From Cliona cf. orientalis (Eukaryota > Porifera > Demospongiae > Clionaida > Clionaidae), in assembly GCA_963930775.1 (NCBI GenBank), contig OZ005691.1:11653000-11716999 (forward strand): a DNA stretch of 64,000 nt, given 5' to 3'. A program made the translations under genes and the position numbers. Positions within the stretch are counted from its first letter, which is position 1, and every line of letters begins with the position of its first letter. The notes beneath the pieces were generated by a model. It made no database searches. It worked only from the letters and a program-made list of their open reading frames with translations, and had not been told where the DNA came from. Positions 1-64,000 of this stretch are shown here, piece after piece.

Positions 1-424
1 GCCATTAACCAATCAATGGTGGGATGTCAATTAGGTAGCAATAGAAGTTATAACACCTCTCCCTTGGATCTCAGGTGGTTATCTACAATGACTCCCTTGT
101 GTCCTTCGATTAAAACGTCATTGATTACTTGGGAACCCAATAAATTTCTCATGCTGCTGAGTCAAAAAAGCATAATGATATCCTCTAAAGTTTTAACTAG
201 CAACTTATTATGACCATCCTCCTCCTCTAGGTGTATTTCGGTGCTAGTTCATTGTAAGGCACCATTTTGGAAACTTTTATAAATGTTTAGAATGGTGCAC
301 ACCGTATGATAACAAAGTGGAATTGAAATCTTGCTATTTTGTCTATCTGCTGGCTTTTGAATTTAGCATATTCAGATCAATAATTTTTGTTGATTTATCT
401 ACATAAGATATAATATTAATGCAG

Positions 425-706
425 GTTCTAAACCACGGGTGTATATCAGTGTAGATCCAATCAATCAACTCTATGGAGACGAAGTAACTGTAACTGCTGA
501 TGTAATGGGACTAAGTGCTACTTCTTATCAATGGCTAAAGAATGATAAGATTCTCTCCACTGCAAAATATCCAGCTTATGATGGCTTGGGCACCAATAAG
601 CTTACAATTTCTTCTTTTACTCATGACTATGAAGGGACGTATCAGTGTGCAGTGAGCTTCAGCAGTGGTGAAGTTGTGAAATCAAATCATATTAAGCTCG
701 CCATTG
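425..706 (+). other. Ig-like exon 1 (phase 1-1)
   Basis: A 94-codon symmetric exon between GCAG and GTAAGT. It has the Ig core tryptophan (YQWLKND) and the F-strand motif DYEGTYQC. The B-strand position normally occupied by Cys reads VTVTADV, so the canonical disulphide partner is missing. The exon is very similar to 4395-4670, including flanking intron bases, so the two are a recent tandem duplication. Confidence 0.85.
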
Positions 707-3700
707 GTAAGTTGTTATAAGCTATGCTATTTGATTTGGTTTCAATTGTTAGAGCTCATTGAGAGGATTATAATATAATATTATAGTACATTTTCCCCTT
801 GCATATCCTCTTCGGTGTGACATAGTTCTCAGTTGCTATCTGCATGAAATAAACAAAGATTCTCTGCGGATAACTTAACTGTTCGATAAAACTTGCCGAC
901 ATTTCAACTAGATGCTCTAGTCATCCTCAGGGGCAATAGTGAAGTGAGGTGGCATGTAGACTACTAAATAATATTATAGGTGATCAACATTATTGGACTA
1001 TAGCTATTATACTAGCAATCTGTGATACTTTCACTATTGTGGTAGCTTCTCAGGCCTAGCTGTAACCCATTGCATGTAACGTCACGGGACACACGCAGTG
1101 CGCCGCCCTGGAGGACAACTGGAGCCGTTTTCTGTAACGAAAATGTACAGAGGCTGCCTTTGCCGCTCGTTTGCAAAGAAGGTAAGCATCCATTTTTCTC
1201 GTGGTTGCAGTATGTTAGGCTAACCACAGCGTGCTTCGAAATATCATGTTGGCTGGCGTCCATGCACATTGACAACGATAGAGCAATAGCACCATTTAGT
1301 GCTCGTTAGTACAAGTTTACATAGACGCTTGTACTCCAACATGGCAGCCGTTGGAGGACAATATTATTTACGGAGGTTTACGAATTTTTCTTGTACGTGC
1401 AATGGGTCTATTGGGGTAACAACCCCATGTGCACATGCATGCCTGTGTGCTTTCAAAGAAATCTTATGAATTTGCGAAGACTCGCTCCGCACAGATGATT
1501 TTCATCACCACTATAATAGTACATGCTCATAACATAGACGTAGTTCATGCATCAACAGTATCCTGCCTGTGCATTAGTACAGTGTGCATGTGCAAATGGA
1601 AGCGGTATGAACCAATAATTGCAGAGGCCACACCCCTCATAGCTGTAAGTGTTCCATGGCGACATATGTGGCGATGTTCTTGCTCTGCTCGATGTTGGTA
1701 CTGGACTACTGACAGGTATGACAAAGAACAGATCTCGCCTCTGGCTTCGCTCGAGGCTCAGTGGCTAGCGCCAGTGCCTGCTTAGCAGACCTGGCCTCTC
1801 GAAACGCACGGCACTTTTGTGCCGATCATTTAACAATGCGTCTCTAGCTGTAGCTAGCGTAAAGTGCCATTTATCGACATACGGTTTTCTCCCGCGTGTG
1901 CTGTTGCTTAGGAACATCGCCTGAACTTCGAACTTGGACCAAAAGGTAGGGGGTCGCCAGGGCTACAAGTACCTAAAGTCTCAGGGGGCTGCCGATCAAA
2001 ATACGTTTGCAATGGCAATTTTAGCTTATAATTGCGAATGCCAGTTATCAACAGTCGGTACGTATTATCGGCACACTGTATACTTTCAATACAATCAATT
2101 ATCGTCACTTGGAGCTTTGTCATCACAGTGCATGCAATCCAAGAGTAAGAAAATTATATAAAAAATACTAGCAGGTGCATAATCATGAGCTCTAACTACT
2201 GAGACAACTTCATGTTCATAGGTGAGCTTGTTCGATCTTTATCGTTTTTTCAATCTTGGCAGAAATGTCTCGGGAACGGCACCATCGCGTCTTTGCCCCT
2301 GTATTGAGAAAGTAAGACACTGTGAGGGTCATCTTATCACAAATGAAGCAAAACTTACCTTCAAAAGTCCAGCCTGAAGCACAGAAGCGAGTCACGATCG
2401 ACCACGCGAAGTTATTATTGAACGCGCCACGCCCACTGCCTATACTAAGGCCCTATGTCGATAATCGATACCCGTATTTCCGATAGTTGATACCTGTCGG
2501 TAATTGGCACGTTACGCTATGGCCCGAGGCATTAAGGCCACTCTTCTTTGTGCACACAACCCTACGGTTCTGACCAATCCTGAGCCTTGTAGTGCAGACT
2601 TTCTCTCTGCCCGCGCCGCACATTCATAGCAATCGGGCACTCCAAGATGCGTATCCATGCCCTCATGTTATGACACGGACTATATAAGAAAAATGATCGT
2701 CTGAAAATTATTTTTTGTTGTATATAGTATATGTTTCAGTGAAGTTCTTGATTGGGTGTTCGTCATATTGATAGCTACGAGCTAGATCTTGTTACACTAA
2801 TCTGGCATTATTTCTCTCAATGAAAACTAGTAATACATCATAATACCAAATTCGGAGTTGCACCTGAGATTGAAGATTAGATGGTTGGTCAGGGCAGCAT
2901 TTCGGCGTAAGTCCTTCTCAAACTGTCTCACGTTGTGTTTTGCTTGTAATCTGTAGGTTTCCAGTAGATAATATTTCAGCGAACTTCTAGATTGGATGTT
3001 CATCATATTGATAGCTACGAGCTAGATCTTGTTACACCAATCTGGCATTATTTCTCTCAATGAAAAATAATCATTCATCAGGCATTTATTATTTTTCATC
3101 AGGCATTTATTATTTTTCATTGAGAGAAATAATGCCAGATCATTATAATGAATTATTATTTTTCATTGAGACTCGAAATAATGCCAGATTGGTGTAACAA
3201 GATCTAGCTCATATATAGTATAACTAGAGCTCCATAGAGCACATACCCCGCGCGCACATTGCGCAATCTATAGATCTGCTTTGTTGCTGCAGCCAAACGT
3301 GTGCCACTAGCATTATTGACGACCTTTACCAGTCCATGTTATGCGCATGAGCAGAAAGCACAAAGCCTGTGTGCATACTGCATTGAGTGGGCACTGTCAA
3401 TAGGCGTGGTTACAAAGGCTAACAAAAAGGTACTATTTATGACGCTCGTGGACCATATCCCTAACACACTGAAGCCCGTTTTTCGCCAAATGCGACTGAT
3501 TCATTGTGCTTACCAGTCGCTCAGGTGCCTAGATCTCGAGATATGGCGATTTTTCTGCTAATGACAACGACGACGACAACAACGACAACGATGACACGAT
3601 CAATTACTTTACCCCTTGCCCATGCGCGCGGGGTAAAGATACTAGCTACAACTATAATTATAATATTATGATGATTTTTTTGCTGATTCAAAAAGCTTGC

Positions 3701-6700
3701 CGATTTACAATACACTTCATGTGTCTTTGCTACCAGGCTCCGACTCCGTAACATTGAGGAGCCTGAGAATAAAAGCATTGACTAGGTTGTGCCGTTCATA
3801 TTTTTTAGCCATTCCTTGCCACTAGCATGTGTCACTATAACACCCCTACAATAATTTTCGTTTCATATCATACTATTTGTCTACTTTTCTTGTAGCTATT
3901 GCAGGTTCTACAGTGTCTTTTACTTACAACCGTGAAGGGAAGTATCAGAGCTTCAGTGGTGATAAAGAATTTAGTAATATTGAAGGTATAGCCTTGGTAA
4001 ATTTAGTGTTGGTACTAATACCACCTTCAAGAATATCATAGTCCAGGTTCCCTTGGGAGTGGGGGAGGGGGAAATTGTGCACGTGGCTATGATAGGACAT
4101 TCGGATGAAAACTTCCATCAGGAGAAAAGTTTTTATAGATCCTGGGGTGTTGTCTCACCCATTCTAATTAACTGAATGGCCACACAATATGATGTTTATA
4201 AATTCAGGATTTTTTACTTATGACTATGAAAGAAAGTATCAGAAGTTCAGCTCGATCAGTAGTGATGAAGTTATGAAATCAAGTTGTATTGAAGCCACCC
4301 ACGGTAAATTTAGAGTTTATTGTTAGCTACTGGTACCTGAATATCATTATCCCAGTTTGTCTATCCTTATGTTATTATTAACTTATAAATGCAGGTTCAG
4401 TGTATATCAGTGTAGATCCAATCAATCAACTCTATGGAGACAAAGTAACTGTAACTGCTGATGTAATGGGGCCGAGTGTTGCTTCTTACCAATGGTTAAA
4501 AAATGATAAGGTTCTCTCCTCAACCTTAAAACATCCAGGTTATGTTGGTTTGGGCACCAATAAGCTTATAATTTATTCCTTTACTCATGACTATGAAGGG
4601 ATGTATCAGTGTGCAGTGAGCTTCAGCGGTGGTGAAGTTGTGAAATCAAATCATATTAAGCTCGCCATTGGTAAGTTGTTATAAGCTATGCTATTTGATT
4701 TGGTTTCAATTGTTAGAGCTCATTGAGAGGATTATAATTATACTAGCTATATACAACCATAGATCATATAGACTACGTAACCAGGATTGGAAACTGCTCA
4801 CGTGAGCAATAGAGTCCATTGGTGCAATCCGTGTCGCACAAAAAACCACAAAAATGCACAAAAATTGTGAAAAAACCACAAAAAATGGCCAAAAATCACA
4901 CATTCTCCCAATACTTTTGACAATAGCTACTAAATAGAAACACTTACAACCTTATAATTTAGCTATCCTTGTGGACAAGGCCTTCTTCTAACTATTTGTA
5001 GTGACGAGAAGTTCCTTAGTTCAGTATCTGAGGTGTTCTAGTCCCAACAACAAGGCGACTTCAAGATGCGTCGGTTTTTTGTGCTTCTGGCGGTTTCTGG
5101 CTCAGCCGCTGCAGTATATTCTCCAAATAGTGGCTATCCTAGTGCAGAGGCACCATATTTTGACTTTGAGCTTCGGTTTTTGGTAGCTGCTGCCACGCGA
5201 ATCGAGACACAGTCCCGAAAGTGGTTTGTACAGCATCCTATGGGGCAAGTATGGACGAAGACGACTGAAATAGCATTGAACAACTTTGTACCCCGAAAAG
5301 ACTGCCGTAGATAGTTACGCTCTTCAAAAACTTTTCCTAGTAGTATTCTTCCATCATTGAGCTTTACTTTCGTTACCTCCACTTAGCTACAGCACCAACA
5401 CAGGCTGCAGTAGAGCCATGTTCAGCTGCCTCGGTCTAGGGATGCGGAGTGCCCGCCATGGCTTGCATTAACTCTATTGCTCACGTGAGCAGTTTCCAAT
5501 CCCGGTTACGTAGTCTATATTATGATCTATGATACAACGAAAAACATTTTTCAGACGGTCATTTTTCTTATAATAATATAGTCCGTGTCATTACATGAGG
5601 GCATGGATACGTGTCTTGGATGCACCTGGTTGCTATGAACGCGTGGAGAAAGTCCGCACTATAGGGTCAGGATTGGTAAGAATTGTATATGGCCGTGTGC
5701 ACAAAGAAGAGTGGCCTTAATGCCTCGGGCCATAGATACAGCTAGAGACACATTGTCGAACGATCGGCGTGAAAGCGCCGCGCGTTTCGAAAAGCCTGCT
5801 AAAGCAGACGTTGGCGCTAGCCACTGAGCCTCGAGCAAAGCGAGAGGCGAGGTCTGTTCTTTGTCATATCAGTCAGTAGTCCGGTAGCAACATTCGAGCA
5901 GAGCGAGAATGTCACCATTGCATGGAACTGCTTGCTATGAGGGGTGTGGCTTCTGCAACCGCTTCCATCTGTGCATGCGCACGGTACTAATGGGCAATCC
6001 TACCCAGACAGGATACTGTTTGTGCATGAACTAGCTATATCTCCATGTTTTGTAAGCATATCCTGTTAATAGATGATCATATATGCTAGCCGCATTATCC
6101 CATGATTGTGACATTAAACATACTTGTATAATATTATAGTATATTTCCCTTGCATATCCTCTTTGATGTGACATAGTTCTCAGTTGCTATGTGCATGAAA
6201 TAAACAAAGATTCTCTGCGGATAACTTAACTGTTCGATAAAATTTGCCGACGTTTCGACTAGATGCTCTAGTCATCCTCAGGGCAAAAGTGAAGTAAGGT
6301 GCAAAAATGCTGGTACATAATATGGTGGTTAATATTCAATATTCTGTCTGCATGTGCACGGTTATAGCATATACGCATGCCGAAAATTAGAGACTAGTTT
6401 CAATCATTCGGTAAAGGGTGCCGAATAATTAGAAGGGCTGAATTTTTAGAAGAAATACGGTATAAAAGAAAAGAAATCAATTTTGCTAAACTGCTTGGTA
6501 TCATTTTCTTACCATGATGATTGGCATTCATTAGCTATTTGTCTGCATAGAACATATTGCAGGCCATCATCATCATCAATAACAGTATTTTATTTGCTGT
6601 TTTCGCCTTTTAGCTTTGGCTCATGTAAATAGGGAGTTTCATGTCCGTAGGTGGTGTCAAAGCTGAGAAATAGACTTGATCGCGTTATTGTTGTCGTGAG

Positions 6701-9700
6701 CACAAAAAATCACCATAACATTATTGTTTCAAGATCTAAGCACCTCAGTGACTCATAGGCACAACGAATCCATCAGATTCGGCAAAAAACTGGCTTCAGT
6801 GTGCTTTAAATCGAGCATGCTTCACGAGCATCACAAATAGCTAGTGCCATTTTGTCGACTACCATAGCCATGCCTATTGACACAATGCACAATTCAGGCA
6901 AGTTATGTGCTTCTGCTCATGTGCACAACTGACTGGCGTAGTATAATACAATTATACACCGGTAAAGATTATCAAATTATATTATGCTTTTGACATGCTG
7001 GCTGAAATTAGCAGTTATACCGTCTCTGTAGCTATACTGATTGCTCAATTGTGCAATGAGCGTGCTGGGTATGTGCTCTGCAGAGCTCAATAGCTATTCA
7101 TCATCTGTCAATGAAAATTAATATCAATGCATAAAGAAATAACTAGAGCTCATAGAGCACATACCCCGCGTGCCATGACAATATCACCCATGGCCATGCC
7201 TCTTCTTAGAGACGTTTATTCTTTGAATTTTAATCTCTTGCTACTCACGAACGTTTTTGTTCTCTTCTGAGATCCATGATCACAAATGACATTAGAAGCA
7301 TGAAGCTCGAGCATGCGCAGTAGACTCCAGAAGCTCGAGCATGCGCAACAGACTTCATAAGGTACTAGGTGGGCGTATCCGACGTAGGCGTGGTCGATAC
7401 ATTTGCACAATTTGTAGCTTCCCTGAGTACTGCCCAGGGTTAAGAACGAGATAGAAGTTGTTTTTTTGCTGTCTTACATTATTTTATCCCATTTATTGAT
7501 CCTACTTTCGCTTAGATGTTGAGATTTGCCGATTTTTATGCTGACAGACAACAGACAACAAACAAACCGATAGCTTTACCCCTTGCTGCGCATGCGCGCA
7601 CGTGGGGTAATAATAATAGCCATGGAGGAATATTATTTTTGTAAGAGAAAATATGCTAATTTCACCACCTGCTCTCATAAAAATTATCCCACAATTTTAT
7701 GTTATATTCTGTCCCATGACATTGTTTATGAAGATTGGACCCCTGTACCTCATTGATGAAAATTTAATTTTCCATATTGAATACTGGGTTTGGCAACATC
7801 AATGGTAGGACATTTCGGCTCGTTAGCCTTTCATCACGTATTACTGATAATTGGATTGTTAAGTGATGGGTGGGGTAAATTTCAGTATTTCGTTCTATTT
7901 TTACCCCACCCATCACTTAATTCCTACCTAATCCAAATATCAGTAAATAAATGAGTGTTTACATCCCAGCTATTCTTCTCTTAGTTGTGCAATGAGATAG
8001 CTGACGAAAGGCTCATGAGCTGAAACGTCCTACCATTGATGTTCATAATTTATTCTATATCAAATGCTTGCTAAAAACTTCATTAAAATTAATTAGCTAA
8101 GAGTAATAGCCACATATATAGCAATGAGCTTATACAACGTTATTTTATTGCAATGTGTCTGCTGGTCACTGATACTTACTGAATCAGATTTTAATGGTGC
8201 GTGTGGCAATTATTTGAGTACCGTGCAGGCTCAAAATGGTACCAAAATAAGTCTTATACTTAGCGTCCACTATAAGAAATACCTGGATATCCATTATTGA
8301 CAGAGTTTTGTGTATACAATCTTGACATTCAGAATTGGCTGTTCGCTGGGCACATGCACAATGACACTACACTTTTCTCAATTATCACACCTAACTTGTT
8401 TGTTAAGCATTCTTGAATTGCATGTGGGAGACATTACAGGTTGTTTTTGTATATCCCTCAAAAACCAAGCGTATACGGGATGCACATGTATAGTGAATGT
8501 GATCATAATATCATCAAATCTTGTTCTTATACTTTTTGACCCTGCATTCCATCCCTACTTCATCCTTCAATTTTATTCAATTGTTTTTATACTTGTTATA
8601 GTAATAATATTATTATACTATAGATTTGCAAGGTGTTGAGGTGCTTCAAAAGACAACTGTGACAGTCACCAATTCACAGTGCACATTTGTGTGGGAAGGA
8701 TATGGACTGAAACTTTATATCCCGGAGAACAGCCTACCCTCAGACATGAAGCAAATTACACTTACGATCATAGCATCAATTGCCGGCCATTACAAGTTTC
8801 CAGAAAATTTTAGTCTATTCAGTGGTAATAATATTATAATGCTCAAATTAATTCTCTACATTTATTGTTATGTATCCTGTAGGAATCTACTGGTTTTCCT
8901 ATGAACCATTGAATGTGAAGCTACAACTCAAAAAACCAGTTAAATTAGAAATACAACACTGTTCTAAACCTCACTGTACTTCCGGTCTGAGCTTCGTAAG
9001 AGCCAGCCACAACCTGGAAAAGCTTCCATACACTTTCAAATGTCTGAAGGGTGGAAATTTCACCAGTTGCAGCTCTTATGGTACCCTTGAGGTGAACAAA
9101 TTTTGTGGAATATGTATTGCAGGAGAGTCTAGAGCAAAGAGGTACCTAGCCAGCATATTCTACCTCAGGCATGAAATATTCTATTGGAGTATATCTATTG
9201 CTGTGACATTGGATGACGATGCACATCGCAGAGTGAGCAACTATACTGAAAACTTTAAGTTATTATATTATGTAATAATAATACGACCGTGGTTATGATA
9301 GGCTAGTGAGAGAAAATTTTCCAAAAAAGCTGATGGTGAAGTATCTATTGACTTTGAATCAGATAAGATTATCTTGGATATTCCAAAAGATGGTCTTAAA
9401 ATTGAGGGATGGCTTCTGTCAACTCCAGGATATCCTATGGTGAGAGCATAGGCGTAGAAAGATGATATGTTTACCCTAATCGATAATAATATTATAATAA
9501 CACTTCAGAGCAAGGTATGACTTTGTGTGTGTTCCACTCAGAAATTTCATGGGTGCACCAGCAACCGGTGCACCGGCCCATGCTTCATACGCCAGTGGAG
9601 AGACTTATAGCTATGTATCTAGCTTAGTATATATAGTATGATCACTATGGGTTCAATAATAACTGCAGATAAAGAAAGAAATGGTTGATAATTCTGAGAT

Positions 9701-10893
9701 TCCTTATTGCCGGATACATGCTGATCCAGGCAGAGCCAAGGGGCCACCTCTACAACACCGTATTAATCTGAAAGGTGCCAAAGCTCCATCAAATTACATC
9801 AACATATTCCTCTCAGTTAGAGGTAATACTGTTATAGACATGCAAGGAATGATTTAGGTTCTGAATCATAGTATGAATAGGCTTACTAGACCAAGTTTAT
9901 TTTTTATGCTCAGAGTTCAAGATCTGCCTACCGTAAATCGCGAATAGCCTATTTCATGTCTAAAATATTTCATGCGATAAATTTTCATGTTAAATAATTT
10001 TCGGACAAACGACCCTGTATACCGCATTATCGTTAATATTGCGTATGTACTTCGTGCATTTAATTTTCGCACAAGCCAGGCTGTCCGAAAATATTTTAAC
10101 GAAATATTCACGGTTTACAGTATATACAATATTAGTTAGACACTGTTTAGGACGTTTCTATGTGATTTAGAAGACCGAAGGACTCTATATTATAGAATCC
10201 TGAGCAAAGCGAGGGTTCTACGAGAGCCCTGAGGTCTTCTAAATCACCGTGCATAGAAACCGACTAAACAGTATCTAGATCATATAGTTTTATATTGCAA
10301 AGAGCCAGAGGGCAAAACTTGTAGGTGACTATGAAAATCTTGTAGGTGACTATGAGAAGCTTGTAGGTGACTATGAGATATAGATATCTGTCAGTAGCCA
10401 ATCAAATTGCAGTATTTGTTACAGCTATGATCTAATGATTATTAATCCATCATGCCTACATAACAGTATTAGCATTACAAGAATACCAGAATATGCTCAG
10501 ACCTAAGCCGTAATAATAATGAATACCAGCTTTGAATAATTTTTATAGGTAATAATAATTATTACTATAATAATAGATGGAGGTGGAGGAAGTGCACATA
10601 GTTCATCTGGCAACACCACGTCTGACAATCCACCTACTCTACCTGCGATGCTGAGGATTTTGCGGCCAATGAGTAGCCAGTGGATGAACATAGGGGTGAT
10701 GCTGCCACTCAATCACGGACGTCTTACTGCAATTGAAACTCGATGTAGAGGTAATCCTGATGACTGTCTCCGAGAGATGCTGAGTGAGTGGCTCCAGCAG
10801 ACCAATCCTAGGCCCACCAAATTGGCACTCGTTGATGCTGTTAGAGAATACAATCCATTACTGGCTGAGACGCTCCGTGAGAACCCTCCTTGA
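425..10893 (+). CDS. Ig-ZU5-UPA-Death protein, 5' end not resolved
   Basis: Exons joined by splice sites and phase: 425-706, 3905-3985, 4208-4303, 4395-4670, 8624-8824, 8883-9232, 9311-9439, 9669-9822, 10577-10893 (stop TGA). Exons 425 and 4395 each encode an Ig-like module (YQWLKND, then DYEGTYQCAV); 3905 and 4208 encode only decayed C-terminal halves. The 8624 and 8883 exons give ZU5 (starting FVWEGYGLKL). The 9311 and 9669 exons match the UPA-like region of the gene ending at 62983 (FESDKIILDIP; IKKEMVDN). The last exon is a Death domain (QWMNIGVML; CLREMLSEWL). ZU5-UPA-Death is known from UNC5, PIDD and ankyrins, where it works in receptor or adaptor signalling. No signal peptide and no convincing membrane exon were found, so cell location is open; the first exon lies upstream or was missed. 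The acceptor at 9310 (TGAG) was chosen because it restores phase and homology. The two short Ig-half exons may be unused. Confidence 0.82.
772..950. repeat. Dispersed foldback repeat A, copy 1
   Basis: Contains GATGCTCTAGTCATCCTCAG and a segment resembling AACTTAACTGTTCG. Further copies lie at 6127-6302, 34090-34245 and 38806-38945; the last two carry the central segment in the opposite orientation relative to their ends. Confidence 0.75.
1300..2740. mobile_element. Dispersed element, about 1.4 kb; inverted deleted copy at 5540-6120
   Basis: Segments around 1600-1860 and 2450-2710 reappear in reverse complement at 5740-6010 and 5540-5730. Shared landmarks are GAGGGGTGTGG, GCTAGCCACTGAGCCTCGAG and TTAATGCCTCGGGCCAT. 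The copy near 5.5 kb lacks the middle. No long coding frame is evident, so it is probably non-autonomous. Ends are approximate. Confidence 0.55.
3222..3638. mobile_element. MITE family B, copy 1
   Basis: Begins with a GAGCTC-TAGAGCACATACCCC-type end and finishes TTACCCCTTG...GCGCGCGGGGTAA. The same two ends bound 7140-7610, 21461-22187, 24427-24848 (inverted) and 46493-46901; related internal sequence is at 6680-7096 and 62133-62345. GACAAC-like tandem repeats lie near the GC-rich end. Non-autonomous, superfamily unassigned. Confidence 0.75.
4395..4670 (+). other. Ig-like exon 2 (phase 1-1)
   Basis: A 92-codon symmetric exon, paralogous to 425-706. It also lacks the B-strand Cys and keeps Trp and the DYEG-x-YQC motif. 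Being symmetric, it can be added or skipped without a frameshift, so isoforms with one or two Ig modules are possible. Confidence 0.85.
4760..5531. mobile_element. Foldback element with about 50-base inverted ends
   Basis: The left end (ACGTAACC-GGATTGGAAACTG then CTCACGTGAGCAATAGAGT) is matched in reverse at 5470-5531. The interior has an 82-codon frame at 5066-5314 starting MRRFFVLLAVSG, which looks like a signal peptide; no family was recognised and it may be chance or a captured fragment. Confidence 0.7.
5540..6120. mobile_element. Inverted, internally deleted copy of the 1.3-2.7 kb element
   Basis: The reverse complement matches parts of 2450-2710 and 1600-1860. It directly abuts the 4760-5531 foldback element. 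Confidence 0.55.
6127..6302. repeat. Dispersed foldback repeat A, copy 2
   Basis: Nearly the same as 772-950, in the same orientation, including the shared upstream TTGCATATCCTCTT segment. Lies in the intron before the ZU5 exons. Confidence 0.75.
6680..7096. mobile_element. MITE family B, partial copy
   Basis: Shares the internal GGCAAAAAACTGGCTTCAGT segment and a TATGTGCTCTGCAGAGCTC end with family B, in the opposite orientation. The related copy 62133-62345 shares the same internal block. Confidence 0.6.
7140..7610. mobile_element. MITE family B, copy 2
   Basis: Same ends as 3222-3638, in the intron before the ZU5 exons. Contains tandem AGCTCGAGCATGCGCA segments and GACAACA repeats before the GC-rich GGGGTAA end. 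Confidence 0.75.
7799..8042. repeat. Nested palindrome
   Basis: The outer arms CAATGGTAGGACATTTC and GAAACGTCCTACCATTG flank an inner perfect-looking hairpin (AAGTGATGGGTGGGGTAAA against TTTACCCCACCCATCACTT) at 7860-7920. Lies in the intron before the ZU5 exons. Confidence 0.75.
9929..10122. mobile_element. MITE family D, copy 1 (TACCGTAAATCGCGAAT ends)
   Basis: About 194 bases with inverted ends TACCGTAAATCGCGAAT and a matching CACGGTTTACAGTA. Copies at 17876-18072 and 39079-39262 share ends and the internal CGGACAGCCT-GCTTGTGCGAAA segment. The TA ends suggest a Tc1/mariner-type family (inference). Confidence 0.8.
10140..10277. repeat. Foldback hairpin in the last intron of the Ig-ZU5-Death gene
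   Basis: The arms GTTTCTATG-TGATTTAGAAGACC and GGTCTTCTAAATCAC-GCATAGAAAC pair around a short GAGG-rich loop. Confidence 0.7.
10318..10378. repeat. 21-base tandem repeat, three units
   Basis: CTTGTAGGTGACTATGAGAAG and two close variants in tandem, in the last intron of the first gene. Confidence 0.85.
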
Positions 10894-11320
10894 GCATCGG
10901 AAAAGCACTGAGTCTTAACTTTATAATACTTTTGTATCATGAGCAATCAAGTTTGCAGTTCTTTTTGTACAATTTTTTTTGTAATTCCCACAAGTATGTG
11001 TTGATGTCACTATAATAATATACTCCATTAATAATTATTTTCAGAATCCATAAATTTAATAACAATATTGCATTAAGTTTAAGGTTACATATGCCTCCTG
11101 GACCACTTTCTATAATGATGTACTAGATGTGGAGGGAGAATACTGTATATTATGAACACTTGACCCAGTAGCTATATAGCTAATGTTGCATAAGGTAAAA
11201 GGTCGTCAATAATATTCTGTAGGTCAGGAGGATTCGGTCGTCAATGTCATGTATATCTAGTGGTTGCTTGTACCACAAATTTTCAAAAGAAGCAGCTGTA
11301 TCTAGCACAGGCCACTAAGC
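10894..11320 (+). other. Spacer between the first two genes
   Basis: AT-rich, holding the presumed 3' UTR of the first gene and the 5' region of the next. No element or exon recognised. Confidence 0.5.
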
Positions 11321-12307
11321 ATGAATTTGGAGGATCTTGGAATAGTTTTGACAGAACTGTTTGGAGTGAAGGAGAAGTACTAGTGGTTCAACATTGGCCT
11401 GCAGCTCTCAGTGCCAGTCAAAGACCTCCAGCAGATCTTCTCGGAACACAAGAATGACCACAGCACTGGACTGAGGCTCATGCTCATCAAGTGGCTGGAA
11501 ATGGGAGGGGGCAGTTGGAAGTCACTAAGAAAAGCACTTAGCAGCCAAATCGTGGAAGAGAGCAGTCTAGCAAAGAAATTAAAAGAAAAGTACTGTAGCT
11601 CAACTGGATTACCAGGTATAATTACGATGCTCGATTTCTGAAGGCTATTAGCATCTTTGATCATTCTTTAATGGGTGTGTCTCACCTTATTCCATTAATC
11701 CACCCCACTTTCTTAAGATTAATGCATGAAATTGGTGGCTATAATTATCATTCCCTTCGGCTTAGTTGTGAAAAAAATAGTAGCCTACCTCACTGATGTC
11801 TACTCTAGGATGTTATGTATGTTAACATTTGTAGGTACCAAGAGGCCAAGTGCTTCAAAGGGTACAAAGCGCACACAATCAGAGGACACCAGTGCCCCAA
11901 ATGCAAAGGTATAATGTCTTTGCCACTAATAGTAATTATTATTTAACTAGCTGACAATTGCCATTGACATTGCAGAGGCCAAAAAACTGAGCTACCTTCC
12001 AGCTTTGCTCCAGACGACTTCATTCGTGCACAGCCAAGCAACCGCCTCTGTGCCAAATGCCGCAGAGTACCAAGTCACCCACTGAGACCAAACTGCTGCT
12101 CCCACAAGGTCTACTGCGAACCATGCTCACAGAAGACCACAATGTGTCTAACTCATCACCAAGATGTAGTGTACACAGTCGATAAGGAGCTTCAAGCTAA
12201 TGTACCAAAGCTTCATGTGCACTGCCCTAACCGACAGAGAGGCTGCGATTTCATGGATGTGCTGTATAAAGTGTACAGAGAACACCTGCCTACTTGTGCA
12301 GAAAAAC

Positions 12308-13677
12308 GTGAGTAGCTATCACATACAATCACTGTACACCATAGTTGCTAACTAGTGATGATGGTAGACTACTTCACCTGCAATGGTACTACGGTAATCA
12401 TGTGCAACAGATATCAATATCGACTGATGTTGTAGAATAGCAAATACATATCATGAATAGAGAACTGTGGATCTTATTAAGTGGCCACTTATACATAAGT
12501 TGAATGTGTACAATCATGCCCAGAACTGTCTCCATCCCATAGATCTCATGATAATATTATTAGCCCCAAATTTTAATGTAAGATTATTATTTTCAATGGT
12601 AGTAGTGTTATAATAAACTGCGCTTTTGACCTTTTGCAAGGGCTACCAAACACCCTTAATAATAATATTAGCTCCAATGTGTTATGGTAATAGAGTGTGC
12701 CTGGGGGCCAGGGGTAGAAGGGACCGCCAATCGGATCACAGATCTATCGTAGTCATAATAAGAGCACCGCAGTACCACAGAAATTTGTCACAACCAATCA
12801 GAACACAGGTTTGAAAGTTTGTTGAATCTTGCCGCCTAGCCAATATACTATTCTGTGACCAATCAGATCCATGATTTGCTCATTGCCAGGCCCTAGCTAC
12901 TGAAGACCAATCAGATTCATGATTACACTATAAACTGTAAAACCTCTAGGAATTGCCAAGCCTCACTACACTGTCTATGAGGAAAGTGCACCAGCTACTT
13001 ATGTAAGCCACTGTTTCCAAGAATCTGCTAAAAATGTAAATCATAGAAGCATGATTACAGAAGTTACTGCCATAGCTAACAATGAATTTCCAAACCAGTC
13101 ATTCACCATTATCTGACTAATATGCCTTTGAGAATTACATTGCGGGGTCTCTACTAAATGTAACGAAAAGAACTATGGCGCCATTGGTCTTAGTCAGGCA
13201 TGCATGCATATGGCTTACAAGGGAAATTGGCCATGATCAATAGGCCAGTAAGCTCATACATATCAGCCCTTGTTTTACCTTGCTCCAAGCCCTTGATATT
13301 GTTTTTCCTGTGAGTAGGTAGCTGGTGATTGTGGTAGACCACTGTGGGTTACTGGGCACTTAATCTACAAGCACCTACAATCACTGGTACTGCCATAGTA
13401 ATGTGTAACAGATGTCACTGGTCTAATAGAACAATGTCATAACAATGGAGAACCATGCACGTGGTGTCCACACCTGCAAGAGAAGCACCTGTTTTTACTA
13501 TGCATTGTTTCTGCTACAAAATTATGCCCTCTTCCATAACTGTAATTAAAGGGGTATCTTCACTAAAGGGGGTGTAGAGAGTTTCCATATTATATTGAAC
13601 TTTCATAACAATATTAATAGTATTGTACACACACATTCACACTTAATGCTTAACTAACTAATATTATTCTTACTCAG
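12308..13677 (+). other. Intron with repeated CCAAT motifs
   Basis: Holds CCAATCGG near 12727 and CCAATCAG at 12793, 12859 and 12907, about 50-65 bases apart and in one orientation. It lies upstream of the giant exon and could be an internal promoter (inference). Otherwise no exon or element recognised. Confidence 0.5.
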
Positions 13678-16284
13678 GCTCAAGACCTCACAATATTACC
13701 ATTCTATCGTCAGAGCAGACGGGATCACCACACTCCCCTACCACACCCACTACACCTCTAGCCACACCCATCACCCCTCTAGCCACACCCACAACCCCTG
13801 TCAACTCCAACCCCCCTTCCCCTATGATGATGAATCGGCTAAAATCTTCACAACGTGGCAGTGTTCCGGGATCTCCAGTTGCTACTCAACCACCTGCACC
13901 ACCACGATCACCTATAGAAAAACCAAAGCGTACCGGGCAAGCTACGCTCAAAGAGATGTTCTCTGCTGAAAGCTTAGCCATTTCACAAGTTGGGCAGCAA
14001 GCCGCACACGCACCTTCCAAGCAAGTCTACGATCAGTCCGTTAGCAAAGAGATGCATGTACTGACCTCTGAGACTTCACAAAGAGTGCAGCAGCAGCCAA
14101 GTCTGTCTATAGCATCCAGTTCAGGTCAACAACTATCAAGTGTACCAACTCAAGCTAGGATTGCAAACAAAACTGCTACTGAACACGCAACCATTACATC
14201 ATCTGCGAGTACTCGTATGTCTGCCTGCTCTGCCAATATGGCTACACAGCAGCATTCTATGCCTTCTAACTCATCCCAGACTCCAGTCACATCGTCTACC
14301 ACTGTGAAATCTGCTTCTACTGCTGAGGCGACACAATCAAAAAGAAATACTTCAGTGGCTAACACGGTGACCGCCCAGCCTCAGGTGGCTAAACAGAGAA
14401 CAAATACTCTAACAGCCACAGCTCTCACTCGCTCTCCTCTCAGACACCAAAAAGCTAGCTCCACAACAAATTCTACAGTCTCTCAGGCTCTTGCAAAACA
14501 ACCACCAAACTCTCAATCTTCAGTTTTAGCTTCTTCTTCAAGTGCAAGTGTGTCGTTTGGCCAACGCAGAAATGGCCCTCAAAGTGCCTCTAGTGTTCCT
14601 GTAGGAACACAGCCATGTAAAGCATCAACTTCACAGCCTCTGTTGCAACAAAGTCAACCTATAATGTCACCAACAGTGGCACAAAATCAACCAAAGTCTT
14701 CGATACCCAATACATCTGTTATCCAAATACAGCAAAATTCCACCAATATGCAGGCAGCAAATGCTCTAGCTTCACAAGCATCGCCACTTCAGCAGATTCC
14801 AGTGATGGTAGGTCTAGAATACCCACCTACTCTTCAGCAGCTACAGACTCTAGCTATGATGGGAGTACAAGTACCAATGTACAACTTACCATTGATCTTA
14901 CAAAATTCCAAACAGCAATCTGTTGCAGGAGGTGGTGTTAGCAACAGCGCTGTATGCAGTCAAGCTGTCCCGATACGGAGTACCGCCAAACAGCCTGAAA
15001 CAGCCAACACTGGTGGTGGGACTATTGCCACAAAAGGTACAGCTCAGTCGAAATCACGTGCACAGCAGAATATCACAGGAGCCAGTTCTAGTGTTCATAT
15101 TTCACCCAATGTGGCAGCATCACTAGGAGCAAAGGGTACAACTTCCACCACTCAAAAATCAAACCAAGCACCAACTGCAAGCATTGCCAGCTCTAATATA
15201 TCCACCCCTGCTTTAGGAGCAACAATGGCACAACCAACTCATGCAAAATCACGTACATCAACTGAGCATACAAAGCTAACCACTTCTATTTCAGAAAAGA
15301 GTGCGAATGTAGGACAGAAAACTCAAGCAAAATCACGAATACCAGCCGAGTGTACAAAGCTAGCCACTTGTACTTCAGAAAAGATAGTGACTGGAGCACA
15401 GAAAATTCCATCCAAGTTGCATACATCAATGGCACATACAAAGAGTAGTCTTCCTACCACTTCAAGCAGTAGCCAAGCTCAAGAAGTGGCCTATCTTTGC
15501 ACCAATACCAATTCAGCTTTGAAGACGGCACCGCCATCATCAGTACGTACAAAGACCTTGCCAGTGAGCTCAAATGATAGTCCAGTTCAGAGAGCCGTAA
15601 ATGCTACAAACACTACTCCAACTTCTTCTAAGACGACTGTTCCAGTGAAAAATGGCGGTAGAACGGCATCAAAACGAGCGGCACAGCCCATGCACTTCAG
15701 TAACACTCCTACGACTAGTGCCAACGCTAGCAGCCTTCAAACTGTCGCTTCATCTCCAATAAGCACAACAAAGCATGCACCTCAAGTGTCTTTGCAATTG
15801 TCAGCAAAGAAATCTCTCAGTTTCAGTAGCAGTGCCACCACAAACTCGAATAGCAGCCACGGTGGCCTTCAAACCACTCCCGCTAGCTCTAGAGTACTGA
15901 GTTCTCCAATTTCATCATCGAAAGGAAAGCTTTCAGCCAAACTTACAAAAACTTCAAATTCTACACTCTCTGATTCAATTGATAGACAAAAGCCTCAAGT
16001 GAATACTGTACAATCACTCCTTTGTACGGTATGCCAGCTTACACCTAGGAACCCACTGCGTTCAGAGTGCTGTGGTGATCTTTACTGCGAGCCATGCTCA
16101 AGAAGGGTGGACAGGTGCCATCTGCATAGATCCACCCAGCTCAGATTCACTAGGGATGTGGAGCTTTTCAACGTGATTCAGAAGCAGGAGACAAAGTGCA
16201 AATATGCTGGGAATGGATGTACGTGGAGAGGGAGAGTGGCCGATCAGAAACATCACATTACTGTGTGCCTGTACAACCCCTCTA

Positions 16285-17529
16285 GTGAGTTGATTGTAAG
16301 GTGTTCAATGTTATTATAATATAATATGGAGACAGAATCTCCTTAATCTGTTATGGAGACCCTATAGCCTAATGATACAGGTATGCAAATCCATCCAAAT
16401 TAAAATTTTCTCAACAGCCTTGAACCATGCAGCTAGCTAGTCTCCCTCTCCCCATTTGTACATACATGTATGCATGTGCAACTTTTCATTGCCCCTCAAG
16501 TGTCAGTATGCAAATTTGAAAAGCTAAGATCAGCAGCCTAAGTTGAGAAGAGGTAGCTATGGCATGTCCTCCCATCAGCTAGGGTACTCTCCTGTCTCAA
16601 ACGTGCCTGTTTACCTAGAGTGCAGTATCTGTGTATCTAGAGTCCTGAGCAAATGATAGTTTCCATAATATAATAATAATATTATAACTATACACACCAA
16701 TAACACCCTCCTAGAATGACTCAATTCCGCTGAAATGTTATGAAGTTAGCTGTGGTATTTCCAATGGTATATAGATTGCTATGTGTAGTCCAGAATGGAA
16801 CTGAACTTTCTAGTCAGCTAGTCAGTGGCCAACAGAGCTGGTAGTAGTACATGGTGTGATCACATGGGTTAGGATAGTAAATCAGTACACATGTACAGTG
16901 TATGTATTCTGTGGTTTGGTTGGCAGTTGGGCCAATCCCTATCATGATAAGGTGGTTGCTATGGATAGTAGCGTGTAAACAGTATCTATGGATGTGCACA
17001 CACAATGTCATGCTTACCTCGTACTTTGTCTCATATAGTCTCAGTTGGCATGCCTGTGCAGCCTTTTAATGTTGCACTGTGTGGATCTGGCTATTTTTAA
17101 CTATCCTGATGCTAGGCTTTAGAGAATATATACAATTAAGTGTTGTGCGTTGCATCAGCTCAGCACACCTGTGAGCTGCAGGGGCCCGGCTGGCTGCTTT
17201 GATGACAACAATATTAATATGACAATACAAGCTAGCAAGCAAGCTCAGCTTTCTCTCTGACATGACACATACCGTATAGCCGGAAAATTTGGTGGGGAAT
17301 TAAATTTGGCTGTTTGGCGGTATATTACAACCGCCAAATTAAAATCCGCCAAAATTTCCTACTCGCATATTATAATACGTATGGCGATCCCGTACCGAAC
17401 CGCCAACTTTAAATCCGCTAATATTCTTCCAATAGGGATTCTGGGCTCAACCGCCAAATTTAATTCCCGCCAATATTTCCGGCTATACGGTAATATTATG
17501 CATGGACGTAATATTAATTATTATTTTAG
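16285..17529 (+). other. Intron of the Ser/Thr-rich gene
   Basis: Contains MITE family C at 17270-17492. Nothing else recognised. Confidence 0.5.
17270..17492. mobile_element. MITE family C, copy 1 (TACCGTATAGCCGGAAA ends)
   Basis: 223 bases with inverted ends TACCGTATAGCCGGAAAAT and ATTTCCGGCTATACGGTA, and inner repeats of GCCAAATT-type sequence. Copies: 24937-25139, 26555-26770 and a truncated one at 38187-38360. Confidence 0.85.
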
Positions 17530-17689
17530 GAGTTCAATTAGAGAGTGCTGTGAAGAAGGAGGAAAAGGAGTCTGTTCCACCACCGAAGGCTTCAGTAGAA
17601 TCAGGTAGTGGCATGGTAAGTCTTCACACACAACGCCATGTGCTGCATACACAGTACTAGTGGACAGACACCGTTCCCAAATCTTCCCC

Positions 17690-17750
17690 CCTCCTCTCTC
17701 TCTCTCTCTGTCTCTCTCTCTCTCTCTCCCTCTCTCTTTCTGAATATTTA
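17690..17750. repeat. CT-rich microsatellite
   Basis: Interrupted (TC)n tract in a short intron. Open frames through it read Ser-Leu or Arg-Glu repeats and are not coding. Confidence 0.85.
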
Positions 17751-17875
17751 TGGAACCCATTGTTCTCTGTGTGTAGAATATCAAGAAAGAGTGCACTGCA
17801 GAGCAACAAACTTCATCACCAAAGGTTATCGTGGAGTACCAGGTCTGTACAAACTTAATATTACATGTAATCGGA

Positions 17876-18072
17876 TACCGTAAATCGCGAATATTTCGTT
17901 GTTAAAATATTTTCGGACAGCCTAGCTTGTGCGAAAATAAACGCATGAAAATACATGCGCAATATTATTAACGATAATGTGGTACAGGATCGTTTGTCGG
18001 AAAATTATTTAACACGAAAAAGTATTGCACGAAATAATTATTTTAGATACGAAATATTCACGATTTACGGTA
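17876..18072. mobile_element. MITE family D, copy 2
   Basis: Ends TACCGTAAATCGCGAATATT and its reverse, ending ATTTACGGTA. It fills much of the last intron of the Ser/Thr-rich gene. Confidence 0.85.
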
Positions 18073-18316
18073 TGAAATATTTAGCAATATTAGAAAGCAT
18101 GACATGTCCTGTCCAAGCCTTGGGTAGGAGCTGAGGTATGATGATCATTATTATTGTCATTTTCATCACCGCGTGCAGGCTTGTGAATACGAGTCCATTG
18201 GGTGCACGGAACGAGTGCCCTGTGGGAAGATGAAGCTCCACCTACAGGAAGCCATAGAGCATCACCTGGACCTCGCCATACAGAGGATACTACTCAACGA
18301 ATCTCAACTACAGTGA

Positions 18317-19030
18317 TAGTGTTGTGATTTTAGAATAGTGTAGGCAAATTTTTAATTATTTCTTTATTCGTACCAGCATGTTGTCACTAACTAAAAGAGA
18401 GTTAATAATTAATGCTGTAAACTGATTTATAACTGCAGACATATCATTAGATTTAAATATCGTTATCACTGTATGATCATGATGCTCTGAATTCTTAAGC
18501 TTCTCATAGCTATAGTGCCTCCAAGTATACGGATTTGTCAGTATTTTTTTTTACTGAATTCTGACAATTAATACTGACAAATTTTCAAAAATACTGAAAA
18601 ATGGGGGAATTCAGTATATACATCATATCTCTATGTAAAATACTGAAAATGTATGCAAAATACTGAAAAATTGGAATATTTATACTGAAAGACTGGTGTC
18701 AGAGTAGCTTGGAGGCACTGCTGGTACCAATAGTAATACAGTAGTCTATCACATGATATAATCATGTGACATTTGCAGTCAAGCATGCATGCACTGGTTC
18801 TCAGTGACAAATGAAGCTAACTTGAACAAGGCTCGAGCTCAGATCTGAATCTATTGAACAATTGCTACTGTACATGAATCAGAAATAGATTGCTGCAGGT
18901 ATGGTTTGGTAGAGTAGAAACATAATTATTATTCAGAATCATGAGAATTTCTTTTATTTGTATAGCTATTTTTAAATCCATCAGGCAATTTAAGTAACTA
19001 TCAAAATATTGGCATTTTCCATAGAGTGAA
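18317..19030 (+). other. Spacer between genes
   Basis: Holds the 3' UTR of the preceding gene, a MITE of family E at 18514-18719, and a probable 5' UTR acceptor (ATAG at 19021-19024) just before the next start codon. Confidence 0.5.
18514..18719. mobile_element. MITE family E, copy 1 (AGTGCCTCCAAG ends)
   Basis: Inverted ends AGTGCCTCCAAG and CTTGGAGGCACT, with an AT-rich interior of repeated TACTGAAAA-like units. A second copy is at 41988-42201. Confidence 0.85.
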
Positions 19031-22000
19031 ATGGCAGTCGGTAAGCTTGAACTAAAAGACTTGAAATTTGTGAGACAAGAGCTTCACAATGTGAAGGAGA
19101 AATGGCTGGACATTGGCATGGAATTAGGTGCTTCTCCAACCGACTTGAGAAAACTAGCTGAGACTCACAAACAGGACTACAGCATCTGCCTCAACCTGAT
19201 GCTTATGCAGTGGCTGGAGAGTGGAGATGCCAGCTGGAAGATCTTGTGTGAGGCGCTCAAGAGCTCAATGGTGGATGAACCTTGTCTGAGCACGCAGCTA
19301 CAAGAGAAATACTGCTCTGAGAGTAAGTGAAGGTTGCATGATATATAGGGAACACCCTCTGATATTCTTAGAAAATATCATGTTTGTATGGTTTTTGAAC
19401 CTGGTTCATTGGAAGTTGTAAGGTAACCCAGTTCAACATACTTTCCAAATATTATTATGGTTCTCCTGTAGTGCTGGAGTACTGAGAAGGGCTGTTCTTT
19501 GTACTTGATCATGAGAATGGCTACATATCTAACAATGTTTCTCTATGCTTATCAAGTTGACATGATCTAGTGGCTTTCTCACATTTTGAGAGGGCAGGGA
19601 TATAGTTTAAATACGCTTCTTAGAAGTTGGCTTTGCTACTGTGAAAACGAGACTGTTTTAATATTGTCTTCCTCTTGCATGCACACATGCAGAATCAACT
19701 TCCAAGTCTGTCAAACGAGCCCACCATGACGACAGTACAGCACCAAAGGCAAAGGTATAAAGATATGCTACCTATAACTACCTAGCCTCATCTCCAGGCA
19801 CTGACAGCTATTAGCTACAGTGAAAAGTTTGGACCAGCTGGACTACACACGAACTACAGATCTAACAATGTCATACTATAACCACAGTATCTGCCTGACA
19901 TAATTCTCGAGAATCCATGGGCACATCCGTGGTTCTACCTTCTCATTGATTGGGATAGAAATACATGTAGCTGCCTGATAAGATCCTCCCTATGGTTGAA
20001 GTTGTTTCCTTTGGGATTTACAGAGTATTCATTTTTTAAATATTTTTATGTCATTCTTCAGCGACCGAAGGCGTCACCGCTGCCAACTAGCTTCCCTCCT
20101 GAGGATTTTCTCAGACCTCAGCCGCCCAATCGGATCTGCTACAAGTGCAACAAGATCCCTAGGACACCTCTCCGCCCTGAGTGCTGTGACACGAAGCTTT
20201 ACTGCGAGCCATGCTCACTCAAAGTGAAAATATGCTCCACACATCAGACAGAAAATAAGTTCAAACGAGACGACGAACATTATACGGCTATATCAAAGCT
20301 GAAAATCAAGTGTCCGAATTGGAAAGAGGGGTGTGACTTCAAAGAGATAGCAAGAAAAGTATACGGGGACCATCTTCCTCACTGTACTAAAGCAAAACCA
20401 GGTACATTTGTAGCAATAGCTGATGTGTACGCACCATTCAATGTCAGTTTGAATTGATTTTGAGTGCAGGTGTAGAACACACGGATACTCCAAAGGCTAC
20501 TGATGATCCAGTTAGCAATGACCCAGGTGGAGCTGCCCAAAAGACTGGCTCAAAATGTATGCATTAGTAATAATATATACTATTAGTCTGATCCCCACAC
20601 CCTCCCTGCTTTTACACAATTTTCTGAACGTTATAACTAAATCTTTGAATCAGTGGCATGGGGGGACCTGGGGTCAAGGGTAGTCATTGAAATGGCATTG
20701 AATGTAGACAACTCAATCCCTGATACAGTAGTAACCGCTCCATTAAATGATTTCCTTCAGCTGTAAATGGCCGTAAGTTGAGCTCAGGAGGAATAGTAGA
20801 GGATGAAGTGTGGTACATGGCCAACGAAGAGCCGCAGTCTCACAAGACCACCACTGCCACTGCCACTACAGCCAGCTCACCTTCCAACGGTACAATAAGG
20901 ACCCTACTCTCTCCAAAAGATACCGTATCTGCATCACTGCCTACGAAAACTCCAAAACCAGTAGCTCCAGCAGTAGCTATAGGAGGGCAACCAACGCCAT
21001 CCACTTCCCAGCAACAGGCACCAAAACCTCAGTCAGCGAATGTAGTACAGAACCCGATAAAACGATCACAAAAGCCTCCAGGAGATCCAGCAGCATTACA
21101 GCAGCAGCAACAACAGGCACAGAGTCCAGTGGAAAGGGTCGAGACGCAAGTGGTCTATGATGTGATGTCTACGATTCAGCAGCTGCCAGCGAATCGGATG
21201 GTGTTTTGTCTGCTTAAGGCCAGTGGATGTACGTGGAAGGGAGTGGCAACACAGCTAATTCAACACCTTGCAGTCTGCCAATACAACCAAAAGAGTGAGT
21301 GAAGTTCAATGAGAATTAACACATATTTTTACCACTGCATGCTTTCTGAAGTGGGGAAAAGCATATAACCCATTAGCTAGTTTAATAGTCCATCAATGCA
21401 AGTATTTCAACAATGCCAGCTATATAGTATTTTTCACGCTGTGTTTGAGATACTAATAATAACTAGAGCTCATAGAGCACATACCCCGCGTGCCATGGCA
21501 ATATCACCCATGGCCATGCCTCTTGTTAGCTAGAGACCTCTATTCTTTGAAGTTTAATCTCTTGCTACTCATGAACTTTTTCGTTCCCTTCTGAGATCCA
21601 TGATCACAAATGACATTAATTTTGTGCTAGAAGTATGTTGTAGAGCAGCTCGAGCATGCACAGTAGACTCCCTAGAGCAGCTTGAGCATGCGCAATAGAC
21701 TTCATGAGGTACTACTACTCTAGTAGGTGGGCGTGTCCGACATACTCGCACAATTTGTAGCTTCCCTGAATCTCTTGCTTGCTACTCATGAACTTTGTCG
21801 TTCCCTTCTGAGGTCCACGATCACAAATTTTGAGCTAGAAGTATGCTGTAGAGCCGCTCGAGCATGCGCAGTATACTCCCTGGAAATAGAGAGCAGCTCG
21901 AGCATGCGCAATAGACTTTAGGGTACTAGGTGGGCGTGTCCGATGTAGGCGTGTCCGACATACTCGCACGATTTGTAGCTTTCCTGGGTATTGCCTAGTG

Positions 22001-24238
22001 TTAAGAATGAGACAGGAGGTGTTTTTTCGCTGTCTTACATCATTTTGTCCCATTTATTGATCCTACTTTTGCCTAAATGTTGAGATTTGCCGATTTTTGT
22101 GCGGACAGACAACAGACAACAGACAACAGACGACAGACAAACCGATTGCTTTACCCCCTGCTGCGCATGCGCGCACGCGGGGTAATAATTATGCAGTGCG
22201 TGCACATAGTATTATTTATGACTACATTAATGTATTATAGCGATAGCCTCCTCCCCAGACTCTCTGATTTTCAACACAATAAGATTATGTCATAATAATA
22301 TAACATACAATGTCAAAAACCTGGAAATATTGGCCACAGATGCATGTGTATCCATCCACACTTGGTAAACAGCTTCAGCCCATGGCCTGGGGGGAAATTC
22401 ATGACAAGCATGAGTGAGCTGTGTATGTACACTGGGTTGTTGTTGGTGGGTCTGTGGTGTCTGCTGAGCAGATGGCTACTAGGAAAGTGGTTTATCACAA
22501 ACAAGTAAGGACAGGATTATGATATTATTGAGGGCTGTTCAGTGAAACCTGTTCCCCAAAGGGTGATTAGGACAGAAAGGTGGCTGCTTTAAGGAGGTGT
22601 ATAAGTAATAGTTATATCACGGGCGCGAGGGATGTATGGCATTTATTGCACCGAAGCCCGAGGGCCTTGTGCCCGAGGGTTGAGGGCAATAAATGCCATG
22701 CATCCCGAGTGCGCGTGATATAACTATTTTATATCCCGTGGGCATAGCTACCATGGATACGCATAGAACACTAGAAAATAAAGAAATACAGGCTCGTCTC
22801 TTACTCGAAACAGACACACAAAGCCGCTCTCCGAGTGGGGTTCAGCTCGAACGTCAGTCGCGGTGAACTTCTGATGGTCTCGTGACCGAGGGGTGTGGTC
22901 AAATCGACATGACCATCGAAGTGTGACCAAGCATCATCGACTCTAGAAGCCAAGAAACAAAGCTCGATCTGTTGCTTATCCTAGAAACAAGTCTACGCAT
23001 TTCCATGCATTTAAAGTGCCTACGCAGTAAGCGGACCTTTCAATCGATCGACGACTCCTCGAGCTGGACTCCGCCCTTCACATCAAACCACTCAGTACTT
23101 CGATATCCTGCCGCCATACGCTCCTTTGAAACAGTTTACAGAGCACTGAGTCGCTGATCCTGGGACCGTTTTGCCTAGAGTACTTCATATTGCACTGTGG
23201 TTGCCTGTAGCTACTCATATTGCACTGTGGTTGCCCAAAGCTACTCATATTGCACTGTGGTTGCCTGTAGCTATTCTATATGGATTTTAATGCACATAGC
23301 AACAATGTAGTAACGGGATATAATGTGCGATTCTGAATCATTGTTTTTGGTGCTATAATTTGAACTTTTATAGTAATGTTTTTGGAGGTTAGCCCGTTGG
23401 AACTTGAACTAAGGGGTTACAGTAAAGAGATGGCTGTTTTATGTGGTGACCAGCGTACACAACTTCTCAAAATTAATATACATGAACTTCACAGGTTTAC
23501 TGATCATGATTGCTTTGTATTATTATACTGGTGATTGTTATGTGTTTTAATACAGGTATCCAAACGAAAATGAAGACAGAAATAAAACAAGAACCTCAAA
23601 TTCAGCAGATCCCACCAGTGCAAGTCCCACCAGTGCAGGTCCCACCAGTGCAGCCCCCACCAGTACAAGTCCCACCAGTTCAGGCACCACCAGTGCAGAT
23701 CCCACCAGTGCCAGCGACATCATGATCACCTGTACTACCAGCTGTGCGTCAGCCTGTAATGATACAACAGGTATAAGACTTAATCTAATACTACGTATGG
23801 AAAATTTCTATTTTGAAAAATGAGTGCTTTTCTGGTAAAGGTCGTCAATCGCTCATATAATATTTAATTCGTAAAATCCTAACTTCTTAGATCATACGTT
23901 GTATTCGATTAACTATGGTATAAGACTTATATATACTGTGCCGTGAATTATAATACCATACTGTATCACTGTTAAATTTTAAAATTTCTGCTTATAGGTT
24001 CAGAGCATTAAGCAAGAGCCAGTGTCATCACCACAGATATTCCTTGGATCACAAATAGGCCATCAGGTGTAAATGCTAATGCATAATGATCGATGATACT
24101 ATTAATATTCCGAGTATTCACGAACGTTGATTCTGTACTATACCTTCAGGGTGTACATGTTAAAACAGAGCCACCATCACCGAGAATAGCACTAGGCTCT
24201 GACAAGAACTTGTGACCAGAACACTCAGGTACACACAT

Positions 24239-24287
<49 letters not shown>

Positions 24288-24314
24288 CACACACACACAC
24301 ACACGCACACACAC

Positions 24315-24410
<96 letters not shown>

Positions 24411-25415
24411 TACATCACATGACCTAATAATTACCCCGCGCGCATGCGCAAGGGGTAAAGCAATCGGTTTGTCCGTCTGTTGTTGTCATTGTTGTCGGCA
24501 CGAAAATCGCCAGATCTGGAGTTCTAGGCGTCTCTGCGTGCTATAAGCACAATCAATCGGTAGATATCGGTGAAAAACTGGTTTGTACGCGCTTCGAATT
24601 TCTCAAAAAGGCTTACTAGTGCTACAAATCGTGCATTTTCTGTTCAGCATGCCTGTGGTTTATTGACCACACCCACTATTTTAGTATGCGGATGCGACTG
24701 CGCATGCTCAAGCACTGTGTTGGAAAGAGTCGTCACGTCATGAAACAGCTACATGTATGCCTCAGAGTGTTGCAATACTATATTATTATTATACGCTATA
24801 GTGGCTTCAGAGCGCGCGGGGTATGTGCTCTACAGAGCTCTAGTTATTATAACAAATACGTAGCTAGATTCTATAAGTTGTCCTGCCGCTTGCGTGGCTC
24901 ATATCGGTGTGAATGAATGTGAAGCTGTGTACATATTACCGTATAGCTGGAAATATTGGCGGGGATTTAAATTTGGTGGTTGAGCCCAAGAATATTAGTG
25001 AATTTAAATTTGGTGGTTTGGTACGGGATCATCATACATAATTATAAGGAAATTTTGGCGGATTTTAATTTGGCGATTGTAACATAGACCACCAAACCGC
25101 CAAATTTAATTCCCCGCCAGATTTTCCAGCTATACAGTAGTATCACCCCAAGATAGAGTCCCGTCATTAATGAAAGGGGCTTCCTCTTTTCAAAAATGTC
25201 CCTATACTTGCCATGTATGCATTATAGCCAGTAGAACAAATGAAATATTGAGATCTCCCGCTATACAATTATCCCCACAGCCCTGCCAGTATAAAGCTAT
25301 TGGTTGTAAGGAGAAGGTGACTAAAGGGAAGATGAAAGAGCATCTTCAAGAGAGTGTGCAGCACCACCTTGACCTGGCTATCAAGAGAATACTACAGAAT
25401 GAGGCAAAAAAATAA
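19031..25415 (+). CDS. Death-RING-TRAF finger protein without TRAF-C; one in-frame stop
   Basis: Exons 19031-19322 (Death), 19693-19754, 20062-20401 (RING-like [22 protein letters not shown], then a TRAF finger), 20470-20556, 20761-21294 (linker ending in a degenerate finger, [14 protein letters not shown]), 23556-23770, 23998-24066, optionally 24150 onward, and 25281-25415 (TRAF finger CQYKAIGC...[11 protein letters not shown], stop TAA). The 23556 exon encodes a PPVQV-type repeat, then TGA at 23723, then 15 further open codons to a good donor. An in-phase donor inside the repeat (CAG-GTCCC) could bypass the TGA. The exon at 24150 reads VKTEPPSP and stops at 24213; skipping it joins 24066 to 25281 in phase. 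The three KxEP motifs resemble SUMO-type sites. A role in Death-domain and ubiquitin signalling is inferred from the domains. The Death and RING exons are sound; the 3' half is less certain. Confidence 0.72.
21461..22187. mobile_element. MITE family B, copy 3, internally duplicated
   Basis: Has the AACTAGAGCTCATAGAGCAC end and the GCGCATGCGCGCACGCGGGG end. The internal block with GCTCGAGCATGCGCA and the GTAGCTT(T/C)CCTG segment is present twice, making this copy longer than 7140-7610. Confidence 0.75.
22610..22726. repeat. Long near-perfect hairpin
   Basis: Arms GTTATATCACG...GGCATTTATTGC...GCCCGAGGGC pair with GCCCGAGGG...GCAATAAATGCC...GTGATATAAC over about 115 bases. TATCCCGTGGGC follows and a matching AGTAACGGGATATA lies at 23310-23323, so this may be one end of a larger element. 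Confidence 0.75.
23184..23275. repeat. 30-base tandem repeat, three units
   Basis: Unit ACTCATATTGCACTGTGGTT plus GCCTGTAGCT, three copies with few differences. Confidence 0.85.
24234..24408. repeat. Long CA microsatellite
   Basis: About 175 bases of (CA)n with a few GC interruptions, starting in the donor region of the 24150 exon. The Cys-Val and His-Thr frames are not genes. Confidence 0.98.
24427..24848. mobile_element. MITE family B, copy 4 (inverted)
   Basis: Begins TTACCCCGCGCGCATGCGCA and ends with GCGCGCGGGGTATGTGCTCT followed by AGAGCTCTAG. Lies in the last intron of the gene at 19031. Confidence 0.75.
24937..25139. mobile_element. MITE family C, copy 2
   Basis: Ends TACCGTATAGCTGGAAATAT and TTTTCCAGCTATACAGTA, with an interior of TTTGGCG-type repeats. 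Confidence 0.8.
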
Positions 25416-26139
25416 CAACAGTAAAATTAATAATGTCGTTATGTGTACCAATAACTAGAGGATAAGAGAATAATACTAGATAGTGCATTTTTGTATTAAC
25501 TTTAATGAAAAATGTCAAGACATTTACAAGATCATGGCATTGTGTATATATGTGTAAATACCTTAATTTACATATCATGTGTAGGTAAAACCCTTTAATT
25601 ATCAGTCAAATTAATAAAAACTGTTTGCATGGTTCACTGAGTTATACATTTTGTGGGTGTATGGAAAATGCATGTGTGTCCATCTAAAAGGATGAATCAG
25701 TTCAAACATTCCTTAAAAACTCCAGATACGTTAACTTACTATTACAGAATTTCTGGACTACAGTGCTGTAGCTATCAAATGAGTGGCTCCTGTTCATGAT
25801 CAGTCAGGTCTTGCAATCTTTGTACATGGATACATGTTTGCTAACATACATTGTACAAACCACAACGATAACTGCCGTGATAATATCAAGACATGCATAC
25901 ATACGCTCGTATCACAATGCTTAAGTGGCTGGATCACGTGCTGCTGCAACATACGATCACATGATAACAAATTTCAAATTTTTTGACATCGGCAACTAGG
26001 TGAATCGGAATTCAAAGGCAGCTCAATTATTCACGGTAAGCTCACATATTTACACAGATGTCTGCTACCTTCACTTATTTAATTATGGTCATGTCCTTCT
26101 ACAACCTGGCAGTGATAATTCCTACAACTTTCGTGAAAT
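25416..26139 (+). other. Spacer and 5' UTR of the next gene
   Basis: Includes an AATAAA-like ATTAATAAAAA near 25610. A probable 5' UTR exon ends at 26035 (CACG then GTAAGC), with an acceptor at 26112 (GGCAG) 27 bases before the start codon. No mobile element recognised. Confidence 0.5.
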
Positions 26140-28329
26140 ATGAACACTCCAGGCCCATCAACAACCCACAAGCTTACTACTGCTGATATCAAAACCATAC
26201 TCGAAGAATTAGCGAATGAAGCTGCCAGCAAGTGGCATCAAATTGGAATCCAGTTGGAGGTATCCCTGGATCTGCTGAACACCACCCACCAGCAAAATAG
26301 CTCTGATGATAAGGCAAAGCTTTGCTGTGTGTTGGTGCCATGGCTGAAATCGGGCAAAGGTTCTTGGGAGGCATTGTGTAAAGCATTGGAAAGTGGCACG
26401 GTTGGAGAAAAAGCTTTGGCTGATAAGCTAAGGGAAGACTATTGCACACCAGATGTGCCAGAAGGTATGGCTTACGTAAGACTTAGCTACATCAGTATGC
26501 ACATGGTCTAGAGTATGGTGTACAGTATTTCAGAGAGAGTGAGCAAGATATAAAACCGTATAGTTGGAAAATTTGGCGGGGAATTAAATTTGGCAGTTTG
26601 GCGGTCTATATTACAACCGCCAAATTAAAATCCGCCAAAATTTCATACTTGCATATTATATAGGTATGGCGATCCCATACAAAACGGCCAAATTTAAATC
26701 TGCCAATATTCTTGCAATAGCGATTTTGGGCTCAACCGCCAAATTTAATTCCCGCTCCGGCTATACGGTATACACATTGAAACCATGTGCAATAATATTA
26801 TTGTATATAATTGTATACAAGTCATAATACTTTTTGGTTTCAGTTGACACGGAACCTCAGGTAGGTGCAGGAGCTGGTATGGGCACCTCCCAAGCCGCCA
26901 CCAATGATAAACAGCAGAAAACACCTGCCACCAAGGTATAGTCAAAGGAATATTTGAGGGATGTAGCTATATAATATTATATCAGAGGAGCAATTCCCAT
27001 TTCTTCAAATCAATTACCTGTGAATATTATTACCATTGTACTAATGACAATTGTATAGACGCTCCATAATCAGTAATGTTAATTTTCAGAGATTAGTGAA
27101 GAAACTACCGCAAAGATTCAGCAAGGATGAGTTTGCCCAGGCTCAAAAATCCGATCGATTCTGCAGTAAGTGTAAGCAGGTGCCCTATACACCACAGCGC
27201 TCCGCATGCTGCAATCGACTCTACTGTGAAATCTGCTCAGCAAAAGTCACTGAGTGTCCCATTGCCAAGTGCAAAGGAAATGATCCACGGCCATTCAAGA
27301 AGGATTCGGACCTCTATTCCAAAATACAGAAAGTACAAATTAAGTGTCCAAACCGAACGCGGGATTGTGCTTGGAAGGGTACTGTATCCAAGCTGAAGAA
27401 CCATTTGCTAGTTCCAGAGTGTATCGCAATTAAAGGTAAGTGCTAATAGTTATGGTGGAACCCCTCTTATGGTTACTCACCTTAATTTCCTAATAATTTT
27501 GAGAACCTGATAATGCCACCTCTCTATAATGGCCAAAACTCGATCTTTCCCCATTACGGAGGAGTTCGACTGTTAACTTACGTATGAAACGACCTTGAAT
27601 GCAATTAATCAATCTTTAATGTCCACTGTCAATTGAGGAATTTTTTTATCTACCTCCTCTCTAGGTGGTAAAGAAGCTTCAAAAAGTGCGGCTACTCCAG
27701 GAAAGCCTAGCAAGGCAACCAGTTCAAGCACCACAGGAAAGAATGCAACAACAGATCCGACTCAGAATGGGAATGGAAACACTTTAACTCCCGGTACCAG
27801 TGCTAGTGCTAGCGCTGCTAAATCAAGTGCCAAGAAACCAACGCAAAAAATCAGCGAAAGTTGTGCAAATCTTTCACCACCACTTCATCTTATAATGGAA
27901 GATGTCAGCAAATACAAAACATCTGGCCAATTTTGGCTTAGTGATAGCTTCTTGAGTCACCAACTGGGGTACAAGCTTTCTCTAGCCGTGAAATTAGAAG
28001 CAGGTTCCACAGAGAACCATACGAAGGTCACATTAGCTTTGATGTCTGCCAAGGGTAAACGTGGTTCTTACTTAGATTATCCGTGCATTGGAAGCGCTAC
28101 TGTGATCATCCTGAATCCTAACGACAAAAGCAATCACGAAGCAGTTGAGTTCATGTTTATGCTTCAAAACCAAGACCCACAGAAAGCCAGCTATCCCGAA
28201 GTGAACGAGCAAACGGAAATTGCAGATGGTTTTATTCGTAAGGATTGCATCTTTTTTCGAATTGAAAAGGTGGAAATGAACGAGAAGCCGTATAGACTGT
28301 GGCTTTTGGACCCTCAAAATTATAATTGA
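26140..28329 (+). CDS. Death-RING-TRAF finger-TRAF-C protein
   Basis: Four exons, 26140-26464, 26844-26935, 27090-27435 and 27665-28329, join in phase to about 475 residues. The Death domain is residues 15-100 (KWHQIGIQLEVS; CCVLVPWLKSGKGSWEALCKAL). The variant RING is near 155-195 (CSKCKQVPYTPQRSACC, YCEIC), with a TRAF-like finger at about 210-250 (CPNRTRDCAWKG). After a Ser/Thr/Ala linker comes a TRAF-C/MATH-like domain from about 328 to the end (FLSHQLGYKLSLAV; LDYPCIGSATVIILNP). TRAFs use RING and fingers in ubiquitin signalling and TRAF-C to bind receptors; a fused Death domain would recruit Death partners directly (inference). Unlike its paralogues, the C...H end of the RING is replaced by CPIAKCKGN. 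No lesions seen. Confidence 0.9.
26555..26770. mobile_element. MITE family C, copy 3
   Basis: Ends ACCGTATAGTTGGAAAATTT and CCGGCTATACGGTA; the right half is slightly truncated. Lies in the first intron of the gene at 26140. Confidence 0.8.
27451..27573. repeat. Decayed relative of the 48372-48981 element
   Basis: GGTGGAACCCCTCTTATGGT and GGAGGAGTTCGACTGTTA resemble the ends of the element at 48372-48981. Intronic. Confidence 0.5.
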
Positions 28330-29125
28330 GTACTAAGAAAATGTAGCTACTAGCTGCTGTATTATAACTTCAGACTGTAACTACCAGTACTTACGTATAT
28401 AGCTAAGTAGCAATTTCTGTCATATATAGGTCTCTAGATAATTATTATTAAATTTTTGCTTTATTAACCATTGAAAATTACTGCATAAGTCATAATATTG
28501 GCAAGTTTAGTTGCTGGCCATAATAATAATATTATTATACTGAGCATGCAATTGAATTTGATCTACAGCTAGCAGTCCGCATGTGAACTATGAATGGTGC
28601 TCAAGGTCTCATGAAACCACATAGAGCACCATCATTAATTTTTGTGGGACAGCATCCTGCATAATGAGGTATCGATCGCCATTAATTTTTGTGGGACAGC
28701 ATCCTGCATAATGAGGTATCGATCGCCATTAACTTTTGTGGGACATTCAAGGCATTATGATGAATAATTAATAAGCATGCGCTAAGCATAGTTTCAAAGG
28801 CAATTTTTAATGTAATTATCACCCGAAGGTAGTAATTAATAGGGATAGGTCGACTACACTGTACCTCACTTACCCCTTGGATCAGCCACGCCCCTACTAC
28901 TGGTGTATGCTACAAGGATGACCAGAATGTTATTTACATGGCTTGCAATACGACTGAGACTTGAGCCGTGAATTATGCGCGTGCTCTATCATTCCACCAT
29001 TCCAGTCCAGTCCATATTCCATCATTCCAGTCTACCGAATCCAAACACCCATGATTGTAGCTTAATATTGTTCGTGATAAAAAATAAATCAATATGCTGC
29101 ATAACATAGCTAGCTAGCTAACAGT
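28330..29125. other. Convergent 3' spacer with tandem repeat
   Basis: Lies between the 3' ends of the plus-strand gene ending at 28329 and the minus-strand gene ending at 29126. Contains a 47-base unit repeated two to three times at 28634-28745 (TTTTTGTGGGACAGCATCCT). No exon recognised. Confidence 0.55.
28634..28745. repeat. 47-base tandem repeat
   Basis: Two full units and a partial third beginning ATTAA-TTTTGTGGGACA at 28634, 28681 and 28728. Confidence 0.9.
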
Positions 29126-30258
29126 TTAAGTAACTATAATAATAATTATTACTATCCACTGAGCCTTTCCACCTCCACTGGTGTTTGGCTTGAAGTAGTG
29201 ATAAGCATTATCGGCAAGTTCCCACTCACCTTTGTGCTTAGTAGGTGGATTTGGTAACTCGCACTTTCTTCCTGCCCACTTCCATCGACAATTATTGAAC
29301 GCACAGGTGACCGGCGTTACATTCTTGCTACAGAGGGGACACTGGCACCGGAAGACATCCTCCGGCAGAGAGAAGGAGCCGAATCCCATATTAACGATGA
29401 CCATATTTCCATTCGCTTCACAAGTCTCGTTGGTACATTTTCCTTCTACACAAAGGCCAGGATTTGCCTTGCGCCATTTGGGGGCTCTGGGGCTCCATTC
29501 ACGTCGCTCAAGATTCCTATCGGCAAAATCGGTGAACTCAACAATACCATATATTACCATAGCTGATATTATCCAATCCACTGCAAACAGATATACTTCG
29601 CTGTGGCCTCACCGAGTATGCTATTGTAGCGCAGGGGCGGATCCAGGGGGGGGGTCATGGGGGGCAGATGACCCCCCTTCCAGGCCTGAATATCTTGTAC
29701 CAGCTTGCTGTGCTTGGCTCAATAGCCAGCTTTGCCACCCTCCCTTCAACCAATGAACCTTGATCTGACACAAAATATAGCTAAAAACCTGTTTGTACGA
29801 TGAAAAAGTCGGGTTCCATTGACATCTCGGGCTGTTTGTCTCGTTCGCGGCAACAATGTGGGCGTGGCCAAAAATTTCGCGCGCGCTTCGCGCGCGATCA
29901 TTTACTTTATGACCCCCCCTACTTGATGTCCTGGATCCGCCCCTGTAGCGTGGGCGGTTTCTCCAGAGGGCAATTTGGGAGCTTGCATGGTTTTCACAAA
30001 CCATGGGTCGTCAAGCAGGCGATAATGGTTGATACTTCTGTCGTGCCAATTCTCCCTTTTTATTTCCATATCTCCAGCAACAAGTATGGTCACCTTCACC
30101 TCGCCAGCATCGAGCAAGTTAGCTAGGATCTTCTCCGCTTTTTTGATGAGCCATTCGACTGATTCCAGCCCGTGCTCTTCCAAGATGACTGTAACAGGAC
30201 GAAATGGCCTCTGCGAGACATCCAATAAAGTGATCATTCCGCGTTTGTCGGCCATCAT
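29126..30258 (-). pseudogene. Cys-rich gene split by a MITE
   Basis: Minus strand. The 5' part, from ATG at 30258 (or further upstream, since the frame is open to 30309), encodes MMADKRGMITLLDVS...DPWFVKTMQ and runs to the insertion at 29945. Removing the 314-base MITE and one target copy restores an open frame (AHATIAYS) to a donor at about 29610. An acceptor near 29540 joins in phase to an exon ending at 29126. That exon encodes GLCVEGKCTNETCE, then CQCPLCSKNVTPVTCAFNNC, resembling a widespread uncharacterised eukaryotic Cys-rich family. With the MITE in place the coding frame ends within the element, so the gene is probably disrupted unless the MITE is spliced out. It is the only minus-strand gene recognised in this cluster. 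Function unknown. Confidence 0.6.
29632..29945. mobile_element. MITE inserted in a minus-strand coding exon
   Basis: 314 bases with 16-base perfect inverted ends (CAGGGGCGGATCCAGG / CCTGGATCCGCCCCTG) and a 5-base direct repeat TAGCG at 29627-29631 and 29946-29950. A related element (CAGGGGCGTAGCCAGG ends, 5-base repeat) is at 51552-51902. No coding capacity; superfamily not assigned. Confidence 0.92.
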
Positions 30259-30921
30259 GGTTGAGGCTGCTGCAGGGAGCCCTGGGTGATTTGGAATGGT
30301 TGCACGCACCGTTTACACAAGGCAGTCAGGTGGCTGATCAGAAAGGGGAAGTACCGGGGGGAGTACCGCATTGGGTATCCTGCCCCATCATTACTAGTGC
30401 AAGTGGTACATAAACATCCTCGCTCACCCCATAACCGTTCGGCTGATGCGCATGCGCAATTAAAAGGCGGTAGACAACAAGCCAGGGACTAAAGAGGCTT
30501 GGCTTCCGGTAAATCCTTGCTCGTGTTCGGATATATCTACACAAAATCTCAAAAAAGTGAATTTGTAGCCGTGTCGACCAGTGATGTGACGTCATGCATA
30601 GGGCTTTATTAAAGCTTACGCGATACGCGAGGCATGCGCAAATAATTATATTCATAGACCCGGACCTCCTGACTGTTGCGCGCCTATACGTCAACCGCGG
30701 TTGATTGATGATAACATTCCATAGTACCACTTAGCGTAGGGGTGTGGAGCTAGTTTATACTTTACCTCATCTAAATTTGAACAGCTAGCTAACTAGATCT
30801 GCTTCACAATATAAATTTTTGGACTAATTGAGTTGACTGAAAATTTTTCAAAGGAAAGGTGAATTAGCTATAGAGAAATGCTTAATATACTGTCTATTTT
30901 TTTGCATAAATCTTCCAACAG
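30259..30921. other. Divergent spacer, possible shared promoter
   Basis: Lies between the minus-strand Cys-rich gene and the plus-strand gene at 30922. Contains GATGCGCATGCGCAAT near 30445 and GGCATGCGCAAAT near 30632, both NRF1-like. The 5' UTR exons of both genes should lie here; the acceptor before the plus-strand start (CCAACAG at 30915-30921) is clear. Confidence 0.5.
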
Positions 30922-33374
30922 ATGGTACTGGGATTAAATGATTTATTAACAGTTCTAGATGAGCTCTATGACATCCGTGACAAGTGGTACTTCCTTGGAC
31001 TGCAGCTGAAAGTACCCACTGAAAAGCTAGAGAGTCTGACATCACATGATCAGGACAGCTGCTTCCGTCAAGTTCTTGTCGACTGGTTGAAATCTGGCAC
31101 GGCCACTTGGCTGGCTCTCTGCCAAGCACTCCGGCACCGCACTGTTGGGCAAGATGAAACGGCAATCAAGTTACAAACAAAATATTCTGCTGGTAAAGTA
31201 TAATAACAGGCTACAGGATAGTTGAAAAAATTTAATAATAGTAGCTAATCATTGACTCTAAACTATTTTTGTTCTACCATATAGTCACACAAAAATAGTT
31301 TAGAGTCAATGAACATGTGTATCTTAACTTGGGTTCAAACAAGGGGGTGGGATCGATGATATTCTAGTATTAATTTTTTTTATAATTACAATGATTAAAT
31401 TTGTATCATTCATAGTGGGAGAGATCGGCAGCCAAACAATACAAAGAGCTGACTCAGATGTGAGCAAAGGACCCTCGAGCTTTGCCGCTACTTCAGCAGC
31501 AGAGTGTAGTAGCAGTGCTCAAGAAAATCAACAGTGTGTCATGGAAGCATCCCTGATGAAGAGCCAACCTGAATCACCAATTGCTAGTGTCAGCAAAAAA
31601 GAAGCCACTACCAGTACCAGTGCCGCTAAGAAGAGACCTTCAGATGCTCCACATCCTTCGATAGTTAAGGTATAGATTTCTACATCTAATTGTTCAGCAT
31701 CATGCATACACATGTTTGCTAAATTCTATTATGATTCACAGAAATCTAAGCGTTCCATCAAATTGCCCGACAGCTTTGCCAAAAAAGATTTCATTAGGAA
31801 ACCCCCTCCTGACCGTCTCTGTGTAAAATGTGATTGCGTCCCATTCAATCCACAACGCTCTGTATGTTGCAAGCGGCTCTACTGTGAACCCTGCTCCAAA
31901 AAGAATAAGCGATGTAGAACGCACAAAGCAGACTTGGAGTATACTTCTGACAAGGAGCTCTATGGCAAGATTCAAAAGCTGAAGATCAGGTGTCCAAATC
32001 GAGCAGGGGAATGTGGCTGGTCTGATACTGTATTCAACTTAAAGAATCACCTTCCAACTTGTGGTAAAAATATAGTATGATATCGTATATATAGTTCAGT
32101 TGCTCATATTCCACACAGAGAGATGAATGATCATAATCCCCTATCCACATATCTATAGGCTAGGCCATACTTATTATGATAAAAAATTATTATACTACAA
32201 TGTATAGCTGCCTAGCTACAGTTTATTGAGTAAGAAAAATCTCATATATTACCGGTATAATGTAGGGGGTGGCGGCCGTACTTCAACAAAAGATAAAGAA
32301 ACGGCAGCAACAGCGTCCTCTAGCCATGCGAATAAGGGAAAGAAAAAAGCAACAATAAATCTTTCAGTCGCAGGTCATAAGGGCCGGGATAGTCTTAGCA
32401 CTGCTGTGCCGGGACTAAAAATTGAAACAAATGGAGCTAAATCTGCAGGTAAGGGACAACACTACTACAAATTCGTAAGCATACATGTGTGCATAATAAT
32501 TATTATGACGGTCACATCGTATACTAAACATAATAGCTTTATTACCATGGAAACCCCACCGTATCAATTATTAATAGTGGCACCACTCCAACCTTTTGTC
32601 TTATAATAATTGTCCAATTAACTTGAAATAATTATACTGGGCAATACTGTGAATAACTCATTTATATTTGTAGCATTCATGATCCCATGGTTGGTATATC
32701 AAACATTCTAAGTCTTGTCACGAACAATAATAATAATAATAATAATAATATAGTCTGCATGTCTCCTAATTAATGCAGACGGCAAGCAAGTGACGATCAC
32801 AGGACCTAGTGACTCACAACAAGGTATTGGTAACACCAGCTGTCCAGAGCGTCCACCTGTCAATATGGTGATGAAACATATCAGTGAATACAAAACATCT
32901 CCTGGCCATGGCAAAACATGGTTAAGTCCAATCTTCCTCAGCCATCAACTTGGATACAAGCTTCGCCTTGCCGTCAGAGTGTCACCACAACCACAGGATG
33001 GAAATCTGCAACTTGAAATTGGAATAGTATCAGCAGGAGCTCAAGAGCACTATCTGAAATTCCCATGTAATGGAGATGCCAACGTGCATATACTAAATCC
33101 ACAGGAAAATGAAGACCACAAGTTTATTTTCGTCAATAATTTTGAGATTAATAATGGTGCATCGGACTATCACAATTTCGCCTCGGTTCCTGAGCGCTAT
33201 GTCCATAAGGACTGTCTTTTCTTCTGTGTGGAAGAGATATACCTTGATGATGATGATTGCAAGATTTGGTTGCTAGATCCTGCAGATCGAGAACCCAAGG
33301 ACTCAGAAGAGGAGTCTGAAGAGTCTGAGGAGTCTGATGAGTCTGAAGGAGATTCTAGTGAGGTAGACGAGTAG
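30922..33374 (+). CDS. Death-RING-TRAF finger-TRAF-C protein with acidic tail
   Basis: Exons 30922-31192, 31416-31669, 31742-32063, 32266-32448 and 32779-33374 give about 541 residues in one frame. The Death domain fills residues 1-90 (KWYFLGLQLKVP; CFRQVLVDWLKSGTATWLAL). A Ser-rich linker precedes the variant RING near residue 190 (CVKCDCVPFNPQRSVCCKR, YCEPC, CRTH) and TRAF finger (CPNRAGECGWSD). After a Lys/Thr linker exon comes the TRAF-C/MATH-like domain from about 365 (FLSHQLGYKLRLAV; LKFPCNGDANVHILNP). The C-terminal 28 residues are almost all Glu, Ser and Asp, a feature the neighbours lack at this length. ATG directly follows a splice acceptor, as in its close paralogues at 34518 and 52643, so a 5' UTR intron is likely. 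Intact. Confidence 0.92.
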
Positions 33375-34089
33375 TATTAATTTTTATGCTGAGCCTATAT
33401 AGTATCTATAGCATAATAATATATTATATTATAAACCTGTAGCTACATGCATGTACTGAGCAGAAATTTTAATTAGTAAGTATAGACTTTTTCAATTAAT
33501 TTTGGCAGCTTTATTATCATTATATTAATTATTATCAAGCATCCATAGATCGATAACTATAATACGTGCACAGTCCATCGTTCTTTGCTTGGTAACTGAC
33601 TACTTAGCTCATGCACACGGTAATAAATTGAATAATAATGGAAATTTTGAGCCAATTATATAATATAAGTGCATTTTCTGTCCCATTACAAGCCATAATC
33701 GCGTGATGAGAGGCTCTCAGCCGCTGAGTACAAACAATTAGTTTGTCACTCTTCAATTCTACTGCCTGGTCTAGCATTCACCGTCTTGTACTCGGGGTGC
33801 CATACTGGACTCTTTCTATTGCCCACACTCAGGAGGTGATGTGCTGTTGCTAGCCAGCCAACTAGATCTCTATCACTCTTACTTGACACTATTATATAAC
33901 CTAGTCCTTAAGCCAAGAATCTTTTACTACGTATCCAGGTGATGGATGTCAAAAGAAAAGATACCTAAACAGATCGCGCATGCGCAAAAGATGCCATTAG
34001 CGCAACCAATAATGACGACTATTTCCCAAATTTCAGCTTTTCCGTTTCAGCTTTCCGTTTCCTCTTGCCCGGCCAGCAGTATAATAATA

Positions 34090-34245
34090 AAGTGACATCG
34101 TTCTCAGTTGCTATCTGCATGAAACAAACGAGGCCCTGAGGATCGATGACTAGAGCATCTAGTCGAAACGTCGGCATGCAAGTTTTACCGAACAGTTAAG
34201 TTGTTCGCAAAGAATCTTCGTTTGATTCAGTATAATATTAAATCG
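34090..34245. repeat. Dispersed foldback repeat A, copy 3
   Basis: Carries GACTAGAGCATCTAGTCGAAA and CGAACAGTTAAGTT. Lies about 270 bases upstream of the coding start of the gene at 34518. Confidence 0.7.
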
Positions 34246-34329
34246 TAATATATTTAATATGTACATGTATAGTAGGAGGATAGATATAGCTGTATTGGGA
34301 ATGACGTAGCTGTATTATCACATGATGGG

Positions 34330-34441
34330 CGCCGCGAGTCATCGGATCATTTTAAATGCGAATGAGTCAGCATAACACCATCGCCCACAATCTTGAATAA
34401 AATTATAGTGAATTTTGAAAGTAGCTAGCCATTGCAAGGAG
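34330..34441 (+). promoter_or_regulatory. Promoter and 5' UTR exon shared with the 52.6-kb gene
   Basis: ACC-CGCCCACAAT and GAATTTTGAAA-TAGCTAGCC, with the UTR donor GTGAGT, are shared with 52490-52577. No TATA box was identified with confidence. Confidence 0.55.
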
Positions 34442-34517
34442 GTGAGTACCAAAAAAGCCTACTGAACTCCTTGTGCATGTTGAATTAAAGCTTTGGACAT
34501 TCACATCAATTCAACAG

Positions 34518-36815
34518 ATGGTGTTAGGAGTCAATGATTTGGTGACGGTTCTGGATGAACTTTACGATGTTCGTGCTAGATGGTACGACATTGGACTGAG
34601 GCTAAATGTGCCTGCTGAGACGTTGGAGAAAATCAAAGCACCTGATGACAACAGTTGCCTTCGTCAAGTTCTCATTATTTGGTTGAGATCAGGAAAGGCT
34701 ACTTGGACCAACCTCTGCCAGGCACTTCGACATCGCACAATTGAACAAGGAAAGCTGGCAGATTCTCTACTAGCTAAATACCACTCAGGTACATATTCTA
34801 TACTTTATATATAATAAAATATTATAATTTATGGTTTGTATAAATCCGATAGCGAGAGAGACAGCTCAGAGTACTAAATCCCAGAGTGCTGGATCAAATA
34901 TTAGTGGGAGAACTTCAGGTGCTGCACGTCCTAGCACTTCAGGGAAAACTAATACCAATCCAACTATGACTCGAGGTCATCATGGCACTGGAGGAACCCC
35001 CAAGAGCAAAGAAAAACCAAGTGCAAGTACAGCAAAGTCGGGAGAAGCTGGTCCAAGCAAAGCCAAAAAGAGACCATTGACATCAGATACTCCTGGCCCT
35101 TCAGCAGCTAAGGTTGGTTGCCGTGGTAACTGAAGTGAAGATTCATAACATTGTTGCATGATAATAATATATAATATTTTCAGAAACCAAAGCAGGCTGC
35201 CTGTAATTTAAAATTGCCCGACAGCTTTGCCAAAGAAGATTTTGTTAGGGCACCCCCTCCTGACCGTCACTGTGTAAAATGTGATCGCGTGCCATTAAAT
35301 CCACAACGCTCTGTATGTTGCAAACGGCTCTACTGCGAACCCTGCTCCAAAAAGAATAAGCGATGTACTAGTAGAACACACAAAGCAGACTTGGAGTACA
35401 CTTCTGACAAGGACCTGTACTACAAGATTCAAAAGCTGAAGATCAAGTGTCCAAATCGAGGAAAGGGCTGTGACTGGTCTGATACTGTACTCAACTTGAA
35501 GAATCATCTGCCAGCTTGTGGTAAAGGAACTATTAGCTATATCATGCAATACATGTATACAGTGTCACACACAAGGGCTTATCGTGCTAAGCACACATCT
35601 ACAGGGGACATATAATGTAGCAATTTCTATTAAAAATAATTTTGGCACACCTATAATTGGAATATATTATGCATGCATATCATGGGAATATTAAGAATTT
35701 GAAAGCACCTATATATGTGGGCAAGATTGACTTATATAATTTAAGCACTATTCATGGGTGCTATGGTATGCTCACTAAACTGTACACGTAATAACTAGAA
35801 ATTTTATGGTATAATTATAGGAGGCCAGGCACAGGGAAAGGGAACAGGGATGCAGAAAACACAGCAGTCAGAAAAATCCGGCAAAGTACATTCCAAGCCG
35901 ACGGAGAGTGGTCCAAACGTTGCCATGACTAATCAGATTAACGTCACTGTTGTTAATGTTGGAGACAAAGACGAGCAGAAGCAAGAGGCTACTGAGGGTG
36001 GCAGTAGCAGTACGAGTCTGAATGGTACCAGCACTGGGAAGGGACACAATCGGCAGGATGAAACAACGCAAGCAGCTAAGCCTACAGGTACTTATTATGT
36101 AACACATACCTAAATCCAAACTAGCAACAGCAGGAGAGTCTGAATAAGTAGCACTGATCACCTCCTTTTGAGAGCCTCTCTAGATTTATACTTACTAGTT
36201 TTTATATCTTCAAGCATATTAAACTCTTCATGATAATTATTAAAATTAATTTTGATTGTATATAATAATGTACTAGATGGAGAAGCACATGGGAGCAGTT
36301 CTACGATGGAAGGTGCCCAGGGAACAAGCACAGCCAGCTGTCTACCACTAAATGTGGTGATGAAGCCTGTTAGCGATTATCAAGCATCCACTGGCAAGAC
36401 CTGGCTCAGCCCCACCTTCCTCAGCCACCAACTTGGATATAAGCTTTGCCTCGCCGTCCGAATACAACCACAAGCTTCCCTCCCCTTCAACGAAAATCTT
36501 CAACTCAATGTTGGGATAGTGTCTGCATCTGAAGATCAGGAGGACTTCCTGAAATTTCCATGTATTGGTGATGCCACAGTGCAAATCTTGAGTCCAGAAA
36601 AGAATCAACGATGCATAGATATTCCCGTCGGTTTCATGATTGGTGATGAACCTGAGAGGTTCACGTACGCTTCAGTTCCGAAAACATACATCCACAGTAA
36701 TTGCCTCTTCTTTCATGTGGTGAAAATAGATTTGGGTGACGAGTATAAGCCGTGGCTGCTCGATCCACACAATGTCATGGAGGTTGATGATTCCATATCA
36801 GTTGATTCTGTGTGA
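34518..36815 (+). CDS. Death-RING-TRAF finger-TRAF-C protein
   Basis: Exons 34518-34788, 34853-35112, 35184-35520, 35821-36087 and 36277-36815 give about 557 residues. The Death domain is residues 1-90 (RWYDIGLRLNVP; CLRQVLIIWLRSGKATWTNL). A Ser/Thr/Lys linker leads to the variant RING near 195 (CVKCDRVPLNPQRSVCCKR, YCEPC; two extra residues give CTSRTH) and a TRAF finger (CPNRGKGCDWSD). A polar linker exon leads to TRAF-C/MATH-like sequence from about 405 (FLSHQLGYKLCLAV; LKFPCIGDATVQILSP). Death, linker and RING exons, introns and 5' UTR are closely similar to those of the gene at 52643, which lacks the TRAF-C half. ATG follows the acceptor CAACAG. Intact; signalling role inferred from the domains. 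Confidence 0.93.
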
Positions 36816-37875
36816 TCTATTAATTGAAATGGGACTATATTATAATATAGCTATAGCCTGAGTGAGCCCCAAGTTAAGTACACATAAGCTTACACATGTA
36901 GAGTAGGAAGTTGAATAATGTATACATCATCTAGTATTAATATTGTAGCTCTGACTATGTAAAACACTATACCATATCCCCTTGAATGCCATGGAGCCAT
37001 AGAGCGCATGCGCGCGGCGTAGAAGTACTCATTAGTCAACCTTTGCACTTTGGCACAGCATTAAATGACAGGGAATTCCCCTTCACTGCAAGCGCCATGT
37101 GACACACTGCAGTCTGCTCCAAGATCAATCCTCTATCACAAATCAAGGTAAGTCTTACTGCACACGGATCGAAATAGTGTAGCAAACCTGTGAGGCTAGG
37201 ATCCTACGGTTGTGCTCCTACATTTGTCTGCATGTCACCTTTTTAAATTTTAATATATACAGAAGTTGACACCTTGAAGAAGGGGCATGAGTACTTTTAT
37301 TAAAGGTTTATTAAGCATGTTTTATTTTTTTAGTTCAAGCAGCTAGGCTTGGGAAGGTCCTATAGACTACATAAAAATAATATGCTTTAATTTAAAGCAA
37401 ATTACTTTGTGTGCCTCTTTCTCCTGTGCATGTGTACAATGGTTTTTATCAATAGCCATAAGGCCAATCAAACTACGTGGTTTCTTGTCCACCTGTTTTA
37501 TATTTCTATGTGGGCGGGCGGTCACATTACTCATTATTCAATATTATGGCATTTTGAGGGTGTGATTTCCTGGAACTGCCCAAATAATTAGCAAAAAAGA
37601 GGTGTGGCTGGTGTTTCAAGGCAATAATGAAAGCAGATGCATGCGGTAGGTAGAAATAGACGCGGGAGGTGACGAGAAACTAACGATCAAGTTTGTGTGG
37701 CCTAACTGCATCATATTAGAACTGTTTTATTGGCCAATTTATCACAAACCGAAAGCTTGATTATCAACCTTTTGTTTTGCGGTAACTGGCTCATCTCCAA
37801 CTCAGCAGACTGATAGTGATATGATACCACCTTGTACGTACCCAGTTGCAATTTTATATTTCTTGCCTATAGGCC
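36816..37875 (+). other. Spacer, promoter and 5' UTR of the 37.9-kb gene
   Basis: AGCGCATGCGCGCGG near 37003 (NRF1-like) lies about 140 bases upstream of a probable 5' UTR exon ending at 37147 (AATCAAG then GTAAGT). The acceptor TATAG at 37868-37872 sits three bases before the start codon. No coding exon recognised. Confidence 0.55.
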
Positions 37876-40800
37876 ATGTCTCTTGTACTGAACGACCTAG
37901 CCGTGGTACTAGATGAGCTCCATGATGTCCGCAAGATGTGGTATGAGATTGGGCTGAGACTGCAGCTTCCCGTTGAAGATCTCGAGACAATATCATCGGA
38001 GCACAAAAACGACCAGCAAAGTCTGAGACGGGTCATTCTACTCTGGTTGAAGTCCGGCACTGCGACGTGGGCCAAGCTCTGTGACGCCCTGAGCAATCGT
38101 ACTGTCGGTGAGACGACTCTAGCGGACAAACTGAGAGGGAGATACTCTGGCAAAGGTACATTGTACGACAGCAGAGTTGCAATATATACGGTATAGCCGG
38201 AAAATTTGGCAGGGAATTAAATTTGGCGGTGTGGCAGTCTATGTTACAACCGCCAAATTAAATCCAACAAAATTTCCTACTCACATATATAGACATATGG
38301 CGATCCTGTACTGAACCGCCAAATGTAAATCCGCTAATAATCTTGCAATAGCAATTTTGGTCACTCAGAGGCCCGAGGCTGTAGCATCCCAAGCAAAGTA
38401 AAGTGAAATCCAACTGACCAATCAGATGCATGTATTCTTTATGTGTACCTACTATGCAGGATCAAAGGGGAAGAAATCTGCAAAGAAAACACAAAGTGAG
38501 CCGTGTCCACAAGAAATTTCCAAAAGTAGCTCCAGCAGACCAAATCCCGAGCCGGAGTGCAGCAGGAAACTAGACCTCTCAATCGACAAATCTTCGACAG
38601 TTGAAAGCCTTGACGATGATATAGCGATTATCGACGTTGGATCTCCGTCATGTGAACAGTACAGAGCGGCAGACAAAGCCACACCTCTCAGTGGCGAGAA
38701 TAGGAAGAGGGGTTTAGATACACCAGTGGCCCAGTCGGAGTCAAAGGTTAGCAAATCTTGTATGCATAAGTACTGCAATGTGATATCAAGAATCCCCTTA
38801 AAACAAATGAAGATTCTTTGCGGACATGCCCTGAGGATGACTAGAGCATCTAGTCGAAATGTCGCCAAGTTTTACCGAACAGTTAAGTTATCCGCTAAGA
38901 ATCTTTGTTTGTTTCATGCAGAGCAACTGAGAACGATATCACTTCATAAAAATCCCCGTATTAAATTTTATGAAACTTCCTAATTTTGCAAAATTTGATG
39001 AGCTTTTATGTACATAGCTACAGGCCCCACACTCCTATCGTACATTAAACTTTACTTGGAAACACTATAGAGTGTACATACTGTAAATCGCAAATATTTC
39101 GTGATTAAAATTATTATTTTCAGACAGCCTGGCTTGTGCGAAAATTAAATGCACGAAATACATGCGCAATATTAACGATAATGCAGTACAGGGTCGTTTG
39201 TCCGAAAATTATTTAACACGAAAATTTATCGCATGAGACACGAAATATTGGCGATTTACGGTATGACACAAATATACTGTATATATGTGTTATAACACAT
39301 GATATCTTGTTTCTATAGAGAGCGAAGAGATCGAGAGTACTGGACAGTTTCTCTCAAGATGACTTCTCGAAGCCACAGCCCTCCGACCGCCAATGCGTCC
39401 GCTGTGAGCGTATTCCCTACTCTCCCTTGCGAGACGACTGCTGTAACAGCCTCTACTGCAAACCCTGCTCTAGAAAAAACAAGATGTGCAAGCAACACGA
39501 AGAAGATGTGGAGTTTTCGCCGGACAACAAACTGAAAATTAGGATAAGAAAGCTTACGATGAAGTGCTTGAACCGAGAGAGAGGATGCCAGTGGAAGGGG
39601 AGAGTGGGACAACTGAACCAACATCTAGCCGAGTGTGGAGGTCAGTGGAGGGAGTGTAGAGAGATATTGGTACACTGTTCAAGGGAGAGAGGGGGAGGGG
39701 CTTGAGAAATTAATGTTGTTGGAGAGAGAGGTGGGGGAAGGTATACCATAACTTACTGTAACCTGCCCAATTACATATAAGGGTCCCCCCTTACATTTAT
39801 AATTGTGAGGTTACAGTAGGTTAAAGTAGGCTACGGCAGGTTACAGTAAGTTACGATTCACCGTAATTTACTGTAACCTGCCCAATTGCATGTAAGGGTC
39901 CCCCCTTACATATTTAATTGCGAAGTTACAGTAGGTTGTGGGGAGGGAGGGGATGGGGGGGGGGGGGAGGGAGAACAGTGTAGGTCAGTATTGTAGTATA
40001 GAGAGATTGGAGGAGAGAGTGAGAGAGAGAGAGAATGGAGGAGGGTTGCTAATACACAAATGTGTGATTAATTATAGCCAAACTATCAAATTTAGTGAAG
40101 AAATTCCTATCATAATATTATTGTTATAGTAACCACTCCTCTGCTTTCCACATTTTTTCACAGATTCTCTACCAAGTGAAATAGCAGGAGCTACATGTAC
40201 CTCAGACACTGAAGACAATGATAGTATTATGGCAAAAGATGACAACTTGTCCTCCATAGTTGATCACAACTTAACTTCGTCTGATTTTGTCGATCGTACG
40301 CCAGTCAGCAAAAAACTGGAAAGAAAAGCTATTGAACCTCTGGAAATCACTGTAGCGGACATTATGGGCGGAGTCGAGATGGGGTCAGAGTTCAACAGCG
40401 AGAGTGGAGAAGTGGGGTGTGGCAGTGCCGGCACGAATAATTGTCTGACCCCTCCGTTAAATCTCATAATGAAACCAGTGAGCAAATACCAACTTTCCAA
40501 AGACGAAATTTGGTCTAGTTTGAGTTTTTCAAGCCACCAACTCGGATACAAATTGTGCCTTACAGCAAAAGTACTACCACAACCTGACGTCAAACTAAAC
40601 GATAGCGTACACCTTGAAGTGGGCGTGGTTTCAGCACAAGATCGGCAAGATAGCTTCCTGAAATTTCCATGCATCGGAGACGCCAAAGTTAAACTTCTGA
40701 ATCCGCATCAAAACGCAGCGCACAGAGAGATTTCCATGGGATTTATGATTCAAAACGAGCGTCGTAGCACCCACGTTCCTGAGCTAACCTACCCAATGGT

Positions 40801-40960
40801 GGTACCCAAGGAATTCATTTTCAAGGATCGGTTGTTTTTCCATGTTGTTGCTGTTCTGCTGAGTGAGGACCACAGGCCTTGGTTGCTCGATCCCAGTCAA
40901 GTTGCTGAAGATGTGGCATGCTCTTCTGATAGCGAATCTGAATGCAATGTTGTCAGTTGA
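37876..40960 (+). CDS. Death-RING-TRAF finger-TRAF-C protein
   Basis: Exons 37876-38155, 38460-38746, 39319-39640 and 40164-40960 give about 561 residues. The Death domain is residues 1-93 (MWYEIGLRLQLP; SLRRVILLWLKSGTATWAKL). The linker exon has a short acidic/hydrophobic patch (DDDIAIIDVGSP). The variant RING is near 208 (CVRCERIPYSPLRDDCC, YCKPC, CKQH), with a TRAF finger (CLNRERGCQWKG). The final exon carries about 90 polar residues, then the TRAF-C/MATH-like domain (FSSHQLGYKLCLTA; LKFPCIGDAKVKLLNP). Unlike the genes at 30922 and 34518, the second linker and TRAF-C lie in one exon, as in the gene at 26140. Introns carry MITEs of families C and D and repeat A. Intact. Confidence 0.92.
38187..38360. 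mobile_element. MITE family C, truncated copy 4
   Basis: Left end ACGGTATAGCCGGAAAATTT and interior are present; the right end is missing. In the first intron of the gene at 37876. Confidence 0.75.
38806..38945. repeat. Dispersed foldback repeat A, copy 4
   Basis: Carries GACTAGAGCATCTAGTCGAAA and CGAACAGTTAAGTTA. Lies in the intron between the linker and RING exons of the gene at 37876-40960; open frames running into it are not coding. Confidence 0.7.
39079..39262. mobile_element. MITE family D, copy 3
   Basis: Ends TACTGTAAATCGCAAATATT and GGCGATTTACGGTA. Intronic, just before the RING exon of the gene at 37876. Confidence 0.85.
39749..39935. repeat. Duplicated hairpin repeat with GGGTCCCCCCTTA
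   Basis: Two units, each with TTACTGTAACCTGCCCAATT, AAGGGTCCCCCCTTACAT and an inverted AGTTACAGTAGGTT end, in the last intron of the gene at 37876. G/A-rich tracts follow to about 40040. Confidence 0.75.
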
Positions 40961-41270
40961 AGGACTTAATTTTCGATAATGCTTCACTTTCTTCTATATA
41001 TATTATTATTATTATTATTATTATTAAATTTTCTTATATATTTTGCAACTTGACAATATTTTCTACTTGAACTTCCCTATTGCTCGATATGCATTTATGT
41101 GTGCTTCTGAGTGCACGTATCTGTACAAGGCGTTACGATGATTCATTATTGCTGACTGGACAAATTCCAATGCGCGTGCGCGTTGGAGTTTGCCAAGTCA
41201 GCAAATTTTGTGTAGACCGGCTGCGTTTGAGTCTCTCTCGATCTCTCTCTCCTGGCCTGGCTAGCTGGTT
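40961..41270 (+). promoter_or_regulatory. Spacer and 5' UTR of the 41.3-kb gene
   Basis: Short spacer with an ATT microsatellite at about 41002-41025, an AATGCGCGTGCGCGTT motif near 41170 and a CT-rich stretch just upstream of ATG 41271. No TATA box recognised. Confidence 0.45.
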
Positions 41271-44200
41271 ATGGCGTCTATTGGTGAGGAGGAAGAATTC
41301 CAATCTTCAAACGCAGCGACGATCAGGAAGAGAAGTGGCACTCCACATCCTCAACCAAGGAAGGTAACAAAAAAAAACTCAGATTTCATGCATGTAGGAA
41401 ATGTGTAGGATAGGGCAAGATTTTCTGCACATTTCATTTATTTTACAAAACTCTGCCAAACATGTGTCGGAAAACTCATGTTTTGGTAAGCACGACAGAA
41501 AGGGATCTTACTTTTGGTCCAGTGTAAATATGCAATATTATTTTGACACCTTTTCGTGGAGCAGTCTTATTATAAATAAGATTTTCAAAGTTTAATACCT
41601 GCATGCATGAGTCAGGATATTTTACAAGCAGTATCAGTATGTTTCAGATACTATTATGAAGCAATTTCTCTCTCTCTCTTTCCCCCTTCTCTCCACAGCG
41701 AGCCAAGCGAACTGGAGTGACCCTCCCGACTAGCCTCGATCCGAACCTCTTCTGTCGGACCCAAAAGCCTAATCGCTACTGCAATGGCTGCAGTAAGATC
41801 CCTCTCAGTCCGTTCATGACGACGTGCGACTGTAAGGCGATCTACTGTGAGGCTTGTGCTAAGAAGGCACCTCGATGCTCCAGGCACCCCCATCAGGAAA
41901 TCATTTATATACCGGATAAAGCACTGAAGGTAGAGAATCTCTTTCTATCTTTCTCTCTCTCTAATACCATGAAGGACTTGTACATGTCAGTGCCTCCAAG
42001 TATACGGATTTATCAGTATTAATTTGTTTTACTGAATTCTGACCATAAATACTGATAAAATTTTGAAAACTGGGGGAATTTAGTACATACATCACATATG
42101 GAGCTCTTTGTAAACTATTAAAAAATACTGAAAATGTATGGAAAATACCGAAAAATGGGAATATTTATACTGAAAGACAGGAGAACAGCTTGGAGGCGCT
42201 GACATGTATATCTGATGACTCTGTCTATATTTAATCGGCTCGTCAAGGTAATCCCAGCTTTACAATGGGCTTTTCCATTAATGAATGATACACCCCCACG
42301 GAAGAGTGATATTGGCATATGACCCCCTAGATCTAATTATAGGCCGATGAACCATCAAGAATTATTTAACTAGAGTATTGAGACCATCAAGAAGTCATTA
42401 ATGGTCTTCCGTCCCTTGCAAGTGGTATCCTCATCGTAAGGATTTTAGCTAACTGTGCATTGATGGGCTCAGAGTTCACCTAAGGAAAAAGTAATGGGAG
42501 GGTGTGGTTTGTGACCACATCAAAGTAATACGGGTATTAAAGGCATCTGAGCTGGCCTGTAGCTACATTGGGCTAGCTATTTGATTTTGTAACCATTAGG
42601 CATTGGCGAATTATGCTGGCATAATTTTGAGCTATAGCCTCGTCCCCAAGCCTCCACCTAGCTTCAATGTTGCACGCAGAAATGGGTGGAGGCCTAGGGA
42701 CGAGGCTAATTTAGGGCATAATAGATTCCATTAGCACATGGGCATATGCTAGCATAATAGATTCTATAATTTATTTAGGTTTCCCTTCAACTATTCCTTC
42801 CTCATCTCGTGTGCTGCATGAATCTTTATTGGAGCCCAAGGTACTGGAGCATAATAATACATATGCTAATTGCCTTCTATATTTGACTGCATGTCAGCAA
42901 CCTTTGTTGTTCAGTGCAGCGGCACCTTTGCTAGTTATAAGGCATTGTGGTGAGCATGAAGGGTTTTACTAGCATTGCCAGCATAGCATAATAGGACAGA
43001 TTTTGAGCACAATTCACCAATGCCTAGTAATCATACACCCCCTATGAGTGTAATTTTGTGTACTTATGACACAATTATTAATATGATATATGATATAGCT
43101 ACCATCCCCAGAAGACAAATTCAGTATCAAATACAACTCCCTTTCTCTCTCCTCAATAGTGTTACCTACGTACATACTGCGCTGTTCCAAGCTACTCACT
43201 CCCATAAAAATAAACATTGTCCTGTTACAAACAGGTTATTTTAGCTATCCATCAGACACTATTAATAAGATCTGAGTTCCCAGTACTAGTATCTTTATCC
43301 CTGGATTGGTTACACTTCACTGATTTAGAGGAACTTCTATTGGTAGGTAATTGTTTATTACACTCCAGCTTGCATAACATTAACTATTATGCCCTCCAAG
43401 ACATTGTAGCATGGAATCACTCGTCCCGGCTCTTATTGAAAACCATGGTCCTTGCAAGCCTCGTGTACCAGGCCTATACTCTCAATAATACTATGCACAC
43501 TACTATTTTTCGTATAGCGTGACAATGTGTAGTATGGAGGGTAGGCCTGGTGCACGAGGCTAACCCTTACATGGCTTTAATTGGATAATCTTTTCACATG
43601 AACAACTGATGCCCAACATTGCGCAATAGACCTTTGCAAATTTGCTATGGAAACTATTTTTAACGATGCCAGTGGTCCTAGTAATTTCTGTGCATGCTTA
43701 TGGTTGGAAAAAGGTGCCAACCACAGCACAAACCTATAGGAAATTATTTTAATATCAACAACAGATCAGACTTGGTGTGGTACAATGATACTCATAGATC
43801 ATTGTCATTGCTAAACATACATTTTTGGTACTATTGAGGAAGTTTTCCCCATACCACTATTTTACTTTAATTTGTATGACAGCACTGTGTATTAATTGGA
43901 CAAGGGACACAACCTGCTTAGATCCCTAGCTGAGTTCTCATTAAGAAGTAGTATATACACCCCTACCTTTTCCAGTTACTAGTAGCTCATGCATGCGTAA
44001 ACATCATCCCAGTAGTATGTCCTGAAGGTCAGACTGGCCCACCATGCTGCTACAAATGGTTTGCAATAATGTTTGTAGAAACAACCTAGTACCACACTAA
44101 GCATAAAAATGTATACGCATGGTACATGCATTTATACCTGTTACATGTTATAGTTACACCTATACATGCATGTACTAGCTATAGGTTCATGCATGCCCCT

Positions 44201-47200
44201 GAAAGTAGCTCTCTACAACATTATACCTACCAAGAGCGCATAGTTCTTAATATTATGCGCTCTTGGCTAACTTAGCATGCTATTCTCATAAGTCATCAGT
44301 GACAGTTGGGCATGTTACGACACAAATGCTATCTAACGCAAATGCGATCTATCAATACTTAGAAAAATTCGACAGGGAAAAAAAAATCAAAGTGTACGGC
44401 AAGATTTGAACCCGCTCTATTCCGTCCCATGCATAAGAGCCCAACCACTCGGCCACCACCGTTGTTGCTGCTGGCAGCCATTATTTCAACTATTTTATAG
44501 ACAAACCCTACACAACCCAGCCCCTCCCACACTGTATAGAGGACCATAGGGCTATAAATTGTCTCTTGTATGGATGAGCAAGATCATGGTGGGAATCAAA
44601 TTTCAAGCAAAAGTTAATCTGAGAGCAAGCATGGGTGTGTGCAGATGAAGTCTACTGAGTCAGAGGAGCAGAGCTAGAGTGTTTTTGTGGTGTGTTGTGC
44701 AGAGATCTGAAACATGCCCAGGCAAGTTACTGTACTATGTGGTAACACATCTAGGTGTGAAACCACCATCACCACCCAGGTGGCAGTAGTAGTGGTTACC
44801 CCATTAGACATGCTTGTGAGTGTCTGCTGATTTTCAGTACTAGACTTCTGAGCATGGTATATATAGCCACCTAAGCATGCATACCCTAATCATGCATACC
44901 CTTACCACGTGTACCCTAATCACGCATACCCTAATCACATCACCTCTCACATATTCCAATTATCTCTCATATGCATACCTTAATCACTTCACAATGTCAT
45001 ACACACACAAGCACTGGTATGCACATACATATACACATATCATAATCATTTCATGTCTTTAATTAACACATACCCCATGCAACCACTCACATCTCTCATA
45101 CACATACCCATCTCAGTGTGTGTCATATACTGCCCTATTACTTCATTTCTCATAGTACCCTAACTACACATACCCTAATCACATCACCTCTCATATATTC
45201 CAATCCCCGTCTCTTTATCGATCTCTTATATACATACCTTAATCACTCCATGTTGTCATGCACATACCCCAATCACAAGCACTGGTACACACATACACCA
45301 TACATATATCCTAATCATTTCATGTCTTAAGCACATACCCCATGCAACCATTCGCATCTCTCACACACATACCGATCTCACTGTGTGTCATATTATACTA
45401 CAATTGAGTACTGCCCTATTACTTCATTTCTCATACATATACTCTATATACCCTAATTACTTCATCTCTTATACATGTGTCCTAATCATTTCATCCCCAC
45501 TCATCTCTCATATATACTGCCCTATTACTTCATTTCTCATACACATACCCCAATCATTTATAATTATGTCCTGATCATTTCATCCCTCTCATACAAAAAT
45601 GCATCTCATTCCCACCCACTGATCACTTCATCATAATATTATTATGCATACTCCCATCACATTACCCATTTCATCTTCTATGCACCCTAATCATAATATG
45701 ATGTACTAAGTTGCTACAGTAAACTCCCATAGAGAAGTAGGCAATAATTCTTGTATCTAACAGTGCAAGTGTAATCGCTCACTGATTGGCTAGGGTGTTA
45801 ATTTAATTACAGCTTATACCTAATCACGTGCTGATTGGGTAAAATCACCCTTCGTTTTGTTAGTACAGCTGCAAGGTCAAGAAGAAACCTGCTGATGCTA
45901 CACAAGTTCTACAAAGCACCTCTTCACCTTGTGGGGGTAGCCAGGCTTCTGTTTACTTAGTGGACCTATACTACTGCTAGTGGTCTGTTAGTTAAGTAGA
46001 TAGGCGTCCTTACATAAGCGCTTCATATGATTAGTAATTGATCACATCCTTCTGAGTGCAATTTGGAAATAATCATACTCGTAACTGCCAGTTGTTAAAT
46101 TGCACTTGGCTTCACCTCATGCAATTTCAAGCCTTCCAACTGGCAGTTACTCGTGTGATTATTTCCAAATTGCACTCAGAAGGATGTGATTAATTATTCT
46201 AATCACTTCATCTCATCGATCCCTCCTATACGTACCCAATCACATACACTTTGAGCTGCCCACTTTAGTCCTTTACTTATTCCCCTCAATATGTGCCCAT
46301 AATAATTCTTTGATAGCCCCGTAAGACGTAGATATTGTAGTATATTTCCCCTAGGGTATATACCTCATTCCAGGCCCTATATTCCCAGCTATTCAATGTT
46401 GCATGCAAAGACAACATCAAGGAGACTGGGGACGAGGCTACCCTAGGATAAGTTGTTAAGTGGCCTACGCATGGCCTGGAAGCATGAAAAGTAACTAGAG
46501 CTCTATAGAGCACATACCCCGCGCGCTGCAGCGTCGATGTCGAACTCTCTAGCTAGCTATATGCATGCCACCTGTAGGCTGTTGCCGACCTTTACCTATA
46601 CATATTGTGCCAGGTTGTGCGCATGAGCAGAAAGCACATGGTGGGTAGTGTTGATAGGCGTGGCCAACAAAATGCAGTATTTGCGACGCTCATAGACCTT
46701 GCCAAACGATTCGAAGCGTAATGAAGCCAGTTTTTCGACGATATCGACGGAAACGTTATATTTACGAGTCGCTCAGATGCCTAGATCTCCAGATCTGGCG
46801 ATTTTTGTGCTAACGACAGACGACAGACGACAGACGACAGACGACAGACAGACGACAGACAAAACCAATCACATTACCCCTTGCGCATGCGCGCGGGGTA
46901 ATAATAGACTTACAAGAGGGAAATAAACATAGTAGTAATGAGCTAGGGGTGTGGCCATGGGATTGTTGAATCCACTGTCATATTAATTAAAGTGAGCTAA
47001 CTGGTTTCCTATATATAACTTCTAGGAGTCTCTCTATAGTTCTCTCCCTCACCCCCCCCCCCAACCCCCCTTCTGAATGTGTGTTAAGTTGCCATATATG
47101 CATCAGTGGAGTAGGAACCGGGCTGGGGGGGGGGCAGTGGGCTCCCCCCCCCAATGCTGTAGAAGGGGGGGGGGCCCTGGCCCCTCCAATAAAAGGATGG

Positions 47201-50051
47201 ATAGCTAATTATACTTAGCAAGGATAGAAGACCAGAAAGTCTTAGCTTATTAGTAGGATAAGGTCTCGAATGTCTAATTTTTAGCATACTGATTAATGTC
47301 AGTAACATGTGTTAAAAAAGGTAGGCTTTTAGAAACTAGCTGCTATCTGGGGTTTATCTGCATAGAGCCCAGCAGGATGTGTTTCCCCCCCCCCCCCCCC
47401 CCCCCCCAAAAATTTAAATTAAAATTCATGAGATTTCACAATTAAATGCACATAATATAATATCACCTGGACTAATTATGTTGAAGTGTTACTTACATAT
47501 GTAGGTGCCTTTATGGGAACATTAATAATATTATAGCTTACCGCGCTTCACGCGGAAGGCGGCACATCCCCCTCCCGCACCCACCCCCATTACTTCAACT
47601 TCTCCCATGTTTCCCCCCCTAAATTTTTGGGCCAGATAAAACCCTGGCTATGACTAATTTACGTCCCTGCATCGCGCATGGCCGAGTACCTTGGGCCTCC
47701 CCCCCCCCCCCCCCCCCCCCCATGTACAATTGTTTCCTACTCCACTGTGCATCACATGATAGCATTAATTAGACAATTAACTGCACAATGTCACATGTAG
47801 AACATTTTCTAGTGATATCCTGTCAATTAATTACACCTCCAACTAGTAATAATGTCGTTAGGAATCATTAAAATTGCATTAGCTGACCATCAAGAATTAA
47901 TATAAAGTGGCTAAAATATCCATCAAGAAAGTAATTAAAAATTTTATAGCTTATACTGTCAGGAAGTAATTATTGGTCTTCCGTGGGGGTGTATCCTTTA
48001 TTAATGGAAAAGCCCAATGTATTAACACCTTTCTCTATCCAAACTAAGGTGTCTTCATTTGCCATTCAGTTTTTTTTAGTTTGGACTGTGTATACATGTA
48101 GTTATTTCAAAGCTACGTGTGGGTGTATTATTATTGGAGGGGGGTTCCATAAGTTATGATGGCATTGTGCTACTCCTCCATACAGAGTAAGATCAGTAAG
48201 CTGAAGATCCGTTTGTGTCCCTATCATCAGCGAGGGTGTACATGGGAGGGAGGGGAGGTCTTCAGGCTCAGGCAACATATGTCCGAGTGCCAGCACAGCA
48301 ATAACAAGAAGAAAGGTATGACTTAACTACACCTGCATGTAGCTACTGAGCATTGTACACGCACATAATTATACAGTGGAACCCCTCTTAACGGCCACCC
48401 CTGATGGGCGGCCGCCCTGTCTATAACGGCCACTCACCTTGGTCCCGATTGCATCTCCATATAAGATAGTACTTAAGAAACCCCTGGTTGGCGGCCACCC
48501 CTCTACTCCGTACAACGGCCACGTATTGTGGCCCCAAATGATGCTCACCAATACGTATTGACCTCGCACTACGGCCAGCTCCACCCACTTTAGCCAAGGT
48601 AAAGGTCGTCACCGGCCAGCTCCACCCACTTTAACGATCATTAGTGCGCATGACCTCATACTACGGCCAGCTCCACCTACTTTTTTTTATTAATAATCAT
48701 CAGTCAGTACAGTTTACAATAGGCCATCTGAGATTAGCTTATGTACTATAGTTTTCAGTCACTCGATGTATAATGTAGATCCGTAAAAGTGGTATTTGCA
48801 TGGAATTTCCAAGCCATAGCCAGCACCACACTTAAAGAATATTTTAATATTTTATTGCATAATTCAAGTTGTGTTGTTGTTTTATCAATTTATGGAAAAA
48901 AACCCTGAGTTAAGGCCACCCCTCTATAAAGGCCACTACCTCATTCCCCAATGGTGGCCGTTATAGAGGGGTTCCACTGTAGTACTATAATGTCATAGCA
49001 CATGTATACTGATACCAGTTGTCTAAAAATTTAGCAGATCTAGGTTATTGTACAAGAGCGAGACAGTTCAGTGATTATTAATAATTAACCCAGGGGGAAC
49101 CCCTATAATTTTTAATACTACTCTGTTTGTTTATTCACTGCATACTAGAGTATTATAGAGGAAGATTATGTAAGATAATAATGATTTTATTGATGCATAA
49201 ATTTTCGTGCAGCTCGTAGCAAGAAGGACGCTAAAGAGTCCAGTCTGATCACGCCCACCATTGCTACACCCAGTAACCATAGCAACGACTCTGACGTCAT
49301 CGTCTTATCGCCCGAATATGATGACCACCAGGATGAGAGCACGAACATTACAACTACCAACTCTAGCGTAACACAACTGTCTCATTCATCACAGATTCAG
49401 TTACCCCCAATCTTACCCATTGAGTCTGCGACGTATACTGCTTCACTACAGGGATATGAGTCAATGCCGGATACACCTTCAACTGTGAACCAGCCCGAAA
49501 CAGGCCAAGTCCCAGCACTCAGAGGTAGCGGAAAGAATCGTGACAACCATGATGCTACGCAAGCCTCAGTGGTCTCGATAAATTCATCAATTACTCCACC
49601 GAGATTTTTCGATATGACTTCAGTTAGTACATACCAAGGGCTGAGTATACTGCATTGGACAAGTCCGACATTTTCTAGCTGTGAGCAGTTGGGGTACCGG
49701 CTGAATGTGGTGATGAGGATCTCCCAAGACGACCCTTTTGCTCTCAATATCGCCGTAAAATCAGCGCAAGATCGACAGAATCATCATTTGAAATTCCCCT
49801 GCTCTGGTACAGCTAAGATGCTCATTTTGAATCCTCACTCTAACAGCGACCACGTCAAGTGCAGTGTGAAATTTGAGCTGCAGTTTCCATCGAATGAGGT
49901 GCCTGATTTCGCCGTGGGAAGTAGCGTTAAGTTTCCAAAGAATTTTGTTGATAATGACAGCTTGTACCTCCAAGTGTCAGAGGTGGAACTAGAAGGAAGT
50001 GGAAGACCATGGCTGATGAATCCATACCTAACCATCGATTCAGGACTGTGA
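41271..50051 (+). CDS. RING-TRAF finger-TRAF-C protein lacking a Death domain
   Basis: Exons 41271-41363, 41699-41929, 48186-48315 and 49213-50051 give about 430 residues. The first exon (MASIGEEEEFQSSNAATIRK, then basic/Pro sequence) replaces the Death exon of the other genes. The variant RING has CNGCSKIPLSPFMTTC, YCEAC and CSRH, and differs from its relatives in reading C-D-C instead of C-C. The TRAF finger sits in its own exon (CPYHQRGCTWEGGE). The last exon has a Ser/Thr-rich linker and a diverged TRAF-C/MATH-like domain (SCEQLGYRLNVVM; LKFPCSGTAKMLILNP). The intron 41930-48185 is 6.3 kb, by far the longest in this family, and full of repeats. A near copy of exon 1 begins at 63937. Without Death it could act as a competitor or partner of the Death-TRAF proteins (inference). 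Confidence 0.88.
41988..42201. mobile_element. MITE family E, copy 2, with target repeat
   Basis: Ends CAGTGCCTCCAAG and CTTGGAGGCGCTG, flanked on both sides by ACATGT, an apparent target duplication of at least six bases. Interior matches 18514-18719. Confidence 0.85.
44375..44475 (-). repeat. tRNA-derived SINE candidate
   Basis: On the minus strand, GGTGGCCGAGTGGTTGGG fits an A box and GCGGGTTCAAATCTTGC fits a B box with a plausible T arm, spaced as in a tRNA. It is followed downstream by a run of T (GATTTTTTTTT). The anticodon arm does not fold well, so a tRNA-derived SINE or tRNA pseudogene is more likely than a working tRNA. Confidence 0.6.
44877..45690. repeat. Degenerate minisatellite of ACCCTAATCAC-type units
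   Basis: Irregular repeats of CATACCCTAATCAC, ATTTCATCTCTCATACA and CACATACCCC through about 800 bases, strongly strand-biased for pyrimidine and A. Translated frames read Thr-Leu-Ile repeats and are not genes. Confidence 0.85.
46038..46195. repeat. Palindromic MITE-like hairpin
   Basis: Arms CACATCCTTCTGAGTGCAAT and TTGGAAATAATCA pair with TGATTATTTCCAA and ATTGCACTCAGAAGGATGTG; an inner arm pairs ACTGCCAGTTG with CAACTGGCAGT. Confidence 0.85.
46493..46901. mobile_element. MITE family B, copy 5
   Basis: Ends AACTAGAGCTCTATAGAGCA and TTGCGCATGCGCGCGGGGTA, with a (GACAGAC)n-like tract before the right end. Confidence 0.8.
48372..48981. mobile_element. TIR element with ACAGTGGAACCCCTCT ends
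   Basis: About 610 bases with inverted ends TACAGTGGAACCCCTCTTAA and TATAGAGGGGTTCCACTGTA. The interior repeats ACGGCCAC and GCCAGCTCCACC motifs. Lies in the last intron of the gene at 41271. Confidence 0.88.
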
Positions 50052-50404
50052 ATACTGTTGAATAATATCATTTTGTACTTATCTCTCTCTCTCCTCTCTG
50101 CCTCTCTCCCCCTGACATATCCCTCCCTCTCAATTATAATATTACTACAAATTTAGTTTTTACTCATGCAGTCTTTTCTCTGGCATACCCTTGCATAGAT
50201 CGTTAAAATAATAGTCACTTTAATCAACATGCATGTTGAGAAAAACAAGCCAAGTGATTGAGTGATGAACCATGCATAATGAAGCACTAATAGTGCGAAA
50301 CCCTCGGCTTTCATGAATTTGTTTTAAACTGGTCACTGATTAAGCCTATAATTATGCTTTGATGTAATATATCATTATGCCGAAATGAGAAAAGATCTAT
50401 ATAC
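50052..50404. other. 3' spacer after the 41.3-kb gene
   Basis: CT-rich 3' UTR followed by AT-rich sequence; nothing else recognised. Confidence 0.5.
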
Positions 50405-50845
50405 ATGCCAGTATGCGCTATACCATGCACTAGCCTTTTTTGCACCTATCAATGTATTGCCCCACCTACCCTAGTGCAGGCATATGTGGGGATAGGGTGG
50501 GAATTTGATCGCTACTTTTCAAGTATCAATTATCCCACCCCTGGGGGAAGCTCCTGTAATCAAAAGGCACACCAATCCCATGTACTGCAGGTCCTCAGCT
50601 TGTGCACTGAGGTGCACTATGCTAGACATACAAGTTTACATAACACTCACTTAAGCCACATTAGTGCTAACCAAGGCTACTACTTGAGTTGTCTATCCTC
50701 GGTAGTGAATGGTCAGAATCTCATTTATTCCCTCCCAACCAGTGGTGGGAAAACCCTTGTTGCAGAATTAATTATCTTCAGACAATTGCTGCTAAAAAAT
50801 AAAAATGTACTTTTCATTCTAGTACTAGTGTACGTGTCATGGTGA
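50405..50845 (+). pseudogene. HELQ-like helicase exon fragment
   Basis: Within this frame, [20 protein letters not shown] and the following [13 protein letters not shown] match the Walker A exon of the HELQ branch of superfamily 2 helicases (close to POLQ). Only about 50 residues, from roughly 50680 to 50825, resemble the family. The frame then reaches a stop at 50843 and no further helicase motifs (DEAH, motifs III-VI) are found nearby. A stray or pseudogene exon is the best reading; an exon of a larger gene spread through the transposon-rich spacer is less likely. Confidence 0.6.
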
Positions 50846-50937
50846 CACTGTGCTGATTTCCAGACTTGCCCATGGCAAGGGATTACGTAATACGTAGCAT
50901 GATCATCACGTGCCTGGTCAGCAGTTGCACTTTGCTA

Positions 50938-51550
50938 CGAGGGGTCCGCAACGACCTAATTTTATGTACAAGATTTCGAAATCACCTGATTTCAGGAATG
51001 GATTTCCAGATTTCTGGTATGACTTCCTATATTTCCTGATTTCCAATTGATTTCTACATAATTTCTTTCTGAGAGCTGATTTCTAAGGTGATTTCTTGAT
51101 TTCTATTGTGATTTCTTGATTTTAAATTGATTTCTCTCTGATTTCATGCATTTCCTTCAGATTTCTGTTTGATTTCTACATTGTTCACTAGTATCATGTA
51201 ATAGTGATGATCATGTTTATCACCATAGCATTTTAAAATCATTACTACAAATACCTATACTATACAGCATTAAAAGTCAATGCTATTTCGCAATTCAGTT
51301 TGAACAGCTAGAGCGAGAGCTCGAGCATGGCAGCATAGACCACACCCCTTAAAGTGAGGGGAGTGGCAAAATCAATTCAAAGTGGGTGGACCAAGGGGCG
51401 TGTCTACATTATACGTCGGATTTCTGGTCGACTTCTAGTGATTTCTTGATTGATTTCATGTGATTTCTATTGATTTCTCTGTTGATTTCCAGTGATTTCA
51501 CTTGATTTCTGGGGAAGGTGTACGAGATTTCTTTCGTTGCGGACCCCTCG
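50938..51550. mobile_element. TIR element made of GATTTC repeats
   Basis: Inverted ends CGAGGGGTCCGCAACGA and TCGTTGCGGACCCCTCG enclose about 600 bases, much of it a loose tandem array of TGATTTCT. It is directly followed by the MITE at 51552. Confidence 0.85.
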
Positions 51551-51551
51551 C

Positions 51552-51902
51552 CAGGGGCGTAGCCAGGAATTTAGAAAAGAAGGGGCAAGATTGCGCGCGA
51601 AGCGCGCGAAAAATTTTAGACCGGAAACCACACCCACTAATTAAATCACGCGCTCCGTTTTGTGCCCTTTGAACTCATCAAACGTTCGAGATTCCAGACC
51701 AGACACTGCTCGATCGAGGCATAGCTCGAAAGTTTGTTTACAGATAGCTTTATAGTCAGCTTTTCTGTGATTTTTGACTCTGAAGACTGCTGTAACAACT
51801 TGGTGTTGGTATTTATACGGTAAGAAGTGATAAATATTATATGACTCTGGGAAAAAAGGGGGGGCAAATGCCCCCTGTGCCCCCCCCCTGGCTACGCCCC
51901 TG
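51552..51902. mobile_element. MITE with CAGGGGCGTAGCCAGG ends
   Basis: 351 bases with 16-base inverted ends and a CTCGC direct repeat at 51547-51551 and 51903-51907. Same type as 29632-29945. Its left target copy is the last five bases of the element at 50938-51550, so it inserted into or at the edge of that element. Confidence 0.9.
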
Positions 51903-51907
51903 CTCGC

Positions 51908-52642
51908 TTTGCTAGCTATATCTATAGCGCTACACAAGAAAGCCAAGAAGCGTTCAGAGTCTACTGTGATCAGTGATGAGTCAGTCGAGTTATAAGACCT
52001 ATCGTTAGTCCTATATCCTAGTCTTTTGGAAAAGAAGCCATCGCTGTCACTTTTGTCCATCGAGAGTTCGTCAACTTAACTGTAACTTTTGAACAAAGCG
52101 TTTTCAACGAATTCTACACGTTTCATTTGTTAAAATCGCCACGAGAAGCCTAATGATACCTCGCTTTCAACGTATAAATAAGGTATGTAGCAACTAGCCT
52201 GGTAACAGACAGACACACAGTACAGACACACAGAACGACTACCGTAACCCTGCGGCGCATGCGCCGAGGGTTAATAATTATTATTATGGTTCAACAGTGT
52301 ACATTGTACAATGTACCTGGTGCCATGCCACAGATGCAGCGTCGTATATCCGGGCATGCCGGCACTGCACAATTAGTCTCGTGAGCCAGCCCCTCCTAGT
52401 TCTTTGCGCAATTGCGTAGGAGGGGCTGATAGAGACTAGACGACTGTGTACAGTGCTATATATATGCATAGTCATGATTATGACGCGGCGGTGGACATAG
52501 CTGTGTCACATGAAAAAAGCACCACCGCCCACAATAGCGAATTTGAAAATAGCTAGCCGGCATTTGCAAGAATCGAGGTGAGTGCCAGCAAAAACTTACT
52601 GAGCTTCTTGTGCATGATGATTCATGTTAATTCAAATGGCAG
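51908..52642 (+). other. Spacer, promoter and 5' UTR of the chimeric gene
   Basis: Includes GGCGCATGCGCCGAGG near 52252 and a hairpin (AGCCCCTCCTA / TAGGAGGGGCT) at 52386-52428. The 5' UTR exon, related to 34330-34441, ends at 52577 with GTGAGT; its intron is 52578-52642. Confidence 0.55.
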
Positions 52643-55600
52643 ATGGTGTTAGGAGTGAATGATTTGGCGAATGTTCTGGATGAACTTTATGATGCTCGTG
52701 CTAGATGGTACGACATTGGACTGAGGCTAAATGTGCCTGCTGAGACGTTGGAGAAAATCAAAACACCTGATGACAGCAGTTGCCTTCGTCAAGTTCTCAT
52801 TATTTGGTTGAGATCAGGAAAGGCTACTTGGACCGACCTCTGCCAGGCACTTCGACATCGCATAATTGACCAAGGAAAGCTGGCAGATTCTCTACTAGCT
52901 AAATACGTACACCACACAGGTACGTATTCTATACTTTATAATAATATTAATACCGTAGAAACTGGTTGTTAAGCGCTGCTCGCTGTTAAGCGCATACTTT
53001 TTATTAAGCGCATAGTTTTATGCGAGCTTTACCGCTCTTTGTTAGGCGCACATGCCCAGCAAGCCACCTGAACGACGAGCGATCGGTTACACTAGCCCAG
53101 AAAGAAGGCTAGAAGTAGGCTGGAGAAGAAAACGTCGAGAATTACGCTCTCTGGTCGCTCCTTGGCCATCGCTGTAGGCCTTTCTACCCTCGACACGTTC
53201 TTTACGCACGCCCCACCTACCGTGTTTTAGCACTTTTAATTAAGCGCATGCTTCCTGTTAAGCGCATACTTTTTATTAGGCGCATATTTTCTTGCTACCG
53301 CGTGTTATAAGCGCATGCGCTTAACAACCAGTTTCTACGGTACTACATGTATATGATTTATAAATCCGATAGCGAGAGAGATAGCTCAGAGTACTGAATC
53401 CCAGAGTACTGATCCAAGCAAAGCCATAAAGAGACATGAGAGACCATCAACATCAGATACTCCTGCCCCTTCAGCAGCTAAGGTTGGTTACTACGGTATC
53501 TGAAGTGAAGATTAATTATGCATAATACTTTTTCAGAAACCTAAGCAGGCTGCTGATAAATTGCCCGACAGCTTTGCCAAAGATGATTTTATCAGGGCAC
53601 CCCCTGCTGACCGTCTCTGTGTAAAATGTGATCGTGTGCCATTAAATCCACAACGCTCGGTATGTTGCCAGCGGCTCTACTGCGAACCCTGCTCCAAAAA
53701 GAATAAGCGATGTAGAACACACAAAGCAGATCTGGAGTATACTTCTGACAAGGAGCTCTATGGCAAAATTCAAAAGCTGAAGATCAAGTGTCCAAATCGA
53801 GCAGGGGGATGTGACTGGTCCGGTCTTGTGCTCAACTTAAAGAATCACCTTCCAGCTTGTGACAAGCGCCCACTCCTGAGTAAGCACCCATGTACCCCAT
53901 TTCAAGTGATAAATGTAGCAGCTTCTATACAAATGTATGGAATTTTGATCCTGGGTAAGCATCCACACAGGCCAAAATTGCAAGTTATATTTAAGTGTCC
54001 ATAGGAGCTTACCCAGGACACTATACGGTAATACATCTGGTGATCAAGATGTCCATGGGTTGGATAGCAAATAGGGAGTGTACATCACGGACTTTTAGTG
54101 CATTGATCTGAAATTTGGCAAATGGTGATCTGACTAGTCTAGTATAATAATAGCTGCATGTATTAAAATAGCAGAAAACTTCTTTCTCCTCCTGCTATCA
54201 TAATACACGGCCCACCCCCATAAACTACCCTTTACCATTGCAAAATATGATTTGAATATACTATACGAGGAACTTCGCTCGGTTAAAAGATAACATAGAG
54301 CCGGCCAGCATCCATCATTGGTAAGAGGACACATCCACCCATTTCACTTTAAAGCAGCAACAAAATGGTCAATTATTTTTAACTACGAAATAATCGGTCA
54401 TCAAAACCTTTTATAGATCCTTCAGCTGGAGCTTCATTATCATTCACATCCACTACTGCACCAACATTGCGTCCAATACGACAGTTTGCATCCCATTATT
54501 CACAACCCCAACCTGTACCAGGACAAACCTTAGCTCAACCTGTGATCACATCATCACAATCAACATCTATAGGTATACTAAATATAACACCATCAAAACT
54601 GTAGCCTATATTAATTATGCTGCTCATACAGGCCAACAACAGACAACAGTGGCATCATTTCCATCGTACAGAGGTAAATAATTATTTATATTTTCCCTTC
54701 TTATCAAATATACCGTATTACCTCTAATTTTAACGGATACCAGAGAAATAATTATTTTGGCCAATGTTAGAGCATACGAAAATAGCTGGCGTTCGAAGTG
54801 TCCGATGAATTAGAACACGCTTTCACACATGTGCATTCGGTCAAATGGACGTGCGATCGAGCAGCTGCACAGATTGAGAAAATGAGACGGTACCTGGAGC
54901 GCCCTGTTCATAGTGGGAAAGAGAACAACTCGCCTCCTTTAGTACCACCAAAGAAGCAGCAATCCATTGCAAATTTTGCTCGATTACTACCACGCTAGCG
55001 CGAGCTGTCCAATGATGTCCGGATAATTAGAACAGCAAAACTCAAACTTCATTGACTGTCCGGTGTAATTAGAGGTAAAAAAATTTCGAAATGGTGTCCG
55101 GATAATTAGAGATGTCTGTTAAATTAGGGACAATACGGTAAATATTACGCTCGATATAGGTAAATCTGAGGATGAGGTTAAACCACGTGCACGATCATCA
55201 GATGTACTGAGTCCTACTGCTGCTAGCTTATTTTACCCTAGACCAATGCAATGGTACTCTTCTCGTCAATGTAAGTTAATCCTGAAACAGGCATGATAGC
55301 TATATACCTGAGTTGTACATAAGCCTGGGTTTCTATTTCCTTAATTCTTGGCTTTCAAGACCCGGCTTCAAAATTTGACCAGTGTTTTTTATGCAGTGCT
55401 ATGCTGGCTCCTGGCCGCATGTGTGCACGCAACTCTGCATGGGCCATATTGTACATAATAATATTATAATATCAGCAGCCTCTTTATTATACAGTCGAGT
55501 CTCCGAACAAAGGACACTTTGGGAACGGGACCTCTTGTCCTTTGCTCGGAGGTTGTCCCTATCTCGGAGGTTCATGATTTTTCAACCCATTTTGATTATA

Positions 55601-58600
55601 TTATCCTTAACAAGTTAGTAAATGCACTGAAATACAAGATATAAGCAGTAGAGATGATAATCAAGTGGTTGGTGTGTTATCAACATAGCACAGGCTGAAT
55701 TTTTTTTGTTTCTGAAGTACTGGCTACTCTAAAATGATTCAAGGCTAATATTATTATCGCGCATGCAGCATAATATCGCGACCGCCTAGATTGCTGCAAA
55801 GGTGGGCGTGGCATTGTTAATTTAAGGGCGTGGTTTCCGGATGTCCGCTATTTAGAGGCAGTTTTGCGTTGAAAAGTCACGTTGGGAGCTTGGATCTTGT
55901 CCGCTGTCCGGAATCGAGAAGCGTCCGCTTCTCGGAGGTTGCTAATGTACTATAACTATGCTAAATTCAATCGGTAACACGGCACTTGTCCGCTTCTCGG
56001 AGGGTCTGTTATCGGAGGCTCGACTGTATTATGCATATACAATACAAATATTATACTTACTATATGTACATACCTTAGGGCTACGATTATTTGCAGGTAC
56101 AAATCTTAGCGGATTTTGGAAATAGTGCATCTAGTGGGTACTCATTTTAGCGATTTTTATTCTATTTATTCGAAAATGTTAAAAATTTTAATATTCACGG
56201 GTACAAATATAATCGGACAAATCACTAATTTTGCTAAATTTAATACCTGCAAACAAAAGTGTCCTTAAGGTATGTTGTACATACAAGCAGGGGAGCTTGC
56301 TTCACTCGCCCCCTTGCCCCCTGCTAAATGTGATTATTGTATTTGTATTTTGTTGCTTGATTAACTATAATGTATGATGGGATTATTGGGGTGAGCCCCA
56401 CACAAATGATTTTAATTGAGATTTCCATTTATTGGGGTGAGCCTGAGCGAGCCCCACATATTAAAACAGTTCATCAATGTATGCAATATTATATGTATGT
56501 ATGGTGGTTGTACCATAGATCAATAATCATAGAGTCGGTAGACTCTCTATAAGTAGGGATGGCCTGGATCTGCCATAATATGTAATACATTACAAATACC
56601 CATATATCTCAAAATTGGTAATTTTGTGAAATTTCTAAGTGTGAAAATCGGAATCTCCAGCAAATTATCTATCTAATAAGACCAAGATCATCCATCAATT
56701 CAATTTGTATATGCCAGAACCAGATGTTCAAAAAAATGGCCATTAATTTTGTCAATCTTTCTTTCTTTCTTTCTAGTTTCCAGGGCTAGCTCGAGATTGC
56801 CTTGACCTCTCATCTTAGTTTAAGTATAAATCCATTCCATTTAGTAGTGCGCAGTGCAGTGGCACGCTAATATCGTGTTATCTTGATAGTTACGTAATAG
56901 TGGGTGTGTGCGGTGCATTGACAATAATTGGGCGTATCTGATACGCCATTTTGTGATCTAATGCGCATGCTCAGAATGTGTTGCCATGGTGAAGTCATGT
57001 GACAGCACCCTGGCCCTCGAGGCCTCAGCGATTGCCTAGCCCTAGCGCTAGTATTCTAGCGCTCTGCTGGATCGATCAAGGATATGAAAGCGCAAGGCTC
57101 GAGGAACGGCAAGGCGCTAGTCATAAGCGAACTACTCGCTAGCATGTGTAGCGCTAGTGATCCGCTGGATAGATCATGGATATGAAGCCTTCGCAAGGTT
57201 CGAGGAGCTCAGCGGTAACGTACAGATTAGCTGCTGCCAACAATAAAAATTTAGAACTAGGTTTTCTCCCTAAACAAAAGAGTCTCATTGCTACATCGAT
57301 ATCGGCCGCCTAACGCTGCCTTCTTTGTCAACCTCCTCAAAGGCATAGGAATGCAAGCCTTCAACTAGGGGCATGGCTAAGAATTTTGCGCAGATATGAT
57401 CTTCATTCTTCTACACTGGAATATTGACAGCGAATCATATTCTGAGAGCAATAAAAAAGAACAGAAACAAGTATAAAAACAATTGAATAAAATTGAATGA
57501 TGAAGTAGGGATGGCAGGATCAAAAAGTACATGAACAAGATTTGTAGGGATAACACATCCACTATACATCCCTACACTTGCTTTTTGAGGGGTGCAAGAA
57601 CAGTAATATCTTCCATATGCAAGTCAAGAGTGCTTAACAAACAAGTTAGGTGCATGATAATCGAGAAAAGCAAGTATAGGGATGTATAGTGGATGTGATT
57701 ATCCCTACAAATCTTGTTCATATACTTTTTGATCCTGCCATCCCTACTTCATCCTTCAATTTTATTCAATTGTTTTTATACTTATTTTATTATTATAGAT
57801 CACATAGACATTATGTAGTCTATATGATTTATAATGGTACATCCATCATTCGCGCGTAATTAAGTATCTACTCTATGGACTTGGACATCAAGATATCTTG
57901 ACTTCTATACCACCTACTGATGTGAAACTTGCACCAAAGTGGCTATTTTCACAAGTGCTACAATATGACAATGACATACCGTGTTTATGCTAATAGAACG
58001 CATGATCCAATTACCGCAAGAAAATTCAATTCCAGGATTTTTTTGTATTCTATTAGAACGGAAGCGACTGTCTGTAATTATTTTCTATGAATCCAATTAG
58101 CGCAATAGTGCTAAGGTGAGGCTATTGCGCATGCTCAAACCGCGTGCTGCACGGTTAAACCACACCCGCTTAGTAATGAACCGTTCTGGAAGCCTTGCTC
58201 TGTCTCTCGGACTCGTTGCTAGCTGTAGTTAACCAAATCGCAAGTGTCGTTCGTCGTTCATGAGGGTACTAAACTACACTCGAGACTGACCTTAGTTGGA
58301 ACTGCACTGCGATCAGCACGATCGCTAACCATTCGGCGCGGCTGTCAGAAGGCCTTTCTCAGGCTACCCTCGTGATGATCGGGGCCAGGGGCACAGGTAC
58401 GATACCATCGATAGCCACTATTCGTCGTCGCTCAAAGCTATGCTAATTGTTCTATTACAACGCAACATCTAATTAACGCAAGAAAATTCACTTCCTGGAA
58501 TTATTTTGACTCTAATTGTGCGCAAACCAGATTTGAAATTATTTTTTTTGCTTGCGTTCTATTAGCATAAACACGGTAGTTGCCAAGTGTCCCGGTTTGG

Positions 58601-61600
58601 CCGAGACAGTCCCGGAATTTGGCCCTATGTCCCGGTTGTGTCCCGATTTTGCAGCATTGTCCCGGAATCCAGCTCGATTGTACAAATGGAGGTGTGGCAC
58701 AAGCATAAACTCAGCATATTATCGAGATTCAGTCCGTATATCTCGATGTTTAGTGGGTGTGGCAGTACATAATCGCCCGAAAGTGGGTGTGGTCATCCAA
58801 AAGTGGGCGTGGCCCCTAAAATTTCGCGCGTGCTTTGCGCGCATTAATTTTATTATGTTTTCTACTGTACTGTGTCCCGGTTTCTCCTCTTATAAACTTG
58901 GCAACTATGCAATGAGTTTTCTGGGGGGGGGGGGGGGGGTACAGGAGAAAATCTGAAAATAAAAACACTTACTCCTTGTTTTAAAAAGGTATTCTTTTCA
59001 TTGAGAGGTATATTTTTCCCTTGCATATCCCCTATGGTGTTAGAGAAATAAAATATCTGAAAAATTTCTGACAGGAAGACCCCCTTAAGGTTACGGGATA
59101 GTGTTCCGCCCACGCATGGTCAAAGTTCACATGAATAATAAATGAGACAGTTATATTCCAGTTTTTGTCCACATTCTTTGCACAGTCAAGGCACAAGTAA
59201 GTAGCTCTCCTGATGCCTGCCCCATGGTCCACAAAAACGAAAAGCAAACCTGCCACAGTCTGTCTGCAAGCGCGGGTAATTATTGCAATTTTCTGCATAA
59301 GTTTTTGCCAAGGTAAACAGCCTCTATGTATTGACATACATTACGAATCTCTACAGGGCCAAGTATAGCGTTTGAGCTCTGTCGAGTTACACGAACAGAA
59401 AACGAACACAAAAACTTACTGCTCAGCTGCCATGTGACTCGCTTAATGGCGGCTCTCCAGGACAAAACCTTGTCTGATGATTCACCATCTTAGAGTTTTC
59501 GAAAAAGCGCTATACTTGGCCCTGCTCCGATCGATGGACTAGCGTAAACGACAGCGAAGTCAGTTCGTTCGAGTCTCTGGTCTTCAAAACTTGACGCAGA
59601 AATTCAGACAATGTCATTTGTTTACTTCTGGAAATGATCGACATTCGTTCACGTTTCTGACTAAACCGCATCAAAATATACGTGAACTGTGTCCGTGCAC
59701 AATCATTTATAAATTGCGCGTCAAATACTATCCCGTAACCTTAACCGGGTACTACTATCGCTAGTCCCACTTCATTAGTAATTCATTTTATGCTGTACTA
59801 TATCTCCCATGTAATCTGTTCCAGATCCGTTTGAATTTAAGCCAGCTGCGCAGGCAATGGGAATTGCAAGTGACAAACCAGTATCATATGCAGCTCCAAC
59901 AATATACAATCCATTCTCAGTATCATCAATGACACTTCAAGCAAACGGTTAGCTCATCAACTTATAGGTTAAGCTCAAGTTGTATCAGGGATTCGGGACC
60001 ATAGGCCCTTTAACATTTTGGCAATAAGGAAAGCATCTATCATCAGCTACCCACCCACCCCCCACCCCCTCCCCCCTCCAATGTACATTGTATTTCTTAC
60101 CCTATCTGTTATCTAAATTTCTGGATCAGTGCCTGATAATGTCTCAAACTTACAGAAATTCGAGGTGTCGACATGGTAACATCAACAACAGTGGTGATCA
60201 CTGACAAAAGGGAAAGTTTCACGTGGAAAGGATATGGTCTAAAGCTGCACATATTGGATAAGTGTCTTCCAATGGGTATAACTCAGTGCAAGATCACCAT
60301 TATGGTCTCCATAGCTGGCCAATATGACTTTCCAGAGAACTGTCACCCTGTGAGTGCCATCTTCTGGCTTCGATGTGAACCACTGTGTATTTTTGTAAAG
60401 CCAGTGACAATAGAAATGGACCATTGTGCTAAACGAGAAAATACCTCAAAGCTGTGCTTTGTGAAAGCTTATTGCAGCCAAATGGACCTCCCTTACACCT
60501 TCAAAAAGTTAAAAGAAGGTGTATTCAATCAGCATACCTCTTATGGTGTTGTGGAGCTTCATAGTTTCTCTGGAGTTAGTGTGGTTCAGGAAGACTCGGC
60601 AGAAATTGAAAGAGAGTACTGTGGAATGCTTTTCTACATTGGAAAAACTGTTTTTAGTCATAACTTTCACATTCATTTTGTGGTGACTTGGGATACACAA
60701 GCGCACCTTTCTGTGAGTCACAGTAGTTCAATCTGTAGTATAGGAAATTGTAGCCTAATAATTGTAGCTATGATAATAGTACTGACAGGATCTTACTTAT
60801 TAGTAATGAACTTAATTTACATGATCCAATGTACCCCCGGTCTTTTGATTATTAATTATTTTTGTCGTTCTCAGACCCCTTTAATTTTCATCATCGGCCT
60901 ACCCTATGATCACCCCTCTGGTAGACAGCACTATAATGTTATGCCTATAAAACTTAATATTAGCAATGGCCAATAATTGATCATCTACGGATGCCATTGT
61001 CATGCATCATGCATTCATTCCTGCTGATGCACTCTTAAACGATATTCTCCATGCAGGTGGTAAACAAAGAGTACCAAAAGAAGCAAGCTCAAGCTGGCCA
61101 CAGTCAGCCAATAGAGTTTGAATCAGAACAGATTGAACTGGATATTCCCATTACAGGAGTTACTTCAGGAGGCTTGACAATAGATCCACTGTATTCACCA
61201 GTTGTAAGAGATATTAATAATTATTATTATGCTGAAAAAATAATTATGGCTATGCACCCTCAGATAATTAAAAAGAAGGTTGATAATTTTCAGCCTGGTA
61301 AAATGATCCCAAAGTGTGAGCTAAATGTCTCATTCACATGGTCTGAGCCTCCTCTAAGGTACTGTGTTAAGCTCCTGGGTGCTAAGAAACCTTATAACAT
61401 GTTCAATATCATACCTTCAACTACTACAACCATCAGTACAGAGATAAGAGGTATATATTACTGTAGCTATATTATTTGTATACCGTACCCTCGCAAAAGA
61501 GGGCCCACTATAATATCGGCCCACCCCCCACTTGGGGCTCAATTTCCTGCTAAGGTCTAGTGTTTACTCGAATATGCGCCCATATGTAGCTGCCCTTGAA

Positions 61601-62983
61601 AACCCAGCTCAAATGGCTGGTTTATAAAGACTGAACTTGAATAATCTATGTAAAATCTATACGTAACGTGCTAAACAGCCGTAAAACTAAGCCTGGCAGG
61701 CTTTATGCCACGTTTCAGCACAAATAAACGATCGTACACAGCTAGCGATCGTAGCCACACCCACTTGATACGGCTGCACTCAACAACATACAGTGAAGTA
61801 TCGCGGCTGCCCTTGCTCTGGATTGGTAACCGTGCTTGAATAAGGCGGAAATCAATAGTAGCCGCTGCTACTATCAAAAGTATGATGCTAGTGTGGGTAA
61901 CTTACCTGGGCGCTCTTTCATAATATAATATTATAAACGTGGTACTGATACCTCGAATATCACCCCATCTCCCAATCTTGCTCTGATCTTGCCCTAATGT
62001 AAGGTGCACCGCCCATGGGCCCTCTTTGCGAGGGTACGGTATAATAATAATATAATAGACAATGAATATTAATACTTAGTCTAGTGTGTACAGTTCATTA
62101 TGTTTTCATGTAGCTATTAAGTTGGTTATTACTTTTACCCCGTGCACATGTGCAAGAAGTAAAGTAATTGATTGCACTGTTGTCGTCGTGAGCACAAAAA
62201 TCACCATAATAATTATTATAGGCACCTGAGGGACTCATAAGCACAATAAATCCATTGAATTTGGCGAAAAACTGGCTTCAGTGTGCTTCAACTAGCAGTT
62301 GTATACCATCTCTATAGCTATAAATCGCTCAATGTGCGTGCTGGAGAAAATAAGTTAATTTTGCCACCTGCTCCCATATTATTATAAATTATCTCACAAT
62401 AATAATATTATTCTGTCCCATGACATTGACAGTGTTTGTGAAGATAGGTGATTTGTACCTCATTGATAAAAATTTTATTTTCCATATTATTGAATATACA
62501 AAGGTAAACTAAGTTGGGTTTGGCAAAAATTTTTGTCATGCAAAGCAGTTCGTACTGCATGTGGAATCCATAAAATATAGCTGGACTTAAGCAATCTTTT
62601 ATTGTATGCAAAGCAGTTCATATTATGGGAATCCGTGGTGCAATATCAGTGTATTTTATTTGATTCTCACAGAACCTGCGATTACAAATAATGAGAAGCC
62701 AAAGCTCAAGGATCTTCTGACAGAGCTCCTGACAAAAGTGGCAAGCAATTGGGAAAATATTGGTATCATGCTCGACATAGAAGAAGGACAGTTGAACAGT
62801 ATAAAAGCTGACCAAGGCAGCAATAGTTCAAGTTGTCTGAGGGAAATGTTACGAATCTGGCTCACTCAAGTTGAACCTTCGGCGCCGACTTGGCTAGCAA
62901 TGGCCAAAGCTATTGAGAGGGCTGGTGATCCTGGATTAGCTAGGGATTTGAAAGCAAAGTATTGCAGGACCAATGCACAGTAA
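52643..62983 (+). CDS. Chimeric Death-RING-TRAF finger-ZU5-UPA-Death protein
   Basis: Exons 52643-52919, 53373-53482, 53537-53879, 54417-54572, 54632-54673, 55160-55270, 59825-59947, 60156-60712, 61057-61203, 61264-61450 and 62673-62983 join in one frame to about 787 residues. Residues 1-92 are Death (RWYDIGLRLNVP); about 147-240 are the variant RING (CVKCDRVPLNPQRSVCCQR, YCEPC, CRTH) and TRAF finger. Four short phase-1 exons rich in Ser, Pro, Thr and Gln follow. ZU5 starts near 400 (FTWKGYGLKLHI), then a UPA-like region, then a second Death domain from about 690 (NWENIGIML; CLREMLRIWL). The first three exons are near copies of those at 34518; similarity stops at the old donor (GCTTGTG), and a new donor lies at 53880 (CTGA then GTAAGC). 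If that donor is unused, the frame runs on to a stop at 54004, giving a short Death-RING protein and leaving the ZU5 part as a separate gene. Phase arithmetic favours one gene. Confidence 0.72.
52951..53342. mobile_element. TIR element in the first intron of the chimeric gene
   Basis: 392 bases with inverted ends TACCGTAGAAACTGGTTGTT and AACAACCAGTTTCTACGGTA, and internal repeats of TTAAGCGCAT. The corresponding intron at 34789-34852 has the same flanks without the element. Confidence 0.92.
54711..55140. mobile_element. TA-type element with a 66-codon frame
   Basis: Ends TACCGTATTACCTCTAATTT and AAATTAGGGACAATACGGTA. Repeated GTCCGGATAATTAGA segments lie near the right end. The internal frame 54798-54998 encodes a basic peptide with QQSIANFARLL; it may be a transposase remnant or captured coding sequence. 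Confidence 0.8.
55490..56028. mobile_element. TIR element with TACAGTCGAGTCTCCGA ends
   Basis: Inverted ends TACAGTCGAGTCTCCGA and TCGGAGGCTCGACTGTA bound about 540 bases with repeated TTGTCC-GC-TCTCGGAGG segments. Confidence 0.88.
57440..57790. mobile_element. Foldback element with about 120-base arms
   Basis: TATAAAAACAATTGAATAAA and CATCCCTAC-type sequence on the left are mirrored on the right by TTTATTCAATTGTTTTTATA. A solo right arm lies at 8510-8600, directly before the ZU5 exon of the first gene. Confidence 0.82.
57977..58578. mobile_element. TA-type TIR element, 602 bases
   Basis: Ends TACCGTGTTTATGCTAATAG and CTATTAGCATAAACACGGTA are perfect inverted repeats. The interior repeats ATTCTATTAGAACG-like sequence. 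No transposase frame seen. Confidence 0.9.
59085..59744. mobile_element. TTAA-flanked TIR element
   Basis: TTAA then GGTTACGGGATAGT at the left, ACTATCCCGTAACC then TTAA at the right. TTAA target sites are typical of piggyBac-like elements (inference); no transposase was recognised inside. Confidence 0.85.
61204..61263 (+). other. 60-base intron that stays open in frame
   Basis: GTAAGAG...CCTCAG, 60 bases without a stop. Called an intron because removal joins SPV to IIKKKVDN, matching the IKKEMVDN exon start at 9669 of the first gene. Retention would add 20 residues in frame. Confidence 0.75.
61481..62041. mobile_element. TIR element with TACCGTACCCTCGCAAA ends
   Basis: 561 bases with inverted ends TACCGTACCCTCGCAAAAGA and CTCTTTGCGAGGGTACGGTA; GAGGGCCCA and its mirror TGGGCCCTC follow inside. 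Confidence 0.9.
62133..62345. mobile_element. MITE family B, diverged partial copy
   Basis: TTTTACCCCGTGCACATGTG at the left, then the GGCGAAAAACTGGCTTCAGT block shared with 6680-7096. Confidence 0.6.
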
Positions 62984-63936
62984 ATTAATATGATTAGATG
63001 CTCCGAATAATCATTAATGTCTTGAATATTGATTATTGGGTGTTCTTTTGTTTATCATCATTTCTCAATTGGCTCCATATCCCCAGTAGTAACACTATGA
63101 CTAGTACTGTATATATCTATAATTGGGGCGAGCCTGAGCGAGCCCCACATAGACGAGATGAACGCTCGCAATCCATATATTATTATTATGTTTATATATG
63201 TATGGTACGTCCGTCACGCGCGAACCGCCATAGACATTGTACAGCGCTGCGCGGTATATTTCAAAAGGCCGCATGAAAACATTTGCGTCAGCATAGTCTG
63301 GACTACGGGCCGTATACACACCGTTCTAATTTAGCGAATTGCAAATTTACACTCGTGCCTGCATGTATTGTTGATCAAGTGTAAAGCTAGCTACGTAGCT
63401 ACCGTAGCGCTCCGGGCTCCAAAGGAGGAGAGAGCGAGACAGAGCTCGTCGTCAGCTCAACAACGCAAGGATCAGCTAAGAACGCGATGAAGATACACAT
63501 ATTGCTAACTGGCTGACTCTGACAATAAAGCCAGTAAAATTAAATTTTCTCTAGACTGTTGGTATGTGGAGGGGACTATCATGCAGCTGTATAATAGGCC
63601 TACATGGCACTATGAGACTGTCTATCATTGTCTGCTTGGATATATTGTGTCAGTCGATCTATTGTGCTATAGCTTTGTTTAAAGTTTTTGAGTCTCAGCT
63701 ACTGACAAAATTTCAGAGGCTCAGCTCAGGCTCGCCCCAAACAGGCCCTGCATGACACTAGTATTTTATGTCAAGCTACCTTCTTGTAATTCTAGGTCAT
63801 GCAGCATGCAATTGTACGTAAGTGGGGCCGGGGTCAGCATAATATTATCATGACGTCATCAACTGTATGTACTGCTGACTGTGCAAAGTTAAAATATCAC
63901 TAAAATCAGCAAAAATTGTCCTCTGGCTCTGCAATT
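62984..63936 (+). other. Spacer before the next gene
   Basis: Mostly the TIR element 63125-63738. The remaining 200 bases before ATG 63937 are the presumed promoter and 5' UTR of the next gene and show little similarity to the 5' region of its relative at 41271. Confidence 0.5.
63125..63738. mobile_element. TIR element with GGGGCGAGCCTGAGC ends
   Basis: 614 bases with perfect inverted ends GGGGCGAGCCTGAGC and GCTCAGGCTCGCCCC. Related end sequence occurs at 56381-56460. Confidence 0.85.
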
Positions 63937-64000
63937 ATGGCGTCAATTAGTGAGGAAGAGTGCCAATCTTCAAACGCAGTGACGATCAGGAAGAGAAGTG
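63937..64000 (+). CDS. First exon of a further TRAF-like gene, cut by the window end
   Basis: ATG at 63937 opens a frame, MASISEEECQSSNAVTIRKR, then Ser, closely matching the first exon of the gene at 41271 (MASIGEEEEFQSSNAATIRK). It runs off the window after 21 codons and one base. By analogy the RING exon should follow just beyond. The cluster therefore continues past this window. Confidence 0.85.
   Translation, partial: MASISEEECQSSNAVTIRKRS

Follow-up and report, generated by a model that had tools for sequence, protein, structure and literature searches.

A predicted chimeric gene joining a Death-RING-TRAF-like 5' half to a ZU5-UPA-Death 3' half in a tandem array of Cliona cf. orientalis

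Introduction

In TRAF6 the isoleucine of the CxIC motif meets the E2, while in UNC5 and PIDD the ZU5-UPA portion regulates the Death domain; to our knowledge, TRAF-type ubiquitin-ligase and ZU5-UPA-Death modules occur in separate Death-domain pathway proteins in well-studied animals. PIDD carries the autocleavage motif HF/S, and PIDD and NLRP1-type autoprocessing goes with a site of this kind, HF/S or SF/S, where ZU5 ends (PMC3210808). In the window considered here, a stretch of 64,000 nucleotides, genes of an immune-type signalling kind stand in a tandem array, and one of these loci (locus A) is predicted to encode both kinds of module in one protein.

Results

The model of locus A comprises ten exons (2424 nt including the stop) that form a single open frame of 807 codons, with GT-AG at every intron (Table 1); the expectation that one frame would run through all later exons, ZU5 and second Death domain included, was thereby upheld. 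Neither exon 4 nor exon 5 offers an in-frame ATG, and the frame of exon 4, read backwards from its first full codon, is closed by a stop after 39 nt, so that both exons, if coding, would require an upstream exon. Poly(A) signals are not decisive between one gene and two: a single ATTAAA separates the halves, at 54162, and intron 6 has several AATAAA.

Table 1. Features of locus A and of related genes in the array (window coordinates).
Feature	Position	Strand	Description	Basis
Second close relative of 5' parent	30922..33374	+	RING exon 90.8% identical	
Close relative of 5' parent	34518..36815	+	Death, RING-zinc finger and MATH exons	
Segment upstream of ATG (5' UTR in the original prediction)	52534..52642	+	Copied from Death-RING-MATH gene	87% identity
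Exon 1	52643..52919	+	Death domain 1, start codon	Gene model; Pfam Death 22.2 bits, just under cut-off 22.6
Insert in intron 1	52953..53350	+	About 400 bases, absent from copy B and the 34.5k gene	Gap in A-B alignment; junction bases
Exon 2	53373..53482	+	Linker; 9 nt shorter in copy B	
Exon 3	53537..53879	+	RING and TRAF-type zinc finger; final 18 nt past old exon end	
MITE-like repeat	53863..54030	+	Lacks about 17 nt of left end; two phase 1 donor-like sites (53880, 53955)	Edges approximate, from alignment
Exon 4	54417..54572	+	Linker, phase 1-1, no in-frame ATG	Genome-wide matches in A and B only
Exon 5	54632..54673	+	Linker, phase 1-1, no in-frame ATG	
Exon 6	55160..55270	+	Linker, phase 1-1	Top codon score among exons 4-7
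Exon 7	59825..59947	+	Linker, phase 1-1; ATG 59857 is a rival start	Counterparts in B and C
Exon 8	60156..60712	+	ZU5	Alignment of 14 members; Pfam ZU5 in 11 of 14
Exon 9	61057..61450	+	UPA-position domain	Place after ZU5; similar stretches after ZU5 at other loci
Exon 10	62673..62983	+	Death domain 2 and stop	Pfam Death 26.0 bits, above cut-off 22.6

No Pfam match was found for the RING exon, and its sequence profile matched TRAF6 weakly (E 0.035); the fold predicted with AF2 from eight window sequences is nonetheless a confident TRAF6-like RING-ZnF1 (pLDDT 87.3), with TRAF6 and TRAF2 among the top rows of the fold comparison, alongside LNX and RAG1. The ZU5 of locus A itself scored 13.2 bits, below the cut-off of 21, and had no match at E 0.1 in the family-wide run, and is counted as ZU5 through its aligned family, whose best member reached 3e-7. 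Searched by sequence with the ZU5 profile, the PDB yielded no structure of a ZU5 domain, and the exon folded alone gave a poor model (pLDDT 36.8). The UPA-position stretch (61060-61449) had no Pfam match and is a putative UPA, so named for its place and its recurrence in the family. No MATH domain was found between 53.5k and 63k by tblastn with the 36.3k MATH exon at E up to 1e-3. When 5.8 billion protein sequences were searched and 7387 candidates scored, none matched the 807-aa model, which says little since animal proteins may be scarce in that collection.

The origin of the 5' half can be read from its neighbours, as 52534-52946 is 87.1% identical to 34405-34816, and 53439-53861 is 84.5% identical to 35069-35520, a resemblance that on sequence comparison cannot be chance. 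Because the match begins at 52534, the bases upstream of the ATG belong to the copied segment. The exons, introns and 5' UTR had been described as close copies of 34518-35520, which is confirmed with two corrections: intron 1 carries the insert, and exon 2 measures 110 nt where the 34.5k gene has 260. For the RING part the nearer match is the gene at 31760-32063 (90.8%).

Four close Death-RING neighbours (34.5k, 31.7k, 11611k and 11618k) have the exon end in common with locus A up to 53861 and continue with GTAAAG or GTAAAA, where locus A differs. A candidate new donor, CTGA followed by GTAAGC, lies at 53880 and keeps phase 1, an agreement with a chance of one in three by itself; its motif and phase are as originally predicted, but the distance from the join is 18 bases rather than 13. 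Both this donor and a second, likewise in-phase donor-like site lie within a MITE-like repeat, and the two halves meet within that repeat's left end. The repeat occurs in at least 38 other places; in the 18 aligned copies among those listed, the left end resembles TACCGTAGTGTCCCGGG and the right end is its near complement, so that the repeat is short, multicopy and bounded by terminal inverted ends, as expected of a MITE. That the donor is repeat-borne had been overlooked. The repeat might simply have inserted into the old intron, a reading that was rejected: in both A and B some 17 nt are missing from its left end, and blastn of locus A against the array returned no parental intron after it, and for both reasons a breakpoint within the repeat fits better.

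Copy B, 77 kb from locus A, has the same join, donor and linker, and its frame is still open despite a 1.6 kb deletion that removed ZU5-UPA, a loss absent from the original prediction. Judged by copy B, the join is not newborn, and the idea of a chimera caught at its birth is not sustained. Of the sites compared between the two copies, 7 of 534 differ in intron 3 and 17 of 195 in exons 4 and 5, and exon 6 is rearranged between them. Their net exon indels (9 in exon 2, 3 and 12 in exon 4, 3 in exon 5; four events only) are all multiples of three, against 11 of 36 outside exons. The divergence of exons 4 and 5 was considered as a sign of selection, being raised against the flanking introns (15/617, p 4e-4), but it is not raised against introns 4-6 (27/285, p 0.87) and was therefore set aside.

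Just downstream of locus A, at locus C, a different RING half precedes the same ZU5-UPA-Death end in frame: a RING exon of phase 1 leads into an exon-7-like exon of phase 1, open to the stop in the same Death domain. This model leaves out exon c4, which is left over from the linker exon of the neighbour and breaks the frame if included. This second, different RING-to-ZU5 join had also gone unnoticed; as read from loci A and C, such joins were produced by the array at least twice. For the 3' half, the search brought up no parent standing by itself, its sole close copies, B and C, being themselves behind RING halves. Of the 115 genomic ZU5-exon matches listed, 93 have an E value under 4e-26, with A and C among them; matches outside C3 reach at most 58% identity over full length, although a single partial copy, which contains a stop, reaches 61%. 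A Death-like match lies downstream of ZU5 at some loci (14 of the 30 loci readable, plus strand). Among these listed matches and the 150 of 292 RING candidates scored, no ZU5 exon outside C3 was found just downstream of a same-strand RING-zinc finger exon.

Selection and codon tests of the linker are weak. Between A and B, dN/dS was 0.60 (p 0.135) in the 5' half, 0.76 (p 0.28) in exons 4-7 and 1.41 (p 0.66) in exons 4-5, significantly below 1 in no segment tested; between A and C it was 0.45 (p 0.044) in ZU5 and 0.75 (p 0.76) in UPA. The final Death exon shows three (A-B) and four (A-C) non-synonymous changes and no synonymous one. Codon scores of exons 4, 5 and 7 are ordinary among open non-coding windows (fractions 0.17, 0.42 and 0.27), and the donors of exons 3 and 7 match five of nine consensus bases.

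Discussion

Locus A is probably one predicted chimeric gene, with a Death-RING-TRAF 5' half and a ZU5-UPA-Death 3' half; the fusion with a substitute donor in phase, as first proposed, is supported by homology on both sides of the join. A Death-RING-zinc finger-MATH gene would have had its upstream region and exons 1-3 duplicated within the array and joined, inside the left end of the repeat, to sequence upstream of the 3' half. The sequence shows the loss of the old donor at the join, and use of the donor visible in the repeat would restore splicing in the same phase. In the predicted product a TRAF-like RING-ZnF1 module would be flanked by two Death domains, ZU5-UPA-Death replacing MATH. Most likely, the Death domains would recruit it to oligomeric signalling assemblies, ZU5-UPA would regulate the second Death domain by analogy with UNC5 and PIDD, and the RING-zinc finger module would dimerise or recruit ubiquitin enzymes; ligase activity of this RING is uncertain.

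The main alternative, which we consider unlikely, is that of two separate genes, a truncated Death-RING gene reading into the repeat and a ZU5-UPA-Death gene with its own start. The frame of the 5' half, read on from exon 3 unspliced, stays open to a stop at 54004 and would give the truncated gene a product of 284 aa, in-frame ATGs are available at 59857 (exon 7) and 60173 (ZU5 exon), B and C each have an in-frame ATG early in exon 7, and the first part of this exon is divergent in C. A separate ZU5 gene could thus begin in exon 7, and copy B cannot make the ZU5 form at all, which also counts against a single gene. Yet two genes would leave exons 4-6, open and phase-matched in A and B, unexplained, and would need a chance phase match separately in A, B and C, while copy B, despite its loss, retains join, donor, phases and open frame as a single gene would.

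That the locus is a non-functional relic, its rearranged pieces open by chance, seems improbable: the deletion in copy B, the rearranged exon 6 and the A-B dN/dS values would suit it, but 807 codons free of stops, GT-AG at every intron, the open frame of copy B and the A-C value for ZU5 would not. Least credible, and very improbable, is an assembly artefact or uncollapsed allele. Assemblers can err in tandem copies such as A, B and C, roughly 80-98% alike in their blocks; however, all three lie on a single 12 Mb contig and are distinguished by separate indels, the private insert of A and the deletion of B, and the RING copies on the left form pairs spaced some 69-77 kb apart.

A bolder reading, which we hold to be less likely than not, makes the array a recurrent fusion site: through tandem duplication junctions and donors borne by repeats, TRAF-like genes would time and again exchange their MATH tail for ZU5-UPA-Death, yielding a lineage-specific class of RING proteins gated by Death domains, of which A has ZU5, B lacks it and C has a different RING half. 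If expressed, locus A would connect the ubiquitin-ligase module of TRAF type and the ZU5-UPA-Death module directly. The breakpoints can still be read here, and with them the steps by which domains are shuffled in innate-immune-type genes, from parental 5' half through transposon-like repeat and replacement donor to in-frame linker, followed by a sister copy later losing its middle domains in frame and by a different join next door.

The domain combination was not found among the open-licence papers listed, nor in passages of PMC8195603, PMC12909245, PMC4772301 and PMC3210808. Where PIDD has HF/S, locus A reads HFV, and serine occurs there in none of 14 aligned members (site matched by eye), at odds with autoprocessing as described in PMC3210808. 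The Death-RING-zinc finger-MATH genes of the array have exons 1-3 and the region just upstream in common with locus A and differ, by exon order, in a MATH tail that follows the RING exon. With TRAF6 and TRAF2 locus A shares, on the modelled fold, a RING and TRAF-type zinc finger; it differs in its N-terminal Death domain, in the lysine (CVKC) at the CxIC isoleucine of TRAF6, and in having ZU5-UPA-Death in the place of MATH (TRAF-C). With UNC5, PIDD and ankyrin it would share ZU5, a UPA-position domain and Death in the same order, but with a RING-zinc finger module and another Death domain in front.

Gene Model and Copied 5' Half

The window occupies C3:11653000-11716999 of a 217-Mb genome and falls within an array of tandem RING-zinc finger genes (at least 26 RING-exon matches by genome search, C3:11549897-11729339), whose members customarily order their domains as Death, RING plus zinc finger, and MATH. 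The candidate chimeric gene A was modeled from ten exons, with boundaries provisionally placed from motifs and from reading of the sequence; joined through GT-AG introns they would yield a single open frame of 807 aa, exons 4-7 each being phase 1-1. The original prediction that the later exons share one frame through ZU5 and a second Death domain is thus borne out, as is the close likeness of the front exons to the gene at 34.5k: A repeats the 34.4-35.5k gene at 52534-52946 (87.1% identity) and 53439-53861 (84.5%), with 53558-53861 nearest to the 31.7k gene (90.8%). Relative to the 34.5k gene, dN/dS was 0.43 in A (p 0.002) and 0.35 in its sister copy B (p 0.0001), much of that history predating the join.

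Exons of A and extents of the related loci B and C (plain numbers, window positions; C3:, contig coordinates)
Feature	Position	Strand	Content
A, exons 1-5	52643-52919, 53373-53482, 53537-53879, 54417-54572, 54632-54673	+	Gene model
A, exons 6-10	55160-55270, 59825-59947, 60156-60712, 61057-61450, 62673-62983	+	Gene model
B	C3:11628734-11635905		Death-RING-zinc finger-linker-Death form; ZU5 and UPA exons deleted, frame kept
C	C3:11716936-11722530 (about 63937-69531)		ATG, RING-zinc finger, exon-7-like, ZU5, UPA, Death; open frame throughout

Elsewhere in the window, ZU5 (two stretches), UPA-like and Death-like sequences follow in that order at 8626-10878, directly upstream of a Death-RING gene. 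A single open frame of 885 aa (13662-16319) ends in a RING-zinc finger of the array's family and returned no Pfam match; the copy with which it pairs, at 11594721-11597366, is rich in S, T and Q. At 50363-50842 an open frame adjoining a MATH-like exon matched a DEAD helicase weakly (22.5 bits, cut-off 26).

The Join and Its Repeat-Borne Donor

Directly after the RING exon four close neighbors read GTAAAG or GTAAAA, whereas A reads ACAAGCGCCC. Used as genome query, 53840-54420 found at least 40 places, namely A, B and 38 matching only about query positions 22-200; alignment of 18 of these 38 delineated a repeat of about 185 bases with inverted ends, whose left end is short by about 17 nt in the A and B copies. 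The donor of A sits inside this repeat (CTGA/GTAAGC vs. CGG/GTAAGC in the family consensus), and a second donor-like site at 53955 has the same phase; if neither were used, the frame would stop at 54004, giving 284 aa.

In the genome exon 4 matched only in A and B. The ZU5 exon had at least 115 matches there, 93 of those listed with E below 4e-26. Outside C3, no ZU5 match among those listed lay just behind this family's RING-zinc finger exon (tables compared by eye; for RING, 150 of 292 candidates scored). Large ZU5-exon clusters occur at C11 8.9-9.4 Mb and C7 1.1-3.2 Mb; their ZU5 exons are followed by UPA-like stretches and in some cases by Death-like ones as well, and one open frame among them has an N-terminus that by eye looks coiled-coil-like.

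Sister Copy B and Locus C

Blocks of about 86-98% identity link C3:11628.6-11636.0k to A from upstream of exon 1 through the 3' flank, repeat and join included. The join therefore predates the A-B duplication, and the suggestion of a gene at its birth is not supported. RING copies to the left have partners in the window, offset by about 69-77 kb. The counterpart of A 60053-61678 (ZU5 and UPA exons) is missing in B, whose frame nevertheless runs unbroken from exon 7 into the last Death exon because both are phase 1. Intron 1 of A carries an insert of about 400 bases with inverted ends (52953-53350) which is missing in B and is therefore probably younger than the duplication. A long inverted repeat lies in intron 6 (57465-57787), and pieces akin to it occur at other points of the array.

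In the gene model of locus C, just downstream of A, the RING-zinc finger exon shares 46% identity with that of A and 90% with its counterparts at 11639006 and 11729037. The ZU5 of C is 90% identical to that of A, and its 3' part matches A and B from intron 6 onward; two different RING halves thus precede the same ZU5-UPA-Death end. The 5' part of C corresponds to the first exon of one neighbor (11636043-11636358) and then to the RING exons of the gene after it (11638629-11639511), and array comparison on the B side found both neighbors but no C. This B-side layout is as expected if a tandem duplication on the A side gave rise to C at its junction, which appears likely.

One Gene or Two

That A comprises two separate genes seems rather unlikely, although an ATG within E7, ordinary codon scores for E4, E5 and E7, and the moderate donors of E3 and E7 (5 of 9 consensus bases) count against a single gene. 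So do the A-B dN/dS values, which were 0.60 in the 5' half (p 0.135), 0.76 over E4-E7 (p 0.28) and 1.41 over E4-E5 (p 0.66). Codon scores were better for E2 and E6 (fractions 0.011 and 0.021). Net A-B indels within exons are all multiples of three (E2, 9; E4, 3 and 12; E5, 3), compared with 11 of 36 outside exons; the counting program broke the 9 and 12 into smaller gaps and set a gap of 5 bases on the stop codon, whereas a separate comparison found exon 10 gap-free. Exon 6 is rearranged, differing at 58 of 105 sites from the second exon-6-like exon of B. Between A and C, dN/dS was 0.45 for ZU5 (p 0.044). The A-C value for UPA, 0.75 (p 0.76), and the exclusively non-synonymous changes in the last Death exon (3 for A-B, 4 for A-C) also count against a single gene.

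Proposed Action and Known Systems

As a single gene, A would encode a protein carried by its Death domains into Death-domain assemblies, where ZU5-UPA could restrain or free the second Death domain and the TRAF-like RING-zinc finger would act as output. Ligase activity is doubtful, given a lysine in A at the E2-contact position of TRAF6. PIDD has an HF/S cleavage motif (PMC3210808), whereas A has HFV and the serine is absent from all 14 aligned members; self-cleavage is thus unlikely.

Among the open-licence papers listed in searches for such domain combinations, none joined a RING-TRAF zinc finger to ZU5-UPA-Death. Sponges are, however, already described as combining Death-type domains with other domains in lineage-specific ways: Amphimedon has 357 TRADD-N proteins, of which as many as half show unique architectures, and a different TRADD-N clade includes fusions to UPA-ZU5 (PMC8195603). 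NACHT-ZU5 genes are reported from early-diverging animals (PMC12909245). The kind of event seen in A is therefore already known.
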